Shown in pieces: positions 1-64,000 of a stretch of DNA of 64,000 nt. The translations under genes were made by a program, and so were the position numbers. Under the pieces are notes generated by a model, which saw nothing but the letters and a program-made list of their open reading frames with translations, did not search any database and was not told the DNA's origin. This DNA is from Caballeronia sp. (lineage in GTDB: Bacteria > Pseudomonadota > Gammaproteobacteria > Burkholderiales > Burkholderiaceae): assembly GCF_028292365.1 (NCBI RefSeq), contig NZ_JAQGMM010000173.1:1-64000 (forward strand). Direction: 5' to 3'. Every line of letters begins with the position of its first letter. Position 1 is the stretch's first letter.

Positions 1-39
1 CCCATGTTGCGCAAACGCGGATTGCTGCAGACTGAGTGA
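1..39 (+). CDS. C-terminal fragment of an upstream gene
   Basis: Frame 1 is open from the window edge to a TGA at 37-39 and encodes PMLRKRGLLQTE. A short arginine-rich end of this kind resembles the C-terminal region of NtaA/SnaA-type flavin monooxygenases (the homologue at 60936-62264 has MRRRGLFRAEYEG near its end), but 12 residues cannot decide this. The sequence to the left of the window would settle it. Confidence 0.35.
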   Translation, partial: PMLRKRGLLQTE

Positions 40-425
40 AGAGGCCTTGTTGACCGGCCGTGCCCTTCGCTTGCGGGTTGGCGCACTGTGGAATTCGGGG
101 CGTGGATCGCTTCATAACGAGCAACTAGCGTTAGCTCTGCTGGCATCGCGGGGAGCCATGTTCGCCGCGATGCCGTGGACATTGCGCGAGCAAGACGCTT
201 GCCCAAGGAAATATTGATCGGCTGGAGCATCTGAAGAACAGTCTGCAAGCCACTCGTACGTGATTGCAAACGAGTGCAAATCAGCGCAAGTGAGGGCAAG
301 TGAAGTGCATTAATCCCAGCTACTGGCCGGTCCGACCTCGCCTATGCGTATAGGGCGCCTTGACTGTCCGTTAAGCAATAATAGTGGCTCGTCATTTGTC
401 GACGCCATCAAACAGGGAGGCATTC
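40..425. other. Intergenic leader of the PhzF-like gene
   Basis: No convincing gene is seen here. The 71-residue ORF starting at 344 is a shadow overlapping the PhzF-like gene in another frame. The stretch contains a four-unit degenerate tandem repeat of period 10 (265-304, listed separately) and an AGGGAGG ribosome binding site at 414-420 that fixes the start of the next gene at 426. Confidence 0.6.
265..304. repeat. Four-unit degenerate 10-bp tandem repeat
   Basis: Four consecutive 10-mers share a GCAA core in perfect 10-nt register: TGCAAACGAG, TGCAAATCAG, CGCAAGTGAG and GGCAAGTGAA, followed by GTGCAT. The array lies 120-160 bp upstream of the PhzF-like start. A one-turn period would place each unit on the same DNA face, as in some regulator arrays, but no regulator is known for it. 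Confidence 0.55.
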
Positions 426-1370
426 ATGAACCGTCGCTATGTCACGGCAGATGTATTCACCGACAAAAAATTCAAAGGCAATCCGGTCGCTGTCGTGCTG
501 GACGCAGAAGGTTTGTCGAAGGACCAGATGCAGTCAATCGCAGTCGAATTCGGGTATAGCGAGACTACGTTTGTATTGCCACCCCGCGATCCCGCCAACA
601 CGGCATGGGTGAGAATCTTTACGCCGAGCCGCGAGATTCCTTTCGCCGGACATCCGAACATCGGTACGGCGTTCGTACTTGCTGCTAGAGCGGCATCGAA
701 TCAAGCACCTCTGCCAGATCAACTCGTATTTGAGGAAGCCGCGGGCCTGGTTCCGGTCACTCAACTGAAAGAGAACGGCAAACTGGTTGGAGCAGAACTC
801 ATTACGCCGGAGCCGCTAAGCGTGCTGTCGCAAGTGCCGCAAGGTCGCGTAGCAGAATGTCTTTCGCTCAATTCCACCGATATCCTTATCAACGCTCACC
901 CACCCCAGGTCGCCTCGGTCGGCCTCCCGTTTGTCGTGGTCGAACTTGCGTCCCGAGATGTACTCCGCCGATGTACACCTAACCCGATCGCTTACAAAGG
1001 CTTGCTGCCCATCGACGGCGCGACATCTATCTACGCCTATACACGCGATGCTGGCGGGGACACGACTGACGCCGGCTGCGATCTGCAAGCTCGCATGTTC
1101 ACGCCCCGGATGACAGAAGATCCGGCGACCGGCAGCGCAACTGCCGCCATGGCGGCACTCGTGGCCCAGGTCCGGGGTCAGTCGAATCTCGTGTTACGAG
1201 TGGGTCAAGGCGTAGACATGGGGCGGCCGAGCGTCCTGATCGCCAGCGTGGAGGCTGACAACGGCAAGACAAGGATTCGCATTGGCGGCAAATGTGTCAG
1301 CGTGATGGAGGGCTCGTTTTGGCTCGCAGCGTCTGACCCGAACCTAAGAGGCAGCGCGGTGGCCTGTTAG
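426..1370 (+). CDS. PhzF family isomerase/epimerase
   Basis: A 314-residue protein of the PhzF/diaminopimelate epimerase-like fold, a group of cytoplasmic isomerases whose founding member acts in phenazine synthesis. Visible family marks are the N-terminal VFTDKKFKGNPVAVV segment, the catalytic glutamate in GYSETTF (about Glu46), the GHPNIGTA loop and the C-terminal EDPATGSATAA phosphate-binding-like motif. Length is normal (PhzF is about 280-300). The start at 426 is chosen over the ORF-track start at 384 because AGGGAGG lies just upstream and homology begins here. No other phenazine genes are nearby, so a phenazine role is not supported; the substrate is unknown. Confidence 0.9.
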   Translation: MNRRYVTADVFTDKKFKGNPVAVVLDAEGLSKDQMQSIAVEFGYSETTFVLPPRDPANTAWVRIFTPSREIPFAGHPNIGTAFVLAARAASNQAPLPDQLVFEEAAGLVPVTQLKENGKLVGAELITPEPLSVLSQVPQGRVAECLSLNSTDILINAHPPQVASVGLPFVVVELASRDVLRRCTPNPIAYKGLLPIDGATSIYAYTRDAGGDTTDAGCDLQARMFTPRMTEDPATGSATAAMAALVAQVRGQSNLVLRVGQGVDMGRPSVLIASVEADNGKTRIRIGGKCVSVMEGSFWLAASDPNLRGSAVAC

Positions 1371-1446
1371 TGGCTGCGCGGCGCTTCGTAGAGCTTCGTA
1401 GCCTTTTCCCGGCAATGCACCGTGCACCGCACCAGTCTCTGCCCCT

Positions 1447-2280
1447 TCACCGCAGCATGAACGACATCGCCGACAAGCAGTTCAACGTGCGCACCACATG
1501 TTCGACGGACGCTGCGTTAAAGCGCAGCGTCACGCCATCCATTCGCGTAATCGACGGCCACTGACAAAACAGATCGGCAAGCGCAGTAGTCTGCACACGC
1601 AGTTCGCATTCAACCGGTGCGGCTAACACATGCGCGGAATTCCTGATCGTGCCCGCCGCCACGTGACGTTCAACCACCGAGCGTGCCGCGCGCTCGATCT
1701 CCATGCACGCGCTTTCCGGTGTCTGCGTAATGCCGCTCCCATGACCGGTCGCGGTCTTGGTCACGACGAAACTGGCGTCCGGAAACTGGGCTCGCGTTTC
1801 TTCAGCGAAGACATCATCGCCCGAAAGCAGCGCGACCCGTGCGCCGTATTCCGCAGCCAGTGCGCCGTACAACCCTGCTTCACCGGTCTCCACACCGTTC
1901 AACAGCACCCGCCCAAACGCGAAGCTGTTGATCGTGTGGGCAAGAATGCCGCGACTCTGCGACATCGCGTGGTAGCCGATCATGAATACCAGTTCGGCTC
2001 CGTATTCCAGCCCCGCCATCATGCCGAGTGTCCGGGGTTTGCCGAGCACAACTTGCGCACGTGCATCGAGCAGGTCCGGCAGCAAGTTGCGAAACCCGCC
2101 ATGCGAATCGTTGACCCAGACATGGGCAGCGCCGCCCGCAAATGCCCCTTGTATGGCGGCGTTTGCCTCAAGCGTCATCCAGCGGCGAGCGCGTTCATAT
2201 TCACCGTTGCCCGCACGCGTTTGCTCGGGATGGAATACACCGGCAACGCCTTCTATATCGACTGAAATCAGGATGTTCAT
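1447..2280 (-). CDS. M55 family D-aminopeptidase (DppA type)
   Basis: A 277-residue zinc aminopeptidase of family M55; Bacillus DppA releases D-amino acids such as D-Ala from short peptides. The ligand and catalytic positions known from DppA are visible at nearly identical numbers: Asp8 and Glu10 in SVDIEGV, His60 in NDSHGG, His104 in GYHAM, the proposed nucleophile His115 in GILAHT, and a glutamate in ETGEAG (about 131-134). No signal peptide, so cytoplasmic. It is the last gene of the minus-strand peptide operon, 19 bp after the P1 peptidase, which suggests it trims imported peptides containing D-residues. Specificity is inferred from the family. Confidence 0.9.
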   Translation of the reverse strand: MNILISVDIEGVAGVFHPEQTRAGNGEYERARRWMTLEANAAIQGAFAGGAAHVWVNDSHGGFRNLLPDLLDARAQVVLGKPRTLGMMAGLEYGAELVFMIGYHAMSQSRGILAHTINSFAFGRVLLNGVETGEAGLYGALAAEYGARVALLSGDDVFAEETRAQFPDASFVVTKTATGHGSGITQTPESACMEIERAARSVVERHVAAGTIRNSAHVLAAPVECELRVQTTALADLFCQWPSITRMDGVTLRFNAASVEHVVRTLNCLSAMSFMLR

Positions 2281-2299
2281 TGGGGAAAGCCAAGCCAGG

Positions 2300-3358
2300 T
2301 CAGATCAGGAGTTGCGCGATATCCGGCGCAGCATCGAGTAAGGATAGACGTCGATGACCATCGCGGCCCGACAGCGAGGTAGCGCTCCAAAGCGCATCGA
2401 CGATAGCCTGTTCGACGCTATCCGCACAGGCTTGGAAGAGCGGGTCGAGGAAGGTGTCGACGAGGATGGGCGGCAAGGAAATGTGGGTGGCGTCGTGTGG
2501 GATGGTGTAGGCCGTCGAGAACGCCAGGGCAATGTCTCCGCTGCCGTGTCCGTAGACTGAACCGGTGCGCGCCAGACCCGCGGCCGCACGCATGGACAGG
2601 CGTTTCAGTTGCCGTGCATCGAGCGCTGCATCTACCGCGATGATCATGATGATCGAGCCTTGCTCCGGTTTTGCATAGGGGGCATGAGCGCTTCGCTCAG
2701 CCAGTATCCGGCCGACCGGTTTGCCTGCAAGCGTGAGCATAGGCAGCCGGCCGAAGTTCGCCAGCACCAGAGCGCCGAGCGTGACCGTCTTCCCCGCGAC
2801 AGATACCACGCGCGACGCGGTGCCTATGCCACCCTTCAGATCGAAGGACGACATGCCGCGCCCCGCGCCCACTGAACCGCTGACGACATTGGCGCTTGCG
2901 GCGTCACTTGCTTGCCGAAAGTGTTCGCCCGTGACCGCCAACGCCTGGATATTGTTTAGATAACCGTCGTTGCATTCGAAGACAAGTGGATTCACCGTTG
3001 ACCATTCGCGCCCGACTTGTGGATTGGCACGGATCGCCGCACGAATCTGTGCCTCAGCAACCGCCCCGACACCAAACGTGTTCGTCAACGCAATGGGCGT
3101 CTCGAGCACGCCAAGTTCTTCAACCTGCATCAGACCGATGCTCTTGCCGAACCCGTTGACCACGGTAATGGCAGCCGGCACCTTGCCGCGAAACGGATCA
3201 CCCCCATGCGGATGAATGACCGTGACACCGGTTTGTACAGGTCCGTCCTCCAGCGTGCAATGGCCTACCCTCACGCCGGCAACATCGGCAATAGTTCCAA
3301 GCGGACCGCACGTCAATACGCCAATAGTGGGCTGAAGCGCCAAACGCATATCGCTCAT
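2300..3358 (-). CDS. P1 family peptidase (DmpA/BapA-like aminopeptidase)
   Basis: A 352-residue member of the self-cleaving DmpA/beta-peptidyl aminopeptidase family, which cuts N-terminal L-, D- or beta-amino residues. The precursor should cleave before the serine in [10 protein letters not shown] (Gly234/Ser235), giving a 234-residue alpha and a 118-residue beta chain. A second serine and an acidic residue fall in GHGSGD (Ser273, Asp275), the positions of BapA Ser288 and Glu290. The ORF track runs to 3874, but the 5' part is antisense to the permease; MSDMRL at 3358 is the start because its ATG overlaps the gsiD stop (ATGA), implying translational coupling. Cytoplasmic; part of the peptide operon. 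Confidence 0.9.
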
Positions 3359-4263
3359 GGCCGGTCGAGTTTTGGATCGAGCGCGTCCCGCAAGCCATCG
3401 CCGAGGAGGTTGAACGCAAGCACGGTCACGAAAATAGCGAGACTCGGAAACAGCGCGATATGCGGTGCCGTCACCATGTCGGCACGTGCTTCGTTGAGCA
3501 TCGCGCCCCACTCCGGCGTGGGCGGTTGCGCGCCGAGCCCGAGGAACGACAGGCTGGCCGCGGTGATAATCGACGTTCCAATACGCATCGTGAAATAGAC
3601 GACGATCGACGATATGGTTCCCGGCAGGATATGCCGCATGATGATGGTCCAGTCCGACGCGCCTATGCTTCGAGCCGCCTCGATATACGTCAGTTGCTTG
3701 AGCATCAGCGTATTGCCGCGCACGAGTCGTGCAAACGCCGGAATGCTGAAGATGGATACCGCGCAGATCACGTTGACCATGCCGTTGCCAAGAATTGCCA
3801 CCACGCCGATCGCGAGCAGGATGCCGGGAAACGCGAACAGGACGTCTGCCACGCGCATGGTGATGCGATCCCACCAGCCTTCGTAGTAACCGGCAAGCAG
3901 ACCGAAGAAAGTGCCGATCGCCGCACCGATGGCAACCGACAGGAAACCCGCAGCAAGCGAGATGCGCGTGCCCGACAGGATTCGGCTAAAGATATCCCGG
4001 CCCAATGAATCAACGCCGAACCAATGCGCTACGGAGGGCCCCGCGTTCAGCGCATCATAGTCGAAGTAGTTTTCCGGATCGTACGGAACGATGTGCGGAG
4101 CCACGATCGCCACCACTACAAGCAGCAGCACCACAACTCCTGCCGCGAGCGCAACATGTTGCTTGCGGAACTTGCGCCAGAACTCGCCCCAGGGCGTGCG
4201 GATCGCGCTGTCTGCCTGCGTTACCGGCACCACACTATTCGTCTCACTGCCTGTCGTGCTCAT
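3355..4263 (-). CDS. gsiD: Peptide ABC transporter permease, GsiD/DppC type
   Basis: A 302-residue inner-membrane permease of the dipeptide/oligopeptide/glutathione importer family. It has a cytoplasmic N-terminal tail, a first membrane helix around residues 38-60 ([13 protein letters not shown]), the [16 protein letters not shown] segment typical of DppC-like proteins, and the EAA loop [17 protein letters not shown] that contacts the ATPase. The start at 4263 is preferred to 4344: a GAGG site precedes it and it lies 7 bp after the gsiC stop. It pairs with GsiC and is coupled by ATGA to the P1 peptidase. Substrate (glutathione, dipeptide or other) cannot be read from the permease. Confidence 0.9.
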
Positions 4264-4270
4264 GCGGACC

Positions 4271-5191
4271 TCACTTGAAACGGATGGTCGGATTGATGAC
4301 GGCATACAGCACGTCGACAACCAGGTTGATGACAATAAACTCAAGCGAAAACAGCAGCACTTCAGCCTGGATCACCGGATAGTCACGCATGGACACAGCA
4401 TCGATCAGCAGGCGTCCAAGGCCCGGCCAGTTGAATACGACTTCAACTACAATCGAGCCGCCTAGCAGGAAGCCAAACTGGAGCCCCATCATGGTGACGA
4501 CTGGAATCATCGCGTTGCGCAGGCCATGTTTCACAATCACAAGCCACTCAGGCACACCCTTGGCACGTGCAGTGCGCACGAAGTCCTCATGCATCACTTC
4601 GACAAATGACGCACGCGTGAAGCGCGCCATGACCGCGGCGACCGCTGCGCCAAGTGTCAGCGAAGGCAATACGTAGCTCTTCCATGAGCCATCGCCGACC
4701 ACCGGCAGCCAGCCCAGCTTCACCGAGAAGACTTCCATCAGCAGCATGCCGAGCGCGAATGCCGGGAATGAGATTCCCGATACCGCGAGGGTCATGCCGA
4801 GGCGGTCTGGCCATCGATTACGCCACACCGCAGACGTTATCCCGATTGCCATCCCAAAGATGACCGCCCACGCCATGCTCACCAGCGTCAGCAGCAACGT
4901 CGGCATGAACCGCTCACCAATCTCGGCGCTGACAGGCCGCTTGCTGCGTGTCGAGATACCAAAATCGGCATGCGCGATGCGCCAGAAAAAATGCACGAAT
5001 TGCTGCGGCAGCGGCCTGTCGAGACCGAGGTCGCTGCGTACAAGGGCAACGGTGGCTTCGTCGGCTTCGGGACCGGCGGCCAGCCGCGCCGGATCGCCCG
5101 GCAACAGGTGCACGAACAGGAACACGAGCACCGCGACGATGAAAAGCGTCGGCAGCAGCCCCATTAGACGTTTGACGAGAAAGTTCAGCAT
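4271..5191 (-). CDS. gsiC: Peptide ABC transporter permease, GsiC/DppB type
   Basis: A 306-residue inner-membrane permease. The N-terminal [19 protein letters not shown] helix followed by LLPGDPA is the classic DppB/GsiC start. The EAA loop reads [22 protein letters not shown], and the C-terminal [13 protein letters not shown] segment is also typical. Length matches GsiC (about 306). It sits between gsiB and gsiD and would form the heterodimeric channel with GsiD. A strong hairpin in the 143-bp gap before it (5208-5251) may lower its expression relative to the binding protein. Confidence 0.92.
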
Positions 5192-5207
5192 GAAGGCGAC
5201 CCGGCTG

Positions 5208-5251
5208 TGTTGCGCGCTGTGGCCGGACGCTCCCGGCCACAGCGCACAACA
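5208..5251 (-). promoter_or_regulatory. Intra-operon hairpin between gsiB and gsiC
   Basis: Two 19-nt arms (5208-5226 and 5233-5251) are complementary around a 6-nt loop. The only mismatch on the plus strand (C5213 against A5246) becomes a G-U wobble in the minus-strand transcript, so the mRNA hairpin is fully paired. No U tract follows, so it is not a standard terminator. Its place just after the binding-protein gene fits a 3'-end stabiliser that keeps gsiB mRNA more abundant than the permease mRNA, as known for several binding-protein operons. That role is inferred. Confidence 0.65.
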
Positions 5252-5334
5252 GCAAAAGAGAATACGGAGGAGTCCGGCTTAACGAACATTGAGAGCACTA
5301 AGAGCACTAAGAGCCGGACCCGAAGCGAACACGC

Positions 5335-6897
5335 TTACTTGATCGCGATCTCGTCGAAGTTGAACGAACCGTCCGGCGCTACATACGCACCCGACAGACG
5401 TTTGCTGCGTGCATAGAGCAGTTTTTCCTGGACCAGGAAGATCCACGGCGCGTCGGCCCAAATACGCTTTTGCGCGTCCGTGTATAGCGCCGCCTTCTGC
5501 GCGCGGTCGGGGGTCTCGAGCGCCTTCGACAGATCAGCGTCGACTGCATCGTTCTTGTAGTAAGCGGTATTCGTGAGTTTTGGCGGGATTGACGCCGACG
5601 CCAGCAACGGCGAGATGGCCCAGTCGGCCTCGCCGGTCGAGGACGACCAGCCGATGTAATACATCCTCACGGGCGCGGTTGCCGGGTCCGGTGCGCTCTC
5701 GACCTTCGCCACGCGCTGCCCTGCTTCGAGCGCTTCCACTTGCACCTTCACGCCGACCTGCGCGAGTTGTTGCTGCACGAATTGAATGACCTTTTGCGAA
5801 GTCGAATTGTTATACGCCGACCAGAGGGTGGACTCGAAACCGTCCGGATAACCGGCCTCTTTCAGCAGGGCGCGCGCCTTCGCGGGATCGTACGGCCAAG
5901 GCCCGGTTTTCGTCGCGTAATCCACGCCCTGAGGCACGACACCGTCGGCCGGCGTAGCGTAGCCTGAGAACGCCACCTTCGTGAGTGCGTCCTTGTTCAC
6001 TGCGTAGTTCAGTGCTTCGCGAACCTTCGGGTTGTCGAACGGTTTCTTTGTCGTGTTAAGGCTGATATACCGCGCGATGATCGACGGTCCCGCAAACACG
6101 TCGACCTTGGGATCGGTCTTGAGCATGGCGGCCTGTTCATAGGGAACCTGAAAAGCAAAGTCGGCTTCGCCAGTGCGCATCAGCGCGGAACGTGTGTTGT
6201 TGTCGACCACTGGCTTCCAGTCGATAGCATCAATCTTCGGATACCCCGTCTTCCAGTAGCCGGCGAACTTCTTCACCGTCAGGTCGCCCGCCGGGTCCCA
6301 CTTCACGAATTCAAATGGGCCCGTGCCCACCGGATGAAAGCCGATGTCCTTGCCCCACTTCGTCATGGCAGCCGGCGAGATCATCACCGCCGATGGATGC
6401 GCGAGCACGTTGATGAACGCCGAGAACGGCGTCTTGAGCGTGACCTTGACCGTATAGGGATCGACCACCTCGGTTTTCTCGATACGGCTAAAAAGATTGT
6501 AGCGCTTGAGCTTGTTTGCCGGGTCTGTCACCCGGTCGAAGTTGGCCTTCACCGCCGCAGCGTTGAAGTCGGTGCCATCCTGGAACTTGACGCCTTGCCG
6601 CAGCTTGAACGTGTAGACACGCGCATCGGGACTGGCTTCGTAGCTGGTTGCCAGCACGTTGATGAGCTTCATCTCCTTGTCGAAACCGAACAGGCCCTGG
6701 TAGAACGATTTCGCGGCAGCTTGCGAAAGCGTGTCGTTGGCGTCGTAGGGGTCCAGGCTCGTAAAAGTCGATGCAACGGCCATCACGGCCGTTTGTCCGG
6801 CGTGCGCCGACCCGCTCGCGAGCATCGAGAAAACTACCGCGCTACCGGCCAGCAGCGCACGCAAACGAAATGAAGAAGACGGGACAAGCGAGTTCAT
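5335..6897 (-). CDS. gsiB: Periplasmic peptide-binding protein, GsiB/DppA type
   Basis: A 520-residue solute-binding protein of the SBP_bac_5 family that captures peptides in the periplasm and delivers them to the permeases. The N-terminus has a Sec signal peptide ([22 protein letters not shown], cleavage before GQTAV about residue 33). The body shows family segments such as [23 protein letters not shown] and [14 protein letters not shown]. The ATG at 6897 has GGAG nine bases upstream. Encoded between gsiA and gsiC. The family binds glutathione, di-/oligopeptides or other small molecules; the peptidases in the operon favour a peptide. Confidence 0.92.
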
Positions 6898-6984
6898 AGG
6901 GGTGGGCTCCAGGCAGCTTGGTAAGAAAAACAGGTAAGCAAAGTCGCAATAAAAACGTCCGGCGCGTAGAGTGATCGGCAGCGA

Positions 6985-8898
6985 TCAGTACGCTCCGCCA
7001 ATTCGATGCTCGGCTACAAAATGGTCCGGGCCAACCATCACAAGCGGGGCGAACACCGGCTCGTCGTCGAGTGCACGGATCGGGCTTGGCATTTCATCGA
7101 CCGCAAGCACGCGCTTCGCGTGCCGCCGCGCCGGGTCGGCAACCGGCACCGCGCCCATGAGTTTTTTCGTGTAGGCATGGCGCGGTCCTTCGAACACCGC
7201 GCGACGCGGCCCGATCTCGACGATCTGGCCGAGATACATCACCGCGACACGATGACTGACCCGCTCGACCACTGCCATGTCATGCGAAATGAACAGATAA
7301 GCCACACCGAGTTCACGCTGCAGATCGAGCATCAGATTCACGATCTGCGCTTGCACGGACACGTCGAGCGCTGACACGGATTCGTCGGCGATCACCACTT
7401 TCGGGTTCAATGCGAGCGCACGGGCAATGGCTATGCGCTGGCGTTGTCCGCCAGAAAACTCGTGCGGATAACGGCGTGCGGCTTCGGCCGGCAGACCGAC
7501 CTTGTCCAGCAGCCATGCAACCCGCGCCTGCGCTTCGGCGCCTTGCGATACGCCGTGCACGAGCAGGGGCTCCATGATCGAGAAGCCGACAGTCAGACGC
7601 GGATTCAAGGACGCGAACGGGTCCTGGAAAATAAACTGGATGTCGCGGCGTAATGCCTGCAGGGCGGGACCTGTCAGCGAACTGATCTCGTTTCCGTTGA
7701 ACTCGATGGAGCCGCTCTGGCTTTCAACGAGTCGCAGCAGCGAGCGGCCCGTGGTGGATTTACCGCAGCCCGATTCACCCACCAGCGCGAGCGTTTCTCC
7801 CGGACGCAAGTCGAAACTGACACGCTCCACGGCATGCACGCGGCCTGTCACGCGGCCGAACAAACCTGTCCTGACCGGAAAACGCGTGACCAGATCACGC
7901 ACGCGAAGGATCGGTGGCGTGGTGTCGGCAATAGTCGGCTGCGCTTCGTGCGCGACCGCTGGCGCTGGAACCAGCGTTTCATCGGCGCCGGCCTGTTCCA
8001 CGGTGAGAATCGGAAACTTGGCAGGCGAGTCCGTGCCCGACATCGCACCCAGACGGGGAACCGCAGCCAGCAACGCCTTCGTATAGGGATGCGAAGGTGC
8101 TGCGAACAGTGCTCCGGACACGCCCTCCTCCACTTTCTCGCCGCGGTACATCACCAGCACACGGTCAGCCACCTCGGCGACCACGCCCATGTCATGCGTG
8201 ATAAAGATCACGCCCATGTTCATCTCGTCCTGCAAGCCGCGGATCAGTTGCAGGATCTGCGCCTGGATGGTGACGTCGAGCGCGGTGGTTGGTTCATCAG
8301 CGATCAGCAGCGCGGGCTTGCATGACAGTGCCATCGCAATCATCACGCGCTGGCGCATGCCGCCGGACAACTGGTGCGGAAACCGCGCTGCCACGCGGCG
8401 CGCTTCGGGAATTCGTACGAGGTCAAGCAGACGCAAGGTTTCTGCGCGGGCGGCGCCGCGGTTCTTGTGCTGATGCAGCGCGATTGCCTCGCCGATCTGA
8501 TCGCCCACGGTGAACACCGGGTTCAGCGATGTCATCGGTTCCTGGAAGATCATCGCAATGTCGGCGCCACGAATCGAACGCATCGTGCTGGACGAGGCGC
8601 GCGCGAGATCGAGCACGTGGCCGTCACGCCGCCGGAACGCGATGGATCCGCTGGCGATGCGCCCACCGCCGTGCTCGATCAGGCGCATCAGCGCAAGCGA
8701 CGTCACCGACTTGCCCGACCCCGATTCACCGACGATCGCCAGTGTTTCGCCACGATCGACCGTCAGCGACAGGTTGCGCACCGCATTGAAAGCTTTGTCG
8801 CCCTCACGGAACGCAATCGAAAGATCGTCAACGGCGAGCACGCATTGCGGCGGCAAGGTGTCGAGACGCGAGCGTGCAATGTGCGGTGAAATCGGCAC
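6985..8898 (-). CDS. gsiA: Peptide ABC transporter ATPase with two fused ATPase domains (GsiA type)
   Basis: A 637-residue cytoplasmic ATPase with two complete ABC domains, as in E. coli GsiA (623 residues). Domain 1 (about 18-270) has Walker A GESGSGKS, signature LSGGMRQR and Walker [13 protein letters not shown]. Domain 2 (about 330-600) has [16 protein letters not shown] and [11 protein letters not shown]. Both carry the C-terminal oligopeptide-transporter extension ([30 protein letters not shown]). The start is GTG at 8898 with AAGGA seven bases upstream. It powers GsiBCD. A fused ATPase with a single binding protein is the hallmark that separates GsiA systems from DppDF. Confidence 0.93.
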
Positions 8899-8980
8899 GA
8901 TGTTTTCCTTAAGGAATGAACGCGGCCCGGGCGATGATTCGCGCAGTGACCACGCGTGGAACCAGACAGATGAACAAACG

Positions 8981-9976
8981 TCAGCGATAAATCGCCGTAA
9001 CCGGTGCAGCGCCTACCCGCGCAAAACCGCGGTACATGCCCTCGGTGTTGAACGGCAACGTGACGTTGCCGAGCGCGTCGACGGCGATCAATCCACCACG
9101 GCCATTAATACGCGGCAGGCGTTTCATCACGACATCGGCTGCCGCTTCTTCCAGCGATACACCGCGATACGCCATTTGCGCCGCGACATCGTAAGCCGCG
9201 ACCATCCGCATGAACATCTCGCCGGAACCTGTGGTGGACACGGCACAGGTTGCATCGTCCGCATAGCAGCCTGCGCCGATCAACGGGGCGTCGCCCACCC
9301 GCCCGACTTGCTTGTTGGTGACACCGCCTGTCGATGTTGCGGCAGCAAGGTGTCCATGCTGATCGAGCGCGACCGCGCCAACCGTACCGAACTTGCGATT
9401 CGGATCGATGGGTTCGTGTGGCGTGGGATCTTCTCCATCGTCATCCGAAGAGGGGGCGGAAAGTGTCGCGCCGTCGTGATCGAGCATCACGCGTTGCTGG
9501 CCGCGTGCAAGCAGCCATTGCTTGTGACGGGCGTCGGTATGGAAGTACGAAGGGTCGACCAGTTCGAACCCCTGTGCTACCGCAAATGCTTCTGCGCCCG
9601 CGCCTGTGAACATGACATGTTCGCTTGCTTCGAGCACGCGGCGCGCGACCAGGACTGGATTGCGCACGCGCTTTACGCAGCAGATCGCGCCGGCTTCGAG
9701 CGTGCTGCCATCCATGATTGAAGCGTCCAGTTCATGCGTGCCGTCGGCCGTGAACACCGCGCCACGTCCCGCATTGAATAGCGGGTTGTCTTCGAGAAGA
9801 CGAACGGCTTCGCTCACGGCGTCGAGCGCGCTGCCGCCAGCGGCCAGCACACTCTGGCCTGCTGCCAGGATGTCATTCAGGCTTGTGTGATAGCGCTGCT
9901 CTGCTTCGGGCTCCATCAGCGTGCGCAAGATCGTGCCTGCGCCGCCGTGAACGGCAATGACTGCGGTCGAATTCAT
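8981..9976 (-). CDS. iaaA: Isoaspartyl peptidase/L-asparaginase (Ntn hydrolase)
   Basis: A 331-residue plant-type asparaginase/isoaspartyl dipeptidase. It is made as a precursor that cleaves itself before the nucleophilic threonine in GTVGAVALD (Thr198), giving alpha and beta chains; [10 protein letters not shown] near the N-terminus and [26 protein letters not shown] after the nucleophile are family hallmarks. It hydrolyses beta-aspartyl dipeptides and asparagine in the cytoplasm. The track start at 10090 is rejected: the ATG at 9976 overlaps the regulator stop as ATGA and matches the family start. In E. coli iaaA also precedes gsiABCD, which supports one peptide-import and degradation pathway. 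Confidence 0.94.
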
Positions 9977-10959
9977 TGTTTCGGTTTTCTGTTGGTTCGT
10001 GGGGTAGCGGATGTCCGGGGTTTGCTCGCAGCACGATTCGACGGGCCTGGCGTTGACGGGCTTTCGATGGACGGCGTCTTGGTCAGCCACGGCAACACGA
10101 ATTCAGTCATGTCCGCTGCCGCTTTCGCCGAGCGTTTAGTGCGATACGCAACCGCGTCGCAGAGTGCTTCGATCACGGCAAGCACCGCCGCGTCGGAGTT
10201 GGCCGCGAGCCGCCGTTCTGAGCGGACGCACAGCGTCAGGTCCGCGAACTGCCCGAGCGGCGAGTTGACGCTGTCGGTCAAGGCAAGTACGCGGGCACCC
10301 AGGCTCGCGGCGCGGCGTGCGAGCTGGATGGTGTCGTCTACATATCGCGGAAATGCAATGCCGATTACCAGATCGCCCTCGCCTGCGCTGAAGAGACGGC
10401 GCGCCGCGTGTGTCGGGCCGCCAACGAACGCAAGCGATTGCACGTTGTCGTGATAGGGCATCAGGCCATGCTCCATCAACCCGGCCAGAAACGCGCTTGC
10501 GCCTGCTCCGAGCACGAACACACGGCGCGCGGCAAGAATGGCGTCTACCGCCGCATCCGCGGCGGCGCCGTCAATGGCGCTGCGTGTCAACCGCAGATTG
10601 ACTTCGGCCTGTTCAAGCGACGCGCCGAGCAATTCGTCACCGCTCGCTGGCGATTCCTGCGCTGAACGCAAGCGTTCAACCGGTGCAAGCGTCGCTTCGA
10701 AACCACGCACCAGCGCGCTCCGAAATGCCGGGTAACCGTCGAAGCCGAGCGCCCGCGCAAAGCGGTTTGCAGTCGCCACGGAGGCGCCGACAGCATCCGC
10801 CAGTTCGTCGATACGCATGGTCGCCGCGCGGAACAAGTTGGCCTGCACATAGGCGCCCATGCGGCGATGGATCGGCGTCAGGCCCGGCGTTGCCGCTACG
10901 ATAAGCGCCGCGATACTCAGTCCGGACGGACCGGATACAACGGGCGGGTGATCTGCCAT
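9973..10959 (-). CDS. MurR/RpiR family transcriptional regulator
   Basis: A 328-residue regulator with an N-terminal RpiR helix-turn-helix (about 28-105; MRIDELADAVGASVATANRFARALGFDGYPAFR) and a C-terminal SIS domain (about 135-275; VFVLGAGASAFLAGL, GDLVIGIAFPRYVDDTIQLA). SIS domains usually bind phosphosugars or amino sugars. It is the first gene of the peptide operon and is coupled by ATGA to iaaA, so it very likely controls it. A dyad at 10995-11041 is the likely operator. A sugar-sensing domain on a peptide operon hints at cell-wall-derived peptides, but this is inference. Confidence 0.9.
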   Translation of the reverse strand: MADHPPVVSGPSGLSIAALIVAATPGLTPIHRRMGAYVQANLFRAATMRIDELADAVGASVATANRFARALGFDGYPAFRSALVRGFEATLAPVERLRSAQESPASGDELLGASLEQAEVNLRLTRSAIDGAAADAAVDAILAARRVFVLGAGASAFLAGLMEHGLMPYHDNVQSLAFVGGPTHAARRLFSAGEGDLVIGIAFPRYVDDTIQLARRAASLGARVLALTDSVNSPLGQFADLTLCVRSERRLAANSDAAVLAVIEALCDAVAYRTKRSAKAAADMTEFVLPWLTKTPSIESPSTPGPSNRAASKPRTSATPRTNRKPKQ

Positions 10960-10994
10960 GAAGAAGGATCAGCCAGAAGCCGAAGAAGTCGTGA

Positions 10995-11041
10995 TGAAAG
11001 TATATTTACATAAAATTCTTGTTGAAAAAAATGTATTTTCA
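10995..11041. promoter_or_regulatory. Candidate RpiR-type operator/promoter of the peptide operon
   Basis: The AT-rich region 36-82 bp upstream of the regulator ATG contains two inverted half-sites, TGAAAGTATATTT (10995-11007) and, on the other strand, TGAAAATACATTT (reading back from 11041), matching at 11 of 13 positions. TGAAA-type arms with an AT-rich centre fit known RpiR-family operators. It is the only such dyad in the leader, consistent with autoregulation. Confidence 0.5.
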
Positions 11042-11106
11042 TTAGGAGGGTTTCCCCTAGTGGATCGGGAGGGCGCAATACTCCGACGGTGGGGGACGAA
11101 GTTGCG

Positions 11107-11142
11107 ACGCTTCTAACCGCGTTATCACGCGGTTAGAAGCGT
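11107..11142. terminator. Perfect 15-bp inverted repeat, possible terminator
   Basis: Arms 11107-11121 and 11128-11142 are exact reverse complements (ACGCTTCTAACCGCG) around the loop TTATCA. It lies downstream of the small membrane-protein gene on the minus strand and before the regulator promoter, so a terminator is likely. It lacks a clear U tract on either strand, so a DNA-binding site is an alternative. Confidence 0.5.
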
Positions 11143-11336
11143 GCAGGATTTGCTGTTTCTGAGATGGAAGGGAGCGTCTCGGGGCGCGGAATGGATGCTA
11201 AGAAAATGGCGATACCTCTGAAAACAGTAGGCATCCTTATTATCATCTCGAGCGGCTTGAGTTGGCGAGATCAACACTCCATCGGCCGGCGCAGAGGTCT
11301 GCTCAAGCCGTGCCGAAAACAACGCCCGAATCCTGC

Positions 11337-11555
11337 TCAGTGCCGATGATGCATCCACCAATGCCGAGGATGGTCATCCATGCGCTCGCGCTTTTCTCCA
11401 GGCCACTTCGACTCGTTAATTAACAGGATAATTGCCACCAACGCCAGGCCGCCGAGGCCAACCAGGACGTTGATCAGATCGATGGCGGAACTGTGCAGGG
11501 TTAGTCGAGACGCGGTTCCAATAATGTCCATTACGGTATTCACAAACTCGTTCAT
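11337..11555 (-). CDS. Small single-pass membrane protein, unknown
   Basis: A 72-residue ORF starting MNEFVNTVMDIIG. The start at 11555 is chosen over 11579 because GGGAGGG lies 5-11 bases upstream. It has one clear hydrophobic helix around residues 29-50 (IDLINVLVGLGGLALVAIILLI) followed by a charged, histidine-rich tail ending MHHRH. It lies about 125 bp downstream of the MFS exporter gene on the same strand and could be co-transcribed. I do not recognise a family. The strong ribosome site and clean topology are the support. Confidence 0.55.
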   Translation of the reverse strand: MNEFVNTVMDIIGTASRLTLHSSAIDLINVLVGLGGLALVAIILLINESKWPGEKRERMDDHPRHWWMHHRH

Positions 11556-11681
11556 GATGCCCTCCCACGTCCTCTGCACCTACCTCTACATGATAGGTAA
11601 ACAGAGGCTTAAGAGTAAGTGGTCAGACTGCAAATTCCTGGCGCTTCCCGCCTCCTTCGACAAAGAACCACCAACCTCGCA

Positions 11682-13226
11682 TCAAACCACCGGACTGGTT
11701 TCCCGCACTTGTCCTCTCGGGCCGAACATCACGAAACTGGCCACGGCCAGCACCCATGCGCCGACACAGCCGTACAGCATGACCAGACCGAAGCCATGCA
11801 CGAGCGCTGCATGAACGGCCGCTCCTGACGAATCCAGCGACGCCAGCCCCGGAAAGCCGTGCTTCAGCGAGACAGCATCGCCTGCGGCTATTCGTTCAGC
11901 CAGGGATCTCAATTGCCGTCCATCGAACGACCCGGAAAACGTGCTCCTCAATTCCGACAAGATGCCTTCAATCAGGATGTACCCCATCAACGCGATATTG
12001 ATGGCCAGCGAGATGAGCCTCGCACTCATGTCGATGCCCGACGCCATGCCTGCGCGCGTGCTCGGCACCGAGCTGGTTGTCGTATTGGTCACAGGCGTAT
12101 TGGTCAGTCCCAATCCGATGCCGGCCAACAGGCAGCCGGGCAGCATGGTCAGCCAACTGGCATGCTCCGCGCCGCCGCCGGCCCTCATCAGGATGAAGCC
12201 CGTACCAATGGTGAACAGGCCAAGCGGAATGACGACACCCGGGTGATATCGAAGTGAAAGGCGTTCGGCCAGCGGCGGTATGACCAGGGTAGGAAGCGTA
12301 TAAGCCAGAAGTGCTGATCCGGCAGTCACGCTGTTGTATCCGAGGCCGCTCTGGAAATAAATCGGCAGATAAATCATGAATGGCCAGAAACTGAAATTCA
12401 TGCCCATCGATCCAAATAGCGCCCCCGAAAAATTGCGTATCCGGAACACGGAAAAATCGAACATCGGATGAGCGTTGATCTTTTCCGCGAATATGAAAAG
12501 TATAAAGCTGATCGCAGACGCGGTAATGATCCCGATACCCGTAATACTCGTAAAACCAAGATCGGACCCTTGCGTGATGAAATACGCCAGACCGAAAACC
12601 GACAGCGAAAGCGTGACCATTCCCAGCAGGTCCAGCTTTTTTGCCTGTGGATCTCTGGATTCCTGAACCCCCTTGAACACAAGAATCACGGTCACTATCG
12701 CGATCAGAACGTGGATGAGAAACACCCACTTCCAATCCGACACCGCGACAATTATTCCGCCCACAATCGGCCCAAAACCCAGGCCAATGCCAAATATGAT
12801 GCCCCAGGCGCCAAAGGCTCGGGTACGGGCTTGTCCTTCCCGGAACTGATGCGATAAAACTGCCACCTGGCAAATCAGCATTGCCCCGCCGGCCATGCCT
12901 TGAAGAAAGCGGCTCACGATTAACACGGAAACGCTCTGCGCGAATCCGCATATCAGTGAGGTGATCGCGAACAGCACAATGGCGATCATGAAAATACGCT
13001 TCCTGCCAAACCGGTCCGCAAGCGTTCCGGTCGCCATCAGAACTGTCGTGCAGGCGATGGTGTACGCATTCATGATCCATTGCATTTCCTTGAAACTACC
13101 CCGCAATACTATTTCCAGGGTTGGCAATATCACAGGCACGCTGGAAATTTCCAGGCCGAACATGAGCGAAGCCAGACAAATGCCAGCCAATGCGATGGCG
13201 TTTTTGTTGGGATGAGTGAGTGTCAT
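11682..13226 (-). CDS. MFS drug/metabolite exporter, DHA2 (EmrB/QacA) type
   Basis: A 514-residue inner-membrane proton antiporter with about 14 predicted helices. Family marks are the first helix region LASLMFGLEISSVPVILPTL, the loop motif GTLADRFGRKRIFM (motif A) and GMAGGAMLICQVAVL in helix 4-5. The ORF track begins at a TTG at 13235; the ATG at 13226 is more likely. Exporters of this class remove drugs, dyes or fatty-acid-like compounds, but the substrate cannot be read here. It is divergent from the LysR gene at 13512, which probably regulates it through the dyad at 13459-13485. No EmrA-type adaptor is next to it. Confidence 0.88.
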   Translation of the reverse strand: MTLTHPNKNAIALAGICLASLMFGLEISSVPVILPTLEIVLRGSFKEMQWIMNAYTIACTTVLMATGTLADRFGRKRIFMIAIVLFAITSLICGFAQSVSVLIVSRFLQGMAGGAMLICQVAVLSHQFREGQARTRAFGAWGIIFGIGLGFGPIVGGIIVAVSDWKWVFLIHVLIAIVTVILVFKGVQESRDPQAKKLDLLGMVTLSLSVFGLAYFITQGSDLGFTSITGIGIITASAISFILFIFAEKINAHPMFDFSVFRIRNFSGALFGSMGMNFSFWPFMIYLPIYFQSGLGYNSVTAGSALLAYTLPTLVIPPLAERLSLRYHPGVVIPLGLFTIGTGFILMRAGGGAEHASWLTMLPGCLLAGIGLGLTNTPVTNTTTSSVPSTRAGMASGIDMSARLISLAINIALMGYILIEGILSELRSTFSGSFDGRQLRSLAERIAAGDAVSLKHGFPGLASLDSSGAAVHAALVHGFGLVMLYGCVGAWVLAVASFVMFGPRGQVRETSPVV

Positions 13227-13458
13227 GAATATCAAGGGATGGCCAGATGCTCTGGCTACCCGCGCCTCCCGTATGTCGACGTAAAACGTGGGGATGCCGA
13301 CTTACAATTCACACGGGATAAACCACTGAGATCGATTCGATAACTCTGCATGTTGATTCCGACAGGAAGGTTGAATGGACCCGCGATAAAAAGTAATGCG
13401 GGCAACGCATGGCGCTAGCGGGTGAAAAGGTAATATAGAGGGAACTGAAGTCGTCATT

Positions 13459-13485
13459 GATTCATTGATTTCCTAACAATGAATC
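13459..13485. promoter_or_regulatory. Candidate LysR binding site between exporter and regulator
   Basis: A perfect 9-bp inverted repeat, GATTCATTG (13459-13467) and CAATGAATC (13477-13485), separated by 9 bp. It contains the T-N11-A pattern of LysR-type sites (T13466 to A13478). It ends 26 bp before the LysR ATG and lies in the shared region with the divergent MFS gene, the standard place for an autoregulatory LysR operator. Confidence 0.55.
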
Positions 13486-13511
13486 CGTAACGGAACCAAT
13501 AAGGGTCGGGT

Positions 13512-14441
13512 ATGAGTGACAAGCTCCACGGCGTGAGTACGTTCGTCCAAGTGGTCGAATCCGGCAGTTTTGCGCTGGCCGCCGAACGGCTGAACCTGAC
13601 GCGCTCGGCCGTCGGCAAGGTAATCGCGCGGCTCGAATCGCGCCTCGGTGTGCGCCTGCTCCATCGCACCACGCGCAGCCAGAGCCTGACCGAAGACGGG
13701 CAGACTTACTACGATCGGTGCGTGCGGGCGCTGGCCGAACTCGATGCGGCCGAGGCCGATCTGGAAAGCGGTCGGCGCGAACCGCGCGGCAGGTTGCGCG
13801 TCAGCGTGCCAATCGCTTTCGGCCATCTCTGCGTGGCGCCGGTTCTGTTGCGCCTCGCATCGAGGCATCCGCAATTGCAGATCGACATCTCGTTCACCGA
13901 TCGTGCGGTGGATCTGGTGGAAGAAGGTTTTGATCTCGCCGTTCGCATCGGCGAGTTACGCGACAGCGTGAGCCTCGCCGCGCGCCGTCTGGGCGTGCAG
14001 TACTCGAGCATCGGCGCCGCGCCATCGTATGTGGCACGGCACGGGTTGCCTGCGAGTCCCGAAGAAATGGATGGACATGCAGGCATTGCTTACTCGCGCT
14101 CCGGCGCGACTTCGCCCTGGCAGGTACGGGATATCGACGGCCAGGTGCGGCAGGTGAACATCCAGCGGCAGGTGAGCCTGGACGATGTGCAGGCGATAGC
14201 CGCGGCGGCCATCGAAGGCTTTGGGTTGGCATGGCTACCTGGCTGGCTGCTGTCGCGTTACGAGAAGACCGGTGAACTGGTGGTGGTCATGAATAGCTGC
14301 GGGATGCAGCCGCAGGATATTCATGCCGTGTGGCCGCAGACGCGCTACCTGCCCTCGAAGACGCGCCGCGCTATTGACGCACTGGTCGCCGAGATTCCCG
14401 AGATGATCGCGGGCAAAAACCAAAGCGGCAAAGGCGACTAA
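13512..14441 (+). CDS. LysR family transcriptional regulator
   Basis: A 309-residue LysR regulator. The winged helix-turn-helix covers residues 5-63 (FVQVVESGSFALAAERLNLTRSAVGKVIARLESRLGVRLLHRTTR), followed by the substrate-binding effector domain (about 88-295; RGRLRVSVPIAFGHLCVAPVL). The sequence is of the CrgA/AaeR-like group. It is divergent from the DHA2 exporter with a dyad between them, so it probably controls that exporter in response to a small molecule. Confidence 0.9.
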   Translation: MSDKLHGVSTFVQVVESGSFALAAERLNLTRSAVGKVIARLESRLGVRLLHRTTRSQSLTEDGQTYYDRCVRALAELDAAEADLESGRREPRGRLRVSVPIAFGHLCVAPVLLRLASRHPQLQIDISFTDRAVDLVEEGFDLAVRIGELRDSVSLAARRLGVQYSSIGAAPSYVARHGLPASPEEMDGHAGIAYSRSGATSPWQVRDIDGQVRQVNIQRQVSLDDVQAIAAAAIEGFGLAWLPGWLLSRYEKTGELVVVMNSCGMQPQDIHAVWPQTRYLPSKTRRAIDALVAEIPEMIAGKNQSGKGD

Positions 14442-14469
14442 GCCGCCGGAAAGTCCGTGTCTTTCACCT

Positions 14470-15093
14470 TCACCAGTGTGCGACTTTCGGCAACTGCCAT
14501 CCATACGTGACAGACGCCACGCGCAAGATGAAACACGCGGCGCCGCCAAGGAGCGCGGCGGCCATCGGCGAAAGTCCGAAGCGGCGGCTGACGACCAGGA
14601 CGACCCCTCCCGCGAACGCGGCGCTAGCGTAAATATCGGCGGACAAAACCATGGGCACGCGGGCCAGCAGGATGTCGCGTATGACGCCACCGCCCACGCC
14701 GGTGATCGTACCCATCAGCGTCGCTATGAAAGGCCCAATGCCGTAGCTCAGCGCCTTCTGCGCGCCCGCGACGGCGAATAACGACAGCCCGGCCGCGTCC
14801 AGCGCCATGAGCAAGTTCGGCGAGAGCGTGCGCGCCTCGCTGTGAAAGATGAAAGTCAGTAAGCCCGTGAGGAACGCAAGCGCCGGGTAACGCCAGTCGC
14901 GCACTGCGTTAGGTGGCGTCGCGCCGATCAGCAGATCGCGAATCACGCCGCCGCCAAGCGCCACGACAAACGACAGGACCATCACGCCGAGCAGGTCGAG
15001 TCCACTCTGCATGGCGCTGATCGCCCCTTCGGCGGCGAACACGGCCGTGCCCGCAAGATCGGCTACCAGGACTATCGTTTCTATTTTCTTCAT
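14470..15093 (-). CDS. TRIC/YadS-type membrane channel
   Basis: A 207-residue integral membrane protein of the UPF0126/TRIC family, whose bacterial members form trimeric cation channels. It has seven hydrophobic segments built as two repeats, each carrying the glycine-rich hallmark: GGGVIRDLLIGATPP in the first half and GGGVIRDILLARVP in the second. Length is typical. It is convergent with the LysR gene and followed upstream by another regulator gene on the same strand; no operon partner suggests a specific role. Confidence 0.9.
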   Translation of the reverse strand: MKKIETIVLVADLAGTAVFAAEGAISAMQSGLDLLGVMVLSFVVALGGGVIRDLLIGATPPNAVRDWRYPALAFLTGLLTFIFHSEARTLSPNLLMALDAAGLSLFAVAGAQKALSYGIGPFIATLMGTITGVGGGVIRDILLARVPMVLSADIYASAAFAGGVVLVVSRRFGLSPMAAALLGGAACFILRVASVTYGWQLPKVAHW

Positions 15094-15157
15094 CGTTCAG
15101 GTCTGCGATAGATATTTTGGGGTGTCGCCGGAGTATCGGGAAACGCGCAGCTTGCCA

Positions 15158-16051
15158 TCAAGTGGCACGGTCAAGATAGCGCTTCACTTCGGCGTCGATC
15201 CATTCCATGAAATGCGCCTGCTTCACGCTCAACACTTCACGCTGCTGCCAGACGAGCCAATACGGATACGGGTATGGAACGTGTGTATCCGTAATCTGAA
15301 CAAGCTCGCCGCGAGCAAGGGCATCTGCAACGAGCGTGCGCCGTTCAAGCGCGACGCCCTGTCCCAGAAGCACCGCCCCCAATACGATGTTCGAATCGTT
15401 CGCGAACAGCCCGCTCACGTTGCCGGGTTCGCGCACGTTGGCCGCGCGGCACCAGTCGGTCCAGGGAGCATCGGTGCTCCGTATCAATGGGCACGCCACG
15501 ATCTCAACAGCCGAGCGAGGAAGCTGACCGCCATTGAAATGCGGCGCAGCCACGACCAGCAGTTCGTCGCTGAACAACTCTTTCTGGGCGAGACCGGGCC
15601 AGTGCCCTTGTCCCATTCGAATGCTGACATCGGCCAGACCGTGCCGCATGTCCTGTATCTCAAGACTCGTCTGCAAGCGCACACGGTAATAAGGATGACG
15701 CTCGCGGAAACTCGATAAGCGAGGCAGCAGCCAATGCAAGGCAAACGAAGGCAGCGTTGCGATGACCAGTTCGCTCTCTTGAGGCCGGGCCTGGGCCAGA
15801 AGCGTTGCGTTGGCAATGTCGCGAAGCGCCGAGCGTATCTCGAGCGCATAGAGGCGCCCCTCTTCAGTCAGCCGCAATCCTCTCGCTTCACGCACGAAGA
15901 GTGCAACACCCATGGTGTCTTCGAGAATCCTGATCTGCTGGCTGACTGCCGAGTGCGTCACGTGAAGTTCGCGCGCAGCGAGCGTGACGCCGCCGAGCCT
16001 GGCAGCCACCTCGAAACATCGGAGCGCGGTTAAAGGCGGAATGTTGTTCAT
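15158..16051 (-). CDS. LysR family regulator, GcvA/AmpR-like
   Basis: A 297-residue LysR regulator. The N-terminal PPLTALRCFEVAARLGGVTLAARELHVTHSAVSQQIRILE pattern is characteristic of the GcvA/AmpR branch. The effector domain (about 90-295) includes LPSFALHWLLPRLSSFRERHP and the aromatic WPGLAQKELFSDELLVVAAP segment. It is divergent from the glutathione S-transferase gene 156 bp away and is the obvious candidate to regulate it. A short dyad lies immediately upstream of its start codon. Confidence 0.9.
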   Translation of the reverse strand: MNNIPPLTALRCFEVAARLGGVTLAARELHVTHSAVSQQIRILEDTMGVALFVREARGLRLTEEGRLYALEIRSALRDIANATLLAQARPQESELVIATLPSFALHWLLPRLSSFRERHPYYRVRLQTSLEIQDMRHGLADVSIRMGQGHWPGLAQKELFSDELLVVAAPHFNGGQLPRSAVEIVACPLIRSTDAPWTDWCRAANVREPGNVSGLFANDSNIVLGAVLLGQGVALERRTLVADALARGELVQITDTHVPYPYPYWLVWQQREVLSVKQAHFMEWIDAEVKRYLDRAT

Positions 16052-16066
16052 GTAAGTTTGTCTTAC
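16052..16066. promoter_or_regulatory. Candidate LysR site at the regulator start
   Basis: GTAAG-TTTGT-CTTAC is a perfect 5-bp dyad containing T-N11-A (T16053 to A16065), immediately upstream of the GcvA-like start codon. In the same divergent region a GGTTAACC palindrome lies at 16109-16116, and the 10-mer CTAACGGGAA occurs twice (16116-16125 and 16194-16203). Autoregulation is plausible but unproven. Confidence 0.35.
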
Positions 16067-16207
16067 CGAAGACGTTTGTTTATGTCGCTTTTCATGCGTC
16101 GGTTAAATGGTTAACCTAACGGGAATGGCGGTCCTGATTCCTTGCATCAACACTTTTAGCAACACGCTCAAAGACATCCACATGATAGATATTCTAACGG
16201 GAAGCCA

Positions 16208-16831
16208 ATGAAACTGATCGGAATGCTGGACTCGCCATACGTGCGCCGGGTGGCTATTTGCCTCAAGCTGCTTGAGCTCGATTTCGAACATCGCCCGGTT
16301 TCCGTGTTCAGTGACTTCGAGGAATTCCGCAAGCTCAACCCGGTGGTGAAGGCTCCCACCTTGATCCTCGACGATGGTCAAAGCCTGATGGATTCCACGC
16401 TGATCCTCGACTATGTGACGGGCGTTGCCAGGTCATCCATCAAGCCGGCACCGGACCGCGCGGAGGATCGTTTGCGCGCAACCAGACTCACGGGCCTCGC
16501 GTTGGCGGCGTGTGAAAAAACGGTTCAGATTGTCTATGAACGCAACCTGCGCCCTGCCGAAAAACAGCACGAGCCGTGGATCGATCGCATCAGTACTCAG
16601 TTGCTAGCGGCGTACGCGGAGCTCGAAGCCGATATGGCGGATGTCTCATTGAGTACCCTGCCCCTGGACCCAGAACGGCTTGGACAGGCGGGCGTGACGG
16701 TCGCTGTCGCCTGGAGATTTACGCAGATGATGGTGCCGAAGATTGTTGTCGCGGCCGACTATCCCAAGCTGCGATCGTTCTCGGCTTTCGCCGAGCAAAC
16801 GCCTGCGTTCGAGAGCACGCCGCCTGAATGA
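16208..16831 (+). CDS. Glutathione S-transferase family protein
   Basis: A 207-residue cytoplasmic GST-fold protein. The N-terminal thioredoxin-like domain (1-75) reads MKLIGMLDSPYVRRVAICLKLLELDFEHRPV, with Ser9 at the usual catalytic serine position and the cis-proline in KAPTLILDDG, followed by ES-like MDSTLILDYV. The helical C-terminal domain follows. Members conjugate glutathione or reduce disulfides; the substrate is unknown. GGGAAG precedes the ATG. Divergent from the GcvA-like regulator. Confidence 0.88.
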   Translation: MKLIGMLDSPYVRRVAICLKLLELDFEHRPVSVFSDFEEFRKLNPVVKAPTLILDDGQSLMDSTLILDYVTGVARSSIKPAPDRAEDRLRATRLTGLALAACEKTVQIVYERNLRPAEKQHEPWIDRISTQLLAAYAELEADMADVSLSTLPLDPERLGQAGVTVAVAWRFTQMMVPKIVVAADYPKLRSFSAFAEQTPAFESTPPE

Positions 16832-17000
16832 GCAGTGTGAGCCGTGGCGAGGTGTCGATCCCCGCTAGCGGATATCAGCACTCACTTTTAAGCGTAAAAA
16901 CCCTAAAGTTAAAGTGGTTAACTGCCGTTATGTCCTTGTAACGCGAGAAACGACAAGCCGTTCTCGCGTCACGTTCCAGATCGGAGAAAGGACACAATCA

Positions 17001-18560
17001 ATGCGAAATAACCAGCCCGTCTCGCAGCAGGAGTACGATTTTCCGGCATCAGACATGCTCGTTTCGGCCACGGATCTTTCAGGCAACATCAAATACTGCA
17101 ATCCCGCCTTTATCGAAGTCTCCGGCTATTCGAGAGAAGAACTCATCGGCCAGCCGCACAATCTGATCCGTCATCCCGACATGCCGGGCGAGGCTTTCGG
17201 CGACATGTGGGCGACGATCCAGGAAGGCCGCCCCTGGACTGCTCTCGTCAAGAACCGCCGCAAGAATGGCGACTACTACTGGGTTCGCGCGAACGTGACA
17301 CCCGTTATCGAGCATGGCAAGGCAGTCGGTTTTCTTAGCGTGCGCGTGAAGCCGGGCCGCGACGAAGTGGCGAGTGCATCCGACTTGTATGCGCGGATGC
17401 GCGCCGGTGCAATGGGTGCGCTGCGTCTCAAACAAGGCGCGCTTGTACGCACGGGACTCGCCGGCAAGCTTGCGGAACTGGCGCGCATGCCGGTCGCGTC
17501 GCGCATTGCAATCGGCTATGCAGCCGGGCCACTGGCGGTGCTCGCGACCGGATTGATCGCGTACCAGGGACTTCCGCCGCTACCCTTGTGGATCGCCTTT
17601 GGCGTAAGCGCGTTGGTGGGCGCGATCGGCTGGGCGACCGTTTCACATCACGTCGGCGCGCCCGTACGCATCATGTCCCGATTCGCGACGCGCATGGCAG
17701 CCGGCGATCTGACGGCGGCGATGGAAACCGGCGCTCGCGACGACCTCGGCGACGTCCAGCGCGCGCTGAATCAGCTCAAGGCGAACCTGTCCGCCATCGT
17801 CCTCGATGTCCGTGGGCAGATCGGCGGGATGATGGATGCAACGCGGGAAATTTCGAGCGGCAACATGGATCTGTCGCGCCGGACCGAGCTGCAGGCAGCA
17901 TCGCTGCAACAAACCGCCGCGACGATGGATCAGCTGACCGCCACGGTAAAGGGCAACGCGGACGCGAGCGTACGCGCGCTGGATCTGGTGAAGGACGCGC
18001 AGTCCGCAGCCAGCGACGGCGGCAAGATTGCTATCCAGGTCGAACAGACCATGGCCGGCATCCATACGGCTTCGCAGCGTATTGCGGACATCATCGGCGT
18101 GATCGACGGCATTGCGTTCCAGACGAATATCCTCGCATTGAACGCGGCGGTGGAAGCAGCACGTGCGGGTGAAGCGGGCCGCTCGTTCGCAGTGGTCGCA
18201 ACCGAAGTGCGCAACCTGGCGCAACGCTGCGCGGCGTCGGCGAAGGAGATCAAGGCGGTGGTGGAAACGAGCGTGGCGCAGATTGCGGAAGGGACCGACC
18301 TGGTGTCACGCACGACCAGCCAGATGCGTGCAATCGATGCCGCCGTGCTGCGGGTCGCGACGATCATCGGCGAGGTGGCGAATGCGAGCAGTGAGCAGGC
18401 CGAGGGCATTCGTCAAGTGAACCAGGCGGTCGCGCATCTGGATGGCTCGACGCAGCAGAACGCCGCACTGGTCGAGCAGGCTGCGGCCACTGCGCAGCGG
18501 CTGGCGGAACGAGCGGACGTGCTCGATGACGCGGTACGTTTATTCACGGTTGGGCATTGA
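17001..18560 (+). CDS. aer: Aer-type PAS energy-taxis receptor
   Basis: A 519-residue inner-membrane chemoreceptor. The PAS domain (about 10-115) closely follows E. coli Aer, with [23 protein letters not shown] and [15 protein letters not shown], the FAD-binding region. Two hydrophobic stretches around 165-215 form a membrane hairpin, followed by HAMP-like sequence and the signalling domain, whose tip [26 protein letters not shown] is diagnostic. It should sense redox state or oxygen through FAD and signal to CheA/CheW. The start at 17001 is preferred to 16914: GGAGAAAGGA lies upstream and homology begins there. Monocistronic. Confidence 0.93.
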
Positions 18561-18568
18561 TGAGAGGA

Positions 18569-18595
18569 GCGCTCGCGGTACGTTAATGCGAGCGC
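18569..18595. terminator. Hairpin between convergent aer and transglutaminase genes
   Basis: GCGCTCGC (18569-18576) and GCGAGCGC (18588-18595) pair perfectly across an 11-nt loop, between the stop of aer and the stop of the convergent transglutaminase gene. A short bidirectional terminator is likely, although neither side has a strong U tract. Confidence 0.5.
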
Positions 18596-18605
18596 ACAAC
18601 GTAGC

Positions 18606-19523
18606 TTAATCAGCGTCCAAATCAGACTCGGCATCCAGCGCCAGCACGGTCACGCCCACATCTATCCGATGTGACCCGCCGCCGAGAATCATCCCGCGCA
18701 GCAGGGACACATCGCTATAGTCCCGGCCCGTCGCAAGCGTCACATGTTCGAGATCGGCGAGCACATCGTTCGTCGGATCAAGATCGATCCATCCGCTGCC
18801 GGGGCAAAACACCGACACCCACGCATGCGATGCATCTGCGCCAATCAGCTTCTCCTGCCCTGGCGCGGGATCGTTACGCAGATATCCGCTTACGTACCGT
18901 GCCGGCATCCCGAGCGCGCGCATGCATCCGATCATCACCTGTGCGAAATCCTGACAGACGCCATGGCGCATTTCAAACGCGCGATGGGCAGGCGTGTCAT
19001 ACGACGTAGCCAAAGGCTTGTACTTGAAGTCGCCATGAATCCGGTGCATCAGGTCGATCGCCCCTTCCGCCAGCGGCTTGCCCACAGGAAAACTTTTTAG
19101 TGCGTAATCCCGCAAATCCTGCCCGAGACTGATATTGGGCGACGCAAAGCAAAACTCGGTCTCAGGGCGAAACGGCGAGTGAGCGCTAAAACGCATGCCC
19201 TCCGCGACCTCGTCCCATGCCGGCGTGGTCGCCGGATCGAGCGAGGCCCATCGCGGCGTCAGTTCAACGGTCGTTTCACTGACCATCTGCAATGACCGGT
19301 GCGGTGACTCGAGCGAAAAATACAGCACGTCGTTACCGAAGGTATCCACGCGATGATTGATGTACGGCGGCTTCGGCTCAATGCTTTCGGTGTGTGAGAT
19401 CACCCGCTGCCATGCGCAGTTCTGTGGCCGGATAGTCGCGAGATGCTGAGCCGTCTCTACGTACGTTGAATAGCGATAGGTTGTCCGGTGCGAGACCCAC
19501 AACACGGTTTTCGGAATCTTCAC
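18606..19523 (-). CDS. Transglutaminase-like protein with bacterial N-terminal domain
   Basis: A 305-residue protein with the bacterial transglutaminase-like N-terminal beta domain (about 8-90; VSHRTTYRYSTYVETAQHLATIRP) and a transglutaminase-fold core. The triad is visible: Cys190 in RHGVCQDFAQVM, His233 in ADASHAWVSVF and Asp249 in GWIDLDPTND. Such enzymes form or cleave amide bonds; most in this branch are thought to act as peptidases or amide transferases on unknown peptides. No signal peptide. Its ATG overlaps the stop of the ATP-grasp/alpha-E gene by four bases, so the two are translationally coupled. Function in the island is inferred. Confidence 0.9.
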   Translation of the reverse strand: MKIPKTVLWVSHRTTYRYSTYVETAQHLATIRPQNCAWQRVISHTESIEPKPPYINHRVDTFGNDVLYFSLESPHRSLQMVSETTVELTPRWASLDPATTPAWDEVAEGMRFSAHSPFRPETEFCFASPNISLGQDLRDYALKSFPVGKPLAEGAIDLMHRIHGDFKYKPLATSYDTPAHRAFEMRHGVCQDFAQVMIGCMRALGMPARYVSGYLRNDPAPGQEKLIGADASHAWVSVFCPGSGWIDLDPTNDVLADLEHVTLATGRDYSDVSLLRGMILGGGSHRIDVGVTVLALDAESDLDAD

Positions 19524-22093
19524 GACGACACCTGCAATGCCTGCGTATTCGCGTGGCTGAAGTAACGCGCGCTGATTTCATGCGCGGCGGCGCTCACATG
19601 ATCGCCGAGCGCCTCGCAAGCCTGGATGAGTTCGCCATAGTTGCCGTCTTCGTCGGTCGTGCACAGTTGCTCGAGCCCTCGCAGCGACTTCAGCAACAGC
19701 GTCGCGTCGCTGAACGCACCGTGGTTCGTGTTGCCGGCCGCAACCGAAATCTCGTTTAGCTTCGTGCATAAGCGCGAATACACGCCGTAGAGGCCGCGCG
19801 GGTTGGTCGGCTCGACCACCAGCAGGTCAATCAGTGCGGGCACTTCGAAACGCCCCGGGTAAAGCGATCGATACGTGAGCGTGCTGTCGAACAATTGCAG
19901 CAGCAGGTCGAACCCGGCTGGCGTGGTCATCTGACCATGTTCGGCGGCCACGCGCAGGAAGGTGGTCATGGTCCATACACGTTCGATGTGCCGTCCCGCG
20001 AACACCAGCTTCCACGCTTCGTCGCGCGTCATGCGGTCGCCTTGGGCACCGCTGATGGCGAGCAGTTGTGTCGACAATGTTTCAAGCGTTCGCGTGAGCT
20101 TCACGCGGTCATAACGCTCCACGCCCGGCCCCGGCTTGAACTGCTGGATGGCGTCGCGGAAATCGTTGCGCGCGGCCAGGATCGTGCGCCAGTGATCGGT
20201 CGAAAGACGCCCGCGAATCTCGCTGCTCGCGCGCACCTGGCTCGCGAGGTTCTGGCCAATACTCGCCGCTGCGCCATTCTCGCCAATGTTGGCGACCAGC
20301 AAACGTTCGAGCCCACGCGCCGTGTGCCCCTGCAGCGGCGTGCCGGGGGGTAGCAGGCCACATTGCCACGCGAGGTCCACCATGGTCTCCAGCATGCCCT
20401 CGGAGTCGTTGCTGTCGATCGACGAGAGGATCACGCGCAGCAAGCGCACGTTGTTCTCGGCGCGCTCTCCGTATCGTCCGGCCCAGAAGAGGTTTTCTGC
20501 GGCGCGGCTCGATACAGTCCGATGCTTGCGTGCAAGGTCCGCTGGTTTGATCGGCGTGGGGAGCAGCGAGAAGCTCGAACCCGGCTTGCTCGACAGCACC
20601 CAGGTGTCGACGCTGCTGCTGCCGTATTGCATCGATACCGACGGTTGGCGCTCCGCCCCGAGCCGCGTGAATCCGCCCGGCATCACAGACCAGCCGCCAT
20701 CGATGTTCGCAATTGCATAAACGCGCAGCACCGACGGGCGTCCGGTCAACGTGTTGTCTTCATAACGCGGCGCGTGCGAACTCGGGAACAGGTTCTGGAT
20801 GGTGAACGCGTCCGGCATGGCGTCGATCCGCGTGCGCCAGCCGGCCAGCGGTTGCAGGCCGTCGCCGAAACCGCGCGGGCCGCCGCCGTTAAGTGGCAAG
20901 CCCGGCCAGGTGGGAATCACGAACGCTTTGTCCAGACGTGCCAGCACCGCTTCACGCGCCGCTTCTTCACCGCACCACCAGGTGGGTACGCTGGCGAGCT
21001 CCAGCGGCTCGTTCAGCAGCGCGCGCGAGATGGCCGGCAGGAAACCATGCAGCGCCGGCGATTCGACAAAACCCGAGCCGGGCACGTTGGACACCATGAC
21101 GTTGCCGGCCCTCATCACCTGCAACAGGCCGGGCACGCCGATGGTCGAATCAGCGCGCAATTCGACCGGATCGCAGAATGCATCGTCGAGGCGACGCATC
21201 AATACATGAACCCGTTCCAGTCCGGCGAATGTCTTGAGGAACAACATGTCGTCGCGTACGGTCAGGTCCTTGCCTTCGACCAGCGTGACGCCGAGATAGC
21301 GAGCAAGGAACGCATGCTCGAAGAAGGTTTCGCTGAAAGGGCCGGGGGTCAGCAGCGCGATGTGCGGCGAGCCTTCGCCCGACATCATCGCCCGGCCGCC
21401 CTGGACCAATGCTGCGATCAGTTGCGAGTAGAACGGAGCGAGCCTTTGAACTTTCATCGACCGGAACGGCTCGGCGAATACATCCGAGACGATCAACCGG
21501 TTTTCCAGCGCATAACCGAGTCCGGAGGGCGCTTCCGTCCGGTGCGCCATCACGGTCCATGCGCCGTTGGGGGCACGCGTCAGGTCCACCGCAACAAGCT
21601 GCAGGTACTGCGCGCCGGGCGGCACGAAGCCCTTCACCGAGCGTAGATACCCTGGATGTCCGAACACGAGCGCGGGCGGCAGCAGACCATCATGCAGCAG
21701 CGTCTGCGGCCCGTAGATATCGGCGACTATGGCGTTCAGCAACTTCGCGCGCTGTGTCACCGCGCGCTCGATCACCGACCACTCGCCTTCTTCGATAAGA
21801 AACGGCAGCAGGTCCAGCGCCCACGGACGAGGCTCGCCCTTGTCCGCATAGACGTTGTAGCTGATGTCGTTGTCGCGGACCTGCTGTGCGATGGACGCGG
21901 TTGCCCGGTCGAGGCCGGCTATGCCGTCGTCGCCGAGCAGCTCGAAGAATTGCCGCCAGGGCGCGCGCAACTGGCCCGACGCGTCGCGCAGTTCGTCCCA
22001 ATGGCCCTCCCGGACCGGTACCGCGCGAAGGCGTGACGACACACTCGCGCGGTTCGTGATTGCTTCAAATGGAAGCGTGGATTGGAAGGCCAA
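19520..22093 (-). CDS. Circularly permuted ATP-grasp plus alpha-E domain fusion
   Basis: An 857-residue protein joining two domains that are separate proteins in many bacteria. Residues about 70-480 form the circularly permuted type-2 ATP-grasp amidoligase domain (GYLRSVKGFVPPGAQYLQL, NVPGSGFVESPALHGFLP, VPTWWCGEEAAREAVLARLD). Residues about 520-850 form the helical alpha-E domain (SSRAAENLFWAGRYGERAENNVRLLRVI). ATP-grasp domains of this type are predicted to ligate amino acids or peptides; no product is known to me. The start at 22093 is a TTG with no obvious ribosome site, and a GTG further in is possible. It lies between two transglutaminase-like genes. Confidence 0.9.
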   Translation of the reverse strand: MAFQSTLPFEAITNRASVSSRLRAVPVREGHWDELRDASGQLRAPWRQFFELLGDDGIAGLDRATASIAQQVRDNDISYNVYADKGEPRPWALDLLPFLIEEGEWSVIERAVTQRAKLLNAIVADIYGPQTLLHDGLLPPALVFGHPGYLRSVKGFVPPGAQYLQLVAVDLTRAPNGAWTVMAHRTEAPSGLGYALENRLIVSDVFAEPFRSMKVQRLAPFYSQLIAALVQGGRAMMSGEGSPHIALLTPGPFSETFFEHAFLARYLGVTLVEGKDLTVRDDMLFLKTFAGLERVHVLMRRLDDAFCDPVELRADSTIGVPGLLQVMRAGNVMVSNVPGSGFVESPALHGFLPAISRALLNEPLELASVPTWWCGEEAAREAVLARLDKAFVIPTWPGLPLNGGGPRGFGDGLQPLAGWRTRIDAMPDAFTIQNLFPSSHAPRYEDNTLTGRPSVLRVYAIANIDGGWSVMPGGFTRLGAERQPSVSMQYGSSSVDTWVLSSKPGSSFSLLPTPIKPADLARKHRTVSSRAAENLFWAGRYGERAENNVRLLRVILSSIDSNDSEGMLETMVDLAWQCGLLPPGTPLQGHTARGLERLLVANIGENGAAASIGQNLASQVRASSEIRGRLSTDHWRTILAARNDFRDAIQQFKPGPGVERYDRVKLTRTLETLSTQLLAISGAQGDRMTRDEAWKLVFAGRHIERVWTMTTFLRVAAEHGQMTTPAGFDLLLQLFDSTLTYRSLYPGRFEVPALIDLLVVEPTNPRGLYGVYSRLCTKLNEISVAAGNTNHGAFSDATLLLKSLRGLEQLCTTDEDGNYGELIQACEALGDHVSAAAHEISARYFSHANTQALQVSS

Positions 22094-22117
22094 ATTGAGC
22101 AGTTATCGTTGATGAGG

Positions 22118-25100
22118 CTACCGTCGGCGCAAATCGAGCGTGAAAGGAAACTCCAGGCTGCGTTTCGGTTCTTCCACGACCATCCGTCCAGGCGTATGGC
22201 CGATTCTGAAAAAGCGCGCGCGCCGCCGGCTTTCCGCCTCGTATGCGTTGACCGGATAGGTCACGTAATTGCGGCCACCCGGATGGGCTACATGATACCG
22301 GCATCCGCCTATGGACCGGTTGCTCCAGGTGTCAACTATGTCAAAGGTGAGCGGTGCATCCACGCCAATCGACGGATGCAGCGCCGTCGGCTGCGACCAT
22401 GCCCGAAAGCGCACGCCGGCCACATGCTCGCTCACCCGCCCGGTGGGTTGCAACGGCAATGGCACGCCGTTGACCGTCACCACATGGCGGTTGTCGTTGA
22501 GCCCAAGCACCCGCACTTCCATCCGTTCCACCGACGAATCCACGTAGCGCACCGTCCCGCCCGGCGACCCCTGCTCGCCCATCACATGCCACGGCTCCAG
22601 CGCGCTGCGCACCGTCAGTTCAATGCCGTTCGTCTGGACCGCGCCCACCAGCGGGAAACGGAACTCGAAATGCGGCGCGAACCACGCGGTATCGAACGCA
22701 TAACCGGCTTCATTGAGGTCCGCGATGACGTCGTGGAAATCCATTTCGATGAACGTGCCGAGCAGGAAACGGTCATGCAGTTCCGTGCCCCAGCGCGTGA
22801 GGCGCGTGGTGTAGGGCTTGTCCCAGAACCGCGCGACCAGCGCCCGCAACAGCAATTGCTGGACGAGGCTCATACGCGCGTGCGGCGGCATTTCGAAGCC
22901 CCGAAGTTCAAGCAGGCCGAGGCGGCCGGTCGGGCCATCGGGGGAATACAGCTTGTCGATGCAGAATTCCGCGCGGTGCGTGTTGCCCGTCACATCGATC
23001 AGCAGGTTGCGCAATGTCCGGTCGATCAGCCACGGCGGCAGCAACGCGCTATCGCGCCCGCCCAGGCGTTCCAGTTGATGCTCGATCTCCTTGAACGCGA
23101 TCTCCAGCTCGTAGAGCTGGTCGTTGCGCGCTTCATCAACACGCGGCGCCTGGCTCGTGGGTCCGAGGAACAATCCCGAGAACAGGTACGACATCGACGG
23201 ATGGTTGATGAAGTACGCAATCAGGCTTGCAAGCAGGTCGGGACGCCGCAGGAACGGGCTGTCGGCAGGCGTCGCGCCGCCAAGCACGAAGTGATTGCCG
23301 CCGCCCGTGCCGGTGTGCCGGCCGTCGGTCATGAACTTCTCGGTGCTGAGATAGCTTTCGTGCGCCGACTGATACAGGAACTCGGTGTGATCGACGAGTT
23401 GATCCCAACTCGACGCCGGATGAATGTTCACCTCGATCACGCCCGGGTCCGGCGTCACTTGCAGCATCTTGAGACGGGCATCGCGTGGCGGTGGATAACC
23501 TTCGATCACCACCTTCATGCGCAGATCAGCTGCGGTTGCTTCGATAGCCGCGAGCAGGTCGAGGTAGTCATCGAGTTCGGTCAGCGGCGGCATGAACACA
23601 TGCAGCAGGCTCTTGCCGCTTCCAAACGATTTCGCTTCAACGTCCGGTCCTGCCGCACGCGCCGGATCTCGGGCTTCAACGCATAGTGCCGTACGCCTGA
23701 TCCACGACGCGGACTCGCCGCGTGACGGCTCGCGGGTTGAGGTTGTGGGCCGTTGCCCCGTGCTCGCTGTTGCCGCTGTTCCCGCTTCCAAACCCTCGCC
23801 CTTTCTTCCTTCGATACTCTCGCCAGGAACCGCGCCGCCGCGATATTGCATGCGCAATTCCATCGCCTGGCGCAACGGCGCCGGCGGTCCGAACGGGTCG
23901 TGTGGATGTTGATGCGGATAATCTCCCGCACTCACCCACGGCAGCGATTCAAGGGGTAGCCGATACCCCATCGGCGAGTCGCCGGGAATCAGGTACATGC
24001 GGCCATCGCGGAAAAACCAGGGGCCGCTGACCCATGTTGGCGCTTGCATGGGAACATCGCGCTCGCGCGCAATAGGCAGCACATAGCCCGTTACCTGCGA
24101 CAAGCCTGCGTCGAACACACGACGCAAGCGCATGCGTTCCATCTCGTCATCGAGTTCAGATTCGAACGGGTCCACGTTCACCGGCAAGCGGCGTTCACGC
24201 CACAGGTAATAGAACGTGTCTTCGTAACCGGGCTGGATATACGCAGGATCAAGCGAGACCTTGTCCGCCAGATGTTCGATAAACCGCCGTGCATCTTCTG
24301 CTGTGTACTGGCCGGGATCGCGCTCATCGGCAAAGAGCTTCGGGTCTTCCCAGATCAGCTCGCCATCCGCGCGCCAGAACAGCGACATGGCCCAGCGCGG
24401 CAACTGCTCGCCCGGATACCACTTGCCTTGACCGAGATGCAGGAAGCCGCCCACGCCATAACGCGCACGCAACTTGTCCATCAGCGAGACGGCATAACCA
24501 CGCTTCGTCGGACCCAGTGCGTCGGTGTTCCATTCCGCTGCATCGCGGTCGCTCACGGCGACGAACGTGGGCTCGCCGCCCATCGTCAGGCGCACGTCCA
24601 TGTCGGTCAGTTGCTGGTCGACCTGCGCGCCCATCTTCTGAACCGCGGTCCACACTTCTTCCGTGTACGGTTTCGTCACGCGTGGCGTTTCGAGCACCCG
24701 CTGCACCTGCATGATGTGCTCGAACTCGACTTCGCTTTCATCGACAGCGCCAAAGATCGGCGCGGCGCTCCCAGGCTCAGGCGTACAGGCGACGGGGATA
24801 TGCCCCTCGCCGGCCAGCAGCCCGGAGGTCGGGTCGAGTCCGATCCAGCCCGCGCCGGGCAGGAAGACCTCGCACCACGCGTGCAGGTCAGTGAAGTCGA
24901 CTTCGGTGCCACTCGGGCCATCGAGGGACTTCTGGTCGGGGGCAAGCTGGATCAGGTAACCCGACACGAAACGCGCGGCCAGCCCGAGCTGACGCAAGGT
25001 TTCGACAAGCAACCAGCCTGTGTCGCGACATGATCCCAACGCTTTGTCGAGCGTCTCCTCCGGCGTCTGAACGCCGGGTTCCATGCGAATCACGTAGCCA

Positions 25101-25567
25101 ATGTCCTGCTGCAGCCGCTGGTTCAACGCGACCAGGAAATCGGCCGTGGTTTGAGGCGTTTTGTCGATGCTCTCGACTAATTTGGCCAGCAGCGGCGTTG
25201 CTTCGCGCTTGATCAAATACGGCGCAAGTTCAGCCGCGAGTTCGGGTTCGTACGCGAACGGGAATTTCTCGGCGTAGGGCTCGAGAAAGAAGTCGAAGGG
25301 GTTGTACACCGCCATCTCGGCGACCAGGTCGACTGTGATCTTGAATTCCCGCGTTTTCTCGGGGAACACAAGCCGCGCCTGATAGTTCGCGAACGCGTCC
25401 TGCTGCCAGTTGATGAAGTGTTCGGCTGGCTCGACCCGCATCGAATAGGAAATGATCGGCGTACGGCAATGCGGCGCGGGCCGCAGGCGCACGACCTGCG
25501 GTGAAAGGCCGACGAGGCGGTCATAACGGTAGTGCGTGACATGGTTCAACGCGACACGGATTGACAC
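22118..25567 (-). CDS. Large transglutaminase-like protein with DUF2126 region
   Basis: A 1149-residue protein. The bacterial transglutaminase-like N-terminal domain (SIRVALNHVTHYRYDRLVGLSPQVVRLRP) precedes a core with Cys180 in LGSCRDTGWLL, His229 in FTDLHAWCEVF and Asp245 in GWIGLDPTSG. The remaining 850 residues are the DUF2126 region (MGGEPTFVAVSDRD, LGQGKWYPGEQLPRWA, TGGGNHFVLGGATPADSPFLRRPDLL), which has been linked to glutamine-synthetase/ATP-grasp-like amidoligases. A low-complexity Ser/Thr/Arg linker lies around 570-640. The GTG at 25567 has AGGAG seven bases upstream, better than the TTG at 25594. First gene of its operon. Confidence 0.9.
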   Translation of the reverse strand: MSIRVALNHVTHYRYDRLVGLSPQVVRLRPAPHCRTPIISYSMRVEPAEHFINWQQDAFANYQARLVFPEKTREFKITVDLVAEMAVYNPFDFFLEPYAEKFPFAYEPELAAELAPYLIKREATPLLAKLVESIDKTPQTTADFLVALNQRLQQDIGYVIRMEPGVQTPEETLDKALGSCRDTGWLLVETLRQLGLAARFVSGYLIQLAPDQKSLDGPSGTEVDFTDLHAWCEVFLPGAGWIGLDPTSGLLAGEGHIPVACTPEPGSAAPIFGAVDESEVEFEHIMQVQRVLETPRVTKPYTEEVWTAVQKMGAQVDQQLTDMDVRLTMGGEPTFVAVSDRDAAEWNTDALGPTKRGYAVSLMDKLRARYGVGGFLHLGQGKWYPGEQLPRWAMSLFWRADGELIWEDPKLFADERDPGQYTAEDARRFIEHLADKVSLDPAYIQPGYEDTFYYLWRERRLPVNVDPFESELDDEMERMRLRRVFDAGLSQVTGYVLPIARERDVPMQAPTWVSGPWFFRDGRMYLIPGDSPMGYRLPLESLPWVSAGDYPHQHPHDPFGPPAPLRQAMELRMQYRGGAVPGESIEGRKGEGLEAGTAATASTGQRPTTSTREPSRGESASWIRRTALCVEARDPARAAGPDVEAKSFGSGKSLLHVFMPPLTELDDYLDLLAAIEATAADLRMKVVIEGYPPPRDARLKMLQVTPDPGVIEVNIHPASSWDQLVDHTEFLYQSAHESYLSTEKFMTDGRHTGTGGGNHFVLGGATPADSPFLRRPDLLASLIAYFINHPSMSYLFSGLFLGPTSQAPRVDEARNDQLYELEIAFKEIEHQLERLGGRDSALLPPWLIDRTLRNLLIDVTGNTHRAEFCIDKLYSPDGPTGRLGLLELRGFEMPPHARMSLVQQLLLRALVARFWDKPYTTRLTRWGTELHDRFLLGTFIEMDFHDVIADLNEAGYAFDTAWFAPHFEFRFPLVGAVQTNGIELTVRSALEPWHVMGEQGSPGGTVRYVDSSVERMEVRVLGLNDNRHVVTVNGVPLPLQPTGRVSEHVAGVRFRAWSQPTALHPSIGVDAPLTFDIVDTWSNRSIGGCRYHVAHPGGRNYVTYPVNAYEAESRRRARFFRIGHTPGRMVVEEPKRSLEFPFTLDLRRR

Positions 25568-25838
25568 ACCTGACTCCTGGACGAATTTTGGCAATCTTCA
25601 AAAGCAAACTCCATGCCGTTTGGCCGAACGCACCATCGGGCAAGGCTGCGGGGAACTTCCATGCACGCAATACTGCGGTTAAGCCATTTCAAATGTCCGT
25701 TGATGCACCAAACTAGCGCGCAAAACGCCCTTTGCGTCTGGGCCAGACCGTTCCTGCGGCGGCACGTGGCTTGCTTGATAGGCACCATCGAGCCGGCATC
25801 ACGCCACCACGCCCTATATTCCAGCCTATCTCTTCAAT
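25568..25838. promoter_or_regulatory. Divergent promoter region of the transglutaminase island
   Basis: A 271-bp gap separates the divergent starts of the large transglutaminase-like gene and the metallopeptidase gene, so promoters for both arms must lie here. ORFs that cross it (25546-25788 minus, 25613-25933 plus) are shadows of this region without motifs. I see no convincing dyad or sigma site. Confidence 0.45.
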
Positions 25839-26987
25839 ATGAAAACATTCCATTGCGGCCGTTGCCAGCATCACGTTTTTTTCGAGAACGTGAAATGCGA
25901 ATCCTGCGCGGCATTGCTGGGCTTCGTACCTGAATTGTCGGAAGTTTGCGCGTTCGAACCGGCCGGCGACACGACAAATAACCCGGCGGGTAACACGCTA
26001 TGGCGCGCCCTGAATCCATCGGCTAATGGCGCGCAGTTTCGGCAGTGCAATAACTACGCGCTGGAGAATGTCTGCAACTGGATGATCCCGGCCGACTCGC
26101 CGGACGTGTTATGCCCGGCGTGCAGCCTGACGCAGACCATCCCCAATCTCACTCAGCCAAACAACCGGGTCTACTGGTACAAGCTGGAGACGGCCAAGCG
26201 GCGCTTGCTGTTTGCGCTCTCGTCACTCGGCCTGAACACGGACTCGCGGCGGACCAATCCCGAAGCCGGTTTGCAGTTCGAGTTTCTTGAAGACGGCAAC
26301 ATGGGGGCGAAGGTCCTGACCGGTCACGACAACGGCCTCATCACGATGAACATAGCCGAGGCCGATGACGCCCTGCGCGAACGCATGCGCTCGGATATGC
26401 ATGAGCCGTACCGCACCCTGCTCGGGCACTTCCGGCATGAGATAGGCCACTATTATTTCGATCGACTCGTGGCGAATACACCGTGGGAAGAGCCGTTTCG
26501 CGAGATGTTCGGCGATGAGCGGGTCGACTACGCCCAGTCACTGCAGGCGCATTACGACAACGGACCGCCCGCCGACTGGGACCAGTCCTATGTGAGCGCG
26601 TACGCCACCACGCATCCGTGGGAAGACTGGGCCGAGACGTGGGCACATTACCTGCATATCGTCGATACGGTGGACACCGCTGCGGCCTGCGGATTCAAAC
26701 TCGATCCGAAGTCCGACAACGAACCGTCGCTCACCGAGATCGAGCCGGTCGAGAACACCAGCTTCGATGAGCTCATGAAGCAATGGTTTCCGCTCATGTA
26801 TGCATTGAACAGCTTGAACCGAAGCCTGGGACTAGCCGATGCGTACCCGTTCACGCTCTCGCCGAAGGTCGTCGCCAAGCTGCGTTTCGTGCATAAGGTG
26901 ATTGCGAGCGTGGGTGCTCGGCAGCAGGTGAAGGATGACGTTCAGCAGGAAACCAGGCAAGACCAGCCGGCGGCGGCAGCCGGTTGA
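25839..26987 (+). CDS. Zinc-ribbon metallopeptidase-like protein
   Basis: A 382-residue protein with an N-terminal zinc ribbon (Cys6, Cys9, Cys20 and Cys23 in CGRC...CESC), a second cysteine cluster (CNNYALENVCNW ... VLCPACS) and a metallopeptidase core with the HExxH zinc motif in RHEIGHYYFDRL. A further likely ligand region is DWAETWAHYLHI. This matches the putative zinc-binding metallopeptidase family often found beside transglutaminase and alpha-E genes. Cytoplasmic by lack of a signal. It is divergent from the large transglutaminase gene and 85 bp before the third one. No ribosome binding site is obvious before the ATG. It may process the island's peptide; inference. Confidence 0.87.
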   Translation: MKTFHCGRCQHHVFFENVKCESCAALLGFVPELSEVCAFEPAGDTTNNPAGNTLWRALNPSANGAQFRQCNNYALENVCNWMIPADSPDVLCPACSLTQTIPNLTQPNNRVYWYKLETAKRRLLFALSSLGLNTDSRRTNPEAGLQFEFLEDGNMGAKVLTGHDNGLITMNIAEADDALRERMRSDMHEPYRTLLGHFRHEIGHYYFDRLVANTPWEEPFREMFGDERVDYAQSLQAHYDNGPPADWDQSYVSAYATTHPWEDWAETWAHYLHIVDTVDTAAACGFKLDPKSDNEPSLTEIEPVENTSFDELMKQWFPLMYALNSLNRSLGLADAYPFTLSPKVVAKLRFVHKVIASVGARQQVKDDVQQETRQDQPAAAAG

Positions 26988-27072
26988 TCATGGCTTAATC
27001 AGGAGTTCGATGTATTTGACTCCTGCCGTTCACGCCTCAACCCAAGCGCCCCAACCTAAAAAGGTCAGTCCG

Positions 27073-27876
27073 ATGAAGCTCCGCGTTGGTTACGAACTGG
27101 TCTATGAATGCGTGCAGCCGACACCGATGCTGCTGATGTTGAACATGCACGCGTCGCGTGCGCAGAGCATCCTTGTCCCGGACATCCTGAGGGTCAACCC
27201 GCCGGTGCCCTACTCGCAGTATCACGATTCATTCGGCAATCTGTGCAGCCGGCTGGTTGCACCGCAAGGCTGGCTCACGCTGTCCACTGAGGGATTGATC
27301 GACGTGCCGCCTTATCCGGAGTTGCCGGAGCCAAACGGTTATCAGCATGCCGTTGAAGAGCTGCCCGACGAGTGCATGCAGTTCCTCCTCGGCAGCCGCT
27401 ACTGCGAGACCGACCTTCTGTCCGATGCCGCCTGGCAGATGTTCGGCCATACGCCGCTCGGACGTGCCCGGGTGCAGGCCATTTGCGATTTTGTTCATCG
27501 GCACATTCGCTTTGACTATAACTGCGCGCGTCCGACCAAGACGGCGTTCGAAGCGTATCGGGAAGGTGTGGGCGTGTGCCGGGACTTTGCGCATCTCGCG
27601 GTCGCGTTATGCCGCGCGATGAATATTCCGGCACGCTACTGCACGGGGTATATCAGCGATATCGGTCTGCCGCCGCCCTACGCACCCATGGATTTCTGCG
27701 CCTGGATCGAGGTGTACCTGGGCAATACGTGGCAGACATTCGATCCGCGCAACAATGCGCCGCGCACCGGACGTGTGTTGATGGCTCGAGGCCGCGACGC
27801 CGCCGATGTCGCATTGAGCAACACCTTCGGAACGACCACGCTGGTCAGGTTCAGCGTGGTCTGCGAGCCTCAGTGA
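27073..27876 (+). CDS. Third transglutaminase-like protein, triad His replaced by Cys
   Basis: A 267-residue transglutaminase-fold protein. The start at 27073 (MKLRVGYELVYECVQPTPMLL) is preferred to 26935 because AAAGGT lies upstream and the earlier part overlaps the metallopeptidase gene. The catalytic cysteine is Cys169 in GVGVCRDFAHLAVAL and the aspartate is Asp224 in WQTFDPRNN, but the position of the triad histidine reads MDFCAWIEVYL, giving Cys209 where the two neighbours have SHAW or LHAW. It may therefore be inactive, use other chemistry or serve as a binding partner. It shares the plus-strand arm with the metallopeptidase. Confidence 0.88.
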   Translation: MKLRVGYELVYECVQPTPMLLMLNMHASRAQSILVPDILRVNPPVPYSQYHDSFGNLCSRLVAPQGWLTLSTEGLIDVPPYPELPEPNGYQHAVEELPDECMQFLLGSRYCETDLLSDAAWQMFGHTPLGRARVQAICDFVHRHIRFDYNCARPTKTAFEAYREGVGVCRDFAHLAVALCRAMNIPARYCTGYISDIGLPPPYAPMDFCAWIEVYLGNTWQTFDPRNNAPRTGRVLMARGRDAADVALSNTFGTTTLVRFSVVCEPQ

Positions 27877-27900
27877 TCTGCGTTAGTTATTCAACCAAAC

Positions 27901-28413
27901 TCAGCAAAGCGCGGGCGCCGTGCGAGCCAGCCGATGGAAGTGGCGACCGAAATAAATCAGGCTGTCGCCGTCGCCCCGCACCACGATGTCGTCCACTTCC
28001 ACGAACATCACCGAATGCGAGCCGACCGTTTTAGTATCGACAATACGTCCTTCAAGGCTGGCAAGCGCATCGGCGAGAACGGGCAAACCGAGGCGCCCCG
28101 CGGTCCAGGTCTGCTGCTCGAAGCGCTCGCTCATCGGCAGGTTGGTCATGCCGGCGAAATGACGCGCCAACTCCTGGTGATTGGCAGGCAGCACGTTGAT
28201 GCAGACGTTGCCATTGCCCGCGAACACGGAGTGGGCAAAGCTCGACTGGTTCACGCACACAAGCATGGTGGGCGGTGTGTCGGTCACCGAACATACCGCG
28301 CTTGCGGTCATGCCGCAGCGGCCACCCGGACCGTCGGTGGTGATGATGTTGACGGCCGCCGACAGGTACGCCATGGCTTCCCGAAACAGCTTGCGGGTGC
28401 TTTCGTTATTCAT
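27901..28413 (-). CDS. Flavin reductase (HpaC-like)
   Basis: A 170-residue flavin reductase domain protein, the small component that supplies reduced FAD or FMN to two-component monooxygenases. Family marks are FREAMAYLSAAVNIITTDGPGGRCGMTASAVCSVTDTPPTMLVCVN and VCINVLPANHQELARHFAG, with a C-terminal GDSLIYFGRHFHRLA close to HpaC. AGGAC lies upstream of the ATG. No HpaB-type oxygenase is adjacent, so the partner is elsewhere or is the flavin monooxygenase at 60936. Convergent with the third transglutaminase, 24 bp apart. Confidence 0.88.
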   Translation of the reverse strand: MNNESTRKLFREAMAYLSAAVNIITTDGPGGRCGMTASAVCSVTDTPPTMLVCVNQSSFAHSVFAGNGNVCINVLPANHQELARHFAGMTNLPMSERFEQQTWTAGRLGLPVLADALASLEGRIVDTKTVGSHSVMFVEVDDIVVRGDGDSLIYFGRHFHRLARTAPALC

Positions 28414-28766
28414 GTCCTGTTCCCCGGTTCACGCAAATACACCTGAAACACCGGAATGCAACGGGCTCGTTTCAGAGTCTTGCCGCGCCTCGCGCTGTCG
28501 GGTCGCTTGACTATCTACGACCGTGCCAACCACGCAATGGGCAAGACAGGCGGCTACATCCGGTAATGGCGGTAGAGTGCCGCGATCCTGGCAGGCCGGT
28601 ATGCCTGCTGGACCACATCCGCGGATAAATGATCGGGGAACGGACGCGCAGCTTCAGCCTTAAGATCAACGAAAATAGTTGAATAACAATAGTATTTTTA
28701 TCTCAGCATCAATAAAATCGATTGATTGAAATCTGCAAAAAATCCACTCAAGCGGTCGATAAAACC
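28414..28766. other. Intergenic region between flavin reductase and LysR
   Basis: Divergent promoter region of about 350 bp. The half nearer the LysR gene is AT-rich (ATAGTATTTTTATC, AATAAAATCGATTGATTG) and is the likely LysR promoter. No convincing ORF or perfect dyad was found. Confidence 0.45.
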
Positions 28767-29633
28767 ATGATGCGAGAGCTAAAAACCTTTCTGGCGGTGG
28801 TGCGTTTCGGGACCTTCGCGAGCGCCGGGGCACATATCGGGCTGACGCAATCGGCTGTCAGCGCACAGATCCAGCGGTTGGAGGAAGACCTGGGTTTCCC
28901 GCTATTCGACCGGACCGGGCGCTCCGCCACGCTCAACGCTGCGGGCAAGCAAACGGTCGAGTCGGCCGAGGAATTGTTGTCGGTGTACGCCCGCCTCGCG
29001 GCGCGTGGCGGTACAGCGGAACAGTCCGGTCTGCTGCGGGTTGGGGCTATTGCTTCGGCGCAGGCGTCGTTTCTGGTTAGTGCCATTGAACTGTTCCGGC
29101 AGACTTCGCCCGGGTGGCGAATCCGCGTGGTTCCTGGGGTGTCGCTCAACTTGCTCGCGCAGGTGGACTCCGGCGAGATCGACGTCGCGGTGATCATCAA
29201 ACCCCCTTTCGCGCTGCCGGCCGAACTGCACTGGCGCACGCTGCTCACCGAAACTTTCGTGCTGCTGGTCCCGCGCGAACTGGCGGACCAGCCGTGGCGC
29301 GCGCTGCTCAAGTCAGAGCCTTTTATTCGATACGACCGGAGCTCATTTGGAGGCCGCCTCGTCGACCGCTTTCTCAGAAGAATTCGCGTCACGGTGCAGG
29401 ACGTGGTCGAGCTGGATGAATTGCAGGGAATTGTCGGGCTCGTGGCGCACGGGGTGGGCATTGCGATCATCCCGCAATCGTCCGCGCTCCATGTGCCGGA
29501 AACGGTGCGCGCATTGTCTCTTGATGACGAGACCTTCACGCGTGAAATCGGCCTCGTCCAGCGGCATACGAGAAACGAGCAAACCGTCACCGTGCAATTC
29601 GCCGGGTCCGTCTGTGCTGTTCTGCCGCGATGA
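28767..29633 (+). CDS. LysR family regulator, Nac/Cbl-like
   Basis: A LysR regulator of 288 residues from the ATG at 28767 (a second ATG follows directly at 28770). The helix-turn-helix spans about 4-62 (LKTFLAVVRFGTFASAGAHIGLTQSAVSAQIQRLEEDLGFPLFDRTGRSATL) and the effector domain 90-285 (LLRVGAIASAQASFLVSAIELFRQTSPGWRIRVVPG). It is divergent from the flavin reductase gene and is a candidate regulator of it. The effector is unknown. Confidence 0.88.
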   Translation: MMRELKTFLAVVRFGTFASAGAHIGLTQSAVSAQIQRLEEDLGFPLFDRTGRSATLNAAGKQTVESAEELLSVYARLAARGGTAEQSGLLRVGAIASAQASFLVSAIELFRQTSPGWRIRVVPGVSLNLLAQVDSGEIDVAVIIKPPFALPAELHWRTLLTETFVLLVPRELADQPWRALLKSEPFIRYDRSSFGGRLVDRFLRRIRVTVQDVVELDELQGIVGLVAHGVGIAIIPQSSALHVPETVRALSLDDETFTREIGLVQRHTRNEQTVTVQFAGSVCAVLPR

Positions 29634-29726
29634 GGGATGCCGCGTTAGTGGAAACGGGTGCCTGGGTTGTTTGAGCCAGAACAACGCCGTCGTGATTTAT
29701 TGAACGACAGGTCATAATATCCACGC

Positions 29727-30323
29727 ATGACAAAAACCTCTTCTCTGCCACAACCTGCCGACCGCTCGCAAGAACGTGGTCGACCCCGTGAGTTCGACCT
29801 CGACGAAGTCGTCGATTCTGCCGGCCGGGTGTTCTGGGAAGGCGGTTATCACGCGACCTCGGTCGGAACCTTATGCGATGCGACGGGCCTGCTGCGAGGG
29901 AGCTTGTACGGCGCATTCGGCGACAAGCACGGGCTGTTGATCGCGGCGTTCGAACGTTATGCCGACGGTGCGGTTGCCCGCCTCAAAGAGCGTCTGGCAG
30001 CCGATCTGCCGCCGCGTGAGTGCCTGCGCGAGGCGCTGCTTCATTACACCCGGCTCAGCGCCGACCTGGCCGGGCGCCATGGATGTTTCATCACCAATGC
30101 GGCACTCGAACTGCTTCCGGCAGACGAAGTATTGCGGCCTTACATCGAAACCACGCTCCAGCGTATTGGCGCCCAACTGACAGCAGCCGTCGGCGCTGAT
30201 TCTCAACAACCTCTATTTACGCCGCCGCACGCGACGCATGGCTGCCGGTTCGTAGAACCGGGCCGATACCGATACTTATACTCAGGCCCAAGCGGTACCG
30301 GCCCGCGTCGTCAAACCACCTGA
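29727..30323 (+). CDS. TetR family regulator with aberrant C-terminus
   Basis: A 198-residue ORF. The TetR DNA-binding domain is clear (residues 18-75; GRPREFDLDEVVDSAGRVFWEGGYHATSVGTLCDATGLLRGSLYGAFGDK) and the ligand domain starts normally (LSADLAGRHGCFITNAALELLP). After about residue 155 the sequence turns into GADSQQPLFTPPHATHG and a Pro/Arg/Gly-rich tail that does not look like the helical end of a TetR domain. No single frameshift restores it, so the 3' part was probably lost or replaced. The end overlaps the small gene on the other strand. It may still bind DNA but may not dimerise properly. Confidence 0.7.
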   Translation: MTKTSSLPQPADRSQERGRPREFDLDEVVDSAGRVFWEGGYHATSVGTLCDATGLLRGSLYGAFGDKHGLLIAAFERYADGAVARLKERLAADLPPRECLREALLHYTRLSADLAGRHGCFITNAALELLPADEVLRPYIETTLQRIGAQLTAAVGADSQQPLFTPPHATHGCRFVEPGRYRYLYSGPSGTGPRRQTT

Positions 30324-30535
30324 AACGGCGCTCGTGGCATTGCATCTCCATCCAGACTGGCTATCGCCCAGACGACAGCAAAATTCGTCGCGGCATTATG
30401 CGAAGCGAAACGACCGAGCGTGCCGTGCGAGCGTTGATTTCCATGCTCGTCCCGGATGATCACGGATGAATCGAAGGCGCCTTGGGCGGGAGCGACCATG
30501 GGTCGTATAGTCGATCCTCGGTATTGCATTTCCAT
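30311..30535 (-). CDS. Small conserved-looking protein, unknown
   Basis: A 74-residue ORF starting MEMQYRGSTIRPMVAP, with AGAGGG upstream of the ATG at 30535. The sequence is soluble and protein-like, with IIRDEHGNQRSHGTLGRFASHNAATNFAVVWAIASLDG in the middle, similar in style to small beta-rich cytoplasmic proteins common in Burkholderiales. I do not recognise a named family. Its end overlaps the truncated TetR gene by 13 bp. Confidence 0.55.
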   Translation of the reverse strand: MEMQYRGSTIRPMVAPAQGAFDSSVIIRDEHGNQRSHGTLGRFASHNAATNFAVVWAIASLDGDAMPRAPFQVV

Positions 30536-30631
30536 ATTCAGCCCTCTCTCGTTAGGTTGATGCAATGGAAGCTGGAGTAACAATCAGAAATTTTCGTTCT
30601 ACGACTTGCTCCACAACTTTCTGCGCCACGA

Positions 30632-30865
30632 TCAAATTGCCGTGTTCACGCATTCGAGTATTCGCTGCACAGTTGCGTGCTGAGTGGGCGTCAATTCCGA
30701 ACAACGCGTCAGATCAATGACACGCTTGCGCCAATAAGCCTGGCCGAGAAGCGAACTGCCACCGTCGTCGCTCCAGCGCGGAACGATCCGCTCCAGATGT
30801 GCGATCTCCTGCTCGACCAATAATGGATGTCGGGGGGCGATTTGGAAGGTCTGGTCAAAGCTCAC
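30632..30865 (-). CDS. Small soluble protein, unknown
   Basis: A 77-residue ORF (MSFDQTFQIAPRHPLLVEQEIAHLERIVPRW...) from a GTG at 30865 with GGAG about eight bases upstream. The sequence is helical and charged, with no membrane segment or signal. It lies 97 bp upstream of the other small gene on the same strand, so the two may be co-transcribed. A dyad at 30921-30938 sits in its promoter region. Function unknown. Confidence 0.5.
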   Translation of the reverse strand: MSFDQTFQIAPRHPLLVEQEIAHLERIVPRWSDDGGSSLLGQAYWRKRVIDLTRCSELTPTQHATVQRILECVNTAI

Positions 30866-31261
30866 GGCTCATGCTCCAGTAGCAAAGGAGCCGACATTAC
30901 CGGGTCTTCACCGATAGCGAATCCTCAATTCTGAGGATTTACGTTAGGCAATAACGTCTAGTGATCGCCTAGAGGCAAAAAACGATAAATGAAAATGCAG
31001 AGGCGCACCGGGCCAGTGCGATAAAAGACCGTTATTGGGCGAAGGGGAATATTGTCCAGGGCGTGCGAGCGTTGCGCATCACAGGCCGAATTCAATTTCG
31101 TTGGCTCACCAGGCTTACATTTTCGCGGGCATTCTGCTGAAGCGCTTATCTAACCGTCTTCGCATTCAATTCAAGCAGCACGATGGCTGGGCGCAGCATT
31201 CAGCGAATATTATTTCCGAATAGAGGGCATTTATAAAAATACTTTTCGCCCGCGCGCCGCC
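30866..31261. other. Intergenic region with a short dyad
   Basis: No supported gene. It contains the dyad ATCCTCA-ATTC-TGAGGAT (30921-30938), which recurs near 34327, and small hairpins CGTTA-GGCAA-TAACG and CTAG-N7-CTAG just after it. The 62-residue ORF at 31035 has no motif or ribosome site. Confidence 0.45.
30921..30938. repeat. Dyad repeat, copy 1
   Basis: ATCCTCA and TGAGGAT arms flank ATTC. It lies about 56 bp upstream of the GTG of the 77-residue protein, where an operator or promoter would be. A second copy is at 34327-34342. Confidence 0.45.
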
Positions 31262-32029
31262 TTACTGGTGTCGGTTTGTCTGGACGGCGCGAATCAGTTT
31301 GGAGCGGCTTCCAACACCGAGTTTATGGAAAGAACGGTCAATATGCGTACGGACCGTCGTATAAGAGATGCCCAGCCGGAATGCAATTTCCTTGTCGAGT
31401 AACCCTTCCACTACCAGGCCGACCACATCGCGCTCACGCGCCGTCAGGTTCTTCAGCACGTCCTCTGAAATCAGCTTGGCTTGCGGTCCAGACGCCTGTG
31501 CCATGCCAGCTGCGGCGCGTGCTCGCGCGAGTGCGGCGGTAAAAGCGGGGCGAATGAACTCGGCCATGGCGAGGTCGTGATCGGAGAAATCTTCCCGATG
31601 CTTACCGCGCCAGATACGCAGATCGCCAATATTCTCATCGCCGGCCCACGCATACACATTCATACCCCAGTGCAAACCGTCACGACGCAGAAAGTCGTTA
31701 AACAGTTCAGTCCGCATTAATTCGCCTTGCGGAATCACGTTGGTCACACGAACCGCCTGGCGGCAATTCTGCAACCGGGGGGTCACGGTATCGCGGTACT
31801 GATAGTACTTCTCGTACTCGGACAGGTTGTCGTCCGACATGTTGAACGAGACCCGATTGACGAATTCCTTCTTCGTCTCGTCCCAGACATACGACCCGAG
31901 ATGATCCGCGCGCAGCAAGCTGAGCATGCGCACGCCCACTTCCTGCCGCATTAACTGCTCAGGAAGTGAGTCGGCAAGCACGGCGAAGATATCGGAAACC
32001 AGGCCGGTTTCTCGGCTCGTCAAATACAT
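31262..32029 (-). CDS. LuxR-type transcriptional regulator
   Basis: A 255-residue regulator. The C-terminal LuxR/GerE helix-turn-helix is clear (about 190-250; LTARERDVVGLVVEGLLDKEIAFRLGISYTTVRTHIDRSFHKLGV). The N-terminal 180 residues look like a GAF-type sensor (YVWDETKKEFVNRVSFNMSDDNL, LHWGMNVYAWAGDENIGDLRIWRGK) rather than a classical acyl-homoserine-lactone domain; no LuxI synthase is nearby. It is divergent from the flavin amine oxidase gene, which it probably controls through the 309-bp gap containing phased AACGTC repeats. Confidence 0.88.
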   Translation of the reverse strand: MYLTSRETGLVSDIFAVLADSLPEQLMRQEVGVRMLSLLRADHLGSYVWDETKKEFVNRVSFNMSDDNLSEYEKYYQYRDTVTPRLQNCRQAVRVTNVIPQGELMRTELFNDFLRRDGLHWGMNVYAWAGDENIGDLRIWRGKHREDFSDHDLAMAEFIRPAFTAALARARAAAGMAQASGPQAKLISEDVLKNLTARERDVVGLVVEGLLDKEIAFRLGISYTTVRTHIDRSFHKLGVGSRSKLIRAVQTNRHQ

Positions 32030-32338
32030 TTCACGGACATGCTGGTGGGTCCCGGGTCAATGGCTCGCGGACGTTTTCTCCACGCGCAAGCCTCCATATT
32101 TTTTTTGATCTTGCCTCGCAGATTACACGGACGATATTTCCGATTCAAGTCTGTTCTATCCGTGCCGTTAAATAGTTCGCCGTCATTTCACCTGACGGGC
32201 CAATTGTTTGAACGCATTGCGAGGCGGCGGAGAACAAGATCAGGCCGCCTGCGCTCAGTCCCAACTTATATCAATGCCGAAATACTTCCACCAAACGTCG
32301 ACTAAACGTCCATCAACGTCTATTAAACGGGGAAATGC
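32030..32338. promoter_or_regulatory. Divergent region between LuxR regulator and amine oxidase
   Basis: A 309-bp divergent promoter region with no gene. Near its right end AACGTC is iterated at 32294, 32305 and 32315, with AACGGG at 32326, spaced 11, 10 and 11 bp, just upstream of the amine oxidase ATG. The last unit merges with the ribosome binding site (GGGGAAATGC). Confidence 0.5.
32294..32331 (+). repeat. Helically phased AACGTC repeats
   Basis: Three exact AACGTC hexamers and one AACGGG occur at 11-, 10- and 11-bp steps, placing all on one DNA face, within 45 bp of the amine oxidase start codon. This would suit a protein array, possibly the adjacent LuxR-type regulator, or control of mRNA translation. 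The role is inferred. Confidence 0.5.
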
Positions 32339-34111
32339 ATGGCCTTCATTCCGAATCTACGTCGCCGCAAGCCGATTATTACAGCCGGCGAAACTACTCC
32401 AGCCGTACAACCCACCTTCGGTTATATCGATACCCTGTTCGACTATGGCGCGTTGCTGGCAGCGTCGCCAGATTCGCTGGGCAAACTCCCGGCGGCCGGC
32501 AATCCGACGATCGCGATTATTGGTGCGGGCATGAGCGGCCTCGTGTCGGCGTATGAACTTCTGCGTGCCGGTGCGGCGAACGTCGTGTTGTATGAAGCGT
32601 CCGGGCGCACTGGCGGACGCGCTTACAGCGTTCCCTTTACGAACCAGGCGCCGGCATTCCTGGCCGAACTCGGCGCCATGCGTTTCCCTCCCAGCGAATA
32701 CAGCCTGTTCGATTACCTTGACCGCTTCGGTATCCAGGCAAATTCGAATTTCCCCGACCCAGGCGAAGTGCTGACCAACCTCGGTTATCAAGGACAGACC
32801 TACACATGGCCGGCCCAAGGCAATCCGCCCGATATGTTCGCGACCGTCCATGCGGGCTGGAGCGCGTTTATCAGCGACGGCTTCACGCCCTCCTCCGGAC
32901 CGGCCTTGCTGGCGCCAGTTGCGATCACCGAGCTCTTGCGCAACGGACAGTTAGGGGCGGCGCGGAGCGCGTGGCAGGCGTATATCGACATGTTCGGGAA
33001 CCAGAGCTTTTATAGTGCGCTGCAGACCCTCTTCAGCGGCGCGAATCCTCCCGGCGGCAAGCCATAGCGCAACCCGGACGACTACGAGCTGTTCGGCGCG
33101 CTCGGCGTTGGGTCAGGCGGATTGGGGCCGATGTACCCGGTCGCCTTCCTGGAAATCGTGCGCCTGATGGTCGATGAACTCGAAACCGATCAGTTGTTCA
33201 TTCCAGCGGGCATTGAATCGCTGGCGGACGCATTTAGCGCGCGGGTATTCGGCGGTCGCTCGATTGCGCAACGTGTCGTGAACACGCCGGTGTCACGCGT
33301 GACCCGTAATAGCGAGGGTGTGATGCTCACGCTGGCAGACGGGTCGATCCAGTTCGCCGACCGTGTGATCATGACGGCCAGCACGCGCGCGATGCAGATC
33401 GACATGGCGTTGACCGCGCCCGCGTCGGCGCTCTCGGCGCAGCAGCGCTCGGCAGTGAATGATGTGCATCTGACCAGCTCGTCGAAAGTGTTCGTGATGA
33501 CGCCGCGAAAATTCTGGCTCGACGAGAACCTGCCCGCGAATATCCAGACCGATACGCTGGTACGGGGCGTATATTGCCTCGATTATGCGCCGACCGACCC
33601 CAATGCACCGGGCGTCGTGCTGCTCAGTTACGCGTGGGAAGACGACGCGATCAAGCAGCTTGCGCTCGGAAACAATCAGCAGCGTGTGCAGCGGCTCGTG
33701 GCTGATCTGGCGCAGACCAATGCCGCGTTCGCGCAGTATGTCGTGCCGATCAACAACGACTACGAGACCTATGTGAAGACAGTCGACTGGGATCTGGAGC
33801 AGGGGTATTACGGCGCGTTCAAGCTGAATTTTGCCGGTGGCGATGCCCAGAGCCAGCAGTTGTTCTTCCAATTCCAGGACAGCCTGCAGCCTAAGACGGA
33901 CCCCTTCATCTATCTCGCTGGAGACAGTTGCTCATTTACCGGCGGATGGGTGGAAGGCGCGCTGCAAACGGGGATTAACGCGGTGTGCGCCGTCATCCGC
34001 AGCTTGGGCGGCAGTGTCGTGCCGAACAACCCGCTGGATAATATGTCGCCTCCGTATGACTACAGCGGCGCATCGACTAACGAGGACCGCGAGGCCAGCG
34101 GCGGGCGTTGA
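32339..34111 (+). pseudogene. Flavin amine oxidase gene interrupted by in-frame TAG
   Basis: Two ORF-track entries (32339-33067 and 33122-34111) are in the same frame and together encode a 590-residue FAD-dependent amine oxidase of the tryptophan 2-monooxygenase/L-amino-acid oxidase type. The dinucleotide motif is in IAIIGAGMSGLVSAYELL (about 59-76), the GG motif in ASGRTGGRAYS, and the C-terminal FAD contact in YLAGDSCSFTGGWVEGALQTG. Codon 243 is TAG (33065-33067) and translation resumes in frame with RNPDDYELFGALG. A TGG-to-TAG change is the simplest origin. Without readthrough, only the first 242 residues would be made. Possible decay or a base error. Confidence 0.85.
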
Positions 34112-34161
34112 GACTCACGTTCGGGGGGCTGTAAAAGCGCTAAAAGACAGCCTAAGAGGCG

Positions 34162-34193
34162 GCCAAAAAAAAGACCCGCACAAGGCGGGTCTT
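34162..34193 (-). terminator. Rho-independent terminator for the alcohol dehydrogenase gene
   Basis: AAGACCCGC (34171-34179) and GCGGGTCTT (34185-34193) form a 9-bp stem with a 5-nt loop. On the minus strand the hairpin is followed by an eight-T run, so it efficiently ends transcription coming from the adh gene that stops at 34417. In the plus direction there is no U tract. Confidence 0.75.
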
Positions 34194-34326
34194 AGTCTCT
34201 CAGTTTCGTATGGCGGAACGCGCGGGCATTCTTTGGCACGTTCGCTTAGCCATCGGAGTTCGGTGTAGACCTGTGAAGCCCCCCCGGCTCTTGGTGACAA
34301 CTTAACTGATTAACATGCGCTGCGCG

Positions 34327-34342
34327 TCCTCATTTCTGAGGA
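34327..34342. repeat. Dyad repeat, copy 2
   Basis: TCCTCA-TTTC-TGAGGA, followed by T as in copy 1 at 30921-30938. It lies between the convergent 3' ends of the amine oxidase and adh genes. The same left arm can instead pair with TGAGGACGC downstream (GCGTCCTCA/TGAGGACGC), forming a larger hairpin. Confidence 0.45.
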
Positions 34343-34416
34343 TAAGAAGTGAGGACGCGGCCGAAACAGGTGGATTGAGAACCGCTGGTTTCGGCCCAAA
34401 CTCAGCTCGACCGTGC

Positions 34417-35478
34417 TCAGGCCTCTTCTTTCAACGACGCCATATCGATCACGAAGCGATATTTCACATCGCTTTTAACCATGCGCTCGTAGGCCTTGTC
34501 GATCTCGTCCATGCGGATCATCTCAATGTCCGACGTGATGCCATGCTTGCCGCAAAAATCGAGCATTTCCTGCGTTTCCGCAATGCCGCCAATCAGCGAA
34601 CCAGCCAGCGTACGGCGCTTGAAAATCAGGTTGCCGACAGACGGCGACGGATGCGCATGCTCCGGCACGCCAACGAGCGTCATCGTTCCGTCGCGCTTGA
34701 GCAGCGCGGTGAACTGATCGAGGTCGTGCGAGGCAGCAACGGTGTTGAGGATGAAATCGAACGAGTTGACGTGTTTCGCCATCTGCTCCGGATCTTTCGA
34801 AATAACGACCTCGTGCGCGCCCAGCCGCTTCGCATCTTCAATCTTGCTAGCGGACGTGGTGAACAGCACCACGTGCGCGCCGAATGCAGCCGCGAGCTTC
34901 ACGCCCATATGACCGAGCCCGCCCAGGCCGACGATGCCGACCTTCTGCCCGGCCTGGACATTCCAGTGGCGCAGCGGCGAGTAAGTGGTGATCCCCGCGC
35001 ACAGCAATGGCGCCACGGCTGCGAGTTCAAGGTTCTCGGGAACACGCAGCGTGAAGGCTTCGTCCACGACGATCGACTTCGAATAACCGCCGTAGGTCAC
35101 GCCACCCGTGTGCTTGTCTGGCGCATTGTAAGTGCCGACAAAACCACTGCCTTCGCAATACTGCTCGAGGCCTTCCTGGCACGAAGGGCACGTCCGGCAC
35201 GAATCGACCATGCAGCCGACACCCGCCAGCGTGCCGACCTTGAACTTCGTGACTTCAGAGCCGACTTCAGTCACCCGGCCGACAATTTCGTGTCCTGGCA
35301 CGTTCGGGTACACCGTACCCGCCCATTCGCCGCGCGCGGTGTGCAGGTCCGAATGACACACGCCGCAATACAGGATCTCGATGCGGACATCGTGCGGACC
35401 GGTATCCCGGCGATCGAAGGCGAAGGGAGCAAACGGCTCCTTGGCGGAATGCGCGGCGTAGCCATAGGTCTTGTACAT
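34417..35478 (-). CDS. NAD(P)-dependent zinc alcohol dehydrogenase, YahK/CAD type
   Basis: A 353-residue medium-chain dehydrogenase that interconverts aldehydes and alcohols. Catalytic zinc ligands are Cys41 and His63 (GVCHSD, PGHEIVG); the structural zinc site is Cys94, Cys97, Cys100 and Cys108. The cofactor fold has GIVGLGGLGHMGVKLA, with TTSASK after it suggesting NADPH. The closest known type is E. coli YahK and cinnamyl alcohol dehydrogenases. The start at 35478 (MYKTYGYAAHS) has AAGGA upstream and replaces the track start at 35547. Monocistronic, with a strong terminator. Confidence 0.92.
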   Translation of the reverse strand: MYKTYGYAAHSAKEPFAPFAFDRRDTGPHDVRIEILYCGVCHSDLHTARGEWAGTVYPNVPGHEIVGRVTEVGSEVTKFKVGTLAGVGCMVDSCRTCPSCQEGLEQYCEGSGFVGTYNAPDKHTGGVTYGGYSKSIVVDEAFTLRVPENLELAAVAPLLCAGITTYSPLRHWNVQAGQKVGIVGLGGLGHMGVKLAAAFGAHVVLFTTSASKIEDAKRLGAHEVVISKDPEQMAKHVNSFDFILNTVAASHDLDQFTALLKRDGTMTLVGVPEHAHPSPSVGNLIFKRRTLAGSLIGGIAETQEMLDFCGKHGITSDIEMIRMDEIDKAYERMVKSDVKYRFVIDMASLKEEA

Positions 35479-36398
35479 GGTGTGATCCTTGAAATAGTTC
35501 GTTGATTCGAGGTGCGTTCGTCGATGCAGGGGGCGCCGTCCGTGCAATCCTGTTACCCCGCGTCATAACGGCTGGAACGAAAGGCAACAAGCTTGGTAAA
35601 AGGCGTTCTCGACTTGACGACATCTGAAACTGCGCCAAGGCTCGATCTGACTTGTATCGATATCGCCCGGCTGTGCGATTGCACAATGACTGCCGCGAAT
35701 GACGTGCTGACTACAGAGTTTCGTTTCCGAACCTGATCTGCAGTCGAACACCCGGGAGACCCGAGCGCCCCCTTCGCAGGACAGTATGCGAATTGTGGAC
35801 CATCCACTCAATGGAAATATTGCGATTTCACAATTCCAATTAATGGAATGTGGAGTTGCAGCAATTATGCGATTGATATCAGGGCGTTATTCGAAGGAAA
35901 GAGACGCGCCTTGTGAGAGCGGTTCGATCAGGCCTGTTCCACGATCATCGCATTCTTTGCGCTAGCCGGGTGACGCGCGTCTCTACGATCGCACCCAAAT
36001 TCGATATCGAGGCGTTCAGCGTTCGCATCGCAGCCTGAAGATGTAAACGCGCCAGTCTGCTTCTAGTCACGCAGGAGCGATTTGGCCACCATAACGTTTC
36101 GTCATCCTACATGTCGTGAAGTATTCTCATGCGTCAGTTCGCCGGCGTATCCCATCCGAACTCGGGATTGAGTGTCCCCGGAGGAAGCTGCTGAACACGC
36201 ATTGGCGGTTCGTGCACGGCCCAGGATAAATGTCCGTTGCAAGCCAGCCGCCATTCGCGCACACCGATCCTCATACGAATCGTCGTGACGGTCGTGAAAT
36301 ACCCTTCCCCCAAGCGGCCTTGTCAAGATTTCTGCCGGCGTGCCGTAATTGTGAATAACGAGGCGGAAACGTTCTGCGCTGCGACGGGGAGAAGGAAC
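35479..36398. other. Gene-poor stretch upstream of adh
   Basis: About 920 bp with no supported gene. The ORFs here (35553-35807, 35563-35811, 36102-36326, all minus) are short, Arg/Ser-rich and mutually overlapping. An AT-rich part at 35810-35880 contains TTCCA-ATTAA-TGGAA, a 5-bp dyad that could be an operator. The adh promoter must lie in the first part. The stretch may hold decayed sequence, but I could not identify an ancestor. Confidence 0.5.
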
Positions 36399-36530
36399 AT
36401 GACAGACTTGGACTGGCCGATGGTTGGGGTATATCTGGTGATGCTGATGGGCGCTGTACTGCTCCTGAGCGCACTGTCCATGCGTGGGACAAGACTGCCA
36501 CTCCCGAACGCCTTGTCAACGAGCGAGTAG
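36399..36530 (+). CDS. Very small single-helix membrane protein, unknown
   Basis: A 43-residue ORF, MTDLDWPMVGVYLVMLMGAVLLLSALSMRG..., with a strong ribosome site (GGGGAGAAGGAAC) directly before the ATG at 36399. One membrane helix covers residues 9-28, followed by a short basic tail. The ORF track shows it only inside a longer 97-residue frame. No family is recognised; the ribosome site and clean helix are the support. Confidence 0.45.
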   Translation: MTDLDWPMVGVYLVMLMGAVLLLSALSMRGTRLPLPNALSTSE

Positions 36531-37017
36531 CGAATTCGGCGGCTGCCGGTGCGGCGCCCCCGCTCCAAAGATTCCGGCGGGGGTGTCGACGCACTATGTG
36601 GTCGATCGGCAAGAAACGATCGGCCATCGTTATCTGAAGTTGATGTTGTTGTCGGATCAACACCTGCGCTTCACACGAAAACCGTCCCTGCCAACCTTCG
36701 TGGCAGCAGGCATCACACTGCTAAAAGGTCTCACGGTCATCGTCAATAACGGGCGAATCGAATGGGTCATTCATCCCATGTTTCCGCTCAATCGGAATGC
36801 TGCGGATCCTCTCACCCTACCGAGAGCACACCGAAAAACCAGTCAGTAGCGATTCTGAAAACCGGCCTGCCGCTCTCGTGTACGATGGCCTCATATCGAG
36901 CCGAGGCAAACCGGGCGTTACGCACAACGCATGCCCCGAGCACGGTGCAATAGCCCGCGCGCCTGAGCCGGATTCGCGCGACGATCCGCTGTTAGCCGTC
37001 ACTGGGTGGGGATTTCC
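36531..37017. other. Gene-poor stretch before the PLP-enzyme gene
   Basis: About 490 bp. The only candidate is an 88-residue frame from a GTG at 36583 (MSTHYVVDRQETIGHRYLKLML...) that reads like protein in its first 65 residues but then becomes Arg/Thr-rich; I could not place it in a family, so it is not called. The right end carries GGTGGGGA, the ribosome site of the next gene. Confidence 0.4.
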
Positions 37018-38140
37018 ATGCCGCGTTCCGACTGGACCCGTGAAGCCATTCGCAAGATTGAAGCGGACTTCAACCGCTCCGCTGATACCCATCTGATTCC
37101 ACTCGACCTGCCCGGCTATCCGGACATCCGTTTCTATTTCAAGGATGAATCGAGCCATCCGACCGGCAGCCTGAAACATCGTCTGGCGCGATCCCTGTTT
37201 CTCTATGCGCTTTGCAATGGCTGGCTGCGCGAGCACAGCACGATTGTTGAAGCGTCGAGCGGTTCAACGGCCATTTCCGAAGCGTATTTCGCAAGACTGC
37301 TCGGCCTGCCGTTTGTCGCGGTGATTCCGGCGGGCACGTCCCGGATGAAAATCGAGGCGATCGAGTTCTACGGCGGGCGCTGCCATCTGGTGGCGAACCC
37401 CGCGGACATTTACGCGGAATCGCATCGGCTCGCGGCGGAAACCGGCGGTCATTTCATGGACCAGTTCACCTATGCCGAACGTGCGACCGACTGGCGGGCC
37501 AATAACAATATCGCCGAGTCGATCTTCAAGCAGATGGACGACGAGGAATACCCGGTGCCGACGTGGCTCGTGTCCAGCGGCGGCACCGGCGGCACGACTG
37601 CCACGTTGGGCCGCTACGTCGCGTACCGGCGGCATACCACGCGCATTCTTTGCGCCGACCCCGAGAATTCGGTATTTTTCGATTACTTTAAAAGCACGTT
37701 GGCGGGCACGCCCGACAGCAGCCTGACACTCGATGCCGGGTCGAAGATTGAAGGCATCGGCCGTCCGCGGGTTGAGCGCTCCTTTATTCCGACATGTATC
37801 GATGCCATGCTCAAGGTGCCCGACGCGTTGTCCTTTGCTGCAATGCGCTATCTGGCGGGGCGCTTTGGGCGTCGTGTTGGCGGCTCGACAGGGACCAATT
37901 TCGTCGGTGTCCTGTATCTGGCCGAGCGCATGAAGCAGGCGGGCAAACAGGGTTCCATCGTCAGCCTGCTGTGCGAGCGGTGAACGTTATGGCAACACCT
38001 ACTACGACAATGCCTGGTACCAGGCGCAGGGAATTCCAGTCGCGCAGCCCGACGCACTGATTGCTCGCGCGGTAGCGGGCGAAGCGGTGCTGACCCAGCA
38101 GAGCATTGCGGGGATGGAAGCTGCGGGAGTGGGAATTTAA
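37018..38140 (+). pseudogene. PLP-dependent cysteine synthase-family gene with 3' frameshift
   Basis: The frame from 37018 (ATG, GGTGGGGA upstream) encodes a fold-type II PLP enzyme of the cysteine synthase/cysteine desulfhydrase family. The PLP lysine is in [13 protein letters not shown], with [10 protein letters not shown] and [13 protein letters not shown] as phosphate and substrate loops. It stops at 37983 after VSLLCER. In the +1 frame the family end continues as [21 protein letters not shown] to a TAA at 38138-38140. Loss of CA from an original TGCGACAGCGGT would exactly explain this, destroying the conserved CDSGERY motif. About 53 C-terminal residues are lost. Pseudogene or sequence error. 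Confidence 0.82.
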
Positions 38141-38297
38141 AGCGCGGTTCGTTTGGGATCACACATGACCGTGCCGTATGACCATACCAACGCGGTCCGC
38201 AGCAGATGAATCACGAGGTTTCCCGCACCCAAGCCTACTTTTGCGGACTCGTGTCCTTGCAACCCCAATTTATTCGTCCACACACGATGAGGTTCCG

Positions 38298-39119
38298 ATG
38301 ACCCGTACTGTCGCCGAAAAACGCGCTGCCTTTCGCGCGCTTCACCAGCAAGGTTGTTTTGTGTTGCCCAACCCGTGGGATGCCGGCAGCGCGCGCATGC
38401 TGCAGCATCTCGGTTTCGCCGCGCTGGCATCGACCAGTTCAGGCTTCGCCTGGTCCACAGGACGGCCCGACTACGCGATGAACTGTTCCGACGTCCTGCA
38501 ACATCTGGGTGCCCTCTGCGAGGCTGTGGACCTGCCGGTCAACGCCGATTTCGAGTCCGGGTTCGCTTCCGACCCGGCCACGCTCGCGGCCAATGTCAGC
38601 CTCGCGATCCAGACGGGCGTGGCGGGCTTGTCGATTGAAGACCGCGACGTGGAAGCCCCGTTCGGACTCTACGAGACCGCGCTTGCAGTCGAGCGCGTAC
38701 GTGCGGCCCGTGCGGCGATCGACCGGTCTGGCGACGACGTCATCCTGGTTGCGCGCACCGAAATCCTGCTCAGTGATCCGGGCGCGCTCAGCCAGTCCAT
38801 CGACAAACTCGTGGCCTTTGCGGCCGAAGGTGCCGACTGTTTATACGCACCGGGTGTGGTCGACAAGGCCGATATAGCAGTCATGGTGCGCGCCGTGGCG
38901 CCCAAGCCGCTCAACGTACTCATGATGCGGCCCGGCCTGGGCGTCGCCGAACTGACTGACCTTGGCGTGCGTCGAATCAGTGTTGGTGGAGGGTTGGCAC
39001 GGGTTGCGTGGCAGGCCATGCTGACGGCCGCCGAACAAATGAAAGCGGGGTCGTTCGATGGCCTCGCCGGCGCCGCATCCGGCAAGCAGTTAAACGATGT
39101 TTTCGACGGCTTCGCCTGA
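38298..39119 (+). CDS. PEP mutase/isocitrate lyase superfamily enzyme
   Basis: A 273-residue TIM-barrel enzyme of the isocitrate lyase/phosphonomutase superfamily. Visible marks are VLPNPWDAGSARMLQHLGFAALASTSSGFAWS, the metal-site region VNADFESGF (in place of DADTGYG) and LSIEDRD. The KKCGH loop of true isocitrate lyase is absent, so this is the PEP-mutase-like branch that includes C-C lyases and oxaloacetate decarboxylases; the reaction is unknown. The start at 38298 has GAGG upstream; the track start at 38178 lies in the previous gene's tail region. Followed by a hairpin. Confidence 0.88.
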   Translation: MTRTVAEKRAAFRALHQQGCFVLPNPWDAGSARMLQHLGFAALASTSSGFAWSTGRPDYAMNCSDVLQHLGALCEAVDLPVNADFESGFASDPATLAANVSLAIQTGVAGLSIEDRDVEAPFGLYETALAVERVRAARAAIDRSGDDVILVARTEILLSDPGALSQSIDKLVAFAAEGADCLYAPGVVDKADIAVMVRAVAPKPLNVLMMRPGLGVAELTDLGVRRISVGGGLARVAWQAMLTAAEQMKAGSFDGLAGAASGKQLNDVFDGFA

Positions 39120-39568
39120 GCCGAAGGCTCGGTGCGCGTCCGCTCCTTGCATGAATGTCCCTGCAGCGCAGGGACATTCTGCATCGGGGTCAATCTTGCA
39201 GCGGCCATGGTGCGCTCGCTCGCGCTGTATCGGTTCGACAACATGTGCGTGGCCGAAAGGGGTTGGCAAGCGCCATAAGCGCCTGATAATATTCAGTCGT
39301 GGATGACCGCCCGGTCCCACGTCAGGTCCCACATCACTCAAGTTTCATTTCTCAAAGGGAGGCGAAAAGATGCTCACATTCAATTGCGCCGTCCCTTGCC
39401 TGATGCGCCGGCCAGTTTAGGTCGCCGTCAGCGCGGGCACTGCAGCCCGCGCCATTTCCAGACAGTCCGTTACAGTTCGCCCGCTCTTGCAGGCGTGCTC
39501 TGGCTGTCGCTCTCATTTTCTCTCGACCGGAATAGCCCTGTTGCGCTTGGCGCCTCGGGCTGTGGCAA
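39120..39568. other. Intergenic region before the ABC exporter
   Basis: About 450 bp without a supported gene. It starts with a terminator-like hairpin (39153-39179). The long minus-strand ORF 39470-40897 that enters here is a His/Arg-rich shadow of the exporter gene. No clear promoter or ribosome site stands out before 39569. Confidence 0.5.
39153..39179 (+). terminator. Terminator-like hairpin after the PEP-mutase-type gene
   Basis: GAATGTCCCTGC (39153-39164) and GCAGGGACATTC (39168-39179) pair perfectly over 12 bp with a 3-nt loop, 33 bp after the stop codon. No U tract follows, so termination may be weak or Rho-assisted. Confidence 0.6.
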
Positions 39569-41410
39569 ATGGCTTACACAAAAAAACTCGACTTCGGCGG
39601 ACGGGCGTTCAAAGACGTTCTCGGTTTCACTGTGGTTCACTGGGGCAAACAACCGTGGCGCATCGTAGCCATTGTTGTGCTCGCCTTGCTGTCGGCACTC
39701 GCCGACGTCCTTACGCCGCTCTACGCAGGCCGGCTCGTGGATGCACTCGCCGCCGGCGCGGCCGGCAAGGAGCTGGCATGGCACGCGGCCACAACCGCGT
39801 TCAGCATCCTGGCCTGCCTCGGGCTGGCCGGCACGCTGCTGCGTCAGCTTGTGTTCATGAACATCATCGTGTTGACACTCAAGATGATGAGCGAAATTGC
39901 CGCCAACGCGTTTCATCGCGTGCAACGGTTTTCCGCTGACTGGCACGGCAACAGCTTCGCCGGTTCGACCGTGCGCAAGATCACGCGCGGCATGTGGGCG
40001 CTCGACCTGCTCAACGACACGTTGCTCATCGCCCTTCTCCCGTCGCTGGTCATGCTGGTCGGCGCAACCGTGCTGCTCGGCATGCACTGGGCCGTCATGG
40101 GCGTCGTCGTGGGCGTCGGGTCGCTGCTCTATATTGCGGTGACGGTCGCCCTGTCGCTCGGCTTCGTGGCGCCCGCAGCCCGCCTGGGCAACGCCTGGGA
40201 TACCCGCATGGGCGGTGCGCTGGCAGATGCGGTGAGCTGCAACACCGTGGTCAAGGCCTTCGGTGCGGAAACGCGTGAGGAAGCGCGGCTTGCCCGCGTG
40301 ATCGGCAAGTGGCGTCACCGGACGCGGCGCACGTGGGCACGCGGCACGATCAACGGCGGCGTGCAGGGCGGCATGCTGGTGGCCATGCAGGCGGCAATCC
40401 TGGGTGCCGCGCTGTTGCTGTGGGAAGCCGACAAGGCCAGCGTCGGTGACATCACGTTCACGCTGACCATGTTCTTCATGTTGCAGGGTTATCTGCGCGA
40501 AGTCGGGATGCACGTGCGCAATCTGCAGCGCTCGGTCAACGACATGGAAGAGCTGGTGTCGCTTGAAGGTCAGCCTCTGGGAGTGGAAGACAAACCGGAC
40601 GCGGGCCCTATCGCGATCCGTGAAGGCGAGATCCGCTTCGAGCATGTGACTTTTAGCTACGACGGCCACGCGAAGCCGCTTTATCACGATTTCTCGGCGC
40701 GCATTGCGCCGGGAGAGCGCGTAGGGTTGATCGGGCACTCCGGGTCCGGCAAGACGACGTTGATCAAGCTGATCCAGCGGCTGTACGACATCTCGGGTGG
40801 CAGAATCATGATCGACGGGCAGAACATTGCCGATGTCAGCCAGGCGTCGCTGCGTGGTCAGATTGCGATCGTTCAGCAAGAGCCGGTGCTGTTCCATCGC
40901 TCACTAGCGGAGAACATTGCGTACGCCCGGCCGGGCGCAACCCGCGCGGAAATCGAGCGGGCCGCGAGGCAGGCCAGCGCCCACGATTTCATCGCGGCGC
41001 TGCCCCAGGGTTATGAAACGCTAGTGGGTGAGCGCGGCATCAAGTTGTCGGGTGGCGAACGCCAGCGCGTGGCCATCGCTCGCGCGTTCCTCGCCGATGC
41101 GCCCATCCTGATCCTCGACGAAGCAACGTCGAGCCTCGACAGCGAAAGCGAAGTGCTGATCCAGCAGGCAATGGAGCGGTTGATGATCGGCCGCACGACC
41201 CTGGTGGTTGCTCACCGGCTTTCAACGGTGCGTGCGCTGGACCGGCTGCTGGTGCTCGACAAGGGCAGGATTGCGGAGGAAGGCAGCCACGAGAAGCTGA
41301 TCCAGCTTCACAACGGCTTGTACCGGCGGTTGTTCGAACGGCAAGCGCTTGGGCTGACGACCGATCGCGCGGACCCGGCGAGCGTGGTCAAAGCCGAGCT
41401 GACACAATAA
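39569..41410 (+). CDS. ABC exporter with fused membrane and ATPase domains
   Basis: A 613-residue half-transporter, presumed homodimer, of the MsbA/multidrug exporter class in the inner membrane. Six helices span about 30-320 and the ATPase covers 360-600 with Walker A GLIGHSGSGKTTLIKL, signature LSGGERQRVAIARAFL, Walker B ILILDEATSSLDSESE and the switch histidine in LVVAHRLSTV. It lies 11 bp before a glycosyltransferase gene, so it may export a glycolipid or glycosylated metabolite; that is inference. Substrate unknown. The ATG at 39569 has only a weak ribosome site. Confidence 0.9.
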   Translation: MAYTKKLDFGGRAFKDVLGFTVVHWGKQPWRIVAIVVLALLSALADVLTPLYAGRLVDALAAGAAGKELAWHAATTAFSILACLGLAGTLLRQLVFMNIIVLTLKMMSEIAANAFHRVQRFSADWHGNSFAGSTVRKITRGMWALDLLNDTLLIALLPSLVMLVGATVLLGMHWAVMGVVVGVGSLLYIAVTVALSLGFVAPAARLGNAWDTRMGGALADAVSCNTVVKAFGAETREEARLARVIGKWRHRTRRTWARGTINGGVQGGMLVAMQAAILGAALLLWEADKASVGDITFTLTMFFMLQGYLREVGMHVRNLQRSVNDMEELVSLEGQPLGVEDKPDAGPIAIREGEIRFEHVTFSYDGHAKPLYHDFSARIAPGERVGLIGHSGSGKTTLIKLIQRLYDISGGRIMIDGQNIADVSQASLRGQIAIVQQEPVLFHRSLAENIAYARPGATRAEIERAARQASAHDFIAALPQGYETLVGERGIKLSGGERQRVAIARAFLADAPILILDEATSSLDSESEVLIQQAMERLMIGRTTLVVAHRLSTVRALDRLLVLDKGRIAEEGSHEKLIQLHNGLYRRLFERQALGLTTDRADPASVVKAELTQ

Positions 41411-41421
41411 GAGGGATCTAG

Positions 41422-42635
41422 ATGAAACTCCTGGCATTGACCTACGGCACCGAGGGCGACACAAGACCCCTCGCTGTGCTGTGCCGCGCGTTGATGGATG
41501 CGGGACACGAAGTCACTTTGCTCGCCGATGGAACGACCCTGGGGAGCGCCGGCGCCCTGGGGTTCCTCATGCGGCGTTGAGCGGAAACATCAGAGCCGAG
41601 CTGGTTGCCCTGGTGTCCAGCGGCAAGGGTGTCAACGCTACCGTGACGGGTTTGGCGCGGATCGCAAACGCCAATGCGCACAGCTGGATGCAACAGATCG
41701 CCCAAGCGGCTATAGGTTGCGATGGTCTTATTGTTTCCGGGCTAGCCGCGTTCGTGGGCTTATCAGTAGGCGAGCATCTTGGCATAAGCGTTATTGGCGC
41801 GGGCCTCATACCCATCTCTCCGACCCATGCGTTTGCCTCGCCGTTCCTTCCTGCTCGCTGGATCCCGGCAGCGTTGAATCGGGCAAGCCATCAGGCATTG
41901 AACAGGCTGCTATGGCACGCTTTCCGCAAAGCGACCAATCAGGCAAGACGGACGGTGCTAGGACTGCCGCCACGCCGGAAGCCATGGACCACGCATCCCA
42001 TGCTGTACGGCGTCTCCCCTGCTCTGGTGCCTGAACCGCGGGACTGGCCTGCGCACACCAGACTATGCGGGCAATGGCTGGCTCCTGCAGATTCCTGGCT
42101 GCCGCCTGCTGCTCTTCAAGCCTTTCTGGATGCGGGTGAACCGCCCGTTTATCTGGGGTTCGGCAGCATGGTCGGATTCGACCAGAAAGCCCTGCTTGAT
42201 GTTTTCATAACCGCATCGGAAGGGCTCCGGGTGCTGCTGTATCCGGGCTGGTCGGGCACCCCTGACATGGCGTTGCCCGATAACTTCTTCATCATCGAAG
42301 AAACACCTCATCAATGGCTGTTCCCACGTACGTCGCTGGTGATACATCACGGTGGTAGCGGCACGACCCACTCGGCGTGCCGCGCAGGGGTGCCATCGGT
42401 GGTGTTGCCTTTTGCAGGAGACCAGTTCTTTTGGGCTCATCAACTGAACCGCTTGGGCGTAGCAGACGACGCGGTATCGACGCGCAAGCTGGACCGCGAG
42501 AAGCTTGAACAGGCGATCAGATTCGCGCAGGGTGCGGAGACCAGGCAGCGGGCTTCCACACTCGGGCGACAAATGTCGGAGGAAAACGGAACAGCGACAG
42601 CTGTTGCGGAGATTGAGATCATCCTAAACATATGA
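41422..42635 (+). pseudogene. GT1/GT28-like glycosyltransferase gene with one-base frameshift
   Basis: The frame from the ATG at 41422 (GAGGGATCTAG upstream) gives MKLLALTYGTEGDTRPLAVLCRALMDAGHEVTLLAD, the N-terminal nucleotide-sugar glycosyltransferase fold, and stops at 41580. The family sequence continues in the next frame from GVPHAALSGNIRAEL to 42635, with the donor-binding motif HHGGSGTTHSACRAGVPSVVLPFAGDQFFWA. One G missing from the G4 run at 41559-41562 would restore a 404-residue protein, the normal length for sterol/macrolide-type GT1 enzymes. The gene follows the ABC exporter closely. A homopolymer sequencing error is a real possibility. Confidence 0.83.
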
Positions 42636-42857
42636 ACCCGGCTTCTGGATCTTCATCGTCAATTACTTCGCATTGCTCGACATATCAACAGACCGCTCAT
42701 CTATTCGATGCCCGGCAGATGACCCGCAGCCACCGCCGGAATGCCCACGACCCGATCAAACATAAATAAAATTTCATGCTTCGATAGCATTGTTTCAGAC
42801 TTCACGACTTCCGGAATTCCATAATGAATGGACCGATTACACATTGGGAGTTTCGCG

Positions 42858-43232
42858 ATGTATCAAACATTACTAGTCGAGGCAGTCCACGATTCCGGGC
42901 GGCAGGCGGTACGCTTCGATATTGGCTCGAACGCGGCAATCCTCGATGTCAAGGATATCGACTTGCTGATCGAACGTCTCGGTCACATTCGTTCGGGGCT
43001 GTCGCCGGCCTTACCGCAAGAACCGTCGCGCACGCATAACTATGTGATCGAAATTGATCCGTGCTGGTATCTCGACAAGAACCCGCTGTTCGACGGGGTC
43101 GTTTTACTATTGCGTCATACCGGGCTGGGTTGGGCCGGGTTCGCGATTCCTCAATCCAGTCTCGAACGCCTGCAGGACGCTATCGTCAAGCCTGTGCCAC
43201 AGACATTCGAGGTGAGCCAGATACCGAGTTGA
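42858..43232 (+). CDS. Hypothetical protein, 124 residues
   Basis: An ORF starting MYQTLLVEAVHDSGRQAVRFDIGSN; the start at 42858 has GGGAG eight bases upstream and replaces the track start at 42828. The sequence is protein-like and soluble, with IEIDPCWYLDKNPLFDGVVLLLRHTGLGWAGFAIPQ in the middle, but I do not recognise a family. It stands alone between the glycosyltransferase gene and the first porin. Confidence 0.65.
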   Translation: MYQTLLVEAVHDSGRQAVRFDIGSNAAILDVKDIDLLIERLGHIRSGLSPALPQEPSRTHNYVIEIDPCWYLDKNPLFDGVVLLLRHTGLGWAGFAIPQSSLERLQDAIVKPVPQTFEVSQIPS

Positions 43233-43377
43233 CGATGCGTGCAGCCGGCAGGTTTGTCGGGCGCGCGCGGATGCAACGCTAGCGGCATTGCTAGAAAAAA
43301 CCCTGAGGCTAGCCGATTTTATTGTCGTCTGGCCTTAAGGTGTTTCTATTCACGTCGCATTTCCATCCATAAGAAAA

Positions 43378-43411
43378 GGTCGACGCCACATGAAACCACG
43401 CGGCGTCGACC
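43378..43411 (-). terminator. Rho-independent terminator of porin 1
   Basis: GGTCGACGCC (43378-43387) and GGCGTCGACC (43402-43411) form a 10-bp stem with a 14-nt loop. On the minus strand it is followed by TTTTCTT. It lies 24 bp after the porin stop at 43435. Confidence 0.75.
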
Positions 43412-43434
43412 ATTCCTGACTTAAACCGTGCAAC

Positions 43435-44601
43435 TTAGAACCGGTGACGCATGCCAACCGTCACAGCCACTTGCTTGTTCGTGGAAGACGGGCTCAGGCC
43501 GTTGATCGCCGCATCGCCCAGCACCGTGCCATCGCCACCGGATGCGTGCTGAAACACACCTTCCGCGTACACGTCCGTGCGTTTGCTCAGGTCATAGTCA
43601 GCAAGCAGCGAGAACTGGTGATATTTCGGCTTGGCATCGCCGGCCGCCGTGTTGAACGAGCCGTTGGTGAACGTGTAAGCGCCTTGGAGACTCATGGCCG
43701 GTGTCAGCGCGTAACGCGTATTCACTTCATAGTTGTCCAGACGCAGGCTATTGCCCGACAAGGCCGTATAACCGTCGTTCATGTTGATCGCATCGAGGCC
43801 GTCAAGCTTCGTGTGGGTGTACACGAAGCCGACCGTGGCCGGGCCGAAAGCGTAGTTAACACCACCGCCGAACGTGCGTTGACGCGCAGCAACGAAGGTT
43901 GATGTGTTGTTCGCTCCTGACACCGCACCATTCGCGTTATCGCCCTGGCCGGGATTGTTGATCTGCAAATACGACGCAGCGATACTCAACGGGCCATTGG
44001 AGTAAGACGCGCCTGCGCTATAAGCACGATTGTCCGCGAACGCGCCCGCCTTGTTCGAAAAGCCGTACAAGCCGCCGAACTTGAAACCGGCGTAATCAAT
44101 GCTCGCAAACTTCACCGAGTTGCTGATGCTGAAGCTGTTGTCCAGATTGTCGTTGTCGAACGGATGGGCGGCAAGGTTGTTGCCCAAGCCCTGGCCGGCT
44201 TCCGACAGCGGCGCCAGATAATCAACCGTGGAATCATATTGCTTGCCGAGCGTCACCGTACCGTACTGGTTCGATTGCAAACCCACATACGCCTGACGGC
44301 CAAAGATTTCGCTCGACTGCGCAAACGCACCGTTGTTCACATTAAAACCATCTTCCAACTTGAAGATGGCGTGCATGCCGCCCCCCAGGTCCTCGCTGCC
44401 TTTCAAACCCCACAGCGTGTTGCTGACGTTGCCGCTACCCACACCCCACGATTGACCCGACGAGGCCGTTCCCGGCGTGTGCGAGTTGTTCGCATACACC
44501 ACGCCGGCATCAATCACGCCATACAGCGTGACGCTGCTTTGTGCATGAGCGGCTACGGCGAAAAGGCCGGAAACAGTTGCAGCCAACAGAACTTTCTTCA
44601 T
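43435..44601 (-). CDS. Porin 1, OmpC-like (Burkholderiales type)
   Basis: A 388-residue outer-membrane porin expected to form a 16-stranded trimeric barrel for small hydrophilic solutes. The signal peptide MKKVLLAATVSGLFAVAAHA is followed by QSSVTLYGVIDAGV. The LWGLKGSEDLGGGMHAIFKLEDGFN and GRQAYVGLQSNQYGTVTLGKQYD segments are family hallmarks, and it ends in the required phenylalanine (VGMRHRF). The start at 44601 has GGAGAG upstream. It has its own terminator and lies near a LysR gene transcribed in the other direction. Confidence 0.93.
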   Translation of the reverse strand: MKKVLLAATVSGLFAVAAHAQSSVTLYGVIDAGVVYANNSHTPGTASSGQSWGVGSGNVSNTLWGLKGSEDLGGGMHAIFKLEDGFNVNNGAFAQSSEIFGRQAYVGLQSNQYGTVTLGKQYDSTVDYLAPLSEAGQGLGNNLAAHPFDNDNLDNSFSISNSVKFASIDYAGFKFGGLYGFSNKAGAFADNRAYSAGASYSNGPLSIAASYLQINNPGQGDNANGAVSGANNTSTFVAARQRTFGGGVNYAFGPATVGFVYTHTKLDGLDAINMNDGYTALSGNSLRLDNYEVNTRYALTPAMSLQGAYTFTNGSFNTAAGDAKPKYHQFSLLADYDLSKRTDVYAEGVFQHASGGDGTVLGDAAINGLSPSSTNKQVAVTVGMRHRF

Positions 44602-45049
44602 CTTGAACTCTCCACATAGATAACGGGTTCCGGGCCAGGAGGCGGCTTGCAATGCTGCGTGACTTGGACATTGCGCTTAAGCAAGGCCCACAACGCTTCG
44701 AGCGGGAGGACATGCAGCGTTGAGTGCGGCCCTGACCTCAGAGCATCGAAGTCTACGGAGCGAGCTGCGCCAGGCAGCGTGGTCGAACTGAATGACAGAT
44801 TTTCAGTTTCCGCAATCAAGGCTTGGGCAATGAGCTCGAGCGCAGACGTGCGCCAGGTTGGCGCGATATTCTTGTTTTGTGGTGTTTCCATCATTGAGGG
44901 TTTGTGTGTATCGAACGCGCCACGCCGTTGATTTATGGTTGCCTTAAGAACAGCCGACAAAATTAAAAAAGACTTAATAAAGCAGGCGTGTCCTTGTTAC
45001 GTCGCGAAGCAGATCATGCTCGCAGTCAAATCGATACAGGCTGCCCGTC
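44602..45049. other. Intergenic region between porin 1 and LysR
   Basis: About 450 bp carrying the divergent promoters of porin 1 and the LysR gene. A 98-residue minus-strand frame (from 44894, MMETPQNKNIAPTWRTSALELIAQ) is composition-wise acceptable but lacks a ribosome site and a family, so it is not called. The part at 44935-44990 is AT-rich and the probable promoter. Confidence 0.45.
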
Positions 45050-45973
45050 ATGAATCAGCTACAAGCAATGCGCGTGTTCACCCGCGTGGTCGATCTCACC
45101 AGCTTCAGTCTGGCCGCCAAGCAACTCGGCATGTCGGCCGCCGCGGTCACCCGTAGTATCAGCATGCTGGAAGCGCACCTGAACATGCGCCTCCTGAACC
45201 GCTCCACGCGCCGGCTCTCGTTGACCGAGGCGGGACAAGCCTACGTGGATGGTTGCCGCACGATCATCCAGCAACTCGATACGATTGAAGAGGGCCTCGT
45301 GCGCTCGACCCGCGATCTCAGCGGAACGTTACGCGTAGCGGCGTCGACCACGTACGCCGCATGCGGCTTGAGCAATCTGCTCGCGGCGTATCGCGCAGCG
45401 TATCCGCGCATTGGCTTTGACGTGACGACCTATGACTCGCCAATAGAGTTAATAGAAGGCGGCTTCGATGTTGGTTTTTCCGCCGATCGCAACCTGCCCA
45501 ACTCGTCACTGGTATGCCGTCAGCTGACCACATTCAAGGAGGTCGCAGTCGCCTCGCCCGGTTATCTCTCTCAACACGGCACGCCCGTGAATCCTGCGGC
45601 GCTCGCGCACCATCATCTGCTGTCGATCTCCGACGGCTCCGCACGCAATTGGGAGTTCTCGGACCAGAACGGCGTGTATCGCGTGGCGACGGGCAACGCG
45701 CTGCATGCAACCAGCAGTGCAACGGTTCGTTCCGCAGCGCTGGCGGACATGGGGATCGCGTTGCTGCCAGTACCGCTCGTGAAGGACGACCTGGCAAAGG
45801 GCCTCTTGCTTCCCATCCTCGGCCAGTTTCAGATTGCGGGTGGCGTGCGCCAGGTGTCCATTCTCTACACGGGCCGCAACTATCTGGCGGCGAAGGTCCG
45901 GCATTTCATCGACTTCTCGGTGAGTCAGTACCGTGCCCCCGATTACGCGGTGGGACTGCGTGCCGCCGCGTAA
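45050..45973 (+). CDS. LysR family regulator, CrgA-like
   Basis: A 307-residue LysR regulator: helix-turn-helix at about 5-63 (MRVFTRVVDLTSFSLAAKQLGMSAAAVTRSISMLEAHLNMRLLNRSTRRLSLTEAG), then a CrgA-type effector domain (SGTLRVAASTTYAACGLSNLLAAYRAAYP). It is divergent from porin 1 and followed after 39 bp by the orphan response regulator on the same strand. Target and effector are unknown. Confidence 0.9.
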   Translation: MNQLQAMRVFTRVVDLTSFSLAAKQLGMSAAAVTRSISMLEAHLNMRLLNRSTRRLSLTEAGQAYVDGCRTIIQQLDTIEEGLVRSTRDLSGTLRVAASTTYAACGLSNLLAAYRAAYPRIGFDVTTYDSPIELIEGGFDVGFSADRNLPNSSLVCRQLTTFKEVAVASPGYLSQHGTPVNPAALAHHHLLSISDGSARNWEFSDQNGVYRVATGNALHATSSATVRSAALADMGIALLPVPLVKDDLAKGLLLPILGQFQIAGGVRQVSILYTGRNYLAAKVRHFIDFSVSQYRAPDYAVGLRAAA

Positions 45974-46012
45974 CGTGCATTCCGTGCATCCCCCACTCTG
46001 GAGCGCGTTGTA

Positions 46013-46687
46013 ATGCCGAAAGTACTTGCCATAGAAGACGACGAACTGATGGCGCAGGAAGTGTTGCGTGCATTACCCGCACCGGGCTATACGGTCCAGG
46101 TTGCCCGCACAGGCCGCGACGGTATCGCCAAGGCCATTGGCGGCGGTTACGACATCGTCACGCTTGATCGCATGTTGCCGGACCTGGATGGTCTCACCAT
46201 TGTGACGACCATGCGAGGCGTTGGCATAGACACGCCTGTGTTGGTCGTCAGTTCAATGAGTCACGTGGATGATCGCGTGCGCGGGCTACGGGCAGGTGCC
46301 GACGACTATCTCACCAAGCCCTTCTCTCACGATGAAATGCGCGCCCGAGTGGAAGCCTTGCTTCGACGCAAGGCCGGACCTGCATCCGACGACACAGTCT
46401 TGCGCGTGCATGGTCTTGAGCTCAATCTCGTGCGCCGCCGCGCCACGCTTCACGGTCGCGTGCTTGACCTGCAGCCGACCGAGTTTCGCGTACTCGAATT
46501 CATGATGCGTCATGTTGGCCAGGTGCTGACACGTACCATGATCTTCGAGGGCGTGTGGGGCTGCCGTTTCGATCCGGGCACCAACCTGATCGATGTCCAC
46601 GTGGGGCGTCTGAGAAAAAAAGTGGACGACTCCAGTGGCCGCCCAGCGATTCGCACGATTCGCGGCTCAGGCTATTTGCTGGACTAA
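46013..46687 (+). CDS. Orphan OmpR-type response regulator
   Basis: A 224-residue regulator with a receiver domain (about 3-115) and an OmpR winged helix (128-222). The phospho-acceptor is Asp52 in IVTLDRMLPDLDG, with Glu8/Asp9/Asp10 in AIEDDE and the lysine in YLTKPFS, so it should be active. The DNA-binding end is HVGRLRKKVDD...IRTIRGSGYLLD. GGAG lies upstream of the ATG. No sensor kinase is adjacent. It is closely similar to the response regulator at 57318, whose kinase might also serve it. The RND pump starts 244 bp downstream and is the likely target. Confidence 0.92.
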   Translation: MPKVLAIEDDELMAQEVLRALPAPGYTVQVARTGRDGIAKAIGGGYDIVTLDRMLPDLDGLTIVTTMRGVGIDTPVLVVSSMSHVDDRVRGLRAGADDYLTKPFSHDEMRARVEALLRRKAGPASDDTVLRVHGLELNLVRRRATLHGRVLDLQPTEFRVLEFMMRHVGQVLTRTMIFEGVWGCRFDPGTNLIDVHVGRLRKKVDDSSGRPAIRTIRGSGYLLD

Positions 46688-46709
46688 CTCCTTCAACATC
46701 GAGCGTAAC

Positions 46710-46732
46710 CACAAGGTGTTTGGCGCCTTGTG
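46710..46732 (+). terminator. Hairpin after the orphan response regulator
   Basis: CACAAGGTG (46710-46718) pairs with CGCCTTGTG (46724-46732), with one G-U wobble and a 5-nt loop, 22 bp after the stop codon. No U tract follows, so it is a weak terminator or a processing hairpin. Confidence 0.4.
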
Positions 46733-46931
46733 ACTGCGCTCGAATTTTGTCATGCCCTCCTCCTTGCCGAAACTAAAACTAGTTTCATTTTTCCCGCGCG
46801 TGGGTGTTAACCCGATCCTTCCAGAATGACTGACACCGGCGCTGTCATCGGGCAATCAGTCCGATTTCTTTAAGCCATCAAGTCACTAATGTCAGCGCGA
46901 ACCATGCGCGCCCTGCACGGAGCCGTTCTCA

Positions 46932-49900
46932 ATGTTGAAAATTGTCCGATTAGCTTTGACTCGGCCCTATACGTTCATCGTGCTGGCGATGCTGATCGTG
47001 TTGATCGGCCCGCTCGCGGCACTCCGTACGCCGACGGACATCTTCCCCGATATCCGCATTCCCGTCATCAGTGTCATCTGGAACTATGCAGGGCTTCAAC
47101 CGGACGACATGTCGGGACGGATTGTCACGTACTACGAACGTACCCTGGGAACCACTGTCAACGACGTCGAGCATATTGAGTCGCAGTCGTTCAGCGGTTA
47201 TGGCATCGTCAAGATCTTCTTCCAGCCGACCGTCGACATCCGGACGGCGACTGCTCAGGTAACTTCGGTCTCGCAGACGGTGCTCAAGCAAATGCCGCCG
47301 GGCATCACGCCACCTCAAATCCTGAACTACAACGCATCGACAGTTCCGGTCCTGCAGATCGCACTCACCAGCAACACACTTGATGAGCAGAAGCTCGCCG
47401 ACTACGCTACCAACTTCATTCGACCTGCGCTGCTGAGCGTACCCGGCGTGGCGATTCCGACGCCGTATGGCGGCAAGACGCGAGAGGTACAGATCGACCT
47501 CGATCCGAACGCATTGCAGGCGGACCGGCTGTCCGCTACGGACGTCGCGAACGCGTTGGCGCAGCAAAACCAGATCGTGCCGGCGGGGACCGAGAAGATT
47601 GGCGACTTCCAATACAACATCAAGCTGAACAACAGTCCGCTTGCGCTTGACGAACTCAACAACCTGCCCGTCAAGACCATCAATGGCGCAACCATCTATA
47701 TCCGGGATATAGCACACGTTCGCGACGGCAATCCTCCGCAGAGCAATATCGTGCGTCTCGACGGCCACCGCGCCGTGCTGATGAGCATTCTGAAAAACGG
47801 TTCGGCCTCCACGCTCGACATTATCGCGGGCGTCAAGGCGAAGCTGCCGCTGATTCGCGAGACCCTGCCGCCTGGCCTCAAGCTCGAGACCATGGGCGAT
47901 CAGTCCGTATTCGTGAAGGGTGCGGTTAGCGGCGTGGCGCGCGAAGGCATCATTGCCGCTGCCCTCACCTCGCTCATGATCCTGTTGTTCCTGGGAAGCT
48001 GGCGCTCCACGCTGATCATTGCGTCGTCCATCCCGCTTGCCGTGCTAGCCGCTATTGCAGCGCTTTCGGCGATGGGCGAGACGCTTAATGTCATGACGCT
48101 CGGAGGACTCGCGCTTGCGGTGGGTATTCTCGTCGACGACGCGACTGTCACCATTGAAAATATCAACTGGCATCTGGAACAGGGCAAGCCTGTCAGGGAC
48201 GCAATCCTCGACGGCGCCGCACAGATCGTGACGCCTGCGCTGGTCTCACTGCTGTGCATCTGCATTGTGTTCGTACCCATGCTGCTGCTCGACGGTATTG
48301 CACGTTTCCTGTTCGTGCCCATGGCCGAGGCCGTGATCTTCGCCATGATCGCCTCGTTTGTGCTCTCACGTACCTTCGTGCCGATGATGGCGCAATACCT
48401 GCTGCGGCCGCACGTGTCAGGCGGTCATGCGTCCGGTGAGCTTGCCGCGAGCATGGACCCGCACGGCACGACGCATCACGCGCCTTCGAAAAATCCGCTG
48501 GTCCGGTTCCAGCGCGGCTTTGAAGCACTGTTCGGGCGCTTTCGCGGCATGTACCGCATCCTGCTGGGGATGGCGCTCAGCAGCCGCAAGCTTTTCATAA
48601 TCGGCTTCCTCTCGGTGGTCGCAGCGTCCTTTTTATTGTCACCTTATCTTGGGCGAAACTTCTTTCCGAACATCGACTCGGGTGAAATCGCGTTGCATGT
48701 GCGGGGTCCGGTCGGCTTGCGGATCGAGCAGACCGCAGACCTCTTCGATCATGTCGAGGACACCGTTCGCCGGACCATTCCGCCGAACCAGTTGCGTGCT
48801 GTCATCGACAACATCGGCCTGCCCAACAGCGGCATCAACATAACCTATAACAACAGCGGCACGATGGGACCTTCAGACGGCGACATCCTCATCTCGCTTA
48901 ACGAGGACCACGCGCCAACGGCCGAGTACGTCAAGAAATTGCGCAGGCTGCTGCCGCGTGCCTATCCGGGTGTGACCTTCTCGTTCCTGCCGGCCGACAT
49001 CATTTCGCAAATTCTTAACTTCGGTTCACCCGCCCCGATCGATATCCAGGTCGCCGGTCCGAATCAAGCCGGCAACTACGCGTATGCGCAGCAACTACTG
49101 CGCAAGGTACAACTGATTCCGGGCATTGCCGACACGCGTATTCAACAGGCCACAACCTATCCGCAGTTCACCGTCTCGGTTGACCGGACACGTGCCAACG
49201 AACTGGGCATCACCGAGGGCGACGTAACCAACTCGGTAGTGGCCAATCTCTCGGGCACGAGCCAGGTGGCGCCGACCTACTGGCTCAACCCGCTCAACGG
49301 CGTGTCGTATGCGGTGGTTGCGCAAACCCCGGAATACCGCATGACCTCGCTCAACGATCTCGGCAACCTGATGGTCACCGGCAAAACCGGTGAGGCACAG
49401 ATTCTCGGCGGCATCGCTACGATAAAACGCGGCGTGGGTGATGCGGTTGTCTCGCACTACAACATCCAGCCCCTGTTCGATATCTATGCGACCACGCAAG
49501 GCCGGGATCTCGGCGCCGTTGCGGCGCAGATCAACTCGGTCGTGCACCAGACCACGAAGGAAGTACCGAAGGGGTCGCAAGTGACCGTGCGTGGCCAGGT
49601 TCAGACCATGAACAGCGCGTTCATGGGACTGGGCCTCGGCCTGGTCGCGGCAATCGTGCTGATCTACTTGCTGATCGTGGTGAACTTCCATTCGTGGAGT
49701 GATGCGTTCGTGATCGTGACCGCCTTGCCAGCGGCACTAGCGGGCATCGTGTGGATGCTGTTCATTACGCATACGCCACTGTCCGTCCCTGCGCTGACTG
49801 GCGCGATCCTTTGCATGGGGGTGGCCACGGCGAATTCCATTCTGGTCGTCACCTTCGCCCGCGAACGGCTCGCCATTACCGGCAACGCACTAGTTGCCGC

Positions 49901-50162
49901 GATGGAAGCAGGCTTCACGCGGTTTCGCCCGGTGCTGATGACTGCGCTCGCGATGATCATCGGGATGTTGCCGATGGCTTTGGGCCTCGGCGACGGCGGC
50001 GAACAAAACGCCCCGCTCGGGCGTGCGGTGATCGGCGGCCTGATGTGCGCCACTATCGCCACGCTGCTGTTCGTCCCCGTCGTATTCAGCCTTGTGCATC
50101 GCAACGACAAGACTCAAGAGGATCACCAACTTTCCGGATCGGGAGAATCGCATGTCCACTGA
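46932..50162 (+). CDS. RND efflux permease
   Basis: A 1076-residue inner-membrane RND proton antiporter of the HAE/multidrug group. It has the first helix with FIVLAMLIVLIGPLAALRTPTDIFPDI, two large periplasmic loops, and twelve helices. The proton-relay aspartates are in GGLALAVGILVDDATVTIENI. The middle GRNFFPNIDSGEIALHVRGP and the C-terminal LTGAILCMGVATANSILVVTFARERL are family marks. The ATG has GGAG nine bases upstream. It overlaps the adaptor gene by 11 bp. The substrate class (drug or metabolite) cannot be fixed. Confidence 0.93.
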   Translation: MLKIVRLALTRPYTFIVLAMLIVLIGPLAALRTPTDIFPDIRIPVISVIWNYAGLQPDDMSGRIVTYYERTLGTTVNDVEHIESQSFSGYGIVKIFFQPTVDIRTATAQVTSVSQTVLKQMPPGITPPQILNYNASTVPVLQIALTSNTLDEQKLADYATNFIRPALLSVPGVAIPTPYGGKTREVQIDLDPNALQADRLSATDVANALAQQNQIVPAGTEKIGDFQYNIKLNNSPLALDELNNLPVKTINGATIYIRDIAHVRDGNPPQSNIVRLDGHRAVLMSILKNGSASTLDIIAGVKAKLPLIRETLPPGLKLETMGDQSVFVKGAVSGVAREGIIAAALTSLMILLFLGSWRSTLIIASSIPLAVLAAIAALSAMGETLNVMTLGGLALAVGILVDDATVTIENINWHLEQGKPVRDAILDGAAQIVTPALVSLLCICIVFVPMLLLDGIARFLFVPMAEAVIFAMIASFVLSRTFVPMMAQYLLRPHVSGGHASGELAASMDPHGTTHHAPSKNPLVRFQRGFEALFGRFRGMYRILLGMALSSRKLFIIGFLSVVAASFLLSPYLGRNFFPNIDSGEIALHVRGPVGLRIEQTADLFDHVEDTVRRTIPPNQLRAVIDNIGLPNSGINITYNNSGTMGPSDGDILISLNEDHAPTAEYVKKLRRLLPRAYPGVTFSFLPADIISQILNFGSPAPIDIQVAGPNQAGNYAYAQQLLRKVQLIPGIADTRIQQATTYPQFTVSVDRTRANELGITEGDVTNSVVANLSGTSQVAPTYWLNPLNGVSYAVVAQTPEYRMTSLNDLGNLMVTGKTGEAQILGGIATIKRGVGDAVVSHYNIQPLFDIYATTQGRDLGAVAAQINSVVHQTTKEVPKGSQVTVRGQVQTMNSAFMGLGLGLVAAIVLIYLLIVVNFHSWSDAFVIVTALPAALAGIVWMLFITHTPLSVPALTGAILCMGVATANSILVVTFARERLAITGNALVAAMEAGFTRFRPVLMTALAMIIGMLPMALGLGDGGEQNAPLGRAVIGGLMCATIATLLFVPVVFSLVHRNDKTQEDHQLSGSGESHVH

Positions 50163-51351
50163 AATTGAAATCAATCCCCCTAAGCGCTTGCGTCATCTGA
50201 AGTTGGTCAGCGTGATCGTCGCGTTGATTGCCGCGGGGGTGGTGACCGACGGCATCATCAGCCGCTCGCACGCCGAGCGTGACCTGACGACCTGGACTGA
50301 CGCGCAAGCGGTCCCGACGGTGGCGACCGTCACGCCCCAGTTGCCCGCGGCCGAGCAGTCACTGGAACTGCCGGGACAGCTCGCGGCCTTCGTCAATGCG
50401 CCGATCTATGCCCGCGTGTCGGGCTACCTGCAAACGTGGTACGCCGACATCGGCACGCACGTGAAGGCGGGTCAGCTGCTAGGCCTGATCGACACGCCCG
50501 ATCTAGATCAGCAACTGCAGCAGGCACGAGCCGACCTCGCCAATACAGTCGCGAACGAAAACCTCGCGGCGACCACCGCAAGACGCTGGACGCAGATGCT
50601 GAAGCAGGACTCGGTTTCGCAGCAGGACGCCGATGAAAAGACCAGCGACCTGACCGCGAAGCAGGCGACTGTCGACGCCAGCCGCGCCAACGTCGCGCGC
50701 CTCGAAGCGCTCGAGTCATTCAAGCGCATCACAGCGCCGTTCGACGGTATTGTGACCGCGCGCAAAACCGACATCGGCGCGTTGATCGATGCGGGCGGCG
50801 GTACCGGCCCCGAGTTGTTCGCCGTCTCCGACGCGCGCCGCCTCCGGCTCTATGTGAACGTGCCGCAAAGCGACGCAGCAGCGATCAAACCAGGGCTCAC
50901 TGCCAAGCTGACCGTGCCGGAACGTCCGGGCATGACCTTCGACGCGAAACTCGTGGATACCGATGACGCCATCACGCCCGCATCCGGCACGCTGCTGGTG
51001 CAGTTATCGGTGGACAATTCATCGGGCCTGTTGCTGCCCGGTGAATACACCCAGGTTCACTTCGCACTGCCGAACACAGGCAGTGCGTTGCTGGTGCCAG
51101 CCAGCTCGCTGATCTTCCGCACCAACAACATGCAGGTTGCGGTCATCGATCCAGACAACCACGTGCATTTGAAAGACGTGAAGATCGCGACGGACCTCGG
51201 CACCCATGTCCTGATTGCATCGGGACTGTCGGCAAGCGACCGGATCATCGACAACCCGCCGGACTCGCTTGCTGAAGGCGAACTCGTACGTAGAGCCGCG
51301 ACGGCGGTGGCCACCGCGGCGACCGGGCAGCCGGAGCATGAGCATGGTTAA
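50152..51351 (+). CDS. RND periplasmic adaptor (membrane fusion protein)
   Basis: A 399-residue periplasmic adaptor anchored by an N-terminal helix (LKLVSVIVALIAAGVVTDGII). It shows the lipoyl-like domain (VSGYLQTWYADIGTHVKAGQLLGLIDTPDLDQQLQQA), a long coiled-coil hairpin (about 120-190) and beta-barrel domains (FDGIVTARKTDIGALIDAG). It bridges the permease and outer-membrane factor. The start at 50152 has GGGAGAATCGC directly before it. Gene order permease-adaptor-OMF is the reverse of the usual adaptor-permease order. Confidence 0.92.
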   Translation: MSTEIEINPPKRLRHLKLVSVIVALIAAGVVTDGIISRSHAERDLTTWTDAQAVPTVATVTPQLPAAEQSLELPGQLAAFVNAPIYARVSGYLQTWYADIGTHVKAGQLLGLIDTPDLDQQLQQARADLANTVANENLAATTARRWTQMLKQDSVSQQDADEKTSDLTAKQATVDASRANVARLEALESFKRITAPFDGIVTARKTDIGALIDAGGGTGPELFAVSDARRLRLYVNVPQSDAAAIKPGLTAKLTVPERPGMTFDAKLVDTDDAITPASGTLLVQLSVDNSSGLLLPGEYTQVHFALPNTGSALLVPASSLIFRTNNMQVAVIDPDNHVHLKDVKIATDLGTHVLIASGLSASDRIIDNPPDSLAEGELVRRAATAVATAATGQPEHEHG

Positions 51352-52759
51352 GCGCCGTCTCCTGGTAGCGGTGGCCTGCGCTGCCGCACTGAACGCGTGT
51401 TCATTCGCGCCCACCTACAAGGTGCCCGCCACGGCGATCCCCACCACCTTCAAGGAAGCCGGTCCGTGGCAACCGGCACATCCCGCCGATCGCATCCCGC
51501 GTGATGGCTGGTGGACGATGTATCGCGATCCGGCATTGAGCGCGCTCGAAGCGAAGATTGCCACAGCCAATCCGAATGTGGCCGCAGCGGTTGCCCGGCA
51601 TGATGAAGCGAGCGCGGACCTTCAGGAAGCGCGTTCCGGACTGTTCCCGACCATTGGTGCTGAATCCGATGTCTCGCGGCAACGGCAATCGGATAACAGG
51701 CCGTTGCGCGGCACGGATCAGCCGACGGCTTACAACTCGGCCACGGTCGATGTCGGTATAGGCTATGACCTTGATTTGTGGGGCAAGGTGCGCAATCAGG
51801 TAAGCGCGGGCCGTTCACAGGAAGAAGCCAGTGCCGACGATCTCGCGTCGCTTCGCCTCAGCCTGCAGGCGAGCCTTGCGTCGACTTATTTCGAACTGCG
51901 CGGCCTCGATCAGCGCGCCAAGCTGCTCAACGACACCATCGACACCTACAAGCGTGCGCTGAAGCTGACCGTGAGCCGTCACAACGGCGGCCTGGCCTCC
52001 GGCATGGACGTGTCGCGGGCACAGACGCAACTCGCATCCGCCCGTGCCGCCGCCGACGATACCCAGGCGAGCCGCGCGCTGCTCGAACATGCCGTTGCGA
52101 CGCTCACGGGAACGCCGGCATCGTCGTTCTCGTTGGCGCCGGACGTCGGGTTCAACTATCTGCCCCACGTTCCGCTCGGGCTGCCTTCAACACTCTTGCA
52201 ACGCAGGCCCGATGTTGCGGCGGCCGAGCGGCAGGTGGCCGCGGCGAACGCAAATATTGGCGTGGCGAAGGCCGCGTTCTATCCTGACATTTCACTCGGC
52301 CTGGACGGCGGATATCAAAGCGATACCTTCTCGCCCTGGCTGGCGGCACCCAACGAAATCTGGTCGGTGGGACCGCAGTTGCTTTTCACTATTTTCGATG
52401 GCGGCAAGCGCAGCGCAGCCGTGGCCAATTCGCGGGCGCAACTCGCCGAGAATGGTGCGAAGTACCGCCAGACCGTGCTCGTCGCGTTCCAGCAGGTCGA
52501 GGACGGCTTGGCGCTGCTGCATCATCTCGGCGATGAATCGGTCAATGAGGATCAGGCGTTGAGCGCCGCGCAGCAGACGCTCGCGCTGGCGACGTCGCAG
52601 TATCGCGACGGTGTCGTGAGCTATCTGGATGTGGTGACGGCGCAGACGACTGAACTGACCGCGCAAATTTCGTCGCTGGACCTGCGTACGCGGCAGCTGA
52701 CGGCCTCCGTTTCACTGATCCTGGCGCTGGGTGGGGGATGGACCGGGAAGCCCGCCTGA
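51344..52759 (+). CDS. RND outer-membrane factor lipoprotein (NodT type)
   Basis: A 471-residue TolC-like outer-membrane channel. The signal peptide ends in the lipobox LNAC with the lipidated cysteine at residue 19 (MVKRRLLVAVACAAALNAC). The two-repeat helical pattern (VAAAVARHDEASADLQEARSGLFPTIGAESDVSR; ASLASTYFELRGLDQRAKLL; RRPDVAAAERQVAAANANIGVAKAAFYPDISL) is typical. The ATG at 51344 has GGAG at seven bases; 51338 is an alternative. It overlaps the adaptor gene by eight bases. A strong terminator follows. Confidence 0.92.
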   Translation: MVKRRLLVAVACAAALNACSFAPTYKVPATAIPTTFKEAGPWQPAHPADRIPRDGWWTMYRDPALSALEAKIATANPNVAAAVARHDEASADLQEARSGLFPTIGAESDVSRQRQSDNRPLRGTDQPTAYNSATVDVGIGYDLDLWGKVRNQVSAGRSQEEASADDLASLRLSLQASLASTYFELRGLDQRAKLLNDTIDTYKRALKLTVSRHNGGLASGMDVSRAQTQLASARAAADDTQASRALLEHAVATLTGTPASSFSLAPDVGFNYLPHVPLGLPSTLLQRRPDVAAAERQVAAANANIGVAKAAFYPDISLGLDGGYQSDTFSPWLAAPNEIWSVGPQLLFTIFDGGKRSAAVANSRAQLAENGAKYRQTVLVAFQQVEDGLALLHHLGDESVNEDQALSAAQQTLALATSQYRDGVVSYLDVVTAQTTELTAQISSLDLRTRQLTASVSLILALGGGWTGKPA

Positions 52760-52784
52760 AGCTTATTTCAGCCGCAGAAGTGAG

Positions 52785-52825
52785 AACGCCGCCGGGGTGC
52801 AGTTCATGACCCCGGCGGCGTTTTT
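52785..52825 (+). terminator. Rho-independent terminator of the RND operon
   Basis: CGCCGCCGGGGT (52787-52798) and ACCCCGGCGGCG (52809-52820) form a perfect 12-bp stem, extended by AA/TT, with a 10-nt loop and a five-T tail. It ends transcription 25-60 bp after the outer-membrane factor and separates it from convergent porin 2. Confidence 0.85.
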
Positions 52826-52849
52826 ACGTCGTACCCCGCACGGGCAGAA

Positions 52850-54028
52850 TCAGAAGCGCAGTCGGACCCCTGCTGCTACCACCGCCTGCTTGCCGTTCGA
52901 GGATGCGGCCAGATTGTAGATCGACGCATTGCCGAGTGCGTTCACGCCCGTTGCCCCGGTTGCATGCTGGTAGACGCCTTCAAGGTAGACGTCGGTACGG
53001 CGGCTCAGCGCGTAGTCCGCTTGCAGCATGAACGCGTTCCACTTCGGCGAGAGGCTCGACGTGGCGGTGTCGAACCTGCCGTCGGTGAACGTGTACGAGC
53101 CGCCCAGGGTCAATGCCGGCGTCAAGGCGTACCGAGCGTTCAGTTCATAGTTGTTAAACGTGAGCTTGTTGCCGGAAAGCGCCGTGTAAGCGCCGCCCTG
53201 CGAGATCTCGCTCGGGTCGTCGAGCGTCGTGCGCGTGAACACGGCGCCGATGGTCGCGGGACCAATGACGTAACGTGCACCGGCGCCCATGATGCGCTGG
53301 CGGCCGCCGACCAGCGTCGCATTACCGTCGCCGCTTGAGAGCGCGCCACCCGTGTTGGCCGGGGGCGTGACCCCGCCCGGATTGTTAGCCTGGAAGTACG
53401 CTGCAGCAAGACTCAAGGGACCGTTGTTATACGACGCGCCCGCCGTATAGGCGTTGTTGTTGCTGAAGCCATTCGATGAATTGCTGAAGGCGTACGCACC
53501 GCCAAACACGAGCCCGCCGTAGTTCACGCTGCGAAACTTCACCGCATTGTTCATGCGGAAGTCGTTGTTCAGGTTGTCATTGTCGAACGGGTGATCGGCT
53601 ATGTTGCCGCCGAAGCCCGAGCCGGTTGCCGACAACGGCGCCACGAAGTCCACCATGGAGTCGTACTGACGGCCCAGCGTAACAGTTCCGTAAGCGGAGC
53701 TTGAAATACCGACCCATGCCTGACGGCCAAACTCGTCGCCGCCGTTCGAGAGCTTGCCGTTGTCGATGTTAAAACCGTTCTCGAGGTCGAACACCGCCGC
53801 GAGACCGCCGCCAAGATCTTCCGTGCCCTTCAGTCCCCATCGATTCGTGCTCACGTTGCCGCTTTGCAAGCCCCACGCGGCATTGCCGCCCGTTGCGGCT
53901 TTCTGGTTGGAAATATAGTCGATACCCGTATCAAGTGTGCCGTACAGGGTAACGCTGCTTTGTGCGTTCGCGGCTTGAGAGACCGCAGCCGCGATCAGGC
54001 TCAAGGAGGCGATCAACGCTTTGTTCAT
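52850..54028 (-). CDS. Porin 2, OmpC-like (Burkholderiales type)
   Basis: A 392-residue outer-membrane porin. Signal peptide MNKALIASLSLIAAAVSQAANA, mature start QSSVTLYGTLDTGI, hallmark segments RWGLKGTEDLGGGLAAVFDLENGFN and GRQAWVGISSSAYGTVTLGRQYD, and the C-terminal phenylalanine in AGVRLRF. The start at 54028 is chosen by the signal peptide. It is convergent with the RND operon and its promoter is in the AT-rich region to its right. The barrel likely overlaps porin 1 in solute range. Confidence 0.93.
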   Translation of the reverse strand: MNKALIASLSLIAAAVSQAANAQSSVTLYGTLDTGIDYISNQKAATGGNAAWGLQSGNVSTNRWGLKGTEDLGGGLAAVFDLENGFNIDNGKLSNGGDEFGRQAWVGISSSAYGTVTLGRQYDSMVDFVAPLSATGSGFGGNIADHPFDNDNLNNDFRMNNAVKFRSVNYGGLVFGGAYAFSNSSNGFSNNNAYTAGASYNNGPLSLAAAYFQANNPGGVTPPANTGGALSSGDGNATLVGGRQRIMGAGARYVIGPATIGAVFTRTTLDDPSEISQGGAYTALSGNKLTFNNYELNARYALTPALTLGGSYTFTDGRFDTATSSLSPKWNAFMLQADYALSRRTDVYLEGVYQHATGATGVNALGNASIYNLAASSNGKQAVVAAGVRLRF

Positions 54029-54399
54029 GTGTGCAATTCCAGGATGATGCGGCTGCTGTTCCGCTCCCCGGCACGGTGGAGACAGGATGGCGAAGTGCAG
54101 CCGCCCGACTCGCCATGCGGACCGGGGCAAATTTAGGCGGCGGGCATGACGTGGACGTGTCGGAATTGCGCTACTTCATGAAGAATAATTTATAAAGCAG
54201 ACACAAAATATTTAATTTAGTTATCCGATGTTATTTAGCCGAAGTTTTTACGGTTCATAAACCGCTCTACATAAACAACTCTTCACATTTGAGCGTCTTT
54301 CCCGACAGGGCCGACTCGTTAATCTGCATTCACCGGACAACGATCGCAGCTCTGCATCGAAGCCCGGTCACTCATTAAACGGACTTTTAGGAAAGCACC
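54029..54399. promoter_or_regulatory. Divergent promoter region of porin 2 and a DUF4148 gene
   Basis: A 371-bp region between the divergent starts of porin 2 and the first DUF4148 gene. The part from 54180 to 54300 is strongly AT-rich (AATAATTTATAAAG, AATATTTAATTTAG, GGTTCATAAACC), as expected for OmpR-controlled promoters. The two flanking envelope genes suggest shared control. No individual box is certain. Confidence 0.5.
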
Positions 54400-54663
54400 A
54401 TGAAAACCATGATGATCGCCCTCACCTTTGCCTGCACCGGCCTGGCCACCACTGGCTCAGCCTTTGCACAGAGCACGGCCCCGGCTCAGGCGCCTGTTCA
54501 GGTAGCCGCTCCCACCACCCTTGCCCAGACAGGTCAATGGGTACCCCCCGATGGAGAAACCATTGCGCCTAAAACACGCGCCGAGGTTTATCAGGAACTC
54601 GTGAAGTCCGAACAGGATGGCCAACTCGACTACCTGAACCGCACGTTGTACTGGCATCACTAG
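54400..54663 (+). CDS. DUF4148 exported protein 1
   Basis: An 87-residue exported protein. The signal peptide is MKTMMIALTFACTGLATTGSAFA (cleavage before QSTAPA), then an Ala/Pro/Gln-rich linker and the DUF4148 motif RAEVYQELVKSEQDGQLDYLNRTLYWHH. Periplasmic; no biochemical function is known to me. The ATG is preceded by TTTTAGGAAAGCACC. It is the first of three DUF4148 proteins here. Confidence 0.87.
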   Translation: MKTMMIALTFACTGLATTGSAFAQSTAPAQAPVQVAAPTTLAQTGQWVPPDGETIAPKTRAEVYQELVKSEQDGQLDYLNRTLYWHH

Positions 54664-54848
54664 GCATGAAGCGTCAATCGCCGCCGGCCGTGACGGATGC
54701 AATGAGCGGGGGCGCGATAACCGTTCCCCGTGCCGCCGCCGCGGCTTTACGCCTTCGGTCATGCACTCCCGGCGCACATCCTGATTCGCCGCAATGCTTA
54801 CGTTCAACCATAGATTCGAGTGACAGGCGTTTTCGCCAAGGTGATGCC

Positions 54849-55010
54849 ATGAGCCGGTTAAGACGCATACTCTCCGCCCTGCGATTGCCACTGTGCGCAC
54901 TGGCGTTGGGCCTTTCCCTCGCCGGTTGCGCGTCGATGCAAGGCGCGTCGACCGATCCTAATGCGTGTGTGGGGCCGGTGGATTACTGCCAGCCTTTCTT
55001 CGGTTCCTGA
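54849..55010 (+). CDS. Very small lipoprotein
   Basis: A 53-residue ORF from the ATG at 54849 (AAGGTG upstream): MSRLRRILSALRLPLCALALGLSLAGC, a basic start, hydrophobic core and a lipobox LAGC. The mature part is only about 25 residues (ASMQGASTDPNACVGPVDYCQPFFGS). The track extends it back to 54666, but the earlier part has no motif. It follows the DUF4148 gene by 185 bp. Function unknown. Confidence 0.65.
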   Translation: MSRLRRILSALRLPLCALALGLSLAGCASMQGASTDPNACVGPVDYCQPFFGS

Positions 55011-55143
55011 TCTCGCCCCAACCATGCGTACGTGATGTGTAGCGTGATGCGCGTGCTGCCTGCACGGGAGTATCGCGCTTGCGAATTTTTACGCACTTTC
55101 AAACGTTTGATCGAGAAACGGAAAAGGCACGAACAGGCGACCG

Positions 55144-55821
55144 TTATGTCGTGTTGATCTGATAACCGAAGCGGCTGACGGTTTCAAGACGCGCACCGAA
55201 GGTATGCAACTCAAGCTTGCGGCGCAGCCGTGAGACAACCAGATTCACGCTCGACGGGTCCACGACGTCCTTGTCAGGCCACGCATACCGGATCAACTGG
55301 TCGCGCGCGACGGGGGCATCGGGCTGGCGCAGCAGCGACTCAATCAACAGGAACTCGCGCTTGGTCAGGGGGAAGCGCTTGTCTCCTTCCACCAGCTCCC
55401 GCGTAAGCGGATCCAGCCTCAATGAAAGGTCGAGCGTGGAGTCGCCCGAGCCCTGCGCCGACGATCGATACAACGCCAGCATCCGCTCCTGCATTTCGAT
55501 AAACGAATACGGCTGCACGAAGCACGCGTCCGCACCAGCGCGCAGCATGCGCGCTCTTTCTACAGGCGTCGCGCGACCAAGGACGACCAGGATCGCGGGC
55601 GAACCCGGCAAACCCGCGAAATCGGACAAGAGCGTAGCCAGGTTGCAAATGGATTCAGTATCGACCGCCACGATCAGGACCGCGTCAAAGGTATCGTGCG
55701 ATGCAAGATGAAGCCCGTCGCGCAAGTCGTCGGTCATTTGCAGGCTGTGCGCGCTTTCACGTAGAGCCTTATGCAGATAAGCGCCTTCAGCGCAGACGGT
55801 GGAAATGAGTAGAACTCGCAT
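55144..55821 (-). CDS. OmpR-like DNA-binding protein with a pseudo-receiver
   Basis: A 225-residue protein. The C-terminal winged helix is intact (RFPLTKREFLLIESLLRQPDAPVARDQLIRYAWPDKDVVDPSSVNLVVSRLRRKLELHTFGARLETVSRFGYQI). The receiver-like part lacks the phosphorylation machinery: the acidic pair is replaced by STVCAE, the phospho-aspartate position in FDAVLIVAVDTES is Val51, and the conserved lysine is Gln in CFVQPYS. It should therefore act without phosphorylation. It is 59 bp downstream of the sensor kinase, on the same strand. Confidence 0.88.
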   Translation of the reverse strand: MRVLLISTVCAEGAYLHKALRESAHSLQMTDDLRDGLHLASHDTFDAVLIVAVDTESICNLATLLSDFAGLPGSPAILVVLGRATPVERARMLRAGADACFVQPYSFIEMQERMLALYRSSAQGSGDSTLDLSLRLDPLTRELVEGDKRFPLTKREFLLIESLLRQPDAPVARDQLIRYAWPDKDVVDPSSVNLVVSRLRRKLELHTFGARLETVSRFGYQINTT

Positions 55822-55880
55822 AGGGGTGGCTCTTACTCGTTAATCAGTTAATCAGGGAAACTCGACGATCACCATGCGCA

Positions 55881-57296
55881 TCATTCGAGCGCGTGGGGCC
55901 AGCATTCGACCGTCATGGTCGTGCCGGGGGTGGTACCGGTACCATTCGCGCCAGCACGAAGCGCGAAATCGTGCAGCCGCATCACGGCCGACACAATGCT
56001 GAGACCAAGTCCCGAGCCTGCCAGATGACGCGTCTGATCGGCTCTGTAGAAGCGCTGCAATACCGCTTCCCGCTCGCGCTCCGGAATACCTGGACCATTG
56101 TCCGAAATGACCAGTACCGCACCCTGCGGATGATCCGTCAGTTCAATACGCACGGCCCCGTTGTCAGGCGCGAACTTGATCGCGTTGTCGAGCAAGTTAC
56201 TGAATGCTTCGAATAGCAACGCCCGATCGCCATGCACCGTGGGAACCTGTTCGACCACCACCGCCCAGCTAATTCCCCGGTCCTCGGCGAGCGGTTCATA
56301 CAGTTCGCTTAACTCATTAACCAGCGTAGTGAGATCCACCGACGAAAAACCACCACGCCGCTTCAATGCGCCAATCTCCGAAATGCGGAGCATCGCACCG
56401 AAACGATCGAGCAGCATGTCGGCTTCAACGCGCGCACGGTCGAGCATTTGAGCGACGCCGTCGTCCTGGATCACATGCATGCGTTCAGCCACATTGGCGA
56501 GCAAGGTGCGAATATGCGCGGCGGGAGTACGCAAGTCATGCGCTATTCCGTCGCATGCGCTCTTGACCTCCGTCATCAGCCGTTCAATTTCCTCGAGCAT
56601 GTGATTCACCAGATGGGCGAGCATGTCCAGCTCGTCTCGTCCGCCGATCGGCAAACGCCGGTTCAGGTCACCCTCGGCGATCCGCAAGGTTACGTTGCGA
56701 ATATCACGGACACGCCGCATCTGCCGAAGGTTGAGCAACAAGCCACTGGCTATGCTCACCAGCAAACATAACAAACCCCCACCAACCAACGCATTGATCA
56801 TCGTCTCGCGAACGTGCAGCACTTGCGTGAGGTCGCGGGCCACCACGATCTGTTCGCCGCTCTGCCGCCGTATGCCCATGGCCCGCACAACCGGCGACTT
56901 TGCCTGGTTGGCGAGGGTCAGGCTGCTGTTGAGCGTATGACCTTGACGGTCGAGCGGCAGGTCTGACGGCAACACGCGGATATCACCGGCGAGATGCGTG
57001 CCGTCGGCGGCGAACAGCCCGAAGTAGTTTGTATTCAGGTGTTCGCCTTCCGTGCGCCGATGAATGGTCGCCGGAAGTTCCGGGTCATCGATGGACCCGA
57101 AGTAGAAGAGCTGCCAATGCAGCACCGAGTCCGCGTCGAACTCCATGCGCGTGGTTGCAGACCAGCCGATAAATCCGATCAGCACCATGACCGACAGCGC
57201 GAAGATCACGGCGTAGACCGAAAGCCACCTGAAGGTCGTGTTATGCCAGCGGCGCCCCAATTCTACGGGATGCGTTCGATTCGTTGAGTCAGCCAA
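55881..57296 (-). CDS. Sensor histidine kinase (HAMP)
   Basis: A 471-residue inner-membrane sensor kinase. Helix 1 is about 25-45 (WLSVYAVIFALSVMVLIGFIGW), then a periplasmic loop, helix 2 about 167-190 (MINALVGGGLLCLLVSIASGLLL), HAMP (about 190-240), the H-box in SACDGIAHDLRTPAAHIRTLL and an ATP domain with DNAIKFAPDNG, SDNGPGIPE and GSGLGLSIVSAVMRLHD. The start appears to be a TTG at 57296 without a strong ribosome site and is uncertain. It lies 21 bp after the response regulator, its obvious partner. Confidence 0.92.
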   Translation of the reverse strand: MADSTNRTHPVELGRRWHNTTFRWLSVYAVIFALSVMVLIGFIGWSATTRMEFDADSVLHWQLFYFGSIDDPELPATIHRRTEGEHLNTNYFGLFAADGTHLAGDIRVLPSDLPLDRQGHTLNSSLTLANQAKSPVVRAMGIRRQSGEQIVVARDLTQVLHVRETMINALVGGGLLCLLVSIASGLLLNLRQMRRVRDIRNVTLRIAEGDLNRRLPIGGRDELDMLAHLVNHMLEEIERLMTEVKSACDGIAHDLRTPAAHIRTLLANVAERMHVIQDDGVAQMLDRARVEADMLLDRFGAMLRISEIGALKRRGGFSSVDLTTLVNELSELYEPLAEDRGISWAVVVEQVPTVHGDRALLFEAFSNLLDNAIKFAPDNGAVRIELTDHPQGAVLVISDNGPGIPEREREAVLQRFYRADQTRHLAGSGLGLSIVSAVMRLHDFALRAGANGTGTTPGTTMTVECWPHALE

Positions 57297-57317
57297 GGTG
57301 TTCTTATAGGAGATGGA

Positions 57318-57998
57318 TCACGTCAGGATGTAGCCCGAACCACGCACGGTCTGAATCGTTGCTGTAGCACCGGGGGGATCGATCTTCTTGCGCAAGCGTC
57401 CCATGTGAACGTCGATCAGGTTCGTGCCGGGATCGAAGTGATAACCCCACACTGCTTCGAACAGCATGGTGCGCGTGATGGTTTGGCCGGCGTGCCGCAT
57501 CATGAACTCCAGGATCCGGTACTCGGTTAGCAGCAGCGACACTTCAATGCCGTCGCGTGTCACCTTGCGCGAGATCAGGTCGATGAGAAGCGGTCCTGCG
57601 TTCAGCGTTGTTTCATTGCGTGCGGGCGTCTCGCGCCGGCGTCGCAACAATACTTCGAGACGTGCGGTGAGTTCGTCTGAATTAAACGGCTTGGTCAGGT
57701 AATCGTCACCGCCTGCACGCAGGCCGCGAATGCGTTCGTCTACGTCGCCAAGCGCACTTAGCATCAACACCGGCGCCTGTACGCCAACCGTTCTCAAGGT
57801 GGTGAGGATAGTCAGGCCGTCGAGTCCCGGGAGCATGCGGTCGAGCATGATCACGTCATACTCGCCGCTCATCGCCCGGGCGAGACCGTCGGGTCCGTTA
57901 TCTACCCAGTCCACCTCGAACCCGCATTTTTCAAGATTTTCCACGATCTCATTCGCTGCTAGCGGATCGTCCTCTACCGTAAGCACTCGCGTCGTCAT
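57318..57998 (-). CDS. OmpR-type response regulator paired with the sensor kinase
   Basis: A 226-residue regulator. The receiver has the acidic pair in TVEDDP, Asp53 in VIMLDRMLPGLDG and the lysine in YLTKPFN; the winged helix ends HMGRLRKKIDPPGATATIQTVRGSGYILT. It is closely similar to the orphan regulator at 46013. The start at 57998 (MTTRVLTVEDDP) fits the family; the track start at 58115 does not. TTGGGAACA precedes the ATG. The order DUF4148, regulator, kinase, pseudo-receiver on one strand suggests an envelope-signalling unit. Confidence 0.92.
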   Translation of the reverse strand: MTTRVLTVEDDPLAANEIVENLEKCGFEVDWVDNGPDGLARAMSGEYDVIMLDRMLPGLDGLTILTTLRTVGVQAPVLMLSALGDVDERIRGLRAGGDDYLTKPFNSDELTARLEVLLRRRRETPARNETTLNAGPLLIDLISRKVTRDGIEVSLLLTEYRILEFMMRHAGQTITRTMLFEAVWGYHFDPGTNLIDVHMGRLRKKIDPPGATATIQTVRGSGYILT

Positions 57999-58132
57999 TG
58001 TTCCCAATCCCAAGTCGGCACCGGCAGAAAACCGGGCACCATCTGCACTTCCAGAGGGTAAATGATGCCACAACCGACTCGAGGGGATCGGCGAATGAAA
58101 TTGACGGACAGGCATCAGAAAGCTACCTGACC

Positions 58133-58345
58133 TTAATGGCCACCGCGAAAAACCACTGTATCGAGATAATTAAGCTGACCATCTTTTTCGGCGCGAACGA
58201 GCGAGCGCTCAACCTGCGCGCGGGTGAGCGTGGAAACAGGCGGCTTCCATGATTGGTCTTGAGCGGGTTTCGCCGGTGACTGGGCAAATGCTGAAGAACA
58301 CACGACGCATGAGAGAAGGCTTGCTGCGAAAAAAAAATTTTTCAT
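58133..58345 (-). CDS. DUF4148 exported protein 2
   Basis: A 70-residue exported protein: signal peptide MKNFFFAASLLSCVVCSSAFA, then QSPAKPAQDQSWKPP and the DUF4148 motif RAQVERSLVRAEKDGQLNYLDTVVFRGGH. AGGAG lies seven bases before the ATG. It precedes the response regulator by 134 bp on the same strand and may be in its operon or regulon. A three-unit 9-bp repeat (58402-58428) lies in its upstream region. No known activity. Confidence 0.87.
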   Translation of the reverse strand: MKNFFFAASLLSCVVCSSAFAQSPAKPAQDQSWKPPVSTLTRAQVERSLVRAEKDGQLNYLDTVVFRGGH

Positions 58346-58401
58346 GTCGCTACTCCTGGGGAACCTATGAATTGAGCGCCGCTGTCCGCAAATGGCGTCG
58401 C

Positions 58402-58428
58402 GACGGTGTTGACGGTGTTGACGGTGTT
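58402..58428. repeat. GACGGTGTT tandem repeat, three exact units
   Basis: Three perfect copies of the 9-mer GACGGTGTT at 58402, 58411 and 58420, followed by GA. The array lies 57-83 bp upstream of the DUF4148 protein 2 start. Short tandem arrays can change copy number by slippage and shift promoter spacing. No other function is evident. Confidence 0.75.
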
Positions 58429-58623
58429 GAGACTACGCGGTGACCCTTAACGGTCCGTCATCTGCTTCATGAAAAGATATTTACCGAAATGTGCTTAGGG
58501 CAAAACCTCTAAGGGCGCATCGAAAATTTTGTGAACCATTACTTGGCATGCCATGTCGAATTGGCGGCTTGCTTCGTCGACGCTTCGGCCACGGCCACGG
58601 TCATGCACGGCAATGCTCAGGAC

Positions 58624-58935
58624 TTAGTTTGCGGACGGACTGGCCGGGTCGCCTGCGACCTGCGCCGGCATGCAGTCGTGACGAAATTCCTGGTGCAGCT
58701 TGGCTTCGGCGGTTTGCAGATTGTCCGGATATTCGTTGTCATCGGAAGTCGGCTGATACCCGACCGCTTCTAGTTCGCTTAACTCCTGCATCAGTTGTTT
58801 ATGCGTGACGGTGTGCTTGAGCGGCGTGAACGGGTAGTCGTGACACTCGGCCTGCGTGAGACTTGGGGCAGCCAGGGCTGATGCGCTGGTAAGGGCGAGT
58901 GAAAACGTAATCAATGCAGCAGAAAGGCGTTTCAT
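58624..58935 (-). CDS. DUF4148 exported protein 3
   Basis: A 103-residue exported protein. Signal peptide MKRLSAALITFSLALTSASALA (cleavage before APSLTQAE), then KQLMQELSELEAVGYQPTSDDNEYPDNLQTAEAKLHQEF, the DUF4148-like Q-E-L-x-x-L-E-A-x-G-Y pattern, and a C-terminal tail rich in Ala/Pro/Ser. Two cysteines (about Cys31 and Cys88) could form a disulfide. GGAG precedes the ATG. It lies on the same strand as protein 2 but with a 278-bp gap, so it has its own promoter. Confidence 0.85.
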   Translation of the reverse strand: MKRLSAALITFSLALTSASALAAPSLTQAECHDYPFTPLKHTVTHKQLMQELSELEAVGYQPTSDDNEYPDNLQTAEAKLHQEFRHDCMPAQVAGDPASPSAN

Positions 58936-59070
58936 GGGTGTTCTCCGTAAAGTTAGCGGTGTTGAATAGTCGCCCGCACCCGACTGGTTTTGTTTAGCGA
59001 CAGGTGACGAGATTCAGGATAGCGAACTGATTGCAACGGAAAGTCTGCTGTAACATGAAGAGTAATTTAA

Positions 59071-59102
59071 GGTTCGCTAAGGTAAGCACCGGGTAAGCAC
59101 AG
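59071..59102. promoter_or_regulatory. Direct repeats GGTAAGCAC upstream of DUF4148 protein 3
   Basis: GGTAAGCAC occurs at 59081 and 59092, an 11-bp step, preceded by a looser GGTTCGCTA at 59071. Tandem half-sites at 10-11 bp steps are the usual form of OmpR-family binding sites. It is about 140 bp upstream of the DUF4148 protein 3 start. Which of the two nearby response regulators, if any, binds is unknown. Confidence 0.4.
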
Positions 59103-59136
59103 AGGCTGCGACGCAAGCTTGGGCCAGCGGTCAGGG

Positions 59137-59418
59137 TCAGCTGTTATCGAGCATGCCTTGAACGAACCAGCAACAGCACACTGTGTTCAGAAGTACAGGG
59201 GCCGGCGAATGGCGTGGCGTTAACACGCCGCTTGCATGAAGGCTCGCTTCCCTTACAAACCACATTTCATACGTCACGCCCTGCATGTCGGGAAGCCGCA
59301 TCTTCACGCCCCTTTTTTTGGCGGCGCGTATGCGGCTTCTGCGCTGTGCCGGGGCAAAGTCCCGATACATCAATTCATATTCTTTGGAAGTTGGCTGTAT
59401 CGGATTCACGACAGGCAT
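59137..59418 (-). CDS. Small basic protein, unknown
   Basis: A 93-residue ORF (MPVVNPIQPTSKEYELMYRDFAPAQRRSRIRAAKKRGVKM...) with GAGAGGG and AGGAGG upstream of the ATG at 59418. The N-terminal half is strongly basic and helical, suggesting nucleic-acid binding or ribosome association; the C-terminal part has VCCCWF. No family recognised. It is divergent from porin 3. Moderate support only. Confidence 0.45.
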   Translation of the reverse strand: MPVVNPIQPTSKEYELMYRDFAPAQRRSRIRAAKKRGVKMRLPDMQGVTYEMWFVREASLHASGVLTPRHSPAPVLLNTVCCCWFVQGMLDNS

Positions 59419-59620
59419 CGTTCTTGTCCCTCTCCTCCTAAATCCTCAAGCGTTGCGCCTTTGCCTTGCCAGCAAGCCGCAACGGTCTTTAGCACGCGTT
59501 CTTCCGTCACCTGAAAGTCTGAATTTCAGTTAGTCGCCGCAGCTATGAATAACGGCTCATTAACCTCCGTGGGCGCTTTCATGAAGTCTTAATTTCGTCG
59601 GCAAGTTCGCGCGGCAGGAA

Positions 59621-59640
59621 ACGACATCAAACGACATCAA
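59621..59640. repeat. Two exact copies of a 10-mer in the porin 3 leader
   Basis: ACGACATCAA is repeated at 59621 and 59631, followed by a partial third unit GCGACACACA. It lies 45-65 bp before the porin 3 ATG. A regulator site or slippage array are both possible. Confidence 0.5.
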
Positions 59641-59683
59641 GCGACACACACGCATCTGAATCTATACATTGGGATTGGAAAAC

Positions 59684-60829
59684 ATGAAGAAAACCTTGCT
59701 AGCCGCCGCGATTCCGGCAATTTTCCTGAGCACCGTCGCGCACGCGCAAAGCAGCGTCACGCTCTATGGCTTGATTGACGAGGGGTTTGACTTTACAAGC
59801 AACGGTCAAGGCCATCGCGGTTATGAAATGGTCAGCGGTGACACCGTGGGCAGCCGTTGGGGCCTGAAAGGCAGTGAGGACCTGGGCAATGGGTTGAAGG
59901 GAATCTTTCTCCTGGAGAATGGCTTCAATACGAACAACGGGCAACTAGGTCAAGGCGGTCTTGAGTTCGGCCGTCAAGCTTACGTTGGCTTGTCGTCGGC
60001 TCAGTATGGTACGTTCACCATGGGTCGCCAGTACGATCCCACCGTCGACATGTGGAGCGGGTTCACCGCTGCGGGCAACACCATTGGCGATCTCGCGGCA
60101 CACCCATTCGACAACGATAACTCCGACTGGGATTATCGTATCCAGAACTCGGTCAAGTATGTGTCGCCGACTGTTAGCGGCTTTACTGGCGAAGCCATGT
60201 ATGGCTTCAGCAACCAGGCAGGCGGGTTCGCGACGAACCGCATGTACAGTGCCGCGGGCACCTACAAGATGGGGGGCTTTGCCGCGGCGCTCGCGTACAT
60301 GAAGACCAATAGCGGCGGAGCCAATGCTTCGGGCGCGGTGTCCAACGATACAACCATCTTTACGGCTGACTCGCAGCAGAATATTGACGCAGGCGTGTCG
60401 TACACCTTCGCGAACAAGGCGATGTTAGCGTTCGCGTATTCGCATGTGGATGTCTACAATCCGACGAGCAACCTGTACTTTACGGAGCAGCCGGTGGCGG
60501 GTACGCAGAACTCGTGGAAGTTCGACAACTTCGAAGTCAATGGCCAGTACTTCTTCAAGCCTGATTTCTGGATGGCGGCGTCTTACACTTATACGTTCGC
60601 GCACATTTCCACTACGACCGGACGGTCGATGCCCAAATACAATCAATTCGCCTTGATGCTTGACTACGACCTTAGCACGCGTACGTCGGTCTATATCCAG
60701 GGAGCTTATCAACACGTGAATGGCAACACGGGAACCCAATTCGACAATGCGGATATCCCGGGTTCGTCAGGCATCTCCTCAACCGGCAATCAGTTGATGG
60801 CTCGGTTGGCGATGACACACAGGTTCTGA
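59684..60829 (+). CDS. Porin 3, OmpC-like (Burkholderiales type)
   Basis: A 381-residue outer-membrane porin. Signal peptide MKKTLLAAAIPAIFLSTVAHA, mature start QSSVTLYGLIDEGF, hallmark SRWGLKGSEDLGNGLKGIFLLENGFN and GRQAYVGLSSAQYGTFTMGRQYD, ending in MTHRF. The start at 59684 fits the signal peptide better than the track start at 59669. It is divergent from the small basic protein and ends in a strong terminator. It is more diverged from porins 1 and 2 than they are from each other by eye. Confidence 0.92.
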   Translation: MKKTLLAAAIPAIFLSTVAHAQSSVTLYGLIDEGFDFTSNGQGHRGYEMVSGDTVGSRWGLKGSEDLGNGLKGIFLLENGFNTNNGQLGQGGLEFGRQAYVGLSSAQYGTFTMGRQYDPTVDMWSGFTAAGNTIGDLAAHPFDNDNSDWDYRIQNSVKYVSPTVSGFTGEAMYGFSNQAGGFATNRMYSAAGTYKMGGFAAALAYMKTNSGGANASGAVSNDTTIFTADSQQNIDAGVSYTFANKAMLAFAYSHVDVYNPTSNLYFTEQPVAGTQNSWKFDNFEVNGQYFFKPDFWMAASYTYTFAHISTTTGRSMPKYNQFALMLDYDLSTRTSVYIQGAYQHVNGNTGTQFDNADIPGSSGISSTGNQLMARLAMTHRF

Positions 60830-60867
60830 TTCTTTCGCGTTAGTGGGGCGACGCTGATCGTTGTCCC

Positions 60868-60920
60868 GCTTGCAGCTTGTTGTGTAAGTCCAAGCAACGA
60901 GCTGCAAGCATTTATTTATT
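60868..60920 (+). terminator. Rho-independent terminator of porin 3
   Basis: Fifteen-base arms (60868-60882 and 60895-60909) pair with one U-G wobble around a 12-nt loop, followed by ATTTATTTATT. It lies 39 bp after the porin 3 stop and separates it from the convergent monooxygenase gene. Confidence 0.8.
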
Positions 60921-60935
60921 GCCACCATTGCATCG

Positions 60936-62264
60936 CTAAGCGCCGAACACCACGGGCTTCAAACCAAGGTTCTGCCGTAACGTGGTGCCCTCATATTCCG
61001 CTCGAAACAAACCACGACGACGCATTTCAGGAATCACCAGCTCGGCAAGATCGTCAATTCCTTGCGGCAACGTTGCCGGACAAATATTAAAGCCGTCGGC
61101 GGCCCCACTCTCGAACCAGTGCTGCAGATCGTCCACCACTTCAGCCGGTGTGCCAATCAACACACGACAGCCATTTCCTGCCGCCACGGTCTGATAAAGC
61201 TGCCGGATACTCAGCTTGTCTTTACGCGCCAGATGCAACAGGTTTTCGGCAATGCTGCGCACCTGATTGCTGCTGATCGCAACCTCGGGCACGGGACCGT
61301 CGACATCGTAGGCGGACAGATCACCGAGATAACTATGCAGCATCGCGAGTCCGCTTAGCGGATCGATCAGTGCCTGGAGCGCATCGAATTTCGCCTGTGC
61401 TTCCTCGCGCGTCTTGCCGACGTACAGCGTGACCCCCGGCATGATCAGCAGTTGATCCGGTGTTCGCCCATGTTTAGCCAGGCGCGCTTTTACGTCGTCG
61501 TAGAAGGCCTTTGCGGGCGCCAGTTCGAACGCGTTGCTATAGATAACGTCCGCGTCCTTCGCCGCGAGTTCCCGGCCCGCCTCTGAGCCGCCTGCCTGGA
61601 CAATGATCGGACGTCCTTGCGGCGTACGTGCCGCATTCAATGGCCCCCTGACGCTGAAATGCTTGCCCTTGTGGTTTAGCGTGTGCAACTTCGACGGCTC
61701 GTAAAACACGCCGCTTGCCTTGTCGCGGATGAACGCATCGTCCTCCCAACTATCCCACAGGCCTTTGACGACATCGACGAATTCATCGGCCCGCTCAAAG
61801 CGTTCCGCATAACCAAGATGCGTGTCGCGGCTGAAATTCCAGGCTTCCTGCTCCGACCAGGAGGTGACGACGTTCCATCCCGCGCGACCGCCGCTGATCT
61901 GGTCGATCGACGCGAACTTCCGTGCGACGTGAAACGGCTCGTTATACGTAGTTGATGCCGTAGCAACAAGGCCAATGTGCTGGGTACATACGCCAAGGGC
62001 CGCGAGCAGTGTCAGGGGTTCCAGTTCCACGTTGCGCATGTCCCGGCAGAGCGACCCGGCCGGTTCATCTGACGCGCGTATGCCGAGGCCATCGGCGAAA
62101 AAAATCATGTCGAGCTTGGCGGCCTCAGCCTTAATGGCGCTCTTCAGGAAGTAGTCGAAGTGCACGGCTCCGTCGGCAGGCACATCAGGATGCCGCCAGG
62201 CGGCAACGTGGTAGCCGAGGTAGCGCATCGACAAACCCAGCTTGATCTTGCGGTCGTTCAGCAT
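60936..62264 (-). CDS. NtaA/SnaA/DszA family flavin-dependent monooxygenase
   Basis: A 442-residue luciferase-like monooxygenase that needs FMNH2 from a separate reductase. Family marks are LSMRYLGYHVAAWRHPDVPADGAVHFDYFLKSA, the FADG region IFFADGLG, LGVCTQHIGLVATASTTYNEPFHVARKFASIDQISGGRAGWNVVTS and YAERFERADEFVDVVKGLWDSWEDDA. Members oxidise nitrilotriacetate, pristinamycin precursors or organosulfur compounds; the substrate here is unknown. AAGGA precedes the ATG. It is divergent from the XRE-cupin regulator. The flavin reductase at 27901 is a possible but distant partner. Confidence 0.92.
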   Translation of the reverse strand: MLNDRKIKLGLSMRYLGYHVAAWRHPDVPADGAVHFDYFLKSAIKAEAAKLDMIFFADGLGIRASDEPAGSLCRDMRNVELEPLTLLAALGVCTQHIGLVATASTTYNEPFHVARKFASIDQISGGRAGWNVVTSWSEQEAWNFSRDTHLGYAERFERADEFVDVVKGLWDSWEDDAFIRDKASGVFYEPSKLHTLNHKGKHFSVRGPLNAARTPQGRPIIVQAGGSEAGRELAAKDADVIYSNAFELAPAKAFYDDVKARLAKHGRTPDQLLIMPGVTLYVGKTREEAQAKFDALQALIDPLSGLAMLHSYLGDLSAYDVDGPVPEVAISSNQVRSIAENLLHLARKDKLSIRQLYQTVAAGNGCRVLIGTPAEVVDDLQHWFESGAADGFNICPATLPQGIDDLAELVIPEMRRRGLFRAEYEGTTLRQNLGLKPVVFGA

Positions 62265-62494
62265 GGCTAGTTTCCTTGATCGGGAAGCTGTTCCTCACAG
62301 GTGACGGCGGGCGAATCACCTGAAGAATCGCGGGTATTTGTCTTCGGCCACGTCACGGCATCGTCCGGATAATTTAGCTGAAAATTTCACCAGATCCTTA
62401 TTGTTTGCTTGAAAACAATAATTTTTTGACAGAAACTTCATCACAGTGTAATTTTCAAAACACTGCTCATACAAAGATCTATAAGGCGAAGCCT

Positions 62495-63106
62495 GTGTCT
62501 GAAGACTCCGTGCCGCTGACGAACGCCCCTGTACACGAGCAAGACGTGGTCATCGGCGGTCGCTTGCGTGCCATGCGCAAGGCGCAGGACCTGCGCCTCA
62601 AGCACGTGTCAGAGCAAGCTGGCCTGTCCGTCAGCATGCTTAGCCAGATCGAGCGCGGCATCAGTTCTCCTTCCATTCGTGTCCTTCGCAGCATCTGCCA
62701 TGCACTCGGCGTGGATGGCGCCGCGTTGTTCGACGAGCGTGGAGCGACTGCTCCGCAAGACGGACCAGGCGCGGACTTTGTCGTACGGCTCGCGGACCGC
62801 AAGCCAGTGAGCGTGGGCGGCGTCACTAAATATCGAGTGACACCGGCGGGTTGCTCGGTCATGGAAGGGTTCCTGATGGAGATCGGCGCGGGCGCTGTGT
62901 CCGACGTGAACTTCGTCCTGCAGACCGGCGACAAGATTGGCTACGTCGTGCGCGGCAAGCTGCGCCTGTTCGTTGACGACCAGGAAATGCTGCTGGAAGC
63001 CGGGGACATATATGGTTTTCCGTCAGGCCACCGGTATAGATGGGAGAACGGCTGGGAGTCGCCCACCACCATTCTTGTCATCAACAGCAATCACTTCTAC
63101 GTTTAG
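62495..63106 (+). CDS. XRE family regulator with cupin domain
   Basis: A 203-residue regulator. The XRE helix-turn-helix covers about 21-77 (GGRLRAMRKAQDLRLKHVSEQAGLSVSMLSQIERGISSPSIRVLRSICHALGV) and a cupin follows (about 120-195; MEIGAGAVSDVNFVLQTGDKIGYVVRGKLRLFVDDQEMLLEAGDIYGFPSGHRYRWENG). Start: GTG at 62495 with AAGG upstream; the track start is a TTG at 62405 with no ribosome site. It probably controls the divergent monooxygenase and the transporter downstream, sensing a small ligand in the cupin. Confidence 0.88.
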   Translation: MSEDSVPLTNAPVHEQDVVIGGRLRAMRKAQDLRLKHVSEQAGLSVSMLSQIERGISSPSIRVLRSICHALGVDGAALFDERGATAPQDGPGADFVVRLADRKPVSVGGVTKYRVTPAGCSVMEGFLMEIGAGAVSDVNFVLQTGDKIGYVVRGKLRLFVDDQEMLLEAGDIYGFPSGHRYRWENGWESPTTILVINSNHFYV

Positions 63107-63225
63107 AACGTTTGGAATTTCGCCCGGGCGCGGCCAGTCTTGTGCGCCTACTTAGCTGTACTGCACACACCGCGCGCTGACCGGCCGGTGCTCACTACAC
63201 AAGACGTAAAGCACAGGACGCAAAG

Positions 63226-64000
63226 ATGAAACAGGCGATCGGCAGTATCGGCTCGGGCGGCATTCCATCAACCACGCAAGCCTCCACGCACAAGATTCGT
63301 GACGTGGTGGCGGCGAACGTCGGCACGTTTTTCGAGTGGTTCGACCTGCTCGTCTACGCCATGTTCGCGATCACCATCTCGCGCCTGTTTTTCCCCACCG
63401 GCAACCCGCAGTCGGCCTTGTTATATAGCCTGCTGACCTTTGCGAGTGCCTACGTCATACGGCCCGTTGGCGCAGTCGTGCTGGGCATCTACGCCGATAA
63501 GCGCGGCCGCCGCGCCGCGCTGACCATTGCTGCGTTCCTGATGCTATGCGGCACCTTCCTGATGGCGGTGATTCCGACGTATCGGGTCATTGGTGCATGG
63601 GCGCCCGCCCTGCTCGTGTTCGGACGCTTGCTGCAGGGGTTCTCGGTCGGCGGCGAATTCGGCTGCGCCAACTCTTATTTGACCGAGCAAAACTCGCGCA
63701 CGAAAGCGTTCTTCGCCAGCCTGCAGTTCTCGACCTCGGGCTTGGCGGTGCTGACCGCTTCGCTGTTTGCTTACCTGATCAATCATTATCTTTCGCAAGA
63801 GCAGGTCGATTCGTGGGGATGGCGCACGCCGTTCATCTTCGGCTGCCTGATTGGTCCGGTGGGACTCTATATACGCACCAAGATCAACGAGACGCGCGAG
63901 TTCGAAGAAGTCGCGGACACGCCGCATCGGCCGCTGGCCGAAGTCTTTACCTCTCACAAACGCTTCCTGCTCATTGGAGCGGCTGTGGTGGCGGCGGGGA
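63226..64000 (+). CDS. MHS-type MFS transporter, partial at window end
   Basis: An open frame from the ATG at 63226 (AGGACGC upstream) runs off the window, so it is absent from the ORF track. The visible 258 residues read MKQAIGSIGSGG...IRDVVAANVGTFFEWFDLLVYAMFAITISRLFFP, then the motif GIYADKRGRRAAL and LLQGFSVGGEFGCANSYLTEQ, which is the metabolite:proton symporter (ProP/KgtP/ShiA) pattern. It follows the XRE-cupin gene by 119 bp on the same strand and may import the substrate of the monooxygenase. That link is inference. Confidence 0.9.
   Translation, partial: MKQAIGSIGSGGIPSTTQASTHKIRDVVAANVGTFFEWFDLLVYAMFAITISRLFFPTGNPQSALLYSLLTFASAYVIRPVGAVVLGIYADKRGRRAALTIAAFLMLCGTFLMAVIPTYRVIGAWAPALLVFGRLLQGFSVGGEFGCANSYLTEQNSRTKAFFASLQFSTSGLAVLTASLFAYLINHYLSQEQVDSWGWRTPFIFGCLIGPVGLYIRTKINETREFEEVADTPHRPLAEVFTSHKRFLLIGAAVVAAG

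Follow-up and report, generated by a model that had tools for sequence, protein, structure and literature searches.

A divergent island of ATP-grasp/Alpha-E, transglutaminase-fold, DUF2126, and metallopeptidase genes, very probably under NtrC/sigma-54 control

RESULTS

Gene content, gene starts, and active sites

We analyzed a stretch of 64,000 nucleotides from Caballeronia sp., here called the window, in which positions 18606-27876 hold five genes in two divergent arms (Table 1). ORF and Pfam analysis confirmed this layout and the domains, both of which had been described in an earlier note on the same DNA, and the Pfam scores of all assigned domains were far beyond the cut-offs. The minus arm reads transglutaminase (TGase)-DUF2126, ATP-grasp/Alpha-E, and TGase, and the plus arm reads zinc-ribbon Peptidase_Mx and TGase-fold protein (TG5). 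The overlap between the ATP-grasp and TG1 genes, previously given as ATGA, is in fact GTGA. None of the five proteins matched an NCBIfam family, and no signal peptides were evident by eye.

Table 1. Genes and candidate regulatory sites of the island (window positions)
Feature	Position	Strand	Domains and remarks
TG1, transglutaminase-like	18606..19523	-	Bact_transglu_N + Transglut_core; intact Cys-His-Asp triad
Fused circularly permuted ATP-grasp (type 2; CP_ATPgrasp_2) + Alpha-E	19520..22093	-	DUF2126-linked sub-family
Transglutaminase + DUF2126 (putative GS-like amidoligase)	22118..25567	-	Bact_transglu_N + Transglut_core + DUF2126; longest ORF to 25594
Metallopeptidase: zinc ribbon + Peptidase_Mx	25839..26987	+	HExxH intact
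TG5, transglutaminase fold	27073..27876	+	Transglut_core; catalytic His replaced (Cys255); longest ORF from 26935
Sigma-54 (-24/-12) promoter candidate CGGCATGGAGTTTGCT, DUF2126 arm	25603..25618	-	36-51 bp before GTG start
NtrC-box-like palindrome TGCACCAAACTAGCGCG between both promoters	25704..25720	+	
Sigma-54 (-24/-12) promoter candidate CGGCACGTGGCTTGCT, peptidase arm	25760..25775	+	

The DUF2126 gene very probably starts at GTG 25567 and not at TTG 25594, because a conserved AGGAG precedes the GTG. The start of TG5 is probably ATG 27073, because alignments with homologues begin only at residue 41-47 of the long ORF; with this start, the plus-arm genes do not overlap. The catalytic triads of two TGase domains were intact and invariant (C190/H233/D249 and C189/H238/D254), and at least 97% of the homologues aligned to TG1 and to the TGase domain in the DUF2126 protein retained Cys-His-Asp. 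In Peptidase_Mx, H200-E201-x-x-H204 and eight Cys residues were retained among homologues. The catalytic residues reported in the earlier note are thus present in two TGase domains and in the peptidase but not in TG5, which has Cys-Cys-Asp in place of the Cys-His-Asp triad.

A PAS-HAMP chemoreceptor gene (16914-18560) runs convergent with the last gene of the island, and 46 bp separate the two gene ends. Long plus-strand frames lie antisense to the core genes (20363-21646, 22082-23686, and 24044-25033); we ascribed them to high G+C and did not take them as genes. A minus-strand run 8 kb from the island (2300-10959) looks like a peptide-use operon, with a peptidase S58, parts of a dipeptide ABC transporter, an Asparaginase_2 of the isoaspartyl peptidase type, and a SIS-domain protein; it was not seen as a conserved neighbor of the island.

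Predicted ligases

The earlier note had found DUF2126 and treated it as a mere region. The domain is present, but Pfam describes it as a putative amidoligase, and its AF2 model (pLDDT 73.7, pTM 0.75) weakly resembles glutamine synthetase (GS). Foldseek placed glutamine synthetases and GmaS in the top 12 PDB ranks for this model, at E values of 0.017-0.4 with none reaching 0.001; the best GS match is weak (E value = 0.017, TM-score about 0.3 of the target), and the DUF2126 part gave no match to PDB sequences. We regard this modelled resemblance as suggestive and not as proof. If it holds, the island would encode two ligases, an ATP-grasp and a GS-like DUF2126 protein, which we consider rather probable. 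The amide-bond formation proposed earlier for the ATP-grasp stands as a prediction, and the putative GS-like ligase, which had not been recognized, would be added to it.

The ATP-grasp domain has a PDB relative, 3n6x (E value = 9e-61), and its fusion to Alpha-E, already pointed out in the earlier note, is conserved in the DUF2126-linked sub-family. The same genome carries, on another contig, a complete Anbu operon (ATP-grasp, Alpha-E, TGase, and Anbu; 7288-11807 of locus L003, G000:C592:9000-27681), and for signature comparison 19520-22093 of the window was paired with L003:10296-11807. No Anbu was found in the window. Among the sequences inspected there were two signature types: the Anbu type carries A-D-D-K and G-G-T-K-D-T-W, whereas the DUF2126-linked type carries E-[STA] (E-S/T-x-x-L replacing A-D-D-K) and has lost both Anbu-type lysines. 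R-x-D and N residues are common to the two. The window's ATP-grasp has E-S-P and S-V-D-T-W where the Anbu type has D-D-K and T-K-D-T-W, and, where covered, 77 sequences from Burkholderiales and about another 30 from Pseudomonadota carried the DUF2126-linked signature. In Y. bercovieri, the ATP-grasp of the Anbu operon liberates phosphate from ATP (PMC6376114); because the DUF2126-linked type is without two lysines that are invariant in the Anbu type, this measured activity is not transferable to it. The Alpha-E domain (19523-20533) gave a confident all-helical AlphaFold model (pLDDT 86.6) that had no relative among PDB folds (best E value, 0.27) and that possibly represents a fold not yet solved.

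Conservation and distribution

We scanned genome contigs with the DUF2126 protein and analyzed the best 80 of 586 confirmed relatives, nearly all from Burkholderiales. Nearly all of these loci that had enough flank kept the order of the core (TGase-DUF2126, fused ATP-grasp/Alpha-E, TGase), with a few insertions. Co-occurrence was conserved for this core, but all five genes occur together only in the window lineage: among the best 80 of 586 relatives, 32 loci had the divergent peptidase arm (Paraburkholderia, Caballeronia, Ralstonia soli, and the window), and of these only three, namely the window, L004, and L005, also had TG5 with it. The divergent peptidase/DUF2126 arrangement was found also in other Pseudomonadota families (L162-L164). 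The core recurs across Burkholderiales and Pseudomonadota, and in only part of the lineages is the fused ligase accompanied by the peptidase arm. Two further Peptidase_Mx homologues were observed: a second full homologue in the same genome (G000:C343:4546-5268) and one in the same genus (L165:7028-8233) with a strong sigma-54-like site upstream.

In an evenly drawn sample of 249 Pseudomonadota genomes, DUF2126 was present in 75, Alpha-E in 145, and Peptidase_Mx in 47. All 75 DUF2126 genomes had Alpha-E, compared with 70 of the 174 others (Fisher test, P value = 6e-23, which is nominal since genomes are not independent). An ATP-grasp gene came directly after DUF2126 in 27 of the 30 loci fetched across the phylum. 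With all three families in one neighborhood, the island belongs with the ATP-grasp/Alpha-E/transglutaminase amidoligase systems.

Sigma-54 promoters and NtrC box

The intergenic region between the arms (25595-25838 by the longest ORF) contains one sigma-54-type site per direction. These upstream sites are of the GG-N10-GC, -24/-12 type expected for a member of the sigma-54/NtrC regulon; the sigma-54 consensus given by the B. cenocepacia authors is GGcacg-N4-ttGC (PMC5491218). Since the sites in the window alone would prove little, we examined their conservation across loci, using a score with a maximum of 15.5 and weights that were fixed manually before control genes were compared. In 61 of 81 loci (from the best 80 of 586 relatives), the 160 bp preceding the start of DUF2126 contained a site scoring at least 13; this score was reached in 13 of 417 control regions, taken upstream of other genes at the same loci (3%), and in 2.75% of upstream regions in which dinucleotide blocks were shuffled. 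Positive loci were found in 20 of 25 genus/MAG groups from the same best 80 of 586, and their spacer sequences differed. The search turned up no sigma-54 site immediately ahead of DUF2126 for Caballeronia or for four loci of Paraburkholderia. In Burkholderia and Ideonella, DUF2126 sits within a longer operon and not at its head, and at most of these loci a strong sigma-54 site preceded the operon's first gene (AGGCACGTTCCTTGC[AGT] and TGGTGCG[GC]TTGTTGCT).

On the other side, every one of the 32 loci that carry the peptidase arm had a site scoring at least 12.5 within 300 bp upstream of the peptidase gene and facing it. Given that 6.7% of control genes reach this level at 160 bp, the strength of the peptidase-side site lies in its conservation at similar distances and in aligned position. 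A palindrome with at most three mismatches to the NtrC consensus TGCACCANNNTGGTGCA lay between the promoters in 21 of the 32 loci, and in most Paraburkholderia its counterpart reads TGCGCC-N4/5-TTGGTGCR. The window's NtrC-box-like palindrome has three mismatches, about 3.6 such matches are expected by chance in 64 kb, and it is persuasive only through its conservation. Loose sigma-54 matching (3 mismatches) across the window gave no more hits than chance, and strict sigma-54 and strict NtrC patterns gave 2 and 1 matches in the whole genome, no better than reversed-pattern controls. One sigma-54 pattern was composed after the sites had been seen, and its P value is not used as evidence. The Anbu operon of the same genome has a perfect sigma-54 site, TGGCACGCCTGTTGCT, 40-55 bp upstream. 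The promoters, like gene content, conservation, and active-site states, are read here from sequence comparison.

Published expression data on matching operons

In an ntrC mutant of B. cenocepacia H111, four genes were down: I35_5080 (DUF404/407) 8.2-fold, I35_5081 (DUF403) 9.4-fold, I35_5082 (TGase) 9.4-fold, and I35_5083 (large TGase protein) 6.0-fold; all four are common targets of sigma-54 and NtrC (PMC5491218). Locus L060, from a Bcc relative, has ATP-grasp, Alpha-E, TGase, and TGase-DUF2126 genes in the same order as I35_5080-83, so that the large TGase protein I35_5083 would be the DUF2126 protein by gene order, as read from this relative and not from H111. P. putida PP_2686-2688 were up 11- to 37-fold on nitrogen limitation (PMC7801951). 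A 2025 sigma-54 survey lists the proteasome-type protease COG3484 among enriched targets, and its main text makes no mention of DUF2126, Alpha-E, or ATP-grasp COGs (PMC12316311). In marine metagenomes, Alpha-E, CP-ATP-grasp, and TGase domains correlate with urea-use domains (PMC3597751). Taken with the conserved sites, we consider it very likely that the island is regulated by nitrogen limitation via NtrC and sigma-54.

TG5 and its relatives

At the catalytic His position, TG5 has Cys in the window, L004, and L005, and ten more close homologues have Ala or Ser there, so that 13 of 13 are without His; nearly all distant homologues retain it. Eight of the 13 close homologues adjoin Anbu, an N-formylglutamate amidohydrolase relative (FGase), or both, with tight Anbu-FGase-TG5 runs in L161 (5745-8065) and L167 (133-2582), and in L159 TG5 is contained in an ATP-grasp/Alpha-E/TGase/FGase/TG5/DUF2126 run. 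These neighbors indicate that TG5 belongs to a wider Anbu/DUF2126 system. The His-less family also stands near Anbu and/or an FGase relative, in overlapping or closely spaced runs, in L157-L160, L166, and L169. Without a complete Cys-His-Asp triad, TG5 departs from active transglutaminases and cysteine peptidases and is probably not an ordinary transglutaminase.

Searches for a substrate peptide and for conserved neighbors

The earlier note had also suggested a peptide product encoded by a nearby gene. Scanning for ORFs of 18-110 amino acids around the core in 81 loci (from the best 80 of 586 relatives), we found no conserved small ORF beyond shadow ORFs, and this suggestion was not borne out; a ribosomal substrate peptide is therefore unlikely, and the scan gave no precursor peptide gene of the kind that marks a RiPP cluster. 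Recurrent clusters of small ORFs were judged to be shadows of a stand-alone Alpha-E gene, a ComEC-like gene, and other long genes. The one neighboring gene to recur widely was the sister set's stand-alone Alpha-E (10 groups), and no transporter, exporter, catabolic oxidoreductase, or dedicated regulator was conserved.

DISCUSSION

Proposed function

The island is best explained, with somewhat better than even confidence on our part, as a cytoplasmic, nitrogen-limitation-induced module that forms and breaks amide bonds for nitrogen salvage or remodelling from peptides or proteins. Its regulation is well supported; we infer its chemistry, that is, the ligase activity and substrates, as well as the cooperation of the two arms and the purpose. 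Under nitrogen limitation, phosphorylated NtrC would bind at the box amid the divergent intergenic region and act on the two opposed sigma-54 promoters, and both arms would be made together. The two predicted ATP-dependent ligases (ATP-grasp/Alpha-E and the GS-like DUF2126-TGase) would link a carboxylate to an amino acid, a peptide, or an amine, and the two intact TGase-fold cysteine enzymes and the zinc peptidase would transfer or hydrolyze the product, with the peptidase taking the hydrolase place held by the proteasome-like Anbu in the sister operon. When the cell is starved of nitrogen, the module would serve to salvage, or to remodel, nitrogen from peptides or proteins. It might salvage unusual amides, tag proteins, or build a nitrogen-rich conjugate; given its regulation, the GS-like fold, and the FGase relatives, we place salvage ahead of the other two, and we propose it tentatively.

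A more specific form of this explanation, which we consider doubtful, is a catabolic route of the gamma-glutamylation type. The GS-like and ATP-grasp ligases would join an amine or peptide to glutamate, and the TGase-fold hydrolases and the peptidase would free ammonia and glutamate, so that an unusual nitrogen source could be used. In PuuA and GmaS, activation is by joining to glutamate. The NtrC/sigma-54 control, the GS and GmaS fold matches of DUF2126, the FGase relatives adjoining the TG5 family, and the metagenomic association with urea use (PMC3597751) would all fit such a route, but no catabolic oxidoreductase or transporter is conserved nearby, and two ligases and three TGase folds exceed its needs.

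Pupylation-like protein tagging is unlikely. By analogy, the ligases would attach a small tag to cellular proteins under nitrogen starvation, and the TGase-fold and peptidase enzymes would strip the tag off again or target proteins to Anbu or to another protease. This follows the protein-tagging hypothesis of Iyer et al. 2009, as it is cited in PMC6376114 and PMC5666114; the sister operon does encode the proteasome homologue Anbu, and control by nitrogen starvation would suit protein recycling. The small-ORF scan of 81 loci, however, gave no small conserved tag protein nearby, and the Anbu-operon proteins of Y. bercovieri did not associate, nor did Anbu show peptidase activity (PMC6376114). 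Less likely again is a unifying idea in which the island and the Anbu operon would be parallel NtrC-controlled arms of one unrecognized conjugation-and-recycling system: GS-like and ATP-grasp ligases would conjugate, the hydrolase slot would be filled interchangeably by Anbu or Peptidase_Mx, and the His-less TGase-fold protein, with or without the FGase-type amidohydrolase, would serve as a shared adaptor or substrate-binding partner.

A gene cluster that makes a peptide natural product for secretion, along the lines of the earlier note's peptide product, now appears improbable. Two predicted amide ligases together with several peptidase folds would suit it, but there is no conserved precursor ORF, exporter, or dedicated regulator, and no evident signal peptide; a very wide occurrence, in 75 of the 249 Pseudomonadota genomes, and the control by general nitrogen regulation also speak against it. 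An anti-phage defense island is very improbable, since the sole point in its favor is that multi-enzyme islands with unassigned roles sometimes prove defensive, while PADLOC gave no match for any of the five proteins and the island is stably conserved in Paraburkholderia and relatives.

Significance

The type of system, predicted in 2009, and the link of Anbu to nitrogen starvation were already known. In the literature surveyed, to which the 2009 prediction paper did not belong, we met no description of three features: the two-way arrangement of sigma-54/NtrC sites at the DUF2126 island, a His-less TGase that partners Anbu/FGase, and the signatures that separate the ATP-grasp sub-families. We claim no priority for them. 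The function of ATP-grasp/Alpha-E/transglutaminase systems, Anbu included, has been a standing question since at least 2008-2009. For an amide-forming and amide-breaking module of the kind we favor, the conserved two-way switch points to nitrogen starvation as the condition in which to search for a substrate and suggests that both arms act together, and the ATP-grasp signature split and the His-less TGase tied to Anbu or an FGase relative single out specific proteins for assay.

Comparison with known systems

The GS-like amidoligases GlnA and GmaS were the top fold matches to the DUF2126 model; unlike them, the DUF2126 protein has extra domains and a fused N-terminal TGase, and its DUF2126 part has no PDB sequence match. 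M. tuberculosis Rv2566-Rv2569c, which we take to encode TGase-DUF2126, fused ATP-grasp/Alpha-E, Peptidase_Mx, and TGase, would share the two divergent arms of the island. Mycobacteria, to our knowledge, are without sigma-54, and control of that locus must therefore differ from that of the island. B. cenocepacia H111 I35_5080-83 (BCAM1233-1236) is like the island in its TGase-DUF2126 protein (by the L060 order) and in its activation by NtrC and sigma-54, but both set types are joined there in one operon, and no peptidase arm was seen in Burkholderia loci of this kind. The island is a sister of the Anbu operon and thus of a kind of system already known: the Anbu operon (P. putida PP_2685-2688, Y. 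bercovieri) has the same ATP-grasp, Alpha-E, and transglutaminase-like families and similar control by sigma-54 and nitrogen limitation. In contrast to it, the island is without Anbu and without a stand-alone Alpha-E, its ATP-grasp is fused to Alpha-E and belongs to a distinct sub-family (E-S/T for D-D-K, with T-K lost), and it has the additional TGase-DUF2126 protein and metallopeptidase.
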